Shown here piece after piece: positions 1 through 64,000 of a stretch of 64,000 nucleotides of DNA. Numbering within the stretch: position 1 is the stretch's first letter; every line of letters starts with the position of its first letter. The stretch comes from Aradus depressus. Its lineage: Eukaryota; Arthropoda; Insecta; Hemiptera; Aradidae. The position numbers and the translations under genes are program-made. Under the pieces are notes generated by a model. That model worked only from the letters and a program-made list of their open reading frames with translations, had not been told where the DNA came from and did no database searches. The stretch covers positions 59,351,213 to 59,415,212 of the forward strand of contig OY759215.1 of assembly GCA_963662175.1 (NCBI GenBank). Reading direction: 5' to 3'.

Positions 1-1969
1 CACTTGCCCAGCCGACACTTGCCTCTCTCCAGACATTCGGTACCATCTGTCATGGGGGCCGACTTGGGACAATCGGAGGCAGTCCCCGAACATCGAGACT
101 CCTGCTCACACGTCGAGTACTGGGCTTCCCGACACTTGATACCACTGGCCATGTATCGGCAGTTCTGGCAGCACGGCGAGTTCTTATCGCTAAAACAGGA
201 AATAAAAAATAATTCAGAAAGTTGGAGAAGAGGAATGAAGAAGGAATTAGCGATGCGCAGGACTGATAATAGAAGGGAGGGGATAATTTGTGTTTCCATG
301 AGTTTTCCTGAAAATAGAGGTCATCATTTTCTCCGTCAGCCAAGCGTCCACCTGACAGCGTGGACATAAGATGGATGTTAGTCAAGAGTGCGTGACAAAC
401 TAACAGAAAATAGAACGTTACAAGGTTCTTGGATACTCGAGTATTCAAGGAAATGAGGAGACGGACCGACTGGCTAAGGAAGTCTCAAAAACAGAGAATT
501 TAGGCAACCCTAAAAATTTCGTGGCTGAGTTAAAAAATTGTATTAACGAAATAAAAACTATTCATCGAAATTCTTATACAACAGAGGAATTAGCTCTTCA
601 GGCTACATTTCCAAAAGGAAAAAAAATCTATAATAATTATATTTTAAGTATCTGAAATTCGCTTACCAAATATGGAAAAATCCAAACAGTTATTAAAAAG
701 TGTTACAATAAAGTTATAACTTCGTTCTTTGTTTAATATTTAGCACAATTTGGGGGTAAAGACACAGTTTTTAAAACAAGTTCCCTGATAATTGGGAGAT
801 GAAGAGATGGATCCGAGCTCTAATCAACTATCTAACAAACTTACCTGCAGACTGCCCCTTGGTTCCTTCTCAGCTTGCACACTTTATCACAGCAAGAGTC
901 GTTATCCTCCGTTCCCAGGAGACCTGCATCGCACTCTTCATCTCCCTGCAAAATGATCCAAATCTACACGTATTAAACTTCCAATACCAAAGCTTCCATA
1001 TTTTTATATTTACTATGTATCTATAGCTTTTCGCTTTAGCATGACTGAACATTTAGTTATGTTTTTGTCGGTATTTACTTTCCCTGTCCCTTCATTTTCG
1101 TACTTTCATGTTTATGATACTTCTCTTGAATATTTATTTTACATTTATTTGTTTTTCTTATTCTGGATATTCGATAAAGTAATGTGACTATTGAAATGCC
1201 CTTAGTAGCAACCACACACACACATTAATGTTGTTATTACAATTATAACGTTTTACTGTTTTATGATGGAGGTGCGCAAAAATGTCACAAATTGCCACCC
1301 ACTCCTCAAAAAAAAAAAAAAAAAAAAAATGGATTCTACAAGAACGTTAGAGCAAGGCATTACTGACATTAATTTAGTTAACTGATAGCATGTAAATACA
1401 TGAACCAATGCTCGACTTTCATTCATTCATTTTCCTAGTGAATGTACTTCCTTAACTTCAGATCCCTCCCTGATTCATATTTGCGTGCAACCTTCTGTAA
1501 GAATCACTTAGTGTTTTCCTATGTATTTTTTTTTTGTTTTTTGTACACCGATTTTTCACAACAATGTTTATTGTGGAAAAGGAAAAGTTCAATCCCATTA
1601 TGTGGTCCTTTTACGATCCACTTTTCGAAAGGGATATTTTAAGTCGTGAAGCATTTTTACAGTTCCATTTTTTTTAATATCAATACTTATTTTAATGCTA
1701 TTACTGGTGATAACAGATATGTGAAAAAAGTTCCGTCCACTTAAATAAAACAATTGTGGAGATACCATAACTTGCACACTACACTTTGTGAAAACTGTCA
1801 AGACTTCTGAATGAAAATAGAAATACCATTTTTTAATGGTAAATATAAGTGTGAAACTGACCTCGACACGAAGGTTGCCACAGAAAGATTCCTCGGGCTC
1901 AGAGAAGCAGCGGCCTGACTTGGCCTGCAGAACTTTTCTGATAGACCTCAAACTGCATGGTGAAAACCT
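1..1969 (-). CDS. Tace: Tace exons 10-12: end of catalytic domain and disintegrin-like Cys-rich region
   Basis: Exons 1969-1862 (36 codons), 945-845 and 189-<1. They encode [16 protein letters not shown], then [19 protein letters not shown], then [18 protein letters not shown] with regularly spaced cysteines, ending at the window edge at GKCRLGK. This is the ADAM17 disintegrin-like region that recognises substrates and leads to the membrane-proximal domain. The membrane anchor and tail continue to the left of the window. Confidence 0.92.
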
Positions 1970-4430
1970 CTAAACAAGTTCAAAAAATAATATCAATAAG
2001 ACAAAAAATAATACAGGCTTCTAAATAGTTTTAATGTTCGAAAACCAATAACTGGCTTTGAAAAAAGAAACAAAAATACAATAAAACTTCATTTATAAAT
2101 AAATGAACTCCATGAAAGCTTTATATTAAAAAAATATATCAATGCACAAATGCATAAGTCTGCATAATTGCATTCAGTTGCAACCTTCTTATATATAAAA
2201 GAAAGAAAAATTATGCGTTTGATTAATGGAATTCTTCTTCCACTGTGTTATATTAGAATCAGATTTTTTGTATTTCTTATTAGATCAAAAAATATATCAA
2301 AACTAAAATAAAAAAACACAATTAATTCCAGTTTAATACATTTCATAGGAGTACCTAAGAAACTGAGATGGTTAGATGTCCATCAACTGACAGGCATGTC
2401 TGAGTAAAATCGTAAAATTTTGTCAACATAAAGAGCAAAATGCAAAATTTTATATTAAAACTTCAATTTTCATGAGAGAATGATGTTGCCACCATTGAAC
2501 ACACTCGACAGACCTGCCGGGGAGCAGCAGACGTCAGCGTCAGTTTGAGAAATACTCCTTCAGGTACAAAACAATAAAAAGGGAAAAACAAGCATTTACT
2601 ATAAGTGCCAACAAATCCGCACTTCGAAGTTAGTTATTGAATAAAATAATATACATTATCGATACCTTATTGTTGACATCATATCCACTGACACTATAGG
2701 TGTACATGAGATAGGAGCCTCCCTGGCTGGCGGAGGGGGAACATTCTGCAATGTCCGGGTCGTGCTCGGAGCCCCAGTTATGACCAAACTCATGGGCGGT
2801 CACCAGGTCCGCCTCTCGGGTGATCACCCGTTGCCCATAGTGGTTACGCGACGAGCTCAGACCGGAGTTCAGGTACAGAGTGTACCCATTCTTGAAGTAC
2901 TCTATAAAGAGGGGCAAAACATTAATTAGAAATGAGGAGGAAAAAGAACTAAGAAAAGATTGATACTGTCGTCCATAGTGAAATTTCTTCTATAAAAAGT
3001 TTTCCAAATTAGATTCAAATGCAGTGAATGAGGGAGAGGGCAATAATTTGTTTTGTGTAGAATGGGAACCCTCCTCTCTCTTAAAAACCATAAATAAAAA
3101 AGGATTTTGAGCCCCAATTTCAATATGGTAGAGTGATCAAAAAACTATTCAGAGAAAAGTTTTTGGGTCGTATAAGATCTTCAAATTAGCATATCGCACC
3201 CCTTTACGATACAACAATCCTAAGATAACCATCCATGAAAACATTCTGTTCATAGGAGGGGGTCGGACACCCCAAATTATCAGAAAGTGGGGCGATATAG
3301 CACATTTTTTCGAAAGCTTTGTTCTAGGGACTTAAAAACAGATAAAGTGGCCTAATTGAACGTTTATTTTATTTGCTCCTTGGGGTAAGAATGTTAAGAT
3401 TTTTAAAAGACTGATATTTTGATATTTTTGAGAAATATCAAAAGAAAGTTAAGTTTTTTAAATTTTTATTATTAAGTATACTTTATCATGTTCCTGGGTT
3501 CCCAATTAGAGCAGAATGGTTTATTTTTTAATAAATCTAAAGTAAGTAAATTGAGCCTCCTTCCCATTGGATTTGATTTGAAGTTAAGTTATTTATGTTC
3601 ATTTTCTCATTTAGTCAATATTTAAATCAAATTTAAAAGTATCACTGAAACCATTAAAAACCGGTTAACTCCATTCTAATTGGATCCGTGATTCCTTAGT
3701 CACCACTTAAGTAAAAATTCGTGAAACAACCAAATTAGACAATACATAAAACAGTGATTGAGCCATGAATAATTTCTTGGTAGAAAAACCATGAAGGGAT
3801 TTTTCTATGCCCACGTACTGTCTATAGTCTTTAGTGCTGAGAAATCCTCCCGACACTTCAATCTCAGGAGCTATCTCTCAGGTGTGCCAACAATAAAACA
3901 CAAATCAGGCTACTATTGTACATTGTCACCGTTACTATTATTCATTTTTTCAATTTAATTAACTCTCTAATTAATTTTTATAAATTTCACATGTAGCATC
4001 CTTATAAGCCAAAAAATAGGCAATGCGGTATCTCTGAATATTGAACTGAAGGGGGGTTATGAGGGAGGGGACTAGAACATAAAATGGTTTTAGATAGAGG
4101 CAACAGGGCAAGCAGCGTTTTCCTTGGCAAAGTACGAAAAATATATTTTTTTTTTATTAGCACATCAATTTTGGTAAAGATTTAAATTAAAATTTAATAA
4201 AAAATAATTTAAATTTAATAATTCTGGGTATATGAAGAATCACAGCATTTAAAACCGGCTAGGATGTTTAAAAAAGAACAAAATAGTCCCCTTGAAGAGG
4301 ATAAGGAGGATGAGTATAATAAACGAATCGATAAACTATAATAATTACTGCAAAAAGAAATGTAATGAAGTAGTCTCTTTAAGTGGGAATTGTTGATGGT
4401 AATTTCGTAATGAAAGGTAAACTTACCATT

Positions 4431-4466
<36 letters not shown>

Positions 4467-7400
4467 GGGGGATAACATTTGAACTCGTAATGTGATCTGA
4501 ATTGGAAGATAATAATAGTAGTGGTGGTGACAATAAACGGAGAGTAGCCAAATCAGACCTGGGGTGCAGATCCCTCCGACGGAATTGCGCCGGGGAGAGC
4601 CGACATAGGCCAAGCCAAGGATCCCGCCCTCAAACTTGAGATCGGTGAAGAGGTGTGCCAGGCAGAAGTCCTTGTGCGAGTACTCTCGGGAAAATACCTG
4701 CACCACAAGCCACAACCACAAGCCAGCGTCACCCAACCATATAAACCGTCAACCCACCGTACCATTGTACCAACCACACAAGGCAACAACCCACTCTATT
4801 GAAAATTATCAAAAAGAAACAAAATATATTATTTGTCACTGCGTGTGACAAATGATGATCCAACCTGAATTGCACGAAGGCGCGAAGGAATTAAATCTTT
4901 CTAAATACCCTGGTGCTAAAATTAAGAAACACTTGAGGAAGCTCCAGTAAAACATTCCAGCCAATTGGGCGACGGCACCATTCCTACTCACTATTTTAGT
5001 GTTGTTTAATTTATCTTCTATTAAAACTAGAATTACGTGTCTAAGAAATTATTCAAAAATTATGAGAATTGATACAAAAAAACCATTCAACTTATTCAAA
5101 ATGTCTACGAAAATACAAAATTTGGGAAGACTATTTTTTTGTCAAACTTTGTTTTATAAATAAGTTTTTTTTTTATTTTATTTTTTTTTTATGTTACTTT
5201 TATTTATTCTACAATCTGTATAAACAATAACAATAAGGTGGTGAAGTGATGAGATGAGTGCAAAAGGATGAGTGACGAAAAGAGCAAAAGTTATATTTGA
5301 AAAAAAAAAAAGTTATAGTAGATATACGCTTCTGTGTGCCAATATTCGTCCAAAACAAGTCACTTAGCATAGAATGACCCGAGATTAAAAATATCGTTCA
5401 TGTTAAAAAAACATAAGTTACTGAACGAGAGACAAAGTCTCAAAAATACCTTTTGTAACAAAACCATTCGTGGGTGGCCTTGTGTGGTCATTACGAAAGT
5501 CAAGGAGTAACAGATAGAAAATAGTTTCAAGAGAAGAAAGAAAATAATATATACTCCTCATCAAAAGTATTGCAACACCCAATTTTTTCTCATTTCTTTA
5601 GGACTATGGGCAATAACTTCAACGTTTCGTAAAATAGACACCCTTTTTAATAAAACAAAACGTTTTTTACGAAAGTTAACAAAAAAAATGTAAAATTAAA
5701 ATTTTTCTTAAAAAATGGCTTGTTCAAAATAAATGTGGCTGAGGCCCTAAAACCGAGAGAATTGCCAATTAACTGAAGAATTTAAAACTGGAGAGATTAA
5801 GGATTAAGAGATTTCAGTATTAATGCAACAATTCTTAATCCCCAAACGTGGATAACTCTTGTCTTTGTTATTGAAGGACTTACTGAAGGCAAAATAAAGC
5901 AGGGGACGATTTTTATTAGAAGTAATTATTTACAGAAATATCTAGGTGTTGCAATACTTTTGATGATGAATGTATATTGTAGAACTAACTACGATTTAAT
6001 ATGATATTTTCACAATCCCACAGGAAAAGTAATGACATAACTTTCCTTGTGGGAAAGTAGACATATGATTGATAACATTATAATCATGACAACATTTGAA
6101 ATAGAGTTTACGAGTTTGTTTTTGTTTTAGAACCATTTGATCAAATAAGATCTTTCTGGAAAATGACTGTATGTACGTACTGGTATATCCGTCGTTCCTC
6201 TTATCTCCGAAACTATCGACATCAAAAAAAAATTGTTAAACTGTACTATAGTGCCAGCAACTTTCAAGCGAAACACTCAAGCTGTTTGGTTTGTTGTAAT
6301 AATTTCAGTTTTGAAATTCTAAGAATGACAAACATGTAAAAACTAATTTTCAAAAGTTTCGTTGAAAATTGGAAACTTGAATTTTCCGTATTTAGCAACC
6401 ATTATCTGTTAAGATAGCGTAGGTATATAAAATGTTGGTTTGGTTGAAGCTTTCTTACCTTAGAAGGCTCTTAAAATGATTATCTTGATGTTTTGACGAA
6501 AAATCAATTTGTTAGTTTTTATAGAAAAAAAAAATTAAATTTCAAAAATTATTTTCCTCTACACAATTTCCTAATTTTTTTATATACTGACGAGAGAGGT
6601 TCCAAAATTCCTACCAATTTTAGTAGAAATGAATTCAAAGGTTTGTTGAAAAAAAATATAAAAAAATTGAAGGAAATTTTAAAAAATAACAACAAAAAAT
6701 ATTTTTTTCAGGAAAATACCTTCTATTTAGCAGTCGGAAAGTCGAAAATAAATTTTTGCATCAGAGAAGAACTCATTGCATTTTTCAAGTGAATGATCGG
6801 CGTGAAGAATAAAAAATAATGTGGGTAGCTAATGTAAACATAAAATAATACGCAGGATACACATTTTTTTTTATGGGATTTCTAAACAAATCAGCTTATG
6901 CGCTCATCTGACCTGCGGAAACTAACACCATACTCTTAGCAAAACAGTGGGACCCTGTAGCTCCGACTATGCCGGTGCCATCTCTACTTTAACAAAAATA
7001 GGACGACTTTGGGACCCTGTAGCTCCGACTACGCCGGTGCCATCTCTACTTTAACAAAAATAGGACGACTTTGGGACCCTGTAGCTCCGACTACGCCGGT
7101 GCCATCTCTACTTTAACAAAAACGCGATAGAAATTTCCCAGGAATGATACCAATGTTGTAAGATATACCAATGGATTTGGTATTCTATGGAACAGATTGC
7201 TGTTTTTATGGAAATAAAACTGAGCTAAAATCGCGGGTACGAAACCCGCCCGAGGCCCTTAGTAGGTTTTTTTATCTGAGGGGTGAAAAAACCTTTAGCA
7301 CCCAGTCGGGCTCATGTCCACCAGAGTGACGAAAGAGCGCTCTGGTAGTAGGAGATAGGATCTCATATTCAAAGCCCGGACATGAGTCACAATAACTGTT

Positions 7401-10400
7401 TCATTTAAATCAGCTGTTTATCTACACCTATTAGGTTCAGAGAGTATTCGGCCGACTCGGGACCTTCACATCTGACTACGTCCATTCCACCTCAAATCTG
7501 ATAAAAAATCTTTAATCAGAAATTGTATAAGAAAAATTTTTGCAATGGTTAGTTTTTCGATAGGATCCCCATTTTCGCATTAACAAAGCTAACGTGTAAA
7601 AAAAGTGTTTTACCCCCCAGAGCTTTTATCCAATTTTTTCGCTATAGCTTGATCCTATCTCAGAAATCTTTCAATTTTTTTACAAAGAATATTGTTTTGC
7701 TACAAACAATACTTATAATTCCTTAAATGTCTTTTGCCATAATTACAAATTCGTCATTGGTGTGGTGAGTTAGTGTGTAGCTTAGCTCCATTCACATCGC
7801 TTCTATTTTCGCCAGATAGGTCAACTTCTCAACGGACAACTATTTTATTAGATTAACTTTAAGGGTTAGTAATAAAAAATAACACATTTATAAGTTAAAG
7901 TATGCTTAGCACAGCAAAAAATCAAACTGAAACATCCCAGAAAAATAAAAAAAGGAATAAGATTGCAAAATTGTATTATAGGTTGTTCAATAACATGGCA
8001 CTGAAGAGTTCTTTTAGAGTTAACAAGGAAGCAGAGATGTTAGCGAGAAGATAAAGAAAAATATAATAAATAAATAAATTAAAAAAATAAATAAATAATA
8101 ATTGTTGGAACCGTTCGAACAGATGCCTCCAACGGAATAGGGCCGGGGCGAGGCAATGTAGGCAAGGCCAAGAACGGTGGAGGAGCCAGTGTCGGCGCTA
8201 CGGAACGTCTGGTGGGTAAACAGGTGCGACAGGCAGAAATCACCTTCCGAAAACTCCCTCGAAAATACCTATACACAATACACATACATATTCCTGGTCA
8301 AATTGAAAACTGCATTTGGGACACAAAAAAAGGAAATAAAATAAATAAATAAAAATGATAAATAAACCTAAATTTAAATTAGAGTAATGATAATAAAGAT
8401 GAGGTCAAACGCAGATTTTTGTTTTTGACCCCACTCGATCTGTATACGCAAAATATTGTACACGTATAAATGTAAATTTCGTTAATAAACTTTCCAATGT
8501 TGTAGAATTATAAAGGAAAAAATATCCTATTAAAGAAGTGTGTTCGAGTATCTATTGTTACCGATCACAAGGTTTGAGCGGCATGAATTTTGTAAAAACT
8601 CGCATGTATTCCCATGTATGCAGAAACGGCCCTGCGTGGAAGGAAAAAGTATAAAAGAAGTGAAAAATAAAACTAACTTTCAGATGAGCTAACTATATAT
8701 ATTCTATCCTTCCTCATTCGTGAGGTATGGATCACTTCCACATTTTCTGAAGTTAGTTTCACTAGAGTCGATCCACAATTCGCAATAAACAACTCGTAAA
8801 ATACAAATGTGGGCACAATTTTTCGGATCGCACTATTCTGAACATCAGAGCGAAAACCAGCTTTGTTGGATTTTCTCCCAAATAATCTCTAACTTTGAAT
8901 GGACTAGAAAAGACAAAATGAGAAATAAATGGTTAGGCAGTAGTATGTAAGCAATGATTACCTCGAGAAGGTTGCGGACGTCCCACTTCTCTCGAATCAT
9001 GTTGTAGTGAGCTTCACCCCCGCGCACCCTTGTAGGCTCCGAGTGAACTACAATCTTCTTTATAACGAAACCCATGCCCTTGAAACCTTCATTCTCTCCA
9101 GTTCTGTCCTGCCACGTCGTGTCGTTGTAGATCTTATGTACCCGATCTATTAGACTTATCTGAAAACAACAAACTAGGTATAACGAGCAAAGAAAATACA
9201 AAGTACTAGCTGAGCCCATTTGTTACTGACGTTACATTTCCAATTCCGTGAAATGGTACACTCCTAAAGGAAAGTAATGATGATGCACTGTGACTTTGGC
9301 TCACACATCCACCAGTTGTTTTCTAGCGCTTAACAGGCAATAACTGAATAATTGTGTAAATGATAGAACAGAATCATAGATGCCTCTCTTAGCACTATCC
9401 ACTCCACTCATCAATACAAGCAGCACATCAATATGCGGCACACTTCTGTACAAATGTCTTCTATTCACTTCAATCTGGTGTGCGACAATAGCAACAAAAG
9501 AAAACTGGAGGCAACATAGGAGAGGATGGTTAGAATGATCTTGAAGGATCCCTGGTTTGTCCTCAACAGCCAGTGGGAAAGTCCCAACTCCAACAGACAT
9601 GTACTACTCAGCATCTCGACCGCCTCAAGAGTACCATTGAGACGGCTCAAGTCCACACTTCCCGAGTTATTGTTGTTAATATTTTATAAAATCTATTGCA
9701 CTTTTCCTTAAACAGTTGAATATATAATTTGTCTAATGCTCAATAAAATATGTTCTTTTCAGTTTCCCAGTATCGGGTAAGTTATATAATCAGCCATCAG
9801 AGTTTCATGTTGGTAGAGGAAAAATTGTATTTTCTGGGAGAGTGGAAACTATTACGCATAGTCCGAGCTGGGGAGGTACACTGCCGGTGATTCACGACGA
9901 CTTTTATAAATATTCTATTCTATCAGGAAATCTGAGTTCCCCCCCAGACTGAGATAGTAAGGAAGGCTACTCACAAGGTAGTTAATGGTGGTTTTGGTGT
10001 TGCCACCACCCATCTCCTGGTAGAACCTATAGTCGGCCACCAGGAGGAGCGGGCATCGGGTCTTGGTCGGCGCATACTCGTACTCAGACTGTCTCTTGTT
10101 CCGAACTTTTCCCTCAAGGTTTTGACTTGATTCCAAATAGATATTGTCTGGTTCGTCATCTTCCTCCACTTCATTAGTTTCATTCCAATCTAAAATGAAA
10201 AACATACAGAGAAGTGTGATCAGACCACACATTGAAGGGTTCCATGGGTGAATACTGTATATTATTTAATTCACATTAGTATTACATAATATAAATGCGT
10301 AACATCACATTCAATTTTTCCCCGTGAGAAGTGAGAAATAAATGAAAAACATAAAGAAAAAGCTTGCAGTTGTTATTTTCCTAGACTTATATTGGCAGCC

Positions 10401-13400
10401 TGCTCATGTCCAAGCTATCTTTGAGTCCGTATTGAAACAAGGAAGGTTGTAATGAGGCTATTTACCTAATATATTGCATGTGAAATAATAAGATAAATAA
10501 GGTAAACCCTGGTTTTTATGAGCATTTCAAGGTAACTTCTCTCTCCATTTTCTCCGCAATTTAACCGCATTGCTTATCAATGAATTCGTTCTTTAACAAG
10601 AAAAATTTCACCAGGGCTCCATTGTTTCAACAATCATCAAATTATAATAGTCCATGAAGAGTCTGACAATTTCTTAGTTGATAGTTAAGCCCCAATGACA
10701 TGTATTTTACAAAGCTGTTGGTACTACAGCTAGTAAATGTGTAGTTCTATAATACAGTTTCTATGCCACCCTCTAGTGTTGAATCTTGTTCGTAATAAGA
10801 AAATTTTCGAAGAAAAAAAAATTAAATAAATTGATTAATTTGAAGTTTGTCATTCCGCCACCAGAGTACTACTGTAAAATTTGTGATATATCACATACAT
10901 ATTACCCTTTATACACATCCGAATAAGAAACTAATACTTACGGAGTCCTTCTTTGACGTAAGCGCAAGGGCTATGCTGGGAGCCGTGCCAACTCAGTCGG
11001 ACGTCTGACTCCCGATAGGCTACCATCGACTCGTTACCCAATTCTGGAACATGTCTCCACGAAGGCTGAAAACAAGATTTTGTTTTGTTTTATTTTTCAT
11101 TAAATAATAATAATAATAATAACCACTTAATGTAAATGTACGTACGATAATAAGAGAAAAATATTAGTCAAGTGTGCTCAAGGCCCACATGTTGAAGCGT
11201 TTTGTAGGCCAATTCCGGATCTATCTAATTTTATTTTGTTTATCTCGCTTCAACAGCTTTGGATGATAGTGAAGGGACATCTACAGTTTACCAAACGACA
11301 ATCATCAACCACACACAGATCAGGTGAATGAAGAGGGAACACCATGTGTGTGAACTGGGGAACGGTGGCCTACCACAGATCCATACGGAGGAGGCTGGTG
11401 TGAGCGGTAAGGATCTTCAGGGTTCAAGTCAACGGAGTAAAAATAAGTGATTTAGGATAGAAGATGGCTGTAAACTGTGATACGGGACCCGCCCACTGTC
11501 TAGTTTTGAGTTTTAGATGACTCAATATACCTCAATGTGGTAGGTTTCGTCAGGCAAGTGAATGGTGGCAGTCATAACTCCATTGTCCAGATGGACACTT
11601 GCATCTGACCATTTTTCACCAAACATTCGTCCTTCGTAGAAGCTTTCATGATCTAAAAAAAATATTTAAAACAAAGACATGATGTCGCATATGAACGATA
11701 AAATATTAAATAAATATAACAAACATCTATTTGAATATTGTTCACTCCACTAAACGTTCGGTACATATATTATCGGTTTCGGCATTACACTATCCTCAAG
11801 TTTATGAAACCGGTAGTATAGGTAAAACAATTTTGTAGAATAAACAATATTCAAAAAAGAAGTTTGTTTTATTTATTTATTACAAGTTTCCATAATATGT
11901 CCCCGATTCTCAGCTTCGATGTTGATAAAGTATTTATTAGACAAATTTACCTATGGCAACTGGCTTTTCTTTCCCATCCCCATCGACGGAATAGGCTTCA
12001 AACTTAGAATGCAAAACACCACGACGAGGAGTCAAGATTAAACGAAAATCTCTGAAAAACATACATATAAATAAGCTCTCACAAGATCAGCCGGATCACA
12101 TAAATACACATAAAAGGTTGACTAGTCATATGAGAGATAATATAAGCGTAGTTTTGGGAACATGACCGTCATTTTGAACATTATGATACTGGCAGTGAGT
12201 CCAAGAGTGTTGCCTGGGAAAGACTTGGAAGGACATGTGGCATCCTTAACCCCCGCACAAAAAAAAACAACAAAAAAACAATTGGGTAAAATAAATGATT
12301 GCCAGTGATTTAACGTTTCATCAGGTTTTCATGTTATTTCTCATATATTCAAGTCCGGAATAACGGAAGAATACATTAAAACCAAATTATCTAACCTAGG
12401 CCATGTGTACGCTAAATTATTATTTATACCAAGGGGAGCGGGTAAGTAACATACCACTTTATATCCTCAAAATAATTTAAAATACATTATTTATATCTAT
12501 GATCTTCTAACTTAAAGTTAATAACTGAACAGATAACGTTACTAATCGGGCAACGACGGGTGAACCTGCTAGTTACATATATTTAAGAGAATAAAGAAAA
12601 ATTGGTGACAGCTATAATTGCGCTTACCACATGCCCTAAATAGTCAAGCTAGGTGTCATTCGAAAGACCTTGGCTTGAAGATTCAGGTACTCCATCTTCC
12701 CGTCTTTGCATGTAACAAAATCTAACTCAAAGTTACGAACCTGCTACTTTAAATGAAATAAATTGTGTACCTACCTTCCTAATGTTCTGAAATGTACTTC
12801 CTTTATTTTGTTATAAGGATGAGCACTTTCTTGTAACCCTCGCTTCACAACATGATGAGACAAATCAGAAGTATGAAGTGTGCTGAAATACTTGAGATTC
12901 TTGTAAATTGAACCTAAAAAAAAAAAATTATTAATCATAAGAAATGTATGCGTGAACCTGGCAATATTAGTATTAAAACATTTAGAAGAGAAACAATGAT
13001 TTATTTGCCCTTGTGACTGAAACAACTACCAATGAAACCCAACACGTCGTCGCCTTGGGATAATAAAATTCTATCTTCGTCATTCCTCGTCAAAGCGTAG
13101 GCTTTAAAAAAAAAAAAGTCGCATGACATTTTGATTTTCTAATTGCATATGAAATTTTCTGCACTTTAAACTATATTTGATCCAAAAAAAACAGAACTAC
13201 AACAAGAAATGAAATTTTCAGAGTTTGCCCGTTTTTTTTGTAGAGCAGTTCATATATATGTATTTACATATATACAAGTACTGAATAAATATTTTTAATA
13301 TATCGTATACATGCGCTCTAATACATACGACAACATCGTTGCTTAGCTGTCACATACAAATATATATAATTAAGTGATATTTGTTATTTGTCACGTAAAC

Positions 13401-13829
13401 TAGAAACTCATGTCCAAAGATTAACAAGCATTGAAAAACAAAAATTGAAGAACAAATATATATATATATATATACAAAAAGACTATCTAATATAGATAAA
13501 TAGGATCGAAGTACAAAATGATGAAAATACAAATATTTGTACTTCAATATTTCCAAATGAACCGATGCGGATACAATCTTGTCATACCAAAGTGAAAAAA
13601 TAATTCACTATATTCTACTTTATTTACATCATTAATTGAATGTGGTCAAGTATCTGTTTCGTTTTAATTTTATCAAATTCGTTTTATTATGGACTTCCAC
13701 AAGACATCAAAGAATATAATATAAATATAAAGCACAAACCAATAACATGACGAAATAATATTACTTACAGTGTACAAAAGTAATCTTCAATACAAAAATA
13801 ATTAAATAAAAATTAAATGTATTCTTCAT
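1..13829 (-). CDS. Tace: Tace/ADAM17-like membrane metalloprotease (5' 12 coding positions; 3' end off window)
   Basis: Zinc-dependent sheddase of the ADAM17 family, a type I membrane protein that cuts ectodomains at the cell surface. Exons in transcript order: 13829-13769, 12913-12775, 12051-11951, 11652-11531, 11065-10942, 10189-9975, 9159-8962, then one of 8268-8112 or 4697-4559, then 2901-2666, 1969-1862, 945-845, 189-<1. All junctions are GT-AG and all phases agree. Seen in order: signal peptide, prodomain with a cysteine-switch-like SPCAYVKEG, a furin-type RNKR site near 10090, the catalytic domain with [12 protein letters not shown] and a downstream Met-turn ([10 protein letters not shown]), then the Cys-rich disintegrin region. 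Most introns hold transposon debris. The match to ADAM17 rather than ADAM10 or reprolysins is judged from the whole pattern of motifs. The transmembrane and cytoplasmic parts are not in the window. Confidence 0.95.
415..640 (+). mobile_element. Relic of a non-LTR retrotransposon RNase H-like region
   Basis: Lies in the Tace intron between exons 12 and 11. The plus-strand reading from about 423 gives [19 protein letters not shown], matching the C-terminal end of retroelement RNase H domains (GN..AD.LAK pattern). It decays into stops after about 60 codons. No ends or target duplication could be recognised. Confidence 0.6.
2666..2901 (-). CDS. Tace: Tace exon 9: zinc-binding active site
   Basis: This 236-bp exon carries the adamalysin/ADAM zinc site [12 protein letters not shown] (three His ligands and the catalytic Glu) about two thirds of the way along. 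It is preceded by [17 protein letters not shown] and followed by the Met-turn region [16 protein letters not shown]. The splice sites are TATAG acceptor and GTATCG donor. The next exon (1969-1862) starts [14 protein letters not shown], as expected for the end of the catalytic domain. Confidence 0.95.
4559..4697 (-). CDS. Tace: Tace alternative catalytic exon 8, downstream version (46 codons)
   Basis: The version closer to the vertebrate ADAM17 form: [45 protein letters not shown]. It lies 3.4 kb downstream of the other version in the same intron system. Acceptor is GCAG after a GT-rich tract; donor is a weak GTCTGA. It ends one base into a codon and joins exon 9 to give [20 protein letters not shown]. 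The shadow ORF running through it continues into a poly-T tract and has no meaning of its own. Confidence 0.9.
5554..5971. mobile_element. Non-autonomous Tc1-like element (MITE) with about 26-bp terminal inverted repeats
   Basis: Ends are inverted copies of TCATCAAAAGTATTGCAACA at 5559 and 5945-5966, each next to a TA dinucleotide. The 418-bp interior contains a degraded reading resembling a transposase N-terminal helix-turn-helix ([12 protein letters not shown]). It sits in the intron between the two alternative Tace exons. It is a deletion derivative of a Tc1/mariner-type transposon and not autonomous. Confidence 0.7.
6949..7122. repeat. Tandem repeat, 62-bp unit, nearly three copies
   Basis: GGGACCCTGTAGCTCCGACT recurs at 6949, 7011 and 7073, a constant 62-bp step. 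The copies differ by only one clear base (T/C near 6970 versus 7032). The third copy is cut after CTTTAACAAAAA. It lies between the alternative Tace exons, just upstream (plus sense) of a SINE fragment. Confidence 0.9.
7228..7395 (+). mobile_element. SINE family A, internally deleted fragment
   Basis: Contains the B-box-like GGGTACGAAACCCG, the GGCCCTTAGT joint and the 3' module (GGCTCATGTCCACCAGAGTG to CCCGGACATGAGTCA) that are intact in the full copy at 61675-62016. The middle module (CCGTCCTTCGG to CTCGTTAAAGAC) is missing. Confidence 0.7.
8112..8268 (-). CDS. Tace: Tace alternative catalytic exon 8, upstream version (52 codons)
   Basis: Homologous to the exon at 4697-4559. Both open with VFSRE and share FCL-HLFT, LGLAY and SVGGIC. 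This copy is six codons longer, with [10 protein letters not shown] before [10 protein letters not shown]. It starts in phase 0 after a TAG acceptor and ends one base into a codon, exactly like its partner. The donor GTTCCA is weak. Inserting both copies, or skipping both, breaks the frame into exon 9, so the two should be mutually exclusive. It is open throughout with no damage, arguing against a dead duplicate. In ADAM17 this segment forms the strand lining the upper edge of the substrate cleft. Confidence 0.85.
9975..13829 (-). CDS. Tace: Tace prodomain exons 1-6 with cysteine switch and furin site
   Basis: Six exons (13829-13769, 12913-12775, 12051-11951, 11652-11531, 11065-10942, 10189-9975) encode the propeptide that keeps the enzyme latent. 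Exon 2 carries the [18 protein letters not shown] stretch, exon 5 [10 protein letters not shown] and the Cys of SPCAYVKEG that would cap the catalytic zinc, and exon 6 an acidic linker followed by the basic RNKR furin-type cleavage site. After that site exon 6 enters the catalytic domain ([16 protein letters not shown]). Propeptide removal by a proprotein convertase is known for the family and is inferred here. Confidence 0.9.
11700..11890. mobile_element. Penelope-like terminal repeat fragment, inverted pair
   Basis: GAATATTGTTCACTCCACTAAA to the left and its diverged inverse AATAAACAATATTC to the right flank two facing copies of the CGGTTTCGGCA / TGAAACCGGTAG motif. The same motifs end the Penelope-like element at 58682-60065. 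There is no coding sequence. It lies in the Tace intron between exons 4 and 3. Confidence 0.5.
13131..13430. repeat. Dispersed repeat shared with the Tc1 right end and its flank at 45595-45930
   Basis: TAATTGCATATGAAATTTTC through ACTATATTTGATCC to GAGCAGTT matches the right end of the Tc1 element at 44183-45695. The match continues past that end: TACATGCGCTC, GCTTAG, TGTCACAT, ATATATATAATTAAGTG and CATGTCCAAAGATTAACAAG are in both places. It therefore holds transposon end plus flank, in Tace intron 1. Confidence 0.75.
13769..13829 (-). CDS. Tace: Tace exon 1: start codon and signal peptide
   Basis: This exon is too short to be found by ORF length. ATG at 13829-13827 opens [20 protein letters not shown], a short basic start followed by a hydrophobic core, as in a secretory signal peptide. 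A strong GTAAGT donor follows. It ends one base into a codon, and the next exon (12913-12775) supplies the other two bases to give Cys, then SIYKNLKYF, the start of the prodomain. No other upstream exon is needed. The promoter was not identified. Confidence 0.8.
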
Positions 13830-14440
13830 TTCCTTATCCAAATCAGTGGAGTATTGTTATGGAGGTGTGGACATACAATGGGATTTAGAGACAAGCCACA
13901 GTGAATTACATAAGATATAGCAGGTTTTGATAAGAAGAATAAAGAAATGGCATGACTATTACAGAACAAACACAATTAAGCAAGGAACACATTCCACTTT
14001 CCATGCCTTTTCCCGAAATACTACCTGATAAGATATGACAAAACCGTGATAAAACTGTTTCATGAGGGGGAGGGGGCACCCTTGGTTTGTACATTTGAAA
14101 AAATAGGTGTAAATTATATATCATAGATTATAAGGTTTTTCCACTACTTCATTGACAGTGGTATTTAAAAGCATATTTTCTTTATTGCATTAATATTCAC
14201 ATAATTTATAGTAATTTTTTTTTATTCTCTATTCCGAGAAATTAGTACATGAAGCACAAGAATATTTTTATTCTCTATTTACGAAAATAAGTAGAATATT
14301 GGAAAAAAGAGGAAACGGAATTTTGCAGTATAAAAGAAAAACACACAGGACATTTATTAATAAAAATAAACCTGTGAACATTTATCAATACTATCGATAT
14401 ATATACTAAGACCTCTATCGATATAGTAAGCTAATTTCGA
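13830..14440. other. 5' flank of Tace, no gene seen
   Basis: AT-rich flank upstream of the Tace start. The first 30 bases or so are presumably 5' UTR. No clear TATA box, initiator or second gene was recognised. Confidence 0.5.
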
Positions 14441-14447
14441 GTTAGTG

Positions 14448-14535
14448 GTTCATGCCCGGGCTTTACCAACTCGTATCGCCTAGTACCAATCCGACTCTAC
14501 TGTGCGAGACCTACCCAGGTTTTCTTACCTTAGAT
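14448..14535 (-). mobile_element. SINE family A, 3' fragment
   Basis: Minus-strand copy of the SINE 3' module: the plus strand reads CATGCCCGGGCTTTACCAACTCGTATCGCCTAGTA, then CCGACTCTACTGTG. Only the last quarter of the element is present. Confidence 0.6.
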
Positions 14536-14840
14536 AGGGGGCGTTAGGAAGGAAAGAAAAAAATCACAGTCATGTTATGACACATCAAATATTAAGTAGT
14601 AACAACTGCCGCCGCTAGATGCCAACCCTATCTGGAGTTGGTAGTACTCCATAAAGACTTTTCTTTTTTTTTATTTACAACTATTTATATCCGGTGGCAT
14701 TGTGCAATCGTTGTTTTTTTGTGGGGCTCCTCAACCACTATTCTGGTATAGTATAGTGTTTTAAGGATAAATATATCCTTATTATTTGTTTGTGCCTCCA
14801 AGTCCACGAAGAAAAGAGGAAAAGGATATTATACCAACGT

Positions 14841-15389
14841 ACCAGAAATCGAGTCTTTTTTCCGTTGAATGACATTAATGATATTCCTGACAGAATGTCC
14901 CAGCTCCTCCAACTTGATTATTTCTGTGGGAGTTGTGTGGTGGAGGTCACTGATGATAATTCCATATAGTTTGCCTCCGATAAGAATGAAAATGACAGTT
15001 TTGTTCAGTAAGGAACGTTACTATGGTTCTGTATACAATAATTGGTTGACAGGACACTATAGTGTGAACTAGTTTCGATTTGCAGATGAATGAGTTGATT
15101 CCCGCATCGTCTCCAATCGTTTAACAAATTCTGCACAATTTGCAATATTTTTTATAAATATCGGAGGCGGTTTAGGATCATCTGTCTTCTGGGTTTCTCT
15201 TCCATATTTGGGACGTGTGATGTGGTAGGTTCTTACGGTTAAAAATGCAAAAGGGTTGATAGAGGTGAAATCGGGAGCCGGATGAGACAGGCTGGTGGTG
15301 GAACTAGTCCTGGCAGGACGATTTGATACCTTTTCAGGGGAGTTCGGAGCTGATATTGCTCTTTTATTTTTATTATTACTTTTCCCCAT
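14841..15389 (-). pseudogene. Broken ORF1 (gag-like) of a Jockey-type non-LTR retrotransposon
   Basis: ATG at 15389 opens 106 codons: a basic, Ser/Thr-rich start (MGKSNNKNKRAISAPNS) and the PPPIFIKNI motif that precedes the nucleic-acid-binding region of Jockey-clade ORF1 proteins. After a stop at 15071 the homology resumes in shifted frames as FLTEQNCHFHSY, then SDLHHTTPTEIIKLEELGHS, typical of the PRE_C2HC domain. The zinc knuckles are missing because the copy ends near 14841. At least two frame breaks make it inactive. Confidence 0.75.
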
Positions 15390-15434
15390 TGTAAGAAACT
15401 AATAATGAAAAGAAAAAAAATTAAGAACAGGGGG

Positions 15435-15516
15435 AGGGGGGGGGAGGGAACCTCGAACCATGTATCCTCAGGTTAGAGACGGAGAGCCTACCACTGCGCC
15501 AGAGGGGCTAGTGAAG
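15435..15516 (-). repeat. tRNA-like sequence (tRNA-derived SINE head or tRNA pseudogene)
   Basis: On the minus strand GCCCCTCTGGCGCAGTGGTA (A-box type) is followed by GGTTCGAGGTTCC (B-box type). The overall look is closest to a tRNA-Met-like head. The 3' acceptor strand does not pair properly, so it is not called as a functional tRNA. Confidence 0.5.
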
Positions 15517-16009
15517 GACTAACCGTTACTTCTCTGTATTGACTGCCAATTGAGCCGTGCCAGTTGTGACACGACGTGATTAGAGACTCACTCCACGTAA
15601 AAAGTATAAAATTGTACGAAATTGTTTGTGAAAGTTCACTTACTATTTTGTCTTTGCACATTGGTAAAATAAAGCAGTACAACGCACCTTATCCACTTTT
15701 TAGGACATATGAAGTAATTTAACACACAAAACAGAGAGAGAAAAAAAAATGGTGTCACTTGTCAAAGCCAAGGTCGAGACTGTCCATAAAGACTAAACAA
15801 AAATATTAAAAAAGAGTGTGTTCAGGATAAAGGTTCACACAAGCTTAGCTCTACTAATCAATATACATTTAATGAATAGACTAGTAAGTTATACCCCTTT
15901 AATACCTCTATGCAATTACGTTGTCTGCCCGCTATAACTTCCATCACTTTAGAAAATAATTTACATTTTCAATGAAATGGTGTGACATGAGCCATGTCTG
16001 AACAAGAAA

Positions 16010-16270
16010 TAAAAAACTCATAAGGATGCTACTTGCGAATTTCATGAAAATCTGATCAACCATTAAAGAACTAGCAATTATCTTATAATTTTCCCCTCCA
16101 AGGGCTCCACTTTAAAATGTAAGATCGCGTGCTGCCCTTATGACTGGTGTATAGGGATGCTACATGTAAAGTTTGATAAAAATCCGATCAACTGTTTACA
16201 GCTAGCACACCTTAATCCCCCCCCCCCCCCCCCCCGTTCAAAATGTTGAGATACCATGTAACCTATATTC
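16010..16270. repeat. Dispersed repeat family R (two unit copies)
   Basis: Contains the family words GGATGCTAC, TTCATGAAAATCTGATCAACC, AAAGAACTAGCA and, after a C tract at 16216-16235, GTTCAAAATGTTGAGATACCAT. The same word order recurs near 3990, 17440, 49080, 49560, 52880, 53330, 53740 and 62880. It has no coding potential. Confidence 0.6.
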
Positions 16271-16605
16271 TAAGTTGAACGATCCTTGAAAGGTTCTCCA
16301 AATTCTGTTATTATACGTTCTGCCGTTTTCTCGTGAAGCTCTAACAAACTTATATTATAACTTATTATCTCTTCTACATATAGGTATAACATGAAACGGA
16401 TTTCTGAACGAACTGACAATTTACTGACGAACCTGTAATTTTTATTTATATGCTACAGTCTAGGAGCGCCTACACCTGGGAGGCGACTCAAACAAAGACT
16501 GTACCAGGACTTTCTATTTTAAATCCTTTATTTTATATATTTGTGTATAGCACCTTTTTTTGCTGGTCCAAATAAATGTTATTGTTGTTTTTTTGTATTT
16601 ATATG

Positions 16606-16722
16606 CTATATGGCATCTCAACATTTTGAACGGGAGTGGGTGGAATATGGAGCGGTGTGCTAAAGATCTACACCGCTCCATATTCCACCCACTCCCATTC
16701 AAAATGTTGAGATGCCATATAG
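16606..16722. repeat. Hairpin repeat, 53-bp arms with 11-bp loop
   Basis: Arms 16606-16658 and 16670-16722 are inverse copies with one mismatch that I could find (GAACGGGAG versus GAATGGGAG). The arm is a unit of dispersed repeat family R (GGCATCTCAACATTTTGAAC). The loop is GCTAAAGATCT. Confidence 0.9.
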
Positions 16723-18370
16723 TGTAGAGCTAGCACAAACAGTTGATCGGATTTTTATCAAACTTATAATAGAAGTTATATTATACTGTATAATATTATA
16801 TAGTTCGATAATGTATTCGGGTATGCCTTTCTGTCGTTCATGTTGCTTGTCAGTTTTTCAGAATTTTTTTCTTTTGATTTAAACGTCACTTAATGACGAT
16901 TTTAGTGCCTCACTGTAATGTCGTATCCTGGCTTACAATTAATTTAAGAAAAATGAATGTCCTTACAGGACTTTGAATATACATATCAAATTTCGTAATT
17001 CATTACAACGGCTATTATTAAAGTTTTTGAGTTACTCCTTTCCCTCCCCTGATTTGTCTAAAAATCAATATGTGTCGTCCTTAGAGGGTTTTGAATTTAC
17101 ATATGAAATATTGTGTCAATAAATTCATTACAACGGCAGTTATTGGAGTTTGTGTGTTAAGCCTCCCCTTAATCCGCTCCTTCGTCACTCCGGAAACAGT
17201 TAGTTGAGGAGTAATATGACGTGATTCAGTTTCCTCCACGTCTTCTATCTTACAGTATTTAGACGGTCTTTCTAAAGAGCTTGGTCTTTTTGAATTTAGA
17301 CGAGTTGAGCATGGCGTCCCAAAGTTGAATTCTCACCGCCATGTCGCAAATCAGTCAAGTTGCTTTCTTCATGCTTTCTATGAAAAAATAAATAAATGTT
17401 CAATAAATCTAAATGTGTCACTTGGGCGGAGGGCTCTAGTTATGTTTTAGGCCTATACAACCTCCTTTTCGTACATAATCTCCAGATGCCATATAGACTG
17501 CGCTAATGAGAATGCTACATTTGAAAATTCGGTTAACCTGTTAAAGTGCCGACACTAATTTTATGTTTTGCCAAACTTGGGTTGTTCTATTAGCTAGAAG
17601 GTGCACCTCCTGAAACCTCATTTAGATAGATTAGATATCAAGAAGATGGAACGTCATCATGTGTGCGGACTACTCTTGAATGCGGCCCAGAGATGTCTGA
17701 GATGAGGAAGATGTCTACAAGAGAAAAAAATACCAAAAGGATCTTTCAGGGGAGAAGGAAAAAAGGAAGTTATGGACTTGTAGCGGAGCAATAGGCTACT
17801 TACACAATTTTCGCATTCACTTTGTGAAATATCCTTATGTGAGACAGAAAAATAGTCGTCATATTTGAAGTGACCAGGCCAAAGAAATTCCGGAGCCCTC
17901 CAATAATACGCTAGCTAGAAGTCCATCCATTGAAACTACCAGGATGATAATAAATACAAAATAAAGTGATCGGCAATTGTATAATTTAAAAAATTAGGTA
18001 CAATAGAATTATTATATTTATTTTATTGATTGTTCACAACTGCAATAAAAGGTTTATTGTAGTACAAAACAGTTTGGCCTCCAATATTCACACAACTCAT
18101 AAGTTCATCTACATGATTTAATTTATAATTGTGTCAGCATTTATTATTTTGTATATAACATTATAATACTAATGATTATACTTTATACAAAGACGAAAAT
18201 TCACTTTTATTATATTCTATATACTGCAGAGCAGATTTGGAACATTCATTCGTTAAAATTCATTAGAATACTCCTAAATTTTATCTTATCGAAATAGCAA
18301 TACTAAACTTCAATAAATAATAATTTTTAAATGTATATTTATTTATACATAGATATTTATTTATATATAC
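16723..18370. other. Intergenic stretch with degraded repeats, no gene
   Basis: Reads as AT-rich spacer with further family R fragments near 16740-16790, 16930-17160 and 17440-17560. Short open stretches around 17640-17800 have no recognisable homology and no codon pattern. Confidence 0.5.
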
Positions 18371-18373
18371 GTC

Positions 18374-18875
18374 ATAGGCAAATAGTTATTACTCGTTTTC
18401 AGCTTCCAGTCATTCGACTAGGCAAATACTATTTGCCTGACTAGAAATCAAATAGTATATAGATAATCAAAATGATCCAATTCAGCTATCTGATTGGTAT
18501 TGAAATTAGTATCATGTCCGAACAATATGAGATATACCGTCAGTCTTTGCTAGGCAGCTGTATTCGTTCTCTGATGTGTAACGTTTTTCGGTTACATCAA
18601 ATTAAAAATCTCCTGTGATGTAAGCGAGAAGGAGTAGTGCTGTCTGTCTGGTAAGGACCAACGAGAGGCTCTCAATTTTGAATGGTATCTTATTATAACA
18701 AAACATATATTACTAAATAAACTATGAAATCTCGCCGAAATGTAACATGACTAAAGAGCACATGCGTCAACCAGTAATTCATTTTAATTTGCCAAAGGAA
18801 CAGTTAGGCAAAAGCATTTGCTAAGGAAAATAAGAGTAATAACTATTTGCTAGGGCAAATACTATTTGCCTATAC
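18374..18875. mobile_element. Putative MITE with ATAGGCAAATAGT termini
   Basis: The left end reads ATAGGCAAATAGTTATTACTC; the right end, read inverted, begins TATAGGCAAATAGT and contains AGCAAATAGTTATTACTC further in. Subterminal copies of GGCAAATACTATTTGCC occur at about 18422 and 18855. The roughly 500-bp interior is non-coding. Superfamily not recognised. Confidence 0.55.
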
Positions 18876-18879
18876 ACAA

Positions 18880-20100
18880 CCAGTTTCATACTATATGTTT
18901 GTATTTTTTTATTTTTGTTGTCTTTATGGACAATAATAATAAATATTTCTCACTCTATTTAGGTACGTTCGTTTATACTTCAGAAAAAATATAATTTCTG
19001 TGTTGTATATATATATATATATATTTTTTTTTTTTTTGACCTTCGAATGGGCACCATTTTTTACAGACCGATTGGCGATTGATTGTTTATAATCAAATGA
19101 ACTATTTTATAAAGTAAAATAAAAATCAAAGATAAAATAACTACGTACGGAAACGAATTCAAAACTGAAATAGTTTCTCTGCATTTCAATTTTTTACATT
19201 TGCATAAAGGTTCATTATAAATATCACTCTCTAACAATGAACTGCATTTACCCCAGTTTTCTGTTTTGATCAGTTATTTATGTAAGATAAGTTTTCGCTT
19301 TTCACAAGTCTTGTTCTACCTACTGCAGTTTCATTATTATTTTGGAAAGAACAAATTATTAACATTATAAACCCGGTGTGATGTGTTTTCAGAAAATGTT
19401 CGAGAGCTCAGGAAACATTATAATTAAATGACATTATGTTTTTAAATGTTCACCAGGTCAACAACGTAACAAGTAGTTTGTTTTAGATGAAAGTTGCTAC
19501 CCTTTTGAACTGAAAATTCAGATTTAAGTGACACAATTTTGTATCAGATATATGTTACATCACAATTAGAATGAATCACATAATTTCTTACTCCAAATTT
19601 TTAGAAGTACTAGATTTTTAACATTTTAATTTCATTATTTTTAAGCTGAGAACAAAATGACTTTTCCAATTTAAATACAGCAGAAGATACATATTATTGT
19701 ATATAGAAGTGCAATTGAGAAACTATCAACTTAAATATTAGTAAACAATTCAAAAGAGTTTGCTGAGGCCTAATAATTTACATTTTTTCTTAAATTACTA
19801 TACTAAATATGTGGGCAGGCAGGCATGATATGATGTATACAAATAGTAGATGGTAATTGTCTTTCTGACCATTTAATTAAGTGGTTCGCCAAATAAAAAG
19901 ATAGGGAACTGCAGAGCTTAAACATTGAAGTGTTATGAAAACTAGTGCCAATCCAATAGTTCATATGATCAAACTACTTCACAAATGTTCAATCCAAAGT
20001 TAATTTACATGTTAATCCTTGTGCAAAGACCACAGCCATGCTGAGCCCCAAACCGCCCTCGAATTTGCCAATAATGTCTCAAATGAAACTCACTAAACGA
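18880..20100. other. AT-rich spacer, no feature recognised
   Basis: Contains an AT microsatellite with a T tract near 19007-19038. No open frame with recognisable homology on either strand. Confidence 0.5.
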
Positions 20101-20103
20101 GTT

Positions 20104-20308
20104 CCGCACGCCGTCCTTGGGATGGAACGTTAGTGATGGTCCAGAGCCTGTACGATGTCAGATACTCGTTAAAGACCGTGAGTAAAACTGGGTAGGCAAC
20201 ATTTAGGACTCAGAAGCGCTTTGGTAACATTGGGACTTAGGAGAGCTCTAGTAGTAGCTCATATGACCTCGTAGTTAAAATCCGGGCATGAATCACAATC
20301 ACTAATAA
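20104..20308 (+). mobile_element. SINE family A, diverged 5'-truncated copy
   Basis: GCACGCCGTCCTTGGGATGG, GAGCCTGTACGATGTCAGATACTCGTTAAAGACC and CTCATATGACCTCGTAGTTA appear in the order of the full copy at 61675. It is followed by a short direct duplication of ACTAATAACTGGAAATGCCC at 20301-20340. Confidence 0.7.
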
Positions 20309-20344
20309 CTGGAAATGCCCACTAATAACTGGAAATGCCCATAT

Positions 20345-21690
20345 TTAAAAAAAAAGTTCTCGAGTTTTCTTGAAAAACTGCCTTTGAAAGATCAAAAAGG
20401 ACCACGCGCGCCCAGTCGAAGGTTAAGCAAGGTTTTCCGAAAAAATGCCCTCTCCTCAATCTTCCTCGTATTTTGAATTTGCGGCTTTGGCAGTAGATTT
20501 GTACTCTAGCTCAGAATTGTACTCTAGCTCACAAATCGAATGATAACTGGGGTGAAAAACGAAGAAGATAGTACATAAAGCATGACAATTTGGCAAAAAG
20601 AAATACTAGTAGTTTTTCCGGCATGTGTAATGATCTTAAATTCATAGTCAAAATAATGTCAATAGCCAACTAATTTATCTCCATCCAATTCACTATAACT
20701 TTTTTCCTCAAGCTGATTTCAGAATTCTGTGCTAGAAAACGAATCTTATAAATCAAATAATAGCAACAAATTCAAAATTCTAAGAAATAAGGAAGATAAT
20801 GGTTCATATTTTTTCGCAACACCATATTTATTTTAAATAAAATGAAAAAAAAAAATGTGGTTTATAATTTGAAAATTAATAACAATTTAAAATTGGCAGA
20901 ATTATAATCATAAATGCGAGATATAACAATAATAATAATTTGGTATATATACATTAGCAATTATAATACACAAATAGGACAGTGTCATCTCTTTACATAA
21001 AATTTATGTAAAAAGAACTATAATATTTCTTTGGTACAAATGAATTGGTAATACAAGTCACTGGTAATAATATTAATTACCTTAAGTTTATACACGAATA
21101 ATTAAGAGAGTAAAAACAAATAATAAGGAAAATAAATAAATATGTAAATATTTACAGAAATATATATATAAGAATTTAAAATATATATTAGCAGTAAGAT
21201 AACTTAGAGACATTTGTCATGTCTGGAGAGAAAGAGAGAGACGAGGCAGTTCACTCATTTTATTTTTATAATTAACAGAAATAATAGTAATTAATGTCCT
21301 CATATTTTTTTATTACATTACAATATTATATAATATATCATGTATTTTCTACTACTATAACACAACTTATTTCACAACTCTGTCGCACATTCCATGAGCA
21401 CAATATTTATCAATTAAAATAGAAAAAAAAAAGAAAATGGAATGATATTTTTAAGATAAGAGAATCAAATGTATTCAATGAATCAAATGCATCCTTAAAA
21501 ATATATCGAAAAAATAAAACTTTAGTAAGAAAACTAGTTTCTAGTATACAAAAAGCACAAAAAGAAATAAACAAATGAGAAAAGTAAAATTAACACAATA
21601 ATTAAGTACAATAGCTTTTAATGATATTTAACATTTTTGCAGAGGTATTGTGAAACACTTGATAAAAATAAAGAAAATGTACGTTTTTAA
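20345..21690. other. Very AT-rich spacer, no gene
   Basis: Short A/T runs and ATA repeats only. No coding or RNA feature could be supported. Confidence 0.5.
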
Positions 21691-21836
21691 AAAAATATTG
21701 TCCATTTCCCAAATATAATATATAAATATATAATATGGGAGTACTTTCGGTATTGCTACCATCTTCAGGCTGATGGTAGCAATACCGAAAGTACCCATAT
21801 TATATATTATTTGTGAAATAGACAATATTTTTTAAG
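21690..21836. repeat. Hairpin made of two facing Penelope-type terminal repeats
   Basis: AAAATATTGTCCATTTCCC and GGGAGTACTTTCGGTATTGC face their inverse (GCAATACCGAAAGTACCC, GAAATAGACAATATTTT), with an 8-bp centre TTCAGGCT. The arms carry small indels. Same family as the perfect palindrome at 51403. Confidence 0.7.
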
Positions 21837-22554
21837 AACATACGTTTTCAATAGCTTTTAGATTAAAATTCATTAGTATACGCAGTGCCTCGTAAAAAAA
21901 AAAAAAAAAAAATTAACACTTGTAGAACAAAAACATATACTTTTTTTAATAGCAGATTTGCGAATCAAGAGTTTTATATATAAAAATGAATATTACAGTC
22001 AAGTGTGCTCACTGCCCAGTCGTTAAGAAAATGCATTTGAACTAGAATGAATATGCAAAAATTGTCAACAATGTAAGCCCCCCTATATGTTTTCGAATCG
22101 GAGCAACGATTTCGGCGTTGTCTTGTGATTATTGAATGATTCAAGAACTATATAAAAATGTGTGAATCGAATTCGAAACTTCTACCCAACGTATACCAAA
22201 AAATATGTTCACTTACTGAAAGCGACAAGCCTATAAATGTGCCTAATAACATTCCTTGAGTCTTTTTGTTTTAAAACCCTCAAAAGTTTGAAGAACTACC
22301 ACACACATGAAATAATCACATTAACAGTAATATTACAAATGAAACACATCACATTATAGAAATGAATAGAATTTCATTATATTGAATTTATCCTTCCAAT
22401 ATATCAATTTTGAGTACCATCAAAAACAGTCATATTTTAAACGATACATTTTTCAGTCATGATCTGAAGGGAAACGTTTCCAAATAAATAAAATGGAAGA
22501 GAAAAATAATTACCTTTCGTTCCAGACAATTCTGGAGAACAAATAAATAGACCT

Positions 22555-23484
22555 AGCTCCCATGGCACAAAAAGAACATAGAACAGCTCAAATTTAAAAG
22601 GTGAAAATGCTTGGAAAACATGTAAAAAAATGTTACCCCCCCAGACTAGTAAAAATTTGTGAAATTAGCTAAAAAGAATGAATTTACTTTTCAAAGAAAA
22701 CATTTGTCTGGCTGAAAAATTTTGGTTAATTAACATCCAACAGACTTTTTCTTATAAATTGTTTTTTCAAGGAAGTACACTTCATAACACCTCTTTGGTT
22801 TTTGTTTTAAAATGAAGTTTGAGATCTCCTATCTATTAAAACGTCTGTCAGGAAACTTTTGTTAATTAACATTTGATAGAACTTTTTTTATAAATTAATA
22901 ATTTTAATGCGTTTTAGTACATTTCATAACCCCCTTTTTTTAAATTACGTTTCAGATCTCCTTAATCTATTAAAACTTTTCTGGCTGAAAATTTGTGTTA
23001 ATACCTAAAATAGTAAACTTAACCTAAACCAGGCTCAAAAATATTATTGCATGCATCAGACACTGACATTTTCATAATATTGTTAGGGTAATTAACAAAA
23101 GTTTCCAGCCAGACAAGTTTTAATAGAAAGGGGAGATCTCAGACTTAATTTTAAAACAAAAACCAAAGCGGTGTTATAAAGTGTACTTTCATGAAAAAAA
23201 TAATTTATAAGAAAAGGTCTGCTAGAGCTAATTAACAAAAATTGTCAACCAGACAAATGTTTTCAAAAACGATACAATAAATAATTATTTAACATAGATT
23301 GTGTAAATTTCAAGCAGGTGTTTTGAAAAGTTAATTCATTTTTTTTAGCTAATTTCAAAAAATCGTTAAAAATATCAATTAACAAATTTTTACTAGTCTG
23401 GCGGGGGTAAGTTTTCCAAGCATTTTCACCTTTCAAATTTGAGGTGTTCGATGGGGTACCCTTTCTTGTGCCATGGCAGATTGG
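22555..23484. repeat. Large imperfect inverted repeat (foldback), arms of about 300-390 bp
   Basis: The left arm, from CTCCCATGGCACAA (22556), matches the inverse of the right arm ending at TTGTGCCATGG (23465). Long blocks agree: GGTGAAAATGCTTGGAAAAC, CCAGACTAGTAAAAATTTGT, GGTTTTTGTTTTAAAAT, GAGATCTCC and TCTATTAAAAC. The left arm also repeats itself in tandem at about 135-140 bp (TCTGGCTGAAAA, GTTAATTAACAT, GAGATCTCC recur at 22700-22990). It resembles a foldback transposon. The ORFs in it are by-products. Confidence 0.75.
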
Positions 23485-24940
23485 TCTAAAACGGGCATAA
23501 AGAAAGGAAGAAAAACCATCATCCAAATTGCACAGAAATGGGTCTTATTGATTTCATTACGACTATTCTTGGACACTTTAAACTTTGTAGGAAAATTACA
23601 GGACCCTAATAAACAAAAAAAACAAGGAAATAATAAGCTCAAGATAAAATGCAAAGAAGACAGAAGCAAGTAAATAACTGACCTTGATTGGAGTGAAACT
23701 GTTCAATAGAAGTCGATATAATGAGTGATACCCTGTCCATCCATGGTAACCAGTAGACTTAGTAAAGTGGATAAATACCAATCTTAACCCCCTTTATCCT
23801 ATGTACCATTTTGGGGATGTAGGATTTCTTCTCAACGAGGGGATTCCACCGCATCTATAGATAGTAAACTGGAGATATTAGTGATTTAATGAGTAGGCCA
23901 TGAAAGGGAGATCTATTTTTTTGGTTTTTATTTTTCTCTAGTATGTTCATTCTTTGTTAGAAATGTTTTTCTTGTATAAATGTTGAGAGTAGTAAATACG
24001 TATGTGTACTTTCTTCACCCTTTAGAGCTTCCCTCTCATTGTATACGTTTTTTTTCTTCTTTCTTTACTTTAGGTGGAGTAGCGAGTGTAATCCTTCCGA
24101 CTACCCTCTAATGATTAGGTTTATGTCCTCATTTAGTGCATCCATTGTATTTTTTCAAGTCTTTTTTATTTTTATTGTTTAATTTTTCTATTTTATTGGG
24201 TAATTTAACTTAGGTCTATCTGACACCTCATTATTTTCAAATTCACTATTATTTTTTAAATTCACTATTATATTTGAATTAACTATGTTATTTTATTTCC
24301 GATTATTATTATTTATAGTTAAAATTATTACACTATTCACTTTTATTAATTTTTGTATAATAAATAACAACTTACTGTGTCAACTGAATTTAAATTTTTT
24401 TCCCTCTTCATTATATCAGACATTTCTTTGACTTAAGCGAAAAAAGTTAGTAATGAGGAAAGTCGTCTATTACAAAAAAAAAAAAAAAAATCAGTCAACC
24501 TTACGTAGGAACAAAGTGCTCAGAGCTAAAGAATCCTAAATTACCCTCACTAAGCAAGAGGAAAAACAAAAAAAATATTGAAAACACGAAGGATTTTTAC
24601 ATTCTACATTAAACCTACACACATTATCGAATACAAGGATCGTCAAATGAATAGTAACAATGACGATGCACTAACCAGCAAAATAGATTTATGTGTAGAA
24701 ATAAAGTTGAATGGGACTAATTAATAGCGTTTTCATTGATTAGTGTTTCATCCTGAACTTCCAGAAGATATCAGGGAGAAAGATCACTTGTGTAAATATT
24801 AATCGACAGATGTCAAATAAAACATCTGATTATAAATTTTAAATGTAATCGAACTGCGAATTGAGAGGTAACCAACTGGTAGTGGGTTGGTTGGTCTAAC
24901 TTCCATCTTGAATCATATGAACGAAGCTGATGGGGAACAT
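23318..24940. repeat. Direct duplication copy 1 (1623 bp), includes the copied 3' end of Asap
   Basis: Identical to 26306-27928 except for three substitutions found by eye (23865 T/C, 24161 C/A, 24557 A/C) at a constant offset of 2988 bp, with no indel. Its right end (24896-24940) is a copy of the last 15 codons of Asap, including the stop, on the minus strand. The upstream half of the SH3 exon and its splice site are absent, so this copy cannot encode anything on its own. Confidence 0.95.
24896..24940 (-). pseudogene. Truncated copy of the last 15 codons of Asap
   Basis: Minus-strand reading [14 protein letters not shown] and stop, identical to 27928-27884. The homology stops at 24940, in the middle of the SH3 exon, so it is a fragment carried by the duplication. 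Confidence 0.9.
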
Positions 24941-26196
24941 CATATTATTTTTGTACTTAATTTTAACTAAGTCAGTAGACATTAGTCCCTTCGGATATAC
25001 TTGTTACCAATAATAATCGAGGATAATTATTCCTCAATCAGAGTTTTAAATTACTTTTTGACTTTGCCATATCTAAACTGACTGAAATAAATTACTTGTG
25101 GTGACCTAGATTTATTTTGGATAAACGTTTGTGTAATTCAAAAGGACATTTTAGACAATTGATTTATACTATAGTTTAGTATTATTAAATGAAATTAACA
25201 TTAACAATGGATTGCACTGAGTTCTCTTTTAGAAAAGAAATTCCGTGTGACGCTGCTGCTCTTACGAGCATTGTATTGTACTTATTAAATAATATGTAAA
25301 GTGTCAATATCAATAAATTTTTTTATAGATAGTTACAACGAGTGTGCAATATTATTAATGCCTTGATTCCTCTAACCCCGATAAGTTAGACCCCTAAACA
25401 GTAAAATATAAGAAAGATTTAAAAAAAATATAAATACATACCTACATATATGTAGATATATAATGAATGGCAATGTGCAGATTAAGATTAGTGATTTAAT
25501 TATTTTTATCACTGCATAGTAAAACATATTTGTTCTAAACCATGATCGAATTTCTAAAATCTGAAATCCTGTGCTTGATATGTAACAGATAATAGAGGCT
25601 ATAAAGGAACAACAACCAACAACGTTTGGCACTTAAGCCGGTTTCAAATATAGGGCACCTTAAAGTGAATACCTGCCTGTAAATTTAAGCTTTTCTTTAT
25701 CTGGAAGTTGCTTAAAATGTTTCGAGCACAAACTTTCTGTACCCGGCGACGCCACTAACCAAGAAGTGAACCAATGTCGAATGCACCTGGCCTAGGCTAG
25801 ATAACTTTAGAATTAAAGGGAGATTTGTGGCCTAAAAACTAAACGGACAAAGTCGGGTACCTACCAGTTATACATAATTTATGTTGTTCAAAAAACTGTT
25901 CATTGATTATTAGTACTCGTTGATGTTTATTGATTTGTTCATAATTTCAATTCAAATTACATCCTTGGTGAATGAATGACTGAGAGATTATATAAAACGA
26001 ATGAGTTCCAAATAATTGAGCATGTTTCCCCAACCAAAGTGAGTCTACCCATCTGGTTTTATGCATCTTTTTATTGACAAGTTTTCAAGTTGTTACTCAT
26101 GTGCAGTGGTCCACAGACAGTTTAGGCTGTCTTAGGTGATCCGCAGACAACAAAAGATACACTATATATGGTAACGAGTGCTGATATCATTAACAT
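24941..26196. other. Spacer between the two duplication copies
   Basis: Unique AT-rich sequence with no recognisable gene. A family R-like word (AAGCCGGTTTCAAATATAGG) is at 25636. The 86-codon minus-strand ORF at 25372-25632 has no support. Confidence 0.5.
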
Positions 26197-26305
26197 AAAT
26201 AAATAAAACAAACTTATTTTTTGAAATATTGTCTATTCCACTAAAGATATTTATAAAAATAAAACTACCGCTTTCGGCCTCAAACCATCGTTAGTTCATA
26301 ACTAA
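26197..26305. mobile_element. Penelope-type terminal repeat fragment abutting duplication copy 2
   Basis: AATAAATAAAACAAACTTAT, GAAATATTGTCTATTCCACT, then CTACCGCTTTCGG and CATCGTTAGTTCATAACTA: the same order of words as the terminus at 58682. Its right edge coincides with the left border of duplication copy 2 at 26306. Confidence 0.65.
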
Positions 26306-27928
26306 GTGTTTTGAAAAGTTAATTCATTTTTTTTAGCTAATTTCAAAAAATCGTTAAAAATATCAATTAACAAATTTTTACTAGTCTGGCGGGGGTAAGT
26401 TTTCCAAGCATTTTCACCTTTCAAATTTGAGGTGTTCGATGGGGTACCCTTTCTTGTGCCATGGCAGATTGGTCTAAAACGGGCATAAAGAAAGGAAGAA
26501 AAACCATCATCCAAATTGCACAGAAATGGGTCTTATTGATTTCATTACGACTATTCTTGGACACTTTAAACTTTGTAGGAAAATTACAGGACCCTAATAA
26601 ACAAAAAAAACAAGGAAATAATAAGCTCAAGATAAAATGCAAAGAAGACAGAAGCAAGTAAATAACTGACCTTGATTGGAGTGAAACTGTTCAATAGAAG
26701 TCGATATAATGAGTGATACCCTGTCCATCCATGGTAACCAGTAGACTTAGTAAAGTGGATAAATACCAATCTTAACCCCCTTTATCCTATGTACCATTTT
26801 GGGGATGTAGGATTTCTTCTCAACGAGGGGATTCCACCGCATCTATAGATAGCAAACTGGAGATATTAGTGATTTAATGAGTAGGCCATGAAAGGGAGAT
26901 CTATTTTTTTGGTTTTTATTTTTCTCTAGTATGTTCATTCTTTGTTAGAAATGTTTTTCTTGTATAAATGTTGAGAGTAGTAAATACGTATGTGTACTTT
27001 CTTCACCCTTTAGAGCTTCCCTCTCATTGTATACGTTTTTTTTCTTCTTTCTTTACTTTAGGTGGAGTAGCGAGTGTAATCCTTCCGACTACCCTCTAAT
27101 GATTAGGTTTATGTCCTCATTTAGTGCATCCATTGTATTTTTTCAAGTATTTTTTATTTTTATTGTTTAATTTTTCTATTTTATTGGGTAATTTAACTTA
27201 GGTCTATCTGACACCTCATTATTTTCAAATTCACTATTATTTTTTAAATTCACTATTATATTTGAATTAACTATGTTATTTTATTTCCGATTATTATTAT
27301 TTATAGTTAAAATTATTACACTATTCACTTTTATTAATTTTTGTATAATAAATAACAACTTACTGTGTCAACTGAATTTAAATTTTTTTCCCTCTTCATT
27401 ATATCAGACATTTCTTTGACTTAAGCGAAAAAAGTTAGTAATGAGGAAAGTCGTCTATTACAAAAAAAAAAAAAAAAATCAGTCAACCTTACGTAGGAAC
27501 AAAGTGCTCAGAGCTAAAGAATCCTAAATTACCCTCACTAAGCACGAGGAAAAACAAAAAAAATATTGAAAACACGAAGGATTTTTACATTCTACATTAA
27601 ACCTACACACATTATCGAATACAAGGATCGTCAAATGAATAGTAACAATGACGATGCACTAACCAGCAAAATAGATTTATGTGTAGAAATAAAGTTGAAT
27701 GGGACTAATTAATAGCGTTTTCATTGATTAGTGTTTCATCCTGAACTTCCAGAAGATATCAGGGAGAAAGATCACTTGTGTAAATATTAATCGACAGATG
27801 TCAAATAAAACATCTGATTATAAATTTTAAATGTAATCGAACTGCGAATTGAGAGGTAACCAACTGGTAGTGGGTTGGTTGGTCTAACTTCCATCTTGAA
27901 TCATATGAACGAAGCTGATGGGGAACAT
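26306..27928. repeat. Direct duplication copy 2 (1623 bp), Asap 3' flank
   Basis: The copy that is still joined to the intact Asap terminal exon. It holds the 3' UTR and downstream region of Asap on the minus strand. The open frames at 26302-26769 are exact repeats of those at 23263-23781 and are not considered coding. Confidence 0.95.
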
Positions 27929-28111
27929 GCCGCGGAGGGCGGGGTCCCTCTCCAAGGCCCCCTCCATCCAGTTCTCGTCCTCGGTGGAGGCCGAAGTGAC
28001 CAGGATGATGTCCCCCTCTCTGAAGGACAGCTCGTCCTCATTGTCCGCCTGACAGTCGTAGAGGGCCCGGCATCTCGGAGGCCCCTCCTCCAGAGGGCAG
28101 TAGAAGTACGG
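27884..28111 (-). CDS. Asap: Asap exon 18: SH3 domain and stop
   Basis: [20 protein letters not shown], then [17 protein letters not shown], then [15 protein letters not shown] and TAG at 27886-27884. ALYDC, the RT-loop acidic run and FPISFV are SH3 landmarks; the usual second tryptophan of the WW pair is Met here. Much more GC-rich than its surroundings. The last 45 nt belong to the 1623-bp duplication. Confidence 0.95.
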   Translation of the reverse strand, partial: PYFYCPLEEGPPRCRALYDCQADNEDELSFREGDIILVTSASTEDENWMEGALERDPALRGMFPISFVHMIQDGS

Positions 28112-31100
28112 CTAGCAAAAAAAACAAAGAAAAACAGTCATTAACAACATTAGAAACCCAATGTTTACATGTTATTAAAAATAACAAAATATTGAAGACT
28201 ATTACAAGATATAAATTCTATAAGAATATATGGACCATTTCTGATAATTAGCAAGGGAATGAATTCATGAGGCACAATGCGAAACCAAGTCTAAACTCGG
28301 AAAACTATCTTACAAACAAAAAGAGAATTACCACCCTATGAGAGGAATTAGACATTCACATGTTTTGAAATAGTAGAAAATGCAAAAGGTATTTTGGAAA
28401 CCTACTAGGATAAGGATACGAAATGAACAACTTTTAATACATGCAACAGTATTTATAAAAATTATGAACAAATTGAAAAATATCAATTCCCCGGTCTAGC
28501 TCTGCTGGCCGAAGGGTGTCGTTTAGTCGACTTCTTGAATAGAGGTTAATTATAGCTAAAAATATCTTATAAAAAGAAAATTTGACATTTAAAAAATTAA
28601 TCTTCTTATTTTGCACTCCTATAAAAAATGTCCTCTATCGTCTTAATGTTCCTTATGAACTGAATATACTAACCAACAATTTTGCATAAGGGTTCTAAGT
28701 CCATTAGAAGGATACATGACATATAGACAAATGAGAGAGATAGTAAAAAGCATAGCAATGTAGTAGAAAACCTTAATATATTACACATGACAATAAAATT
28801 GGAACCTATTTTCGTTGTGAAACATTTCTGGCAAGAGGGTTTATCTCATCATTGGTACCTATACGCCTATAAAACCCGCTCTTGTTTCGATTTTCTGCTT
28901 GTGCTAAGAATAATTTCGGAAACAACTGTTTTACATACCAGTAAGTAGAAAGGTGCTATCTTTCTCGAATTTTCTTGAGAAGACGGTTAACCGCGTGTTC
29001 ATAAATTTGGTGCCACAGGATTATTCATTTTTTATTAATAATGTCCTCTAACGTCGCCTTTTATTTCCATTTACTCGGGGAAGGAAGAACTGAACGAGCT
29101 GCCTAGTGGCATTGTGGTCACCAATGGATTCTTCAAGAATTGTATTATTATTATTTTTTTTTGAGGAGGGGGAGAAGTGACACAACATTTTAAATGCCCC
29201 TAATTAATTACAGTATAGGTCTATCTAAAATAGTATAATTGAAACAGAAGCAATAAAAAATGAAACATGGTTATGGAATCCTTTAATATGTCTTGCAACG
29301 CTAAACACTTGTATGTAATATTTTTCAATTTTCTCCGGGAGGAATAAAACAAAAACAAAAGGAAAAACGTTTGAGGATGTTGATTTTCTGGACTAATCCT
29401 GCAATCACGGTATGGTTTCATTGGATTCGTATTGAAACGAGGTGGATCGTAATCATTGGATTCATACAGGAATAAGAAAGGCTACAACGTGGTCCGAACC
29501 GATGTATGAACCACACGAATTTTGTGGAAAGAATCAATACATAAAATGAAGGGTGCTGATATATCTCACTCAAAGCATCGGCCATATAGCGTCCGGAATA
29601 TTTTATTGAGGCGAGACGGAGTCAATGAATAAATGGTCAGCGACACTGACTACGACAGGTTTGAGTGGCTGGCCACACTGTGCAGGGATATTACAACGCA
29701 GCTGCTGGTCCAAGTCAAAATATTTCCTGTAGGTTACTGCTAGTAATTACTTAAATCTGTGAAAATTAACTTCCAGTTTACATGAGAGATATAAGTAAAG
29801 TATTAAAAAAATATTAAATGAGTGCATTATTGCCATGCTATGATAAAATAAATAAAAATTCGAATTTTCAAATTAGATAATAAAAAAAATCATCCACAAG
29901 ACAAATCTAAGCGCAATTTTTAATTTTCTGGTTAATCATTAATAATTAAAAACAGGATTTGGAGAGGTGCATTACCCCCATGCATTTAAATAAAATAATC
30001 AAAATGAAGCTGTTGCATGTTTCCATAACTATCATAAGAATGACGAGGGCGAAGCCCGGCCCCAGTATTCCCCAAAAATCTCTCATTTCAGAAAATGATA
30101 AAGTACCTAAGAGAAGATAGTTTAGCCAAGTCTTTTACTTGGAGTGAGAAATTAAGCAAAATACAATATTATTGGGATAGAGTTCCTCTTCCCGCTAGTT
30201 CTAGTCATTTTGAGATCTATCCAAAAACTACTTTTTGGTGAAATTTAACATAATGTTTCAGCATATGCTCAAGGGTGCATAGTTTTAGTTCCATAGATGT
30301 GACTATTTTTGATCAGAATATAGTTAGTTATTATGATTAATGACCGGACTTTACGAGGTCATATCGCCTACTATCCGTCCATTGGTGGACATGAGTCCGA
30401 CTCTACTAGGGAGTCCCAAAGGTAGCCTACCTAGGGTAGGGGTCTTTAACGAGTACAAAGCCCGGACCATGGCTTAACGTCCAATCCGAAGGACGGCGCA
30501 CTCAAAGTTTTTCACCTCCCAGATAAAAAACCTTAGGGCCTCCTCGGCCGCAATCTTGAGCTCAGTGGGCTAGCAAGCTACCGGAGCTCCCGGTAATATA
30601 CATAGGTGTAGTGAGGGGACTAGTTCACCGATAAGCCCCGCAAATATTACTATTTTGTTTCGAATTTCTTACATCTTTCGGACTGAATTCTACTCGTGTA
30701 ACCAAAATGTTTCACTAGCTGGAAGTTTAAGGCCTGTAGATGTGTACGATTTTATTATCATTTCTCTTTAAACGCCTCGAAATTTTTCTGGATGATCCTC
30801 ATACAACAGTGTGTATAGCAACAAAGACAACCAGACTAAAGCAGTGAATGCTTCCTTTTCCACCACACACTTGAGAGAAATATATATTTTAGCTCAACAG
30901 CTTCGCCCTCGCGATTTCCGCCAAACAACCTGTCGGCGGTGTCTAGCTTCAAAAATAAAAATAAAGAAACAAAAAAGGGATAATAAAAGACTAAAAAACA
31001 ACATCAAGTTTTTGGTTTGAGGCTGGGCTAGGTTACCTCACATTCTTCTGGGCAGCTGCCTAGCAACAGACCCTCTGTTTTCTTCTGTAAAAACAAAGTC

Positions 31101-34100
31101 AAGAAGAAAAAAAAGAAGATCTTTTTATCAAAAGGAGTTTCGTTGAATTTGAAACATAGAGAATAGCCGTTCTATAACGGGGAAACACAAAATAAGACCT
31201 GATAAAAAAGCAAAGCGGTTTCTTCATTGTAAAGGGGTTATCTCTAAATTATTCAAATCAGAGTTTTATAAGGACAGCTTTAAAATTAAAATTAATAAAG
31301 AACTATGTTATGAATTCTAAAAAAGATCACTTTATACCCTCATTCCATTAATTTTGTAAAATTATGACCACAACTCAATTTTTCTTCATTTAGCCCACCT
31401 AAAGAAAAGGAACAATGTTTTTAAGACATAGACAAAATTGGCTTGTAACACTCTGGAAATAGGACACTGAATAAAATGCTTCACATTTCAGATATAGATT
31501 AGTAATTAATAATATATATATATATATATTGAATACAATACAATATATATATATATATATATATATTGAATCAATACTAAGTTTTCTACTATTGTGTTTC
31601 CCAGTTTGAGAATGACATATAGGTGTTGAAAGGTAACGGAAAATAAAATAATGTGTGTATGTCACGCGGATAGTATGAATGAATATAAATAAGTTCATCC
31701 ATTAGTGTCTACTCACAATGGCCAAAAGTCTAATTAAAAGTGGATGAGTTCTGACTGCGGGTTATAAGAGAGCGGATCTAAAAACAAAAAGAATAGGGAA
31801 AAGAAAACTAGGATAGAAAAAAACACACTTAAACAATCATTTAACACTTTGAAACAATAATTGTTGTTCTTACACCAACTCGGAACATCACCCGGAGCGA
31901 TCAAAATTCCAACAACATTTTTGTCCATGGTGAAACGGTTCGGTTCGGATTGAATCACAAAATGTTCCGCACTGGATGCTCCATTCAGGATTTTTTTTAA
32001 AATATTAAATTTTGGTCGAAACCGTCTAATATGTATCTGTTGTGTCCTACCTTTCTGGGAGGAGGGACAGGGTTGGACTGGTCCGGGTGATCTGAAACTA
32101 GGGAGGCGATACTCTCTGTGGACTGTCCGTTGGAGAGGCGGGGTGAAGGGGCGGGCGGAGGAGGGCCCCGTGGCCGCTGCAGGTTACCTGCAACAACACA
32201 AAACAATAGACCAATATAACTAAGTATATACAAATAACTTCTTATAAGCTATTTCTAGTTTGGTAAAGTAGTTACTTAAAAGCACAAGCAATTTAACTTG
32301 AAGTGAAATTTCCTAATACTGATAAGTAAATACTAAGAAAATCTTAGGGGTACTAATGGATTAGTCAATCTCCCAACATATAAAATGTAATGCACCCATT
32401 GATCCATATGTTTTCAGGCAAGTTTCAGCCTTCTATCTCAATTAAAGCTGACTAAAAAAGCGATCGGCAAATTTGAAATCACCAAACCGTATTAATATAA
32501 GATACATGAATACTGAAATATCAGTTGAAAAATAATTAATATATTACCTAGATTCGGTATATTTATACATGAAGAAATTTCTAATCCAAAAAAGATATAT
32601 AAACCCATCGAAACGTTGAATATTCGTGGCATTGGCTTAGGCAGAATCTAATTATATTACAGAACCATTTATTTAATAAATGTTTATTTATAAGTACTAT
32701 TATTATCAAAAGTAGAATTCTTTATTTTTTTGAAATATGGAAAAAGTTATACAAAATACAGAAAAGTTAACAAAGAAAAATTTCATAAAAACATTTAATT
32801 TCGAAAAAAATTTAGAAACTGGTGTTCCCTCCCTTAGCTTAAATGACAGACAGCATCTGTTCTTCTGGGCATTCCCCTGATTAAATTTTGAATTACTTCT
32901 TCCGGTATGTTTTCCCACTCTTGAAGCAAGAAGTTCCGCAAATCCTCGTGTTTTGATGGGTCTTGCAAGCATGTCCCAGACATGCTCTATGGGGTTCATG
33001 TCTGGACTTTTTGCGGGCCAGTCCATTGCCACAATTTGAACTTCACGAAGGTACTGTTGAACAACAACCGTAACATGGGGTCGAGCATTGTCGATGAGCA
33101 AAAGAAATGGAGGGCCGACTAACGGGACGAAGAGCATCACATGACGTTCTAGGATCTCTCTGATATACCTGACAGCAGTTAGTGAGCCATGACCAATGAT
33201 CACTAACTCCGTAGAGGCGTTTAAATTTACGCCTCCCCACACCATCACAGAACCTCCGCCAAAACTGATTCGGGTTGAAAAAGTACAGGGAGTAAACTAT
33301 TCACCCGGCCTCCTCCACACTCGTTCACGTCTATCTGGAGACCTTAGGCAGAATCTGGACTCATCTGAGAATAATACTCGCCCCCAATCATCAGTAGTCC
33401 ACTTCAGAGGTTCGCGGCCGAATCTCAACCTCTGGACACGGCGTTCTCTGGTGAGTAGGGGTCCACAGACTTTATTGGTAATAAAATTTACTGCTGCTTC
33501 AGCAGATCGTGAAATTGTTGAAACTGAGGGAGGAAGGCGTCCTTGACCAGCGCGTCGTTGGTTTGAAAAATTCAACAGTGGAGATACGTCCTTGGAAAGG
33601 AAGAAGGGCTCAGGACGACCATCAAGGATATTGATGAGATTCTAAAGCAAGCTGTAGAATCAAATCCAATCACAAGTACTAGCGAACTTGCCAGCGAGTG
33701 TGGAGTATCGAAAGTCACCGTTAGTCGCCATCTACACGACATGGGGAAGGTGAAAAATAGCAGTAGACTTACAAAAATCGTTAAAAACCCCTTCTGATAT
33801 GAAATTTTACCGAAAGATTGTCACTTGATGAAAAGTGGGTTTACTGGCGATACCTGATACCCGTGAGCAATGGCTAGATCGGGGTCTAAATCGGGGTTGC
33901 TGCAAGGGGGCAGTTTGAAAAAAAATCCATGCTTTGCGTTTTTTGGAACTACGAAGGAGTTATTCATCACGAGTTTGTTTCCGACGGATGTTCTATGAAC
34001 GCTGAACTCTACTGCGAACAGTTAGAAAAAATGTACGCGAAATTGTCGCAGCGCTACCCAGCTTTGGCTAACCGTAAAGGAGTTCTGTTCCAGCAAGATG

Positions 34101-37100
34101 ACGCTCGGCCTCAGAATTCCTGTCGGACCAAGGAAAAGATACAAGAGCTTCATGGGATCTAATTTCTGCCATACCCACCATATAGTCCAGATCTTGCTCC
34201 GTCAGATTATTACTTGTTTCGATCCATGATTCACTTTCTTCAAGGGAAAAAATTTAATAACTTTGCAGAAGTGGAAATTGTGGTGCAAGAGTTTTTCGAC
34301 AGCCATCCCAAGGAATGATACCAGCATGGATCGAGCAACTGGCTGAAAGATGGCTAATAATGACAGTGGATCACAATGGGTTATATTTTGAATATTAATC
34401 TTATTTTACATTAACGAAATAATAATATAAATTTTTTGTTGAAAACTGTCATTTTTTTTCTATACATCCCACTAAATTTATTTATCTTAGTAATAAAAAC
34501 CCATCCAAAAATGCGGTTTGATTTAACATACAGAATGATAATTAACGGATAATAAAATAAAAGGTATCAGTAATCTTCAAGGATTTTTTTAATTAATTAA
34601 CAAATAGTGAGTTAAAGAAATAGCAATAGTAACAAATACAGTCGAAAAACATTATATTTGTTTTTATACAACATTTTTCAAATAGGATTAAGTGATAAAA
34701 CATAGTTTGAATGAATATTTGTTGTAAAATATTATAATTATTCATAAGAAAAGGGACCCTGCAGGTTGTAGTGATCATTAATGGTTCAATATTCAATTAA
34801 ACTAAACTGTTTAGCTCGGTTTGAAAGTTTAAATTGGTTTTGAAAATTTATTAAATAAATAATAGAAGGAAGTAAATGTATTTTTGCTTCAATACCCATG
34901 GCATTGGCTTAGAACACACAACTATACTATATTTAATAAATGAGGCGTCTCTTTTCAAAACCGGCCATCTCCAAAAACCTGTATTTTTCAGGAAATGAAA
35001 AAAACCTGTATTTTCATAACCGTTGTCATTATTCTCTTGAAATTTTTTTTATGATATCAGTTAAGCCAGAAATTAACGGTAAGCACTTGCAGGAATTAAA
35101 AAAAAAATTAGGTAGACAGTTATTAATTAATTAATTTTGGAGTTGGCCGGTTTTGAAACGAATTGTGTGGATATGGCCGGTTTTGAACCAAACATTTTGG
35201 GAAATTGGTAGTTTTTTGGCCATAAAATTGTTTTTTTTAGTCATTCAGTCATTCACACAAGGGAGCCATGGTGGCCATGCGGGCTAGAGCGTAGGGTTTT
35301 AGTCGCATGGTCTCACCTTGGTTTGCGGGTTCGAATCCCGTCCGGTAGTGAGTTTTACTTCGTAGATAAAACTCCCTTGGGGCCATGGATGTCGTACATA
35401 ACTAGGTAAAACACCATTATAAGAGTCATGGCTAATATGCATCGTACATGAGGCCAAAAAATAAAAAAAAATCACACTAGGAAAGTAATAAAAACTTCTT
35501 CGAACAAAATAAACGAAATTTATTCTTTTTGGTAACTGTAGTTACATTGACTTTTTTTTTGGCAACATTTATTACAACCACATGTGGTAACTTAGATTCA
35601 ATGACGAGAAAACCACCAAAAAATTAGATAAAATAAAAATTAAATAAAAAAAATTAGAGGATGTTGCCAACTTCTTGGTATAGATCGATACCAACTATAG
35701 ATCCAGAAGAAAAGTTTTAATAAAAAACAAACCGGATAACACGAGAAGAATCGACAAAAACAGAATAGATAGAATGTAACAGAGCTGTTATCAGTCAGAG
35801 CGCCCTAGCGGTCGCTGATGACAACTGGAGTTGGTCGGTTTTGTTCACAACCTTAAACTTCAACACATCATTTTATACGCCAAATGACAGTTTTTGAACA
35901 AAAAAAAATTACCATTCGATGCAGGGCATGATGAAGAATAACTTAAAAAAAAAAACTGTTTTCTCATTTTTATGGAGATGGCCGGTTTTGAAAAGAGACG
36001 ACTCAAATGTTTATTTATTAGTACTATTATTATTATTAAACCATTGTTGACAGACGGAACCCTTCGTTGTATCACCTCATCACACTTCTCTGTAATATTT
36101 AATGTTAATTTAAATAATATTATTTCTTACCTGTTTTATCAAGGCCCGTCGACTTGAGTGCAGGTATTTCTCCAGGAGGAATGACTAATTTGGCACCAGC
36201 TGAAATAAAAAAATAATAGCATTGATGATTGGTTAAAACGCACACAAAGTTTATATTTGGCGTACAAGAATGTACCATCTAGTATTTGAATACGGTATTC
36301 CGCACGCGTACACGTACACTTACGTAGGTATTATTTACAGAAAATATAAAAAGGAGGAGAGATCAGGCTTGTAGTCGATTAAAACAAAATTGTGGAATTT
36401 CTGAACTGAGTGTGCCTTCTTCAGGGCCTGCATTGACGTGTATAAATTATTATTATTACAGAGTTAATGTATCTTAGATATGAGTAAAAGACATGACATA
36501 ATTAATTTGAAGAATATAAAAACATACATCATGTCCAAAATGACTAAATCGAATTAACGAACGATGACCGGCGCCAGAGAAAGAGACTAGATTATACCAG
36601 TTTAAAGAATTATTAAAAATGGCAGAAATGATACCTTATTACTAATTTCTCATATACTTTTTTGTCACAACACTGTTTTTTTTCTTTTAATTTTCAATCA
36701 TGTCTTGTGTGAGATATATCCAGAAATGCCCCCGCTCCGTAGTTTTCGCTCTAATGTAGACATTGTGTTGTCGACAACTCTGTGCATTTTGGGGGGTGAT
36801 GGAGTGAGAAGAACGAAACCCAAACTGGTGATTGATAGATGACGAGAAAGGATAGAAATGATGCGTATATAGAGAAGTTTTTCGAAGATCTTAGAAAGAA
36901 AAGAGAGACGATAGTTCAAAAAGAAGAAGGATCATGCTCAGGTATGTTTGATTTTGGGATCATGGTGATTACAGAGTACTTCCACTGAATGGGAAGCTTA
37001 AATAAAATAACTTTTCGGAGCAATCTCTGGAGAATCTCCGCTGTTAACAGGTCACAGCCCGGGGGCTTCTTTCTAGGGAGATTAAATCTTCAAAAAAACT

Positions 37101-40100
37101 TAAGTAAATAAATACTTGACTATCAGTTGTCTACTGGTCCCATAAGAAATAATCATTTCATAACAGGTCTCTCTTCACAGAGAATAAATAATTGTTGTTC
37201 ATTTTTAATGAATTTTATAAGGGTCAGGGTTATGCAGTTAATAACTTTTTATTTGAAGGAGTAAAAATACATAACAGCAGTAAAAAACAGATCTTGCAAA
37301 AAAGCCGATATCATTGTTCATAGACTTTTTCAAATAAATGTTTATGATTTAAAGCAGGACTGATTTGTGCACCTTTATTGTCAACTGTGAATGGGGAGAG
37401 CTTGAACAGAAGGTACATAGCCCCAACGACTAGCAGACCTTTCATTTCAGTCCTGGAGGAGTGCATGGAGGCAGATCTCTTGAAAGAAAGTTCGACTATG
37501 GCAAAAGGATAAGCTGGGTGGAGGGGGCGGGGCGGACAAATGTGGGACAAGTTCTGTGAAACGGAGTATAGTAGGAGAGAACTCACCAAGATGTATAGTC
37601 CTTGAGGAGTCCGTGGAGGGAGATCTTTTGTGATGTGTCGACATTGAAGGGTAGCCAGCGGGGGCAGGGTCCGACGGACTCCGACTGTGGTTAGAGGGCA
37701 AGGTGGAGTAATGAGGAGGAGGCAGAGGGGCGGCACGCTTTTTCCCAGTGCTCGTGAGTGTACCCATATCTGTGAAGCAAACTGTAGCATGACTGTGCAG
37801 TCTGGTATCGATCCATCACTCAATAACAGCTCAAAAAATTATAAAGAATAACAAGAAAAGAAAACAAGTTTATAATATAAGTAACATAAAAATAATTTAA
37901 AAAATGGCAACAACTATAACCCAAAAGGGGCCTACACAATAATTTTAAACCTCGGCATTATTATCATTATTCTATTCCTGGGAAATTAAAAAAAAAAAAA
38001 AAAATGATTTCCAGACCCAATAATTTTTAATAATTAAGGTCAACTACAAAGAGAGTTGAGAAATGGTTCAAGAGGAAATAAAACAACGAATTTTGGAGGA
38101 GACACTTTGCCTTCCTGCCCAGCGTCGGGGAGTTTGGTCGCAACGCGCTTTCAAAGACGCTTTAAAAAAATCCGATTTACCAATTTTCTTTAAGATCAAT
38201 CTTTGTATTATCAGTTAGGCTACATTCTCCAGTTGAAAGAAAACTTTGTTGACCGGATTCCACTTGGACGTTCTACTGAGCAGACATGATTATTGCTTAT
38301 TAATAGTAAGCAAGATTTAGTTTCAAACTATGGACCTGACTCGTTGTCACACAGTCGGATATGCGACATACCGGATGAGATAGGCTGTACAGAAACGGCG
38401 GTACTTGTTAGGAGAGGTTGCAGAAATACACTTTACCTCCATTCTACGAGCCTTACTTCCAATCGAAATCCATAAACTTCTCACAACTTCCATCTCGCTT
38501 CTCCACGCCATAACATCCCCCCGCAACACTTCACCGACTATTTTGACTTACAGATAATGATTTCATAGCTGGTGGCGAGTACAATGCTAAGCAGCTGGAG
38601 TGAGGGAGCAGGGAGAACTGACACTTCTCTACTCCCCACAAGAACCAACGAAGTGGCGAACTAACAAGAGAAAATTCCCTGATATCCTAGACATTTCTGT
38701 AGCTTCGAAATTCTTCCCATATACATCAGACCTTAGACACCATTCTCCAGGAATTTTTACCCATTACTCCACACTTATTCGGAAGACACTTCGACCCTCT
38801 CACTCCAGGGGCTCATTGATTGGGACAGGTTCAAGGATGCTGTGACGAACAGAATCAATCTGTCAATCACCCTGAAAATACCTCACAACCTAGATGATGC
38901 AGCGAGCACTTTCACAAAAAGACAGGAGGCGGCATGGAGCAGTAGCATCTCCAACCTTATCTGTCCACACTAAGCATATCATAACACATAAGAAGACTAC
39001 TGGTTGAAAAACTAAGATGTCGTCAGTGGCAGGAACACATACCAAGTTTATAGAGTAATATAAAACCATATATTGTTCATTATTAAAAGGAGAGGTTTGG
39101 CTGTACGGAATGTAGTAAGAAATAACTAAGGAACTCGGTTTCTTTTCAGCATTAATAAATATACAAATGTTGACTAGCATACTCTGATGATGAGCTATTG
39201 ATGACTTCTTGGGATGAGTGGGAGGGGGTGGCTGCCGGAAGCTGCCCGACTTGAGGCTGTCGTAGGTAGAGGACCTGGAGCGCATGTTGACCGGCGATTC
39301 GGCGTAGCTCGGCGGTCGGGACCCCGTCTTACGTTCTGGGGTAACGCACCCGTTCTACCCTCAACAACACAAGTAATGTACACATCAGAGCAGTAAAATA
39401 ATTGAATAAATGCAACATGGTGCAACATTTTATTTTCATAAAAAATAATAAGATGTACTAGGATTGAATCGACAAAATATGGAAGTAAGATAAGTAATTG
39501 ACCTACAAAACTCTTTAACATTTGGGCATTGAGTGTACTTGACTAATATTTTTTGTGAATTGTATGAGCAGTGTCGGCAAAAGAAAAGGTACAATAAGGC
39601 TAATATTTAATAATAATATTTATCTACGTTAAACCATAACATGGTAATAGCGATACGTCATAAGAATGTATACATTCAGATTGCTTATAAATTAGATACA
39701 TAAAGAAATATTAACTATTAGAATCTGACACATGTGATTAATAATAACAATACTATTAATAAATAAAATGAAATGACTAAATAAATACTTGAATATATGA
39801 ATGAGTACAATAATAAGCCCCCTCTTCTGAGATGGGGATCTGTATCCATTGAGAATCGTATTTACAAGACAATTGATTATATACACTGAACTCTTCAATT
39901 ATGAATGCACTACTTTAAATCATTAAATATCGTATATACAATTTTTTGATATGCGCGATGCGTGATCCATGGATCTACTAGTTTTAGATTAATGTATTTA
40001 CAAGAGCTATTTTAACAAATACATTTCTAGATCTAATAACTCTGAAGATACCAGAGGTGGGGGGATTTCTATAGTTCTGAAAGTTAATAGCCAGTGAACG

Positions 40101-43100
40101 GTTCATTAAAATAAAAAAAACATGTTTGAGCTGGATTTTAGAAGACCTATTCAACCATGCCCAAGACACTTTAGGCGCTTTATGGCTGTGACTGACGGAC
40201 AGATAGAGCGAAATTATTAGGATTCTGTACTTCGGGACCCTAAAAATATTTCAGAGAAGTGTGGTCAGAACACACAACGAAAATACGAAGACAAGACATT
40301 CCTGCGAAGAAGTTTATAAACGGAGTGTTAAAACCAGATACAAACATTGAGGCCTCTTATGATACCTACCCTGTCTTCAATGATGGTTTCGTCGTCTGAA
40401 AAGTCCGTAGATCCGTCATCATGAGACAGGTTCCAATCCGTGTTTATATTTTCAAACAAAGATTTCTGTCTCTGAAGAGCATGCCTTATCTGAAACAGGT
40501 CAAAACAATACACATTAATTTCCAAGAAAAGCCGAGGTCTATATTTTCAGATGAGACTGGAGCCGACAGGCCGACTCTCGTCTGTATGTACGTATACGTA
40601 TTCATAATACTCAAAAATAACGGTATCGTTGTTGGAATGGATGTCAAAAGAAATAGAGGGATTACACAAGGCTTAACTCATAACCTTAATAACTACAGAT
40701 GATGAATATATCAGCATGAAATTTCATATGAACGGGCTAGGCCGGGTAATACAATTCGGTGTGTATAAATTTGAAATGGTATATATGTAGGTCTGTTCCA
40801 GCATCACGCCTAAACTGCTGATCGGATTTTCATGAAAATTCCAGCTATACTTTCTCAACATAAAAAAAAGTGTAAATAAACAGCTGTTTCAAATACAACA
40901 TTTTATTTAGACAAAAGAGAATACTCATATATATTTCAAGAAAATACAGTCCAATGACTGTTGCTAAATTTTATATTAAATTTGCTTAGAAAAAGCAATA
41001 GCATTGCAAAGACACGGAATCCGTTGGTGTAGTAGAACAACATTAAATTTGGTAACATTGCTGGAAAACTTCAATCGGAAAAGCTTTCTATAGAAGAAAC
41101 TGTTTTGCCTTCATTCTTCTTACCCACCCACATTTGTTCTTCAGAACAAAGCCAACATGACAAGGTCGATGAATATATTGCAGAAACTATTTAAATGTAT
41201 TTTCTACATCTGAATAGGCACATAATAAAAGTACGTAAACTATTGAAAACATTGTTTACTTTTTTTTTCCCTTCTTGTGGATAAATAGATATTTTTGATT
41301 GAATTGAAATGTGCACCTACCAGTTCCTCGCAGGTGCGGTGGCCCCGCTCCTGGGCTATGTCGAGGGGTGTCTTGTCCTGTGCGTTGTGTAGGATAGGGT
41401 CAGCTCCACTCCGCAACAGCAGTTTCATACATTCAGTCTTATCGTGGAGAGCTGCCATATGTAGAGCGCTGTCACCTCCCCTGTAAAAGAACAACTCACT
41501 ATGTAGCCCTTCTAATAACCAACATGGAAAAGTCATCATCAAATATCAATAAACTACTTGTCGTAAGGTTATTATGTTAGACGGTAAGAAGGTTTTGTCC
41601 ATTTTGTTTTGAAGACTCACTTCTAACTTCTTACAAAATTTTCGATCCCAGATTCCTTAATCTGCCATCATTTTGGGCGAAATAATTTTTGTATATTTGA
41701 TTTGAGCTCTTCATATGTTTTAAGTATTTGTTTTTCTCTCTTATTGGTTGTTCTCCATTCTTTGATAAGACTCACCGTTTTCACACACATTAAGCAAGCA
41801 TATAAAAATGTATATATATGAGGTGGTAATTGAAAACGGTTTTTGGAAAATACCTCGTCAACTAGACCATACATGAAACTACATATTTCATACGAAATAT
41901 GTTCTTGTATTTCCTCTACATGATTTTCACAAAACTTAATCCATGTCAATTAGAACGAGATATAAAATTTGAAATTCATGTTTTCCTCCTTTCAAGAGAT
42001 ATAATGCATATAAAATTTGTTTACGCACTACCGACTTCATCCGAAAAACTGCTACGTTGGGCCTGGTTTGAACAATCAACCTAACAACACGCAAAAATAA
42101 GTAACAAATTACAAACCGACATTTTTGGTTAGTTATCTGACCATATTCTGCTATCTCAATAAATCACTTATCTTCTAGCACCATGAAAAATTTCCGGGTA
42201 TATTACAATAATGAATTTAGAACAAAATTAGGGTTAACAAAAACAAAAGTTTTAAAGCTGCCCTGTAACGAAATTTTTATATAGACACCAGTGAGAGGAA
42301 GGGATAAGGATTGGAGTAGACCAAATAATACGACAAAATTGTGGAATTTAATCTATTTCCTACCACAAATGTTACCTAATTGATCATCACCTATATTACT
42401 TTTGTAAAAGTTTGTTGAATATCAGCAAATGTTAAGACTACTTGACTCTGGGTGAGTTAAAAAAAAAATTGAAATGATCTCCGAAATATCTGAAACCTTT
42501 CATGCCAAATATCAATAATTAAATTTAGAGGGATACATATTGTTGGTGGTTATTGAGGCGCCGCAGTGCTATGAAACAAGGTAGAGCCACGTGATTCTCA
42601 GCAATGGACCAGGAGGAAGCTCCTAAAGCTTGACGAATCCACTGCCAACGAGGTGTCTAGCATGTGTGTAGACGGTAGACCCTCTTAGTCTTGGGTGAAC
42701 ACCTGAGCTGGTCGGGCAAACCTGGGTAAAGACCCCGTACCGATCCATACAGGAGACTCCCAGTGCTGAGTCCGATGATGTATCGCCTCACCGCGAGAAT
42801 CACGATCTCATGTTTCGATTTTTGGGCCGATCGCACTACATTCTCCGTAGTAGCTTGATTGTGTGGAAAAAGTTAAAGCGAAATAAAGAAATGCTCACTT
42901 ATCGCCTTGAATGGACGTCTGTCTGTCGATGCCACTGGATGACATGTTCTGTATGAGAAAGTCCACCAAATGGAGGGAGGCTCCCATCTCTCGTATCACA
43001 GCCAGATGAAGCGCCGTCTCACCACAATCCTGACCAATAACAACAACAAATTACAATTTAGGTATAGAATACATAATTGGCGAACGCGTACGAAAACCAT

Positions 43101-45690
43101 TATATCATTATACTCCCACATGCTTCTAATGTATTTAAACATTCCTGATTTCCCCCTACTGGATGGGATTCGACCTCAGCACCGTTCGTAGCAATAATGC
43201 TATATAAATAGGTACCTTTTAAGTTGATGTGCATCTGAGAGTATTTTAATGTGTGAGATGTGCATCTGAAAGTATCTTAATGTGTGACGTAGAGTATCTT
43301 ACAAGATAGTATTTGGTCAGATAAACGTATCTTGCAAGATAACGTGGCTGATTGTGAACTATCTCGAGTTATAAACAGCCCTTCACCTGTGAAGCCTGTG
43401 ACATATATATAGTGTCGTACATTAAGAGCTATTTAAGAAAAACTGTAACAGTGCTTAATTTTAGCATATAGTTAGGACACCTTTTGTAAAGATCATGCGC
43501 ACTAGATGACAGACTTTTTTACGTTTTCTCCTTACTCAGTAGACATAATCAATTTAGCTCATGTTGATAGTGGCCCGAGAAGGGCGAGGTGGACAAGGAA
43601 CTGATAACGTCAAGAAATTGATACTTCTATTTATATGGACAACATCAACTAAAAAATACATTTTATTTTCTAGCTCGTCGTTTTTATAAGTTCAAAGCCC
43701 GACATTGAATTTGTTTCGAGCTTTGAACGTTGGGCATCTTATCGGTTCTAAAAATCATAAAGTTGCATATCGGGTTTGGGAAAAGTGGTAAGTCCTTGGA
43801 TCGGACAATGGCCGAATTTACCCTATGTGCCCAACTAACAAGATTAAGTGGATGTTACCGATGTGGGTAGTGGGGCGCCTAGGTCGGCTCCCTCTGCAAA
43901 CACCTGGAGCAGGTGGTACAGGTTCTTGTTGTTGACTGCATGTTCCAGGTCCGAGAGAAGGTCATGCTCGTCTGCACACGTCTGCATCGCATACTTCTTA
44001 TCAACGTACTTGGCACGGATGAAGTCGTATCGCTCCTCCCTAACAACAAACATCTTGATACTTAAAAAAAAAAAAAACGGTAAAAAATAAATACAATGCT
44101 ATGCATTATAGTAAGAAATATTTGTAATTAAACAGAGTACCCTAGGGCAGCGGTACCATTAAATGTTCTGAAATACTATATACACTGCTCCACAAAAAAA
44201 CTCTGAAAAGTTGATTTTTTTGTCGTAATTCTTTTTTGTTTGGATCAAATATTGTTTAGCATGTATAAACAGGTAGGGAAACTATAGAAGAAATTAATCC
44301 TCCCTGTATTTGCTATCCAGGCTTTTGAATCATTGATCCTTAAAAGTCGAAGTTTCGATAACAAGATAATTCTCTGTATTTCGCATCTTTCTCAAGTTTC
44401 CTTAACGATTTTGTCCGAGAAAGATTTGTTCTTGTTAAATTAGTAATGAGACCTGAGTAAGTGGCCCGTGCTATCGCTCTGGTGGAAGATGGGCGTAGTA
44501 AGCGTTACGCGGCGCGTGCTTTAGGTCTGCCAGAAACAACAATCCGAAGAGCCATCCAACGGTATAGGAAGACAAGGCAGTACACAAAGAGGCAGGATTC
44601 CGGTCGATCGAGAGGCACTTGTCCGCATAACGAAAGATGTTTGTTGGTCCACACGGTAAGGAACAGGTTTTCAACTGCTTCAGAGAGTTCCCCAGAGACT
44701 CCGTACTGTCCGTGGAGTGGAAGTGAGTGCCGAGACAATATGAAGAAGACTGCAGGAGATGAACTTAAGACCCAGGAAGCCAGCCTATGGGCCTCTTTTG
44801 ACCGCAGACTACCGAAGAACGCGTATGGAGTTTGCTAGAGAGCACCGTAATTGTACGGAAGAAGATTGGAGCAACATCCTCTTCTCAGATGAGTCCCGTT
44901 TTGCTCTCCATAGTCCAGATGGTCGACTCTATGTCTACAGGAGGCCGGGTGAACGGTACGTTCCGTGCACCAAGACCGGAAGAGTCAGGAGGCGGGTCTG
45001 TTTTGGTGTGGGGAGCGATATCTTTACAAGGAAAGACAGACCTCCACATTTTCAACCAGGCATCAATGAACGCTGAATTGTACCTAAGAGAAATCTTACA
45101 TTTTGTGGTGTCATGTCCTACGCTCCGTTCATTGGTGAAAATGTTATGCTAAAGCATGATAACGCAAGGCCCCATTTCGCTGCGTGTGTTATGCAGTACC
45201 TACAAGAAGTCGGTATTCGACCATCAAGTGACCAGCTCGATGCCCGGACTTAAACTCGATCAATCACCTTTGGGGCGAGCTTGGACGACATTTGAGGAGA
45301 CGTCATGACCCTCGCTGCAGCTTAGCAGAGATAATAATTGCTCTGGTAGACACCTGGGAGAGCATACCCCAGGACACCCTCAAAACCTCATATGGAGTAT
45401 GCCAAGGAGGCTAGAAGAAGTTCGTCAGGCAAGAGTGTTACAATAAAGTACTGAAAACAAATGTACTACAAAAATGTAAAAACATAAGCAAAATTTAATT
45501 TTTTTTATTTTTGACCGTATTTTTTTACATTCATTTTATTTAAAAAAAAAATTTCTTTAGTTTTCCAAGCATTATAATTTTTCTTTCCTAATTGCATATG
45601 AAATATGCTGCACTCTCCACTATATTTGATCCAAAAAAACAGAATTACAACAAAAATTAAATTTTCATAGTGCGACGCGGTTTTGTCGAG

Positions 45691-45747
<57 letters not shown>

Positions 45748-48700
45748 CAAGTATACAAGCACTGAATAAATATTTATATAAATCATATACATGCGCTCCA
45801 ACACATACGTGAACATCGTAGCTTAGTTGTCACATTCAAATATATATAATTAAGTGCTATTTGTTATTTGTCAAGTAAACTAGAAATTCATGTCCAAAGA
45901 TTAACAAGTATTGAAAAATATAGAACAAACTTAATGAAGAGGTACGTGTGCTTACATGTTACATACTTAAAGTTTACAAATTAGTTCAACATTCACAAAA
46001 TATAGTACATTTGTCTAATAACAACCCAGCATAAAAATTAACGATTCTCCCACATAAAAAAGAAGTTAAATCGAAAAATGGAGGTGGTTAGTGCATTAAC
46101 ATTTATATGATCAGAATTTATAAAGTCACTGAAGTGAATTTCGTGCTAACAAAGTACTAGAGAACATTTAAGTCGGGCAACTGTTGGGTGCTTGAGAGAT
46201 CATAATTGACAGAAAATGTGGAAAGGAGCCCCCATTACACTTAAAAAATATTAGACATGCGTGATGAGGAATGTAATACTTACATGGAGGAGGAGGGTGT
46301 AGGTTTAGCGTTATGGTGGAGTGTGGCCTCCATGACATCATTGAAGCCCTGGTTGGTCATATGACGTGCCAACAGGAGCTGTGAGGTGCCCAGATGATCC
46401 AGGGTGAGACTCTGGATACGGGAGATATGAACCCCCAGGTCTCGGTGAATACCCGAACATTCAATGCACACCACCACACCAAAATTAATACACAGCCATG
46501 TCGTATCTACAACAAACACAAACAACAATTACAATAAACTGAGTATACTTTTAGCAATAATAAAAATATAACAGGGAAGGGCTTGCATAGGAATAGCCTT
46601 TAATGGACTAATAGGTTTCGTAGGTTTCAATTTTTTACTACGCATGTTTAAATTATATGATCTTAAAAATATACTGAATATTAAAAAAATTAAATGTACA
46701 AACATGGCTAAGAACCATCTAGCAAATACCAGCTTTTGAAACAAAAAAAAAACGCTTTGAAATCGGTTCAGCCGTCTTGGAGCTACGATGACACAGACAG
46801 ACACACACACTTCAAAGAAAGGGCTTCAAACGTGTAACATCCCTCCTTTTGCGTCGGGGATTAAAAATAAAATATAAACTGAAGCACGCCATTTTTCGGA
46901 TGAGTCGTTAAGCGATGGTCCTGAGCCTGTACGATGTCAGGTACTCGTTAAAGACGCCTATCCCAGGTGAATAAAAATTTGGGGTAGACAAAATTTAGGA
47001 CTCCGCAGTAGAGTCGGCCTCATGTCCACCAGAGTGACCAAAGAACGCTCTGGTATTAGACGATATGAACTCGAAGTTAAAGCCCGGGCATAACTTACAC
47101 CATAACTAATTAACACCATCTCACTCAAAATTGAGAACTGGTGCAACACTTGGAAAATTACACCAACACAGACAAATCGCAACACATAACATTTACACTA
47201 AGATGAGATGCCGCTGTTTTTATCTACAAAACGCCCCTCCCTTAGACTAACACCGTGAGTTATTTAGTATTTAGACTAACTGTCATGGAACCCTCACACA
47301 CGACACCCGTAATAGACTAAACTAACTACTTAAAATGATTTACTCCCTTTTGCATAGTCATTCAAAATTACCCCTAAAACAAAAACGTAACAGATACACA
47401 TTCCTACTCAAACCACTCCGGATATATGGTCGGCTGAAACATGTTATCTGGAATGTATCCATGTTTTTCAGTCAAAGACACTCACGACTCATTACACAAT
47501 GCCCAGCGTACATAAGCATCAGAACACTCCACAAGCAATAATCTCAAGATAAACATTACCATTTTGAGAGTTACAGTCGGCGCACCGGTCATTGCTGGGG
47601 ATTCTCTGAATGTGCCTGATGATGGCCTGCTGGAGCTCAAGCAGGCTGGGGTTGGTGGTGCCTCCCGAGCTTGACTTGCTCCCATCGTCGAAAGCCTTCA
47701 GCAGCGCCCCCTCCTTGCAGTTCACCAGCACCGACATCCAGGCACGCTGATCGTTCTCATCCTCCGCTTGGAAGTGATAAGTACGATTGTCTAGAGTGGA
47801 GGGATACAACAACTGTTAGTGATGGTGAACACAAAATGTGTTGCTATATGTACCTGGGAGCCTTCCTTTGGTGATAAATGAAAAGTATGGCGACCGGTTT
47901 CGGGAGATGTCTCCCGATCTTTAGTTCTTGACTGTCTGACTGGCAGTACCGGTCGCTGTACTTCGTACCTCAAAAGAAAAAGATAAACAGGAGCGAAAAA
48001 TCATTATAAATAAAATTGTAGGGGGTGACCGACTACCACATTTTTGAAAACTATTGGGATCTTATTCGTTCCAGGTAGAACAAAGACTGTCAAGTGGTTT
48101 TTAGATTTCTTATATGTTTGTTTGTTCCATCTATACAGGAAAATGGCTGATCACATTTCAACCAAAATTCATATTTTGAATCTTTTGCCTATTCAGGAAT
48201 AGGTTTTAGGATGCATATGATTTTCAGAGTGTGTTTGTGGAGTAGAGCCAAAAGCCCATTCGGATGGGGGAGGGGTGGGCAAAGCATCTAAGTCCTAATA
48301 GTCGGATCAGAAAGCTTGGGAGATACCTAAAAATAGCTGCAGTGCATCTAATGAAAAGTCATAATCCTTGGGGTCACATAAGTATACCCTAGATATGCCT
48401 AATATATTCGTGGGTCCCCAATACTATCCACACATACTTTTTCATTTAACTGCTGCCCAACTTTTACATGATCATCGTATTTTTTTTTTTTCAAAAATAT
48501 ACGTGAGAGTCTACAATAGAGGATGTCATACAGTAGCAAGTTCTTAAGCCTGTACATAAAGTGGTCTTAGCTTAGGGCCGATATTAATGAAAATTTAAAT
48601 GGCTTGAAAAATATTTGCAAATGTGTTGAGTATCAAAGGTCAATACTGGTTAGGCGGAATCAAATCTGTAACAACTGAATTCAAAACGAAGGTTATTTCA

Positions 48701-51003
48701 TTAGGAACATTTCATGTTTACTTTGGTACTACGAAGATAGTAAAAATACGTACATGAGACGAGATCGAAGCAACGCTTGTCTTCAGGTACGAGTTTTATC
48801 TGGCAGGTGAGCAGATTGACCCGGACGGGAGGTTTGGTCTCGTCCCCGTGGCAGATGTCGAGGAAGCCATCTGCCTGGACACAGCAGCGGCGTTTCTGCC
48901 AGACTCGGCGCATCTTTCCCTCGGACTTCTTGAGGAGGTGGCCGGACCGGGTGAGGCCCGCCCCCTTGTCCCCTTGCAGCTGGTGCAGCGAGTAGCCTGC
49001 TCCCTTCTCTGGGGTATGGCCCATCTACAACAAGAAACACATGTTAGTTGTTGCTAATTTTACCTCTCTGAGAGCATGCACCGAGCATTGATGGTCGAAA
49101 TTTCACAACTAACATCCTTATAAGGCCGGTTCAAACACAGGTATAAGGCATCTCAATATGATGAACGGGAAGGGGGGGTCCAAAAATATACTTAATAATC
49201 TGTATAAATAAGTTACAATATTAGGTGTGAGATAAGTTCATTCACTAACCAGGAAATGAAGAGCTCTTTTATAAGAAGTAATAACAAAAAACAAAAACTG
49301 TAAGTAAAATCATAAAAGCGCTGTCTCGCAATGTTCATTATTTATATTTATTAAGTAACAAAAAAAAATACACTGATTTATATATACTTTATATAAATAA
49401 TTGCCTAATGTGTGTTTGTCTTTCCATACCCTCCACAGGCCCCTAGATGTCCTATAAAGTTGAACTTTGAAAACGTGCAGTATAGACCATAGTATCCTGA
49501 TATTTTTCGGAGGGTTGTCTGGAGTACAAAACATGAAATTAGTATAAGCTTTTCAAAGTTGATAAAATGTTCATGAAATTTCACACTTAGCAACCTTCAG
49601 AAAGCTGGTTTAAACATAGGCTACGTGGCACCTCAACATTTTGAACGGAGGGGGAGTTATGAGGGGCCCAGAACATAAAATTACTCTTAAACGCTGGATG
49701 ATATTTTCATAAGATCTCACACCTAGTAACAACTTCTAAGTTGAGGAACGCGGACATATTGTGGAAACTTGTAATAAATAAATAAAACAAACTTATTTTT
49801 TGAAATATTGTCTATTCCACTAAAGATTTTTAGTGGAAAGATCTTTAGTGGAATAGACAATATTTCAAAAAATAAGTTTGTTTTATTTATTTATCACACC
49901 TAATAGTTCAGTTTAAACAAAATATTACTGCTAGCTTTGAAAGATTGATCGCACACCCACGAAACTTGCAGGGCATTTCAAGGATGGCCCAACTTATTAC
50001 ATATGCTATATGGTTTCTCAAAATATTTGAGGTTGGTTTGAGATAAAGTTAAACAATTTAACATGATCACAGATTTAACAGGATCACAGGTACGAAACTC
50101 AGTCGAGGTACTTAGGTTTTATATCTGGGATGGTTCCGAGCCTGTGCCATGTCAGCTACTCGTTAAAGTACCTTACCCCTACCCTACCCTAGGTAAAATA
50201 CTAGCTATGGTGCCCAGCAATGCTCGGTACATACTAGCTGTGGTGCCCAGCGCTGCCTGGCTCATACTTGTTGGGGTGATGGCGATTGCTCAGTTTTTTC
50301 CTTATACATACATTGAGTAGCGCATGATCTAAAAGGGTTTATCAAGGACTATTAAAAAAAAAAAAAATCTGAGTAGAAAAACTTATTAAAGTTGAGGGGT
50401 GGAGTTTAGTTCAAATGGATGGACTACTGGCAAACTAAATTTTCTTTTTTGAAGAGGAGTGGGAGCTCCAGAATTTCTCCAATTTCATATCGCTTCTATC
50501 AGTTTTTAAGGAGTAGAGCAGGCCTAGAAGGGAAAAGATTGTTTTTTTGTCGACATCTTGCAGCACCGCTCAACGTAATGATATAGGAACGAGGTAACCT
50601 CCCTTTGTTGTTATCCGTGTTGTTATGTAATCAATAAAAATTGCAACGCCATGAACGTACTATATATCGAAGAATGGCCTAGATGATAGTCAGTTCCCCG
50701 GGCAACACCGGGTAATACTGCTAGTTCAAATAATAAATCAGATTTTATGGCGGCAACATTTGGTGTCAATAGGCACAAACATGTTAAATGAACAGCCCTG
50801 CCAACAAAGGTAGAGGCGGAGAGAAACCAAAGATAGAACATTAGCATACTGACTCATGCACAGTGAGTAATGATCGTTCAAGGCGAATTTTAATCAGATC
50901 CTCCCTCATTTCTGATTGCGAGACATTGTGGGGCCACCATAAATCAAAGTAAAGATGTTGGGATCTCTCCCATCAGACTTTACTTAAACGACTGGTAAAA
51001 AAT

Positions 51004-51078
<75 letters not shown>

Positions 51079-54000
51079 TATTTATATATTACGAAAGACT
51101 ACTGAGAATACGAATGAAGCGTGATTCAAATGGAACCCCTTTCAATGTCGATGGACACAGATTTTCGGATGCAACACGGTAACATACTTAGGAGCTAGGT
51201 GTGAAATTCATCTTCATTATGACAACTGACAGGCCACCGTCCATTGTTTCTGTTACCAATTAGCAAGTTTAAAAAAAGAAAAAAAAAAACAGTAATATAT
51301 TTCTCTTTCAATTAATTTTGTCTCTACACCCTAGCAAATAGACGGTTCTGGAAAAGTTCCATCATGAGGGTCTGTATTGTAATAAATTTTTCTTATATTA
51401 TTTGGACTTGAAAAATAAAATAAAACTGGTTTATTTAATATATTGTCTAATTTCACTAACTATATATACATGGGAGTACTTTCGGTATTTCTACCATCCT
51501 CAGCCAAAAGCATAAGAGATAAGTCTTATCTCTTATGCTTTTGGCTGAGGATGGTAGAAATACCGAAAGTACTCCCATGTATATATAGTTAGTGAAATTA
51601 GACAATATATTAAATAAACCAGTTTTATTTTATTTTTCAAGTCCATTTGAATTATTTCACAATATCTCTGCAATTATGTCAGTTTTCATCTTATATTATT
51701 GATGCATTCTTTAAGCAGAACATGTTTGACGAGTCGACCTCTGTGTTTAAACTTATAGTCAAGATGTTCTGTATAAAGAGTATGATCAATATATGAAAAT
51801 TGATAGCAATGAAACCCAAAAAATACAATGGGAGAAAAATGAACCTAACACATTTTGACTAGGTGTTTAAGTATAAAAGTCGACTCAATAAATATATTCT
51901 ATAAAAGAAAGATTCTGATTGACAGAAGGAAAGTTAACCTAAAGAACACATGTATTATAGATACTGATGATAGGGTGTTTCACGAAATGTTAGTAATTGA
52001 TATTTTTTGAGAAGGCAAAAAATAAATGGGAGGTCATGCTGTTATAATTATTATGTGAAACTCCGTTGAAAATTCAATCTCAGATGTTCGCACGATTTCA
52101 ATACTTCCTCATATTATACTAAATGTATAAGAAAAAAAAATAAAATATTATTCAAGTTTAGTTGAACGTCGGGCGACATAGATCCAGCTTAAACTAACCT
52201 AACTATATGCCCCTCGGCTAACAGGTGAACTTAACTTGAAAAATCAGAATGCAATTTATCTTTTTAATATCAATATTATTTTTTCCTTTTTTTTTATATT
52301 TGTTTTATTTCTTATTTTTATTTTTTATTATTCAAGTATAGTTCACATGTATGCCGACAGGCTTCTATAGCTAGTTTATATAATATTTTTATATTAAATT
52401 AAAAAATGGTAGGCTTTATTCAATAATTTAAATATATATGTTCATGAACATTTCTTATCAATAATTAGGATTTCGAAAATATGAGTGGATAATTAAAATT
52501 AGAATTTATCTGAATATGGGGCAGTAAAGTTTACATAGTGTAGATAAATTCCATTATTGTAGGTCTTACAGTTAGAAGGTAGAAGGCTGTTATAGACCGT
52601 CAGATTAGCGAGAACAATAGGATTCCTTGGGTACGGAACCCTAAAATAAAACAAGTGTTCTAGTAATAATTGTTTCAAATTTTTCAATTACTTAAATAAT
52701 TGGAATGCAACTCTTCTTTTCATTTATTTTTAGTGTCGGGGGAATAGTGCAATTGCAACTTATCTTTTCATTTACTTCAAGCTGAGCTTTTACCTCAACC
52801 GACAAATTTCAGGACTCTCCCGTGGTCTATACTATATCTGTGCAAAGTTTCCGCTTTCTATGTCAACAAGGGGCTACTGGAGAGTGTGGATTATTCTTCT
52901 CATTATTTCTCGCCTATCCAATTAAGAACTAACAGTCATTTTATGTTTTGTGCACCCACGCAATCCCCATCTATTCTTTTCGATCACAATTTCGAGTTTC
53001 CACAAAGCCTTTGTTTGAATCGGTCTTATAAGTATGCTATTTGTGAAATTTCATGCAAATCCTATCAACCGATGAGCAGCTAGAACTAATTATATGTTCT
53101 GGGGCCCACAAACCATCCTACCGTTCGAAAATTGGAGATGACATATAGCCTATATTTGAACTGGGCTTGCTCTTGACCACTACAATTACAAAAAATAGGT
53201 TATAGAACCAAAAATGTAAAGCATAAAGTTTCCTTCCGAGTGAGAGAACATTTTATGTTGTGCTGTGCGTATTGCAGGTAACGTGACGACATTCTAACCC
53301 ACCTGAACAGAATTTGTTTTGTCGATTTCTCACTATTTGCTCATGAACCATTACAGAAATATGCTTGCGAAGTTTTGTGAGCTATGCTGAGCGAATAATA
53401 TGTGGCGCGACGAATCACTACCCGACTCAATGGGAAATTTCATGAAAATCTAATCAACTGTTCAAGAGCTAACGCTCATTTTATGTGTTAATCCCGATTA
53501 CAAAATTGGGACATGGCCACATAGCCTAAAACGTGAGTCAGGCCAAACCCGAAATAAGCTCAAAGTACCGTGGATATACGTCCAGCCCTTTTCGCATCAT
53601 GCCCGGACAAACAGACAGATAGATTTCTTTGCAGAAATACCATTTTAGTAACAGGCGAGAAAGATACTGTTTCTCAGGTCATGTATGTATGTTTTTTGTC
53701 ACTATATAGAGCAAAAACGGCTCGACAGATTTTCATAAAACTTTCCCTGGTGGATAGCTCATTTATCCAGGAGTGACATTCCAAACATTTTAATGGGAGG
53801 AGGGTTCTGCGGGGACTTTAACAAAAAATTAATACTAGATCTTCATCGGATTTTGATTAAATTTAACACGTAGCAATCTCATAAGAGCAATTTTACCTCT
53901 GGGGTGAGGGGTTTTCTTGTATTGAGTGGCATATTCCTGTCACATTTTGCACATTCCAGCAGAAAATAAGAGTGTACCGCACAGACTACTGTTCCCTGTT

Positions 54001-55976
54001 GTATGCTCAAATATTCATGCAAACTTTGTGTAATTCGATCTATGTAAATCTTCTGTTGAATATTTGATTTCAAACATTTTTTGGTTGGACGTCTTTATGT
54101 ACTCCTGACTCGGGCAGAAAGGACAAGCTCTCTACAGGTCGCATCCCTTATCTAGCTCGACTTAAATTAGTTGCAAAGATAGTTTTTCCTTAATCTACTC
54201 TATTTATGTTCACATGAACAAATTAAAAAGAAAATAAACGGAAATTTCGGAAATCGAGCCAGGACCTTCATATCATACCCACTATTCCATGAGAAGGTTT
54301 TATTAAAGAAGTAATGGAAACTGTGTGGATATGAAAGAACTTGAAGTGACCTCGAGTGAAAATAGATTCCTTGGTCTTCCAGCCAACTAATAGCAGAAAA
54401 TGGCGTGGATTATAAAATGTATCGATTTATTTATTTACCTCTTTTTCAAGCCCTGGCGAGCTCCTCAGTAAAGATCTCAATTCACTCAATCGCCTTCTTT
54501 CTTCGTCTTGTTTTTGTCGAACTTTTTGTAATTTTATGGACAAATCAGCTACATAACTTCCAAAGTGTTCAATAGTTTTTAAACCATCTTGAAAATAGCT
54601 GCCAAAAAAAAAAAAATAATAAAAAAATTAGTAATGTATAGGGGACAAGAATTTCAAGGCGATTCATGCAAAATCAAAGTAAAAGAAGAAATATGTAAAA
54701 TAACTGATAAGGCGTGAAGCAAGTTTTACAAGCTGAATAGCAAACAGACATGCAAAGCGTAAGAAGAGACAACATGAAAGTAAACAGGTGAAATAAGTAA
54801 CGCAAGCTTTCCAGAGGCGTATCTACGGAATATGCACGGGTTCTTGGCTTACTTTGTTTGTGCATGATAGTACTCCACAAGGTGCTGAAGTAACTCAATC
54901 CCTTTCTTCGTTTTAATCTCATTTACTTTAATTAAATACTACAACAAGGAATACGATTTATTTTTAATTCAAAATACAGAAAATATAAAATTAGGGAAAT
55001 GAACAACATCAAATAAATCATCAAACTCAATAATACAAGATAAATGAGTAGAAATATTGAAGATGTACCTCGCACATTTGAAGCTGAAACAGTCGCCGTT
55101 CTTTCTCCATATCATCAGCTATTTCTGCAGACGTGACTTCAGACCTGATCAGCCCAGCCTCTTTGGCTTGTTGTTTCTTCTCTTTTTCTATTTTAGCATA
55201 TTTAGCTTCATAGTCTTTCCATGCTCTGTCAAATGGTCTCTTTAAATCTCCCTTCACACCACGAAGATCTCCTTTCAATAAACTTTCCAACGGGAACATC
55301 ACTATGTTATTGATATTTTGCATCTAAACAATTAAAACGAATGCATTAGTTAATACTACTGAAATTGAAAAAAAAAAAAATTAAAATAAAAATTTGAATA
55401 CCAATGTTTTCATTAGAGCTGACAGTTCTTTGGTGACAACAGCAAATTTCAAAAAGGCTGCACCAATGTCGGGTTCTTGATCCTTGTTTAAAGCGTTACC
55501 TCCAAGCCTCTCCAAAATACGAGCAAAATACATCTCATTGTCCACATGAGCTAAAAAAGAGAAAAATTCTAGAAAGTGCCATTTAAAAAGAATACCAGAA
55601 ACAGAACAAAATGTAGATAGCTCACAGTTTCCAGAGTTGTGAATGGCTTTGATTGCTTTCCTCATTTTGGTAAGACCGTCCCGATCAAAATCTAAGGTCT
55701 AAAATTAAAACGACACAGAAATTAGAGAGGTGATGAATTAATATGCATTCGATATCATCACGTCTAATTATATCAGTGACAAAAAAAATGTTTAATACAA
55801 AAGAAATAAGAAGAAAAATATCATGCTTAAGATATAAACTCAAGACTTACTTCTTCTAAATTTGAAATAGTTTGTCTACATTGAGGCATACGAGAAACAA
55901 ATGTTGAGGTAGTTGGAGAGTTGTAATCCTCTCTCGTCTCGTCAACGAACTCATTAACACCAATAAGACCTGGCAT
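27884..55976 (-). CDS. Asap: Asap: Arf GTPase-activating protein with BAR, PH, ankyrin repeats and SH3
   Basis: Complete 979-aa gene as modelled. Exons: 55976-55851, 55698-55626, 55550-55402, 55323-55069, 54938-54853, 54598-54439, 49024-48754, 47790-47560, 46506-46284, 44039-43859, 43029-42899, 41480-41321, 40489-40366, 39335-39183, 37769-37587, 36199-36131, 32187-32051, 28111-27884. All are GT-AG and phase-consistent, total 2940 nt. The protein inactivates Arf GTPases at membranes and links them to adhesion and trafficking through its SH3 domain (family knowledge). Domain order BAR-PH-ArfGAP-ANK-proline-rich-SH3 separates ASAP from ACAP and AGAP. The start ATG gives [20 protein letters not shown], the conserved N-terminus. 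The largest intron (54438-49025) and several others hold transposons. Confidence 0.96.
28112..30335. other. Asap intron 17, left part, no feature recognised
   Basis: AT-rich intron sequence. Open frames here (for example 28434-28616 and 29221-29421, minus) show no homology. A G-rich tract follows a T run near 29150-29175. Confidence 0.5.
30338..30605 (-). mobile_element. SINE family A, near-complete copy
   Basis: Minus-strand copy of the SINE at 61675: CGGGAGCTCCGGTAGCTTGC head, TGAGCTCAAGATTGCGGCCG, AGGCCCTAAGG, CCGTCCTTCGGATTGGACGT and the tail CCGGACTTTACGAGG module. The B-box is degraded. Lies in Asap intron 17. Confidence 0.7.
31511..31567. repeat. AT dinucleotide microsatellites
   Basis: Two (TA)n runs separated by TTGAATACAATACAA. 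Simple repeat within Asap intron 17. Confidence 0.9.
32051..40489 (-). CDS. Asap: Asap exons 13-17: acidic linker and proline-rich region
   Basis: Exons 40489-40366 (acidic, [18 protein letters not shown]), 39335-39183 ([24 protein letters not shown]), 37769-37587 ([28 protein letters not shown]), 36199-36131 ([13 protein letters not shown]) and 32187-32051 ([22 protein letters not shown]). The PxxP motifs would dock SH3 proteins such as Src or Crk. For exon 13 the GTATCA donor at 40365 was chosen because it keeps the frame; the stronger-looking GTAGGT four bases earlier would not. Confidence 0.88.
32615..32706. repeat. Dispersed repeat copy holding the empty insertion site of the 34941-36005 element
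   Basis: TGGCATTGGCTTAG (32627) and ATTTAATAAATGTTTATTTA through AGTACTATTATTAT match the two flanks of the TIR element (34898-34940 and 36006-36032) as one continuous sequence. Confidence 0.7.
32707..33575 (-). pseudogene. Tc1-like transposase, 5'-truncated and disabled
   Basis: The minus-strand frame reads [36 protein letters not shown] (first catalytic Asp), an in-frame TAG at 33299-33297, then [22 protein letters not shown] (second Asp) and [16 protein letters not shown] (Glu): a DD34E-type Tc1 triad. The frame is lost about 20 codons later. The DNA-binding N-terminus is missing at 33575, where a plus-strand mariner relic starts. Inactive. Confidence 0.85.
33576..34400 (+). pseudogene. 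Mariner-type transposase relic
   Basis: Plus-strand frames give [20 protein letters not shown] (helix-turn-helix), [45 protein letters not shown] (second Asp) and [15 protein letters not shown] (third Asp), the DD34D mariner pattern. Stops and frameshifts near 33790-33900, 34160 and 34317 disable it. Abuts the Tc1 relic in opposite orientation. Confidence 0.85.
34941..36005. mobile_element. 1065-bp non-autonomous DNA transposon with 32-bp terminal inverted repeats
   Basis: Left end TGAGGCGTCTC..., 34941-34972; right end 35974-36005 is its inverse with one mismatch (TGAGTCGTCTC). Both include CAAAACCGGCCATCTCC. Copies of GGCCGGTTTTGAA also occur inside at about 35145 and 35175. No transposase. 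A second SINE family is nested within it. The uninterrupted target sequence exists at 32671-32690. Superfamily uncertain. Lies in Asap intron 16. Confidence 0.85.
35261..35472 (+). mobile_element. SINE family B, nested in the TIR element
   Basis: GTGGCCATGCGGGCTAGAGC (A-box part), GCGGGTTCGAATCCCGTCC (B-box with complete T-arm palindrome), GGGGCCATGGATGTCGTACA body and an A-rich tail, as in the copy at 63465. Flanked by an imperfect TCACAC(A/T)AG direct repeat. Confidence 0.85.
36700..37090 (-). pseudogene. Jockey-type reverse transcriptase fragment
   Basis: Minus-strand reading in shifted frames: [35 protein letters not shown], then [30 protein letters not shown] and [15 protein letters not shown]. 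This is the N-terminal half of a Jockey-clade RT domain (the KAPG..LTAEIL, IPKP and SKIFEKLL blocks). The catalytic YADD block is absent. Lies in Asap intron 15. Confidence 0.8.
38041..38960 (+). pseudogene. Jockey-type endonuclease fragment
   Basis: Plus-strand frames give [15 protein letters not shown] (the GGDFNAKH metal-binding block of APE endonucleases), [20 protein letters not shown], then after a frame change HFDPLTPGA and [20 protein letters not shown]. It contains stops and frameshifts. Opposite strand to the RT fragment at 36700-37090, so the two are separate insertions. Lies in Asap intron 14. Confidence 0.75.
41321..43029 (-). CDS. Asap: Asap exons 11-12: ankyrin repeats
   Basis: Exon 43029-42899 gives [20 protein letters not shown], and exon 41480-41321 gives [19 protein letters not shown] then [19 protein letters not shown]. 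The TALHLA and TPLDIA signatures are typical ankyrin repeats; with exon 10 ([14 protein letters not shown]) there are about three. They pack against the ArfGAP module in ASAP structures. Confidence 0.93.
42560..42860. repeat. Moderately GC-rich unidentified repeat-like block in Asap intron 11
   Basis: Stands out from the AT-rich intron by base composition. Contains CGGGCAAACCTGGGTAAAGACCCC and GTATCGCCTCACCGCGAGAATC, which weakly recall SINE family A 3' words. No box A/B pair was found. Low certainty. Confidence 0.3.
44183..45695 (+). mobile_element. Full-length but disabled Tc1-like transposon (1513 bp)
   Basis: Ends are CACTGCTCCACAAAA (left) and the inverse of AACTGCTCGACAAAA (right), each beside TA. 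The terminal repeats extend imperfectly for about 75 bp (GTAATTCTTTTTTGTTTGGATCAAATAT on the left, similar on the right). It carries the transposase relic at 44446-45445. The right end is followed by an AT microsatellite and the repeat shared with 13131-13430. Lies in Asap intron 9. Confidence 0.85.
44446..45445 (+). pseudogene. Tc1-like transposase, several inactivating mutations
   Basis: ATG at 44446, with a TAA as fifth codon ([19 protein letters not shown]). The frame then covers the N-terminal helix-turn-helix ([20 protein letters not shown]). Later frames give [37 protein letters not shown] (first Asp), [25 protein letters not shown] (second Asp). The region around the final Glu is disrupted. 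At least three frame changes. Confidence 0.85.
45696..45930. repeat. AT microsatellite and repeat shared with 13257-13430
   Basis: A run of about 23 TA units followed by ACAAGTATACAAGCACTGAA, TACATGCGCTCCAACACATA and ATTCATGTCCAAAGATTAAC, matching the Tace intron 1 repeat beyond the Tc1 end. Confidence 0.8.
46284..46506 (-). CDS. Asap: Asap exon 9: ArfGAP zinc finger and arginine finger
   Basis: Encodes [20 protein letters not shown] followed by [20 protein letters not shown] is the second zinc pair and the Arg of GIHRDLG is the catalytic arginine finger. With the exon 8 end, the spacing between the Cys pairs reads as 17 residues, not the usual 16. Ends at PTPSSSM with a GTAAGT donor. The next exon, 44039-43859 ([20 protein letters not shown]), completes the domain. 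Confidence 0.93.
46883..47103 (+). mobile_element. SINE family A, 5'-truncated copy
   Basis: AAGCACGCC, GTTAAGCGATGGTCCTGAGC, CTGTACGATGTCAGGTACTC, GAATAAAAATTTGGGGTAGA, GTCCACCAGAGTGACC and AAAGCCCGGGCATAA in the order of the full copy. The tRNA-derived head is missing. Lies in Asap intron 8. Confidence 0.8.
47560..49024 (-). CDS. Asap: Asap exons 7-8: PH domain and entry to ArfGAP
   Basis: Exon 49024-48754 begins [20 protein letters not shown] and carries the first PH strands ([20 protein letters not shown]). Exon 47790-47560 completes it with [20 protein letters not shown] and the C-terminal helix, then [11 protein letters not shown], the first zinc Cys pair of the ArfGAP domain. The PH domain binds phosphoinositides such as PI(4,5)P2 in this family. 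An ATG at the exon 7 start is internal and does not start the protein. Confidence 0.94.
49080..49745. repeat. Dispersed repeat family R, two or more units
   Basis: ATCCTTATAAGGCCGGTTCA, GGCATCTCAATATGATGAAC at 49150 and AGGCTACGTGGCACCTCAAC, ATTTTGAACGGAGGGGGAG at 49617-49655. In the Asap intron between the BAR and PH exons. The open frames at 49310-49593 are by-products. Confidence 0.6.
49763..49897. repeat. Hairpin, 52-bp perfect arms, Penelope-type terminal sequence
   Basis: TAAATAAATAAAACAAACTT ... ATTCCACTAAAGA is mirrored exactly by TCTTTAGTGGAAT ... AAGTTTGTTTTATTTATTTA, with a loop of about 14 bp. The arm is the outer part of the terminus seen at 26197 and 58682. Confidence 0.85.
50125..50215 (+). 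mobile_element. SINE family A fragment
   Basis: GGGATGGTTCCGAGCCTGTG, CATGTCAGCTACTCGTTAAA and CCTACCCTAGGTAAA are from the middle module only. Followed by a short tandem of CTAGCT(A/G)TGGTGCCCAGC units at 50202-50265. Confidence 0.6.
51004..51085. repeat. Compound (AC)n(AT)n microsatellite
   Basis: About 11 AC units followed by about 28 AT/AC units. Simple sequence repeat in the long Asap intron. Confidence 0.95.
51403..51645. repeat. Perfect 243-bp palindrome (121-bp arms, 1-bp centre)
   Basis: Left arm 51403-51523 and right arm 51525-51645 are exact inverse copies about a single T at 51524. Each arm contains TGGGAGTACTTTCGGTATTT and CTACCATCCTCAGCC, the Penelope-type terminal motif seen diverged at 21690-21836. 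No mismatch was found on reading both arms. Confidence 0.95.
52880..53890. repeat. Dispersed repeat family R, several degraded units
   Basis: Repeated words: TATTTGTGAAATTTCATGCAAATCCTATCAACC (53039), GGAAATTTCATGAAAATCTAATCAACTGTT (53430), CATTCCAAACATTTTAATGGGAGGAGGGTT (53778), GACATATAGCCTATATTTGA (53140). Spacing is about 150-200 bp where clear. No coding function. Confidence 0.5.
54439..55976 (-). CDS. Asap: Asap exons 1-6: N-terminus and BAR domain
   Basis: Six closely spaced exons encode the coiled-coil membrane-bending BAR domain. Landmarks: [102 protein letters not shown] and [18 protein letters not shown]. The region is highly charged and heptad-like. Short introns here contrast with the long ones downstream. 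Confidence 0.95.
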
Positions 55977-56391
55977 GGTAAAAAAACAAATATCACAACC
56001 CGATTATAACATTCAATTGTGTCCGATATAAAAACTAAATAATATCAAAAGGACGGTTTAAAAATAAACGACGGCGAACGACATGTTGAGGCCCAGTGAC
56101 ATCCATCTTGTCCTTAAAATGTTTACAGGGCTGCCTCAAAGTTGAACTATGCTCGACAATTGATAACACATTATCAGGTTATTCAATTGTTGTTCTAATT
56201 TTCCTTTTATAATTAAAAAAAATAATTATTGTGAACAAAAGTATATAAAATGTACAATATAGTCAGCCATAGCTGATTTCAAGTTAAAAGATCATTTTCT
56301 CATGTGTGTAAACCTGCTGTTTGGGAACCTTCATTTAACTGTTTTTGATAAAAAATGGTTATCACCATTCGGTGGTTGCTTTAATAAAATA
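55977..56391. promoter_or_regulatory. Putative shared promoter region between Asap and BLOC1S5
   Basis: About 415 bp separates the divergent start codons of Asap (minus, 55976) and BLOC1S5 (plus, 56392). It should hold both 5' UTRs and any shared core promoter. A TATAAAA lies at about 56254 in plus orientation; no other element was recognised. Role inferred from position only. Confidence 0.5.
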
Positions 56392-59300
56392 ATGTTGTTA
56401 ACAGTTGTCAAAGGTATTCTTTATCGTAAAATTATAATCACTGATATCAGTCAGTAGTTCTTTCTTGTAACTCTTGTAACTTCAACATTTATTTTTATTT
56501 ATCTCATGTTTTAAGAATATTGTGTGTATTTTGATTTGTTTTTTTTTAAATCAGTATTTCAGTATTTTTTTAAAAATATATTTAGATTGTGGCGAGATCT
56601 GGAATAGACTTTTTGATCATAGGCCATTCTTAAGTGGTGAGATTAAATGTTTCATTCGAGAATTTGAGGTAATGCTATTCAAAATACTTGATGTTAAGAA
56701 AAGGAATCTTAACTTTTAATCAATCTCATTAATTATTTATACTTGCAGGAAAAGAAGAAAAATAGGGAAGTGAGAAAACTCTCTGAGATACGTGACTGGA
56801 GCTTAGATCTCGCTAATAACAAAATATCTGAAGTCTCAAGTGAATTGCCAAATTTAAATAAATTAAACACACTCCTTGAAGTAGCAGAACAAACCTGCCA
56901 TACCATACTTGAGTGTGAGAATAGTCATGATCCTGTGAGTAAAGATAATACTTTTGTTACTATTATTTAATAAGAGGTCTTGTTATATTGGGATATTCAT
57001 ATTAACAGACTACAAGTAGTGATCTCGGAATTTCGAGAGTTGACAATTCCATATTCAATCAAAATTACTCTTGAAATTGCTAACATATGTCGTAACTGAT
57101 CTTTGAAGGGTGTGGGTCATGTCTTCCCGTTACTCTCAACCATCAACCAACAAACATTCTGAACTTTGATCTCTCATTTTTTTGTAATTTTTTGAGAAGT
57201 GGGTCATTTTGTACCAACTCACGGACACATCCAATATGTCCTCTTCCGATTTCACTGTACATTGTATTAAGGGTCAACAAACCGAATGATATCGATTTGT
57301 ACAAGTATGGGCGCTAAAAAAACTCGTGTTGCATCTTGTGTACTTTAATGAAGTTTTCATCGATTTTAAAGATTTTTTTTTCATTCTTATTTCACTAATA
57401 ATTGGTTACATGTATGGATAAAAATAGCATTTGAAATAGTTTAAAGTGTTATTTTTAACAATAGTAACATATTACATTATGATATTTATATATTATAGGT
57501 TTATAATATAAATCTATAATATATAAATATCATAATATATTATTAGCTGGAGAGGGGGAGGATCTCCTAGTATCATATTATGATACTCTCCTTCTCCAGC
57601 TTGGCGTCTCGCTTTCGCTGTTTACTCAATACAACTTTATCGTCGCGCATTCTCGTCACCTAATTTGGCTAATGTGCTAACGAAAACATCACCTTTTTCC
57701 GTAATCTGTTGAAAAATGCCGCGCTATCAACTAAACTACGTAGTTTCTACTCGAAGTTCTTGTAATAATTAGGGCCATGAAGGAAAGAGCGAGTGGGCGA
57801 CCTTTTTATCCTTGTTATATTCGATATAATGCTTATACTAAGCCAATCCAGTGTATTTTGAGACTTTTCCCGGCTGATCTCAATGCCTTGCCTATTTTTA
57901 GGGCAATGTTACAATCTTCTTTATCAAAAAGGAATCCAATGATTGAAAATTGATGCATATGTACTGAACCGTATTTTCAGAATACCGCGAGATATGCAAC
58001 ACCTTCAAAAATGACATTGTAGGGGCTCGGGACCATCGCTTAACGTCCCATCCAAAGGACGGCGTGCTTAAGATTTTTCACCTCCATGATATAAAATCTA
58101 AGAGCCTCGGCCGCCGGGTTTCGAACTCAGTAACCTCCACACTATCTCTGAGCTCCCGCCCCCCGATATATATATATGATTAATATAGAGGGTGCCGGTA
58201 GTTCAGAGTAAGCGCGGTAGATTATTGAGTTATACACCAATTTTACTGTTTTTCAACGCCATCTTCAGAAATCAAAGTAAAAAAAAATTAAATAAACCAA
58301 AAATTTTCGGTGACGGGGTATACTGGGGTTTGAGTATCTTTCCCTTTAGTTGTGTCCTAAACCTTAACTGCGCCCCAATGGCCACACGATAAGATGGTCA
58401 AATCTGCCCTTGCACGAGATGATTTTTTTTTTAATTTAACTTATAAGTAAATATTAGCTTCGAAAATAAAAAGGTTTAGACATAAAAACATAATATGTAC
58501 ATATTTTTCAAAAATAATTCTTATATTTGAAATAAGTCAACATTCTAAAAAAAAAAAAAAAAAAAAAAAGATGTAGCTATTTGTAGGAAGTATTAAGAAG
58601 AACATTCAGTAGTCTGTCTGTTTGTTAATTCTTCTCAGAATAAGTTCTAAGTTATAAAACGCGAACATACTGAGGAATTTTGTAATAAATAAATAAAACA
58701 AACTTCTTTTTTGAAATATTGTCTACTCCATCAAACAAATTATACATAAACTACCGGTTTCGGCACACCATGGCCAGGTTTAGTTATAGACTAAGACAAG
58801 CTTGCTGAGTGTGATCCCTGCTTAAAGGTAAATCGGGTAGGGTTGGGAGGGGAACTAGGAAATCCCCGTGACTTTACCAGTTAGGAATTAGTTTGTACTG
58901 AATTATTTTTTCAATAACGATGGTAAAATTAAAATTAAAGATACAATTTTTTAATTCTAACAAGATAAACTAATTTATAATATATGCGTGGAATAAATTG
59001 TATATTTAACATTTAACAAAATGATTACTGATGACATAAAATCAGAAGCTTCTATCTATAAAATAACTAAAAGAATAACAAATATCAAATAGTGATAATA
59101 AATATTGACTACGTTAGATGAGAATACATTTAACCACTAAATATATACACACATATGTGGTACAGAACTGGTTCTAAGGTGTTAACTAACAAAGAGGAAT
59201 ATTTGAAATAAATTTGATGATTCATTCACATGTTATTTTTGATGGCTTTATTTATTTCCAGTTGTTCCAAACAGTCAAGCTACCTGTTTTTTGAGCACAA

Positions 59301-60427
59301 ATGGAGGTATTTGATGCCTTTGGTTGAGTCAAAAGTGTGGCTATTGTCGATAATGTGCCTCGCCAAAAAAGGCTGGATCGGTTGCCTCGTTTCCTTATTT
59401 CAGTCGTATGTTCTTTAATTATATTTTCAAAAGGTCAGCTGGTCTGACCGATATACAATTGTTTGCACATCGCACGCTATAGACGATATACTCAACTTTT
59501 GTTGTATCTTCGAGTAGAAGACCGCGTATTTGAAGTAGGATGTAAAACTGTATTCGTTGTTGTCGGTTTTCTGTAAATGCTAAATGCTGAGTATTATTAG
59601 TTTGATCTCAAGTCGAAAACATTTAGTGTTTGGCCTCCTATTTCTAACGTGCATTTTATTTTACTCTGAATTTTGTTGACATAATCGAAAAATAGTTGAA
59701 TTTGTCTTTCTGTCCCGCCAAAATGTCATCGACTTACCGCTTCCAAAGTATAATACTATTTTTGAATAAGTTTTTCTCCAAAATTTCCTCCTCAGTCCTA
59801 TTAGGGTTAGATATCCCTAAAAATGGAAGTATATTATAAATATTTCAGAACAAACTAATTCTTAAATGTAAAGTCACAAGGAATTCCTATTTCAAAGTCC
59901 TACCCTTTCCTGACCTACCTGATTTCCCTATAAGAACGAACCGCACTCAGCAAACTTGTCTTAGTTTATAACTAAACCTGACGATGGTGTAATGTCGAAA
60001 CCAATAGTTTATGTATATTTTTTTGGTGGATTAGACAATATTTCAATACAATTATTTTGTTTCATTTACTTCTTAGAATAACTCACGACGCAATGCCCCC
60101 AAATGTGAGTTGCTACCTCGTAAAACCTGAGACATTTCCTCTCATCAGACGTAAAAATCTGTAGTGGTTGTTATCGCAAAGTTGGCCCTTCTTATTCAGG
60201 ACACCTTGTTTATTCATGAATTAAGTGGTTGATATTTATGTTTCTTAATTTTCTTCCAGGAAAAAATTTTAGAGCCCAAACGAATACTTCGAAAAACAGA
60301 ATGGGAAAATTTCCATATTGATTTGGAAACAAAAAATATAATTATCAATAAAACGTTTGAAGAAAAAGAGATTGAACTGAGAGAATTTTATCAGGATTTA
60401 GTGAAAAAACTTAATCTTACTGTTTAG
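56392..60427 (+). CDS. BLOC1S5: BLOC1S5 (Muted) subunit of the BLOC-1 complex
   Basis: Four exons: 56392-56413, 56586-56668, 56749-56934, 60260-60427 (152 aa as modelled), GT-AG and phase-consistent. It is a subunit of BLOC-1, the octameric coiled-coil complex that sorts cargo to lysosome-related organelles. The diagnostic block is in exon 2: DCGEIWNRLFDHRPFLSGEI, then KCFIREFE, continuing EKKKNREVRKLSEI; the rest is helical and charged, as in the family. Exon 1 is only 22 nt (MLLTVVK plus one base) and is the least certain part. An in-frame ATG at 56302 would add 30 residues without family support. Intron 3 holds the Penelope-like element. The stop is 51 nt before the TMEM199 ATG. Confidence 0.88.
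57477..57600. repeat. Small hairpins in BLOC1S5 intron 3
   Basis: Inverted TTATGATATTTATATATTATA arms at about 57477-57497 and 57515-57535, then a second imperfect one with TAGCTGGAGAGGG and TCCTTCTCCAGC as arms. No gene. The rest of 56935-58015 is AT-rich intron. Confidence 0.6.
58020..58165 (-). mobile_element. SINE family A, 5' half
   Basis: Minus-strand copy covering the tRNA-like head (CGGGAGCTCAGAGATAG, TTCGAAACCCGGC) and the CCGTCCTTTGGATGGGACGT module, ending at GGTCCCGAGCCC. The 3' half is absent. Confidence 0.7.
58682..60065 (-). mobile_element. Degenerate Penelope-like retroelement with inverted terminal repeats
   Basis: Outer repeats 58682-58890 and about 59850-60065 are inverse copies (GAAATATTGTCTACTCCATC / GATTAGACAATATTTC; CTACCGGTTTCGG; TATAGACTAAGACAAGCTTGCTGAGTG / CACTCAGCAAACTTGTCTTAG). 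Between them, minus-strand frames read the RT block WKR-stop-VDDILAG, then LFFDYVNKIQSKIKCTLEIG, and the endonuclease block EYIVYSVRCANNC followed, one frame over, by YIGQTS (GIY-YIG type) and ARHIIDNSHTFDSTKGIKYL. The RT N-terminal half is missing. Stops and frameshifts make it inactive. Confidence 0.85.
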
Positions 60428-60478
60428 AAGGCTTCTTATTATTTTTTTTATATAACATTTATACTAAGCAGAGACAGA
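60428..60478 (+). other. 51-nt BLOC1S5-TMEM199 intercistronic spacer
   Basis: No AATAAA signal lies between the BLOC1S5 stop and the TMEM199 ATG. The spacer has a T-rich run and TATACTAAGCAG just before AGACAGAATG. Either the two frames share one mRNA, or the TMEM199 promoter lies inside BLOC1S5. Confidence 0.7.
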
Positions 60479-62569
60479 ATGACGGTCTTGAGAGAAAAGT
60501 ATCAGTTGAAAGTTTGTCTGAATGATAAAATGGCAGCAGCGTTCAAAGAAGCCATTGGTTCCAAGAGCGATGTTCCTGCCAACATTCTAGAATGCACCAA
60601 AGAAGGGAATGTTGCAACCTTCCAACAGATACAATGGCTTCATACTAATAAAAAGGTAATAATATTACAAATAATTTATGGTTTCCAGATTTACTTTGTG
60701 AAGCTCCATTCTAGGAATAGATAATTAAAATGCACAATTTCTTTGTCAAACTTCACTATATATTCTCAAATACTCAACTAGTTTCGCCGTGTTAAGGCAT
60801 TATCAAGAGTCACTTACAAACTGACAGAATTGGTTGACAGGGTAGAGGGTACAGTTAAGGAGGGGGTTTTTAGGTAATGACGGGGAATCCCTTGTTTTTG
60901 TTACTCTATACATTCCAATAAACAGATATTTACAAGATAATAATAAATATAAAATAAAAAGAAGAAAGAAAATGATATATATATAAAATCTAATAAAGCG
61001 AATCTAACAGTAAAGTGTTGGTACTTATATAGGTATGACTCATGAATTATATAAATGTAACATATAATAAATATTAAAGTGAATAAAAACAAATACAAAG
61101 AATTTAAAGGCAAATTAAAACATCAAATGAAAATTATAGTATTCTCTGAATGTCAGTTGGCAAAATATTAATATATAATATTACATACTGTATTTGACTT
61201 TTGTATTTTTTTTTACTGTTGATTTTAACATTAATATTTTAGACGTACATTAGGAATATGTAAAGATTTTCTTAAATATTCTAGACTCTTTTGGTTCGTG
61301 CTACAGTGACAGAAAATACTAGGCACTCAAGAGAATAGACAATATCTCAGTGATGAATGTAGCTGGGAGTGTCTCCCATCTCATGTAAAAGACCCTTTCG
61401 ATAACTTTAAAGCGAGCTCTGTAGGTTAAAGAGTTATAGAGTAATAAAGAAATTGCGATTCAAAATTTGACCACACTGGACGACTTTCATTATCAACAAA
61501 AAAAAAAAGTGTGTTCATGGGTCGTTGTAAGAGGTCCGTCTACTCAGCCCGCTCGGCATTTCTCACTTGCCTACAGCTTGTAATAATATGTATTATTTCC
61601 TGTAGGTTAGGATAGTGATTCTCCCGAATTATCATTTAGATTTTGAGAATATGTATTTTTACATTTAAATCCTCAGAGGGCGCCGGTAGCTCAGTGGTAT
61701 GCGTGCTTGACTTCTGAGCTCAAGGTTGTGGGTTCGTAGCCCGACCGAGGCCCTTAGTTTATTTTATCTGGGAGGTAAAATAAACGTAAGCACGCCGTCC
61801 TTCGGATGGGACGTTAAGCGATGGTCCCGAGCCTGTACGATGTCAGGTACTCGTTAAAGACCCCTGCCCTAGGTGAATAAAAATTTAGGGCAGGCAAAAT
61901 TTAGGACTCCCACAGTAGAGTCGGGCTCATGTCCACCAGAGTGACGATAGAGCGCTCTGGTAGTAGGCGATATGACCTCGTAGTTAAAGCCCGGGCATGA
62001 GTCATAAAACCTAACCTACATTTAAATCCTCCAAAACTTATTTTGAATATTAGGCAAAACTGATAAAAAAGTAAATGGAAAATCATTCAATTTACTTTTA
62101 GACACGATTTCTCAAATTTCAAAAGTAAATAGTATTTATCACGTACAGAGAATATTGAGAAGAAAGATGTCACTTTTTGCTATTGTTCAAAACTTCATCC
62201 ATTCCCCTATATTTTCGTAAATAATTGAGATAAAACAGAATCATTTCAAGCATGCTGTTAGATCCACTAAAGATATGTCCTCCAAGTTTGGGCCAAATCG
62301 GAAAAAATATTATTTATTTTGGTTGGCTCACTTGACGTGGAATGTATATTATCTTGTTTTTCTTTAGAATATTGCTGGTCACTTGCATGAATTACTTGCT
62401 GGGTGTGAAGTGAGACTTCCTGAGCCGGAAGTGCCTCCAAGGAATCCAGAACTTGAGGCCAGGATACAGAAACTGAAGGCAGAACAGGAGGAGAGAGACT
62501 ACAAGAGAATGACGAAAAACGTGGACAACCGGAGACTCAAACATCCGGAGGACACCATCAGCTACCAGG
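60479..62569 (+). CDS. TMEM199: TMEM199/Vma12-like V-ATPase assembly factor, first two exons (3' end off window or further right)
   Basis: Exons 60479-60655 (59 codons) and 62368-62569, GT-AG, ending one base into a codon so at least one more exon follows. Encodes the cytosolic N-terminal part: FKEAIGSKSDVPANI, TFQQIQWLHTNKK, then HLHELLAGCEVRLPEPEVPP, RNPELEARIQKLKAEQEERD and YKRMTKNVDN. LHELL.G and PPRNPEL.ARI with YKR.T.NV are the family signature. It is an ER-localised helper that assembles the V-ATPase membrane sector. The expected two membrane helices would lie in later exons; none was found up to 64000. A SINE sits in intron 1. ATG 60479 is the first after the BLOC1S5 stop. Confidence 0.88.
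61660..62031 (+). mobile_element. SINE family A, full-length insertion with 15-bp target duplication
   Basis: Element 61675-62016 is flanked by identical TACATTTAAATCCTC at 61660-61674 and 62017-62031. The head has GGTAGCTCAGTGGTATGCG (A-box) and GGTTGTGGGTTCGTAGCCC (B-box), followed by the CCGTCCTTCGG, CTCGTTAAAGACCCC and AGAGCGCTCTGGTAGTAG modules. The tail is not poly-A but ends GTCATAAAACCTAACC. The perfect target duplication shows a recent insertion in TMEM199 intron 1. Serves as reference for the other copies. Confidence 0.95.
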
Positions 62570-62879
62570 GTAGGTTGTAGGTTGCCAAATCATAGTCCTC
62601 ACTTGTGTAGCCCGGAAAAGAATGGTTACGCCAAATAGCTTACCCACTGCCTCCTTTGAACATTTCCTGTAAGACTTCGTTAATGTAGAAGGAAGCGTGT
62701 TGTGTTGAAAACTGGTAGATAGAAATATAATATTGGAAACATTACGAAAGGATTTTGCTTGGACGAGAGGGAGACTTAAATTCGTTTGGAAGAATTTATA
62801 AAAAAAAATCTGTCTCGGCTATTTGAGCATTGTCTCTTTTCTTTTGGTGCCAAAGATACTCAGACAAGCATATCCGATA

Positions 62880-63115
62880 ATAATGTTGAGCTAATAAGCT
62901 AAGCCCGCTTCAAACATGCCTTATGTGACATCTCTAAATTTTGAACGGGAGAGGGGTATGGTGGAGCCCGATAGAAAATTATTTTGACTAGTTAACGGTT
63001 CATCGGATTTCCAGAAAATTTTACATGTAACATCCTGTTAAGCCCGATTCGAACATAAGTTATGTGGCATCACAAACTTTTGAACGGGAGGAGGGGTTGT
63101 GGAAAGACCCCAGAC
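62880..63115. repeat. Dispersed repeat family R, two tandem units of about 145 bp
   Basis: AAGCCCG at about 62898 and 63043 start two units sharing TTATGTG(A/G)CATC, AATTTTGAACGGGAG, GAGGGG and TTACATGTAACATCCTGTTAAG. This gives the clearest unit length for the family. Confidence 0.7.
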
Positions 63116-63452
63116 TATCTCCTATTTATGTCACTTTTGATAACAGTTTTAGGTGCAGAGCAGGCCTTGAAAAGTGAAGATTCGAATCCAGCTCAGGACA
63201 TCTTGCACTGTCTTAAAATACCATTTACAAATATTTTAGTTATTAATATAATGTAATAAAGAAAATACAGTAATGAAATAAAGAAAATATAATAGTAAGA
63301 AATTAAAAAAAAAGGGGTTTATAGTAGAATATATAGTACCTATATTTAAGAAATAAGGGCTAAATGCCATAATATCGAAGTACAAGAAGAAAATGCGTAC
63401 CTACACTGTATAATAAAAATAACGCAATATATTATATTAACTTAGTAGCGTT

Positions 63453-63692
63453 AACTGTTAACTAGGGGGGCCTTGGTGGCCGTGCGGGCTAGAGCGTAGG
63501 GCTTTGGTCGCATGGTCTCACCATGGTTTGCGGGTTCGATTCCCGTCCGGGAGTGAGTGTTATTTCGTAGATAGAACTCCCTCCCGGGGCCATGGATGTC
63601 GTAAATAATTAGATAACACAGTGACATGGCTAATTTGCATCGAACATAAGGCCCAAAAAAAAAAAAAAAAAAAAAAAAAAAACTGTTAACTA
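63453..63692 (+). mobile_element. SINE family B, full-length with poly-A tail and 12-bp target duplication
   Basis: Flanked by AACTGTTAACTA at 63453-63464 and 63681-63692. Head GTGGCCGTGCGGGCTAGAGC and TGCGGGTTCGATTCCCGTCC (A- and B-box), body GGGGCCATGGATGTCGTAAA, tail of about 25 A. Recent insertion downstream of TMEM199 exon 2. Differs from family A in body and in having a poly-A tail. Confidence 0.93.
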
Positions 63693-64000
63693 CTTGATGT
63701 GTCTTGCTTCATCTCTCTCACTCGAACTGTCTTAACCCTAACACCACTCCTTCGACGGTGCTTGTCTATATAAAACAGCTGATTTGTTTTGAATTGGTTG
63801 TTCTCCATTTATTTTTAACAAAAGCGAATGGTTTAATCTTTTTATATTTATAATCACTAATTAATTTATTAATGTCCCAACAGCTGTTTTTATGAAAACT
63901 TTAGCTGTTTTCATAAGAAAAATCAACACTTTATCGATTCTTTTCTTTAAAAGATAATAATTAATTATAGAATATTTTAATAATTATAATGTGTGTATTT

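Follow-up and report, generated by a model that had tools for sequence, protein, structure and literature searches.

Tandem-duplicated exons for the active-site rim of insect Tace, likely to be used in a mutually exclusive manner

In the Tace/ADAM17 gene of the hemipteran Aradus depressus, the same segment of the catalytic domain is encoded twice, by two homologous exons with equal phase and boundaries, referred to here as exon A and exon B. With a probability of about 0.8, the two are an old tandem duplicate of one insect Tace exon, of which a working mRNA takes exactly one. Judged from sequence, one-or-the-other use of A and B is very likely for insects in general and likely for A. depressus itself. 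The first-pass annotation of this DNA had proposed such use, which is strongly supported by the frame logic, the constraint on the exons, the existence of A-only and B-only proteins and short, transcript-like contigs carrying A, whereas the poor donor of exon A speaks against efficient use in this species. The means by which ADAM17, a sheddase of central importance, selects its substrates are still to be explained. Insects with both exon versions may make two differently shaped Tace forms, and the rim variant pair, if true, would offer a natural test of what the rim strand and loop decide.

Geometry of the exon pair and constraint on both copies

The window, that is, the whole stretch of 64,000 nt that was analyzed, contains exons 2–12 of Tace on the minus strand, exon 12 being cut by the window edge. 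Numbered as in the first-pass annotation, exons 2 (12913-12775), 3 (12051-11951), 4 (11652-11531), 5 (11065-10942), 6 (10189-9975) and 7 (8962-9159) precede the pair, and exons 9 (2666-2901), 10 (1969-1862), 11 (945-845) and part of 12 (189-1) follow it, all on the minus strand. The gene is identified as ADAM17/Tace by its best sequence match together with the HExxHxxGxxH zinc motif, which is encoded by exon 9; the best PDB match for either exon version is ADAM17 (E 4.7e-40 and 1.1e-35), with ADAM10 clearly weaker. Outside the variable exon, the closest of 154 compared proteins is that of Cimex (91% over 388 aligned positions), followed by Nezara (89% over 487), Halyomorpha (89% over 502) and Rhodnius (87% over 503). 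The Tace studied here shares the prodomain, the catalytic zinc motif and the disintegrin part with the ADAM17/TACE of animals, but differs in having two versions of one catalytic segment, one of them (A) with an insert before the LGLAY motif. No RNA family reached the gathering threshold within the window.

Exon A (8112-8268, minus strand) comprises 157 nt, or 52 codons plus one base, and exon B (4559-4697, minus strand) 139 nt, or 46 codons plus one base, so that both lengths are 1 mod 3; 3414 nt lie between them. The phase 0 end of exon 7 lies at 8962 (donor CTCGAG/gtaatc), and exon 9, starting at 2901, requires exactly one carried base. When recomputed from the sequence, the coordinates, strand, phases and frame arithmetic of the first-pass annotation proved right. 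Its description of two homologous exons with a six-codon insertion also holds, but its figure of about half of the residues being identical is too low, as 29 of 46 aligned residues (63%) are the same, with six extra codons in A. Matches between the copies occur at 33, 37 and 22 of 46 first, second and third codon positions, respectively, and the GC content of the two exons (0.57 and 0.59) stands against 0.32–0.33 in the introns. The further claim that using both exons or neither breaks the frame is borne out, early stops being found in all three of the corresponding splice products (exons 7-A-B-9, 7-B-A-9 and 7-9).

The pair thus resembles known mutually exclusive tandem-duplicated exons, which are adjacent homologous exons of like length with equal phase and boundaries, for which inclusion of both or neither breaks the frame and which keep a similar fold with altered sequence (PMC3228551, PMC5740500, PMC9741552). 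It differs from those systems in being located in the rim of a sheddase catalytic cleft, and in the very weak donor of one copy. A literature search with limited reach into subscription papers found no published description of Tace/ADAM17 as a case of mutually exclusive exons.

With the exon A protein as query, the species' own 698 Mb assembly gives two matches, exon A itself (E 1.1e-29) and exon B (E 1.6e-9), and no third copy of the segment; since both lie in the Tace gene, chance resemblance is excluded. Judged by the exon A segment, the same result also argues against a second Tace copy, and an assembly or haplotype duplication is ruled out by the 63% protein identity and the near-saturated synonymous sites. 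Between the copies, dN is 0.28 and dS 1.37, and the resulting dN/dS of 0.20 indicates constraint. In simulations of neutral drift starting from B, with equal base changes and no indels, the observed identity without a stop was retained in 0 of 5000 runs at 0.69 substitutions per site (half the synonymous distance), in 1 of 5000 at 0.5 and in 5.6% at 0.3, the last of these being inconsistent with the synonymous distance. A plain neutral pseudo-exon is rejected by the dN/dS and the simulation. Together with conservation across insects, these two results indicate that both copies are intact and constrained. The exon pair is thus real, old and under constraint.

A-type and B-type segments in other insects

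Two protein database searches yielded 140 distinct proteins (including the best 120 of 461 matches in one of them), of which 40 have an A-type segment, 90 a B-type segment, 2 both and 8 neither. The query consisting of exons 7-A-9 matched 461 proteins, the best 120 of which divide into 29 A, 90 B and one A-then-B (Kerria lacca), while the exon A segment matched 42 proteins and added 20 to the set: 11 A, one A-then-B (Blattella) and the 8 with neither type (four molluscs, an annelid, a hemichordate and two others). A single segment type is hence seen in 130 of the 140 records, and A and B follow each other in 2 gene models; the database is clustered at 90%, so that the A and B forms of one species mostly fall into the same cluster, represented by a single sequence. 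In the protein records of other insects, A sits between exons 7 and 9 in the absence of B, and B does so in the absence of A.

Among the matches listed, A-type segments occur in named records of six insect orders, namely Ephemeroptera (Ephemera), Orthoptera (Anabrus), Blattodea (Cryptotermes and Blattella), Thysanoptera (Megalurothrips), Hemiptera (Nezara, Graphocephala, Homalodisca, Nilaparvata, Lygus, Ranatra, Cimex, Cyamophila, Metopolophium and Kerria) and Coleoptera (such as Tenebrio, Phaedon, Diabrotica, Photinus, Sitophilus and Onthophagus). Among the best 120 of 461 matches, no A-type segment was present in 63 named records (27 of Diptera, 28 of Lepidoptera, 6 of Hymenoptera, 1 of Trichoptera and 1 of Siphonaptera), and A is likely absent from flies, moths and wasps. 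The search in other insects proposed by the first-pass annotation did recover A-only and B-only proteins, whereas its test by loss in sister lineages points both ways, as A persists in six orders but is missing from the fly, moth and wasp records listed. The A/B pair would consequently escape studies that rely on these groups as models.

The B segment is letter-identical to that of the window in 83 of the 90 B-type records among the best 120 of 461 matches, the other 7 differing by 1–2 letters, whereas pairs of A segments have a median identity of 63%; by this comparison, A evolves much faster than B. Several A records carry isoform labels (X1, X2 or X3) from predicted genes, and A/B variants are thus already implicit in automatic annotation. 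Six A-type frames of 731–744 residues (P0009, P0026, P0037, P0106, P0131 and P0135) come from contigs of 2.4–4.3 kb whose source label, lgn, we take to denote assembled sequencing runs. Because the Tace gene spans more than 12 kb here, an unspliced frame would not be expected in contigs of this size, and exon A is very probably spliced to its neighbors in the species concerned. The A-type records of Lygus and Graphocephala presumably may stem from transcriptomes as well. P0131 resembles the second ladybird protein described below and may be a processed gene copy.

In ladybirds, the A and B forms appear to reside in two separate genes. A B-type Tace (P0119) occurs in Coccinella alongside another, Tace-like protein with an A-type segment (P0128), and the two are 59.8% identical (416/696) and lie on contigs of differing length; relatives of P0128 are found in Harmonia (83.5% identical) and Henosepilachna (78.5%). 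The A and B forms of Cryptotermes differ slightly outside the exon and come from contigs of different length, and this termite is a weaker example of splicing because a recent gene copy is possible there. Over a large part of insect evolution, both versions have apparently been retained together, with the two forms divided between two genes in ladybirds.

Splice signals and the use of exon A

The first-pass annotation called both exons undamaged, which holds for the coding sequence of exon A but leaves out the weakness of its donor. This donor (gttcca, 8106-8111, minus strand; ACG/GTTCCA with the exon end) scores -2.8, a value exceeded by 67.7% of 3525 GTs on the minus strand, against 4.2 to 12.6 for ten other scored Tace donors and 4.16 for that of exon B, the scoring matrix being a vertebrate one. 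No better in-phase donor exists within 250 nt downstream of exon A, save for a site with a score of 1.0 that lies behind an in-frame stop. Two readings of exon A follow: its inclusion is regulated and not the default, or the exon is failing in A. depressus.

The flanks of both exons are unusual in composition, with frequencies that refer to one genome with low-complexity, AT-rich DNA all round. Directly after the donor of exon A lies a U-rich tract (8046-8105, minus strand) with 41 T in 60 nt, a value reached by 2 of 6394 sampled 60-mers, among which the region of exon A itself is counted. Upstream of the exon, a U-rich tract of AUUUA type (8312-8378, minus strand; 41 T in 67 nt, reached by 25 of 6394 windows) is followed by a competing AG (8310-8311, minus strand), use of which leads to a stop in the frame of exon 7 before exon A, and by the acceptor AG (8269-8270, minus strand), which is preceded by a UG-rich, pyrimidine-poor stretch. 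A G/U-rich tract precedes exon B (4698-4800, minus strand), in which 80 of 103 nt are G or T (reached by 2 of 6390 windows), with five copies of GGTTG within 100 nt. The acceptors alone do not set the pair apart, because the adjacent pyrimidine fraction of A (0.50) and B (0.55) is equally low in two of ten others, namely exon 5 (0.45) and exon 11 (0.55).

On these signals, B would be the default exon by virtue of its usable donor, and A would need an activator, given its very poor donor with an extreme U-rich tract, the competing upstream AG and the poor acceptor. The likeliest activator would be either a U-tract binder of the TIA-1/Rox8 type that recruits U1 snRNP or a protein of the ELAV/FNE type, a tissue-specific binder of AUUUA. 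TIA proteins, of which Rox8 is the fly counterpart, boost weak donors preceding U-rich tracts (PMC2766253), and exon A shows the same arrangement, its weak donor running straight into a U-rich tract, here in the sequence of a single genome. Exon A thus resembles an exon that is skipped until an activator turns it on.

That exon A is functional elsewhere but failing here, its donor having decayed beyond use by U1 before the frame was broken, is also possible, though rather improbable. The donor score set against those of the other ten would fit such decay, and the missing A-type segments in the 63 named records of five orders (among the best 120 of 461) imply that loss of A happens. However, the GT is at exactly the homologous place, all 52 codons are intact and 79–80% identical to the A segment of Nezara, and the exceptional U tract behind the donor is a known setting of assisted weak donors (PMC2766253). 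Much less probable still is a role of A as a poison or terminal exon, in which the frame would run through the weak donor for 30 codons beyond 8112 to a stop, and the truncated Tace or decay-marked mRNA would tune the Tace dose. The shift into a stop when A and B are combined, and the stop reached from the upstream AG, would suit this role, but one would then expect neither protein-level constraint on A nor proteins of other insects in which an A-type segment continues into exon 9.

For a regulated exon A, exclusivity would arise from regulation by the activator combined with the loss of frame-shifted mRNAs, since the 3.4 kb between the exons make steric exclusion unlikely. Competing RNA structure was considered as well, and a search for inverted repeats gave 8 pairs, mostly AT-rich, among which a single genome does not allow any selector pair to be named. 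In the insect Dscam1 clusters, one of several homologous exons is likewise chosen, under the control of RNA structure (PMC8042237), but Tace differs in having two exons and no such callable pair.

The cleft rim and the origin of the two types

Counted back from His405, the variable segment corresponds to approximately residues 322–367 of human ADAM17. A review lists Gly346, Thr347, Leu348, Gly349 and Leu350 as ligand-contacting residues, with backbone groups of Leu348 and Gly349 binding inhibitors and Thr347 and Leu350 lining the non-prime site (PMC12491190); the alignment and these contacts support the placement of the segment at the active-site rim by the first-pass annotation. LGLAY and both cysteines are kept in A and B; the two diverge at the sites equivalent to 346 and 347 and along the loop ahead of them, which in A contains the insert. 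Because these residues and the insert lie just before the ligand-bonding strand, isoform A would probably be an active sheddase with an altered substrate or inhibitor preference, and a change of sheddase specificity by the A/B switch is plausible.

The rim of ADAM17 touches TIMP. If the exons are used in a mutually exclusive manner, it is conceivable, if somewhat unlikely, that the switch alters inhibition or the binding of partners (TIMP, prodomain or iRhom) and not the choice of substrate. The LGLAY core kept in A is in line with this, as the catalytic core may be unchanged, and so are the matches of an A-type structure model to ADAM17 structures that include TIMP-3, the prodomain or iRhom, as named in the titles of 3cki, 8snm and 8snl. 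That model, of a leafhopper protein, matches ADAM17 catalytic chains with TM scores by target of mostly 0.86–0.91 (1bkc_E, 0.91), with pLDDT below 50 at 340–343 in the insert, whereas a first model of a leafhopper A-type protein was poor in the segment. The observations are equally compatible with a change in substrate choice.

In a tree of 56 segments, the B segments of insects and of three further proteins (one from krill) form one clade (98/88), while the A segments are not recovered as a single clade, although such a clade is not rejected (p-AU 0.48); the alignment has 49 columns. The motif HLFTHQ is present in 31 of 33 A segments, 7 of 16 segments of other animals and 0 of 7 B segments. 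Segment lengths are 46 residues for B, 44–46 for other animals and 47–53 (mostly 49) for A, the insert before LGLAY being missing from B and from the 16 other-animal segments. A would thus retain older motifs and have an insert, and B looks like the new type, a polarity that is no more than suggestive, since the alignment of 49 columns is short.

More tentatively, and with the odds somewhat against it as a whole, one gene may have provided two Tace enzymes with different cleft rims since early insects. A would have kept the invertebrate rim motifs (HLFTHQ, AYIASP) and gained its insert, and B would be newer, common to crustacean-like proteins and then frozen. The U tract would turn A on in certain cells and redirect shedding, with Notch, Eiger or receptor substrates as examples. 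A would have been lost in flies, moths and wasps and would hence have gone unnoticed, and ladybirds would have moved A to its own gene.

Outside the arthropods, the annelid Owenia apparently has two such segments in a row, perhaps by an independent duplication.

Repeats around exon A and in the intron that follows

The repeat search paired two AT-rich stretches that lie one on each side of exon A (8268-8112, minus strand), at 8040-8091 and 8315-8366, which are 71% alike and correspond to the U-rich tracts bordering this exon. Their likeness may reflect a single duplicated element, or mere low complexity. Within the intron between exon A and exon B, the second version of this catalytic-domain segment of Tace, the same search found a 62-nt unit in three tandem copies (6937-7122).

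Tace-like proteins of other animals

A second Tace-like protein, whose segment is A-type, i.e., resembles that of exon A, is represented by P0128 (Coccinella), P0130, P0131, and P0127, from ladybirds and one other source, and shows ~60% identity with Coccinella's B-type Tace. In the annelid Owenia fusiformis, two versions of the segment seem to be chained in one protein (P0129), which hints that an exon of this annelid's ADAM17 was duplicated independently.

Neighboring gene and transposon remnants

The neighbor of Tace (41240-55698, minus strand) carries ankyrin repeats at 41243-41545 (Pfam) and, judged by eye, resembles an ASAP-type Arf-GAP gene. Pfam yielded no match for 47522-47815 and 55384-55698, the stretches presumed to make up its Arf-GAP piece. 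Tc1/mariner-type transposase remnants lie at 32706-34162 and 44461-45152 (Pfam DDE_3, Transposase_1), with a further match to HTH_Tnp_Tc3_2 slightly below that family's cut-off.
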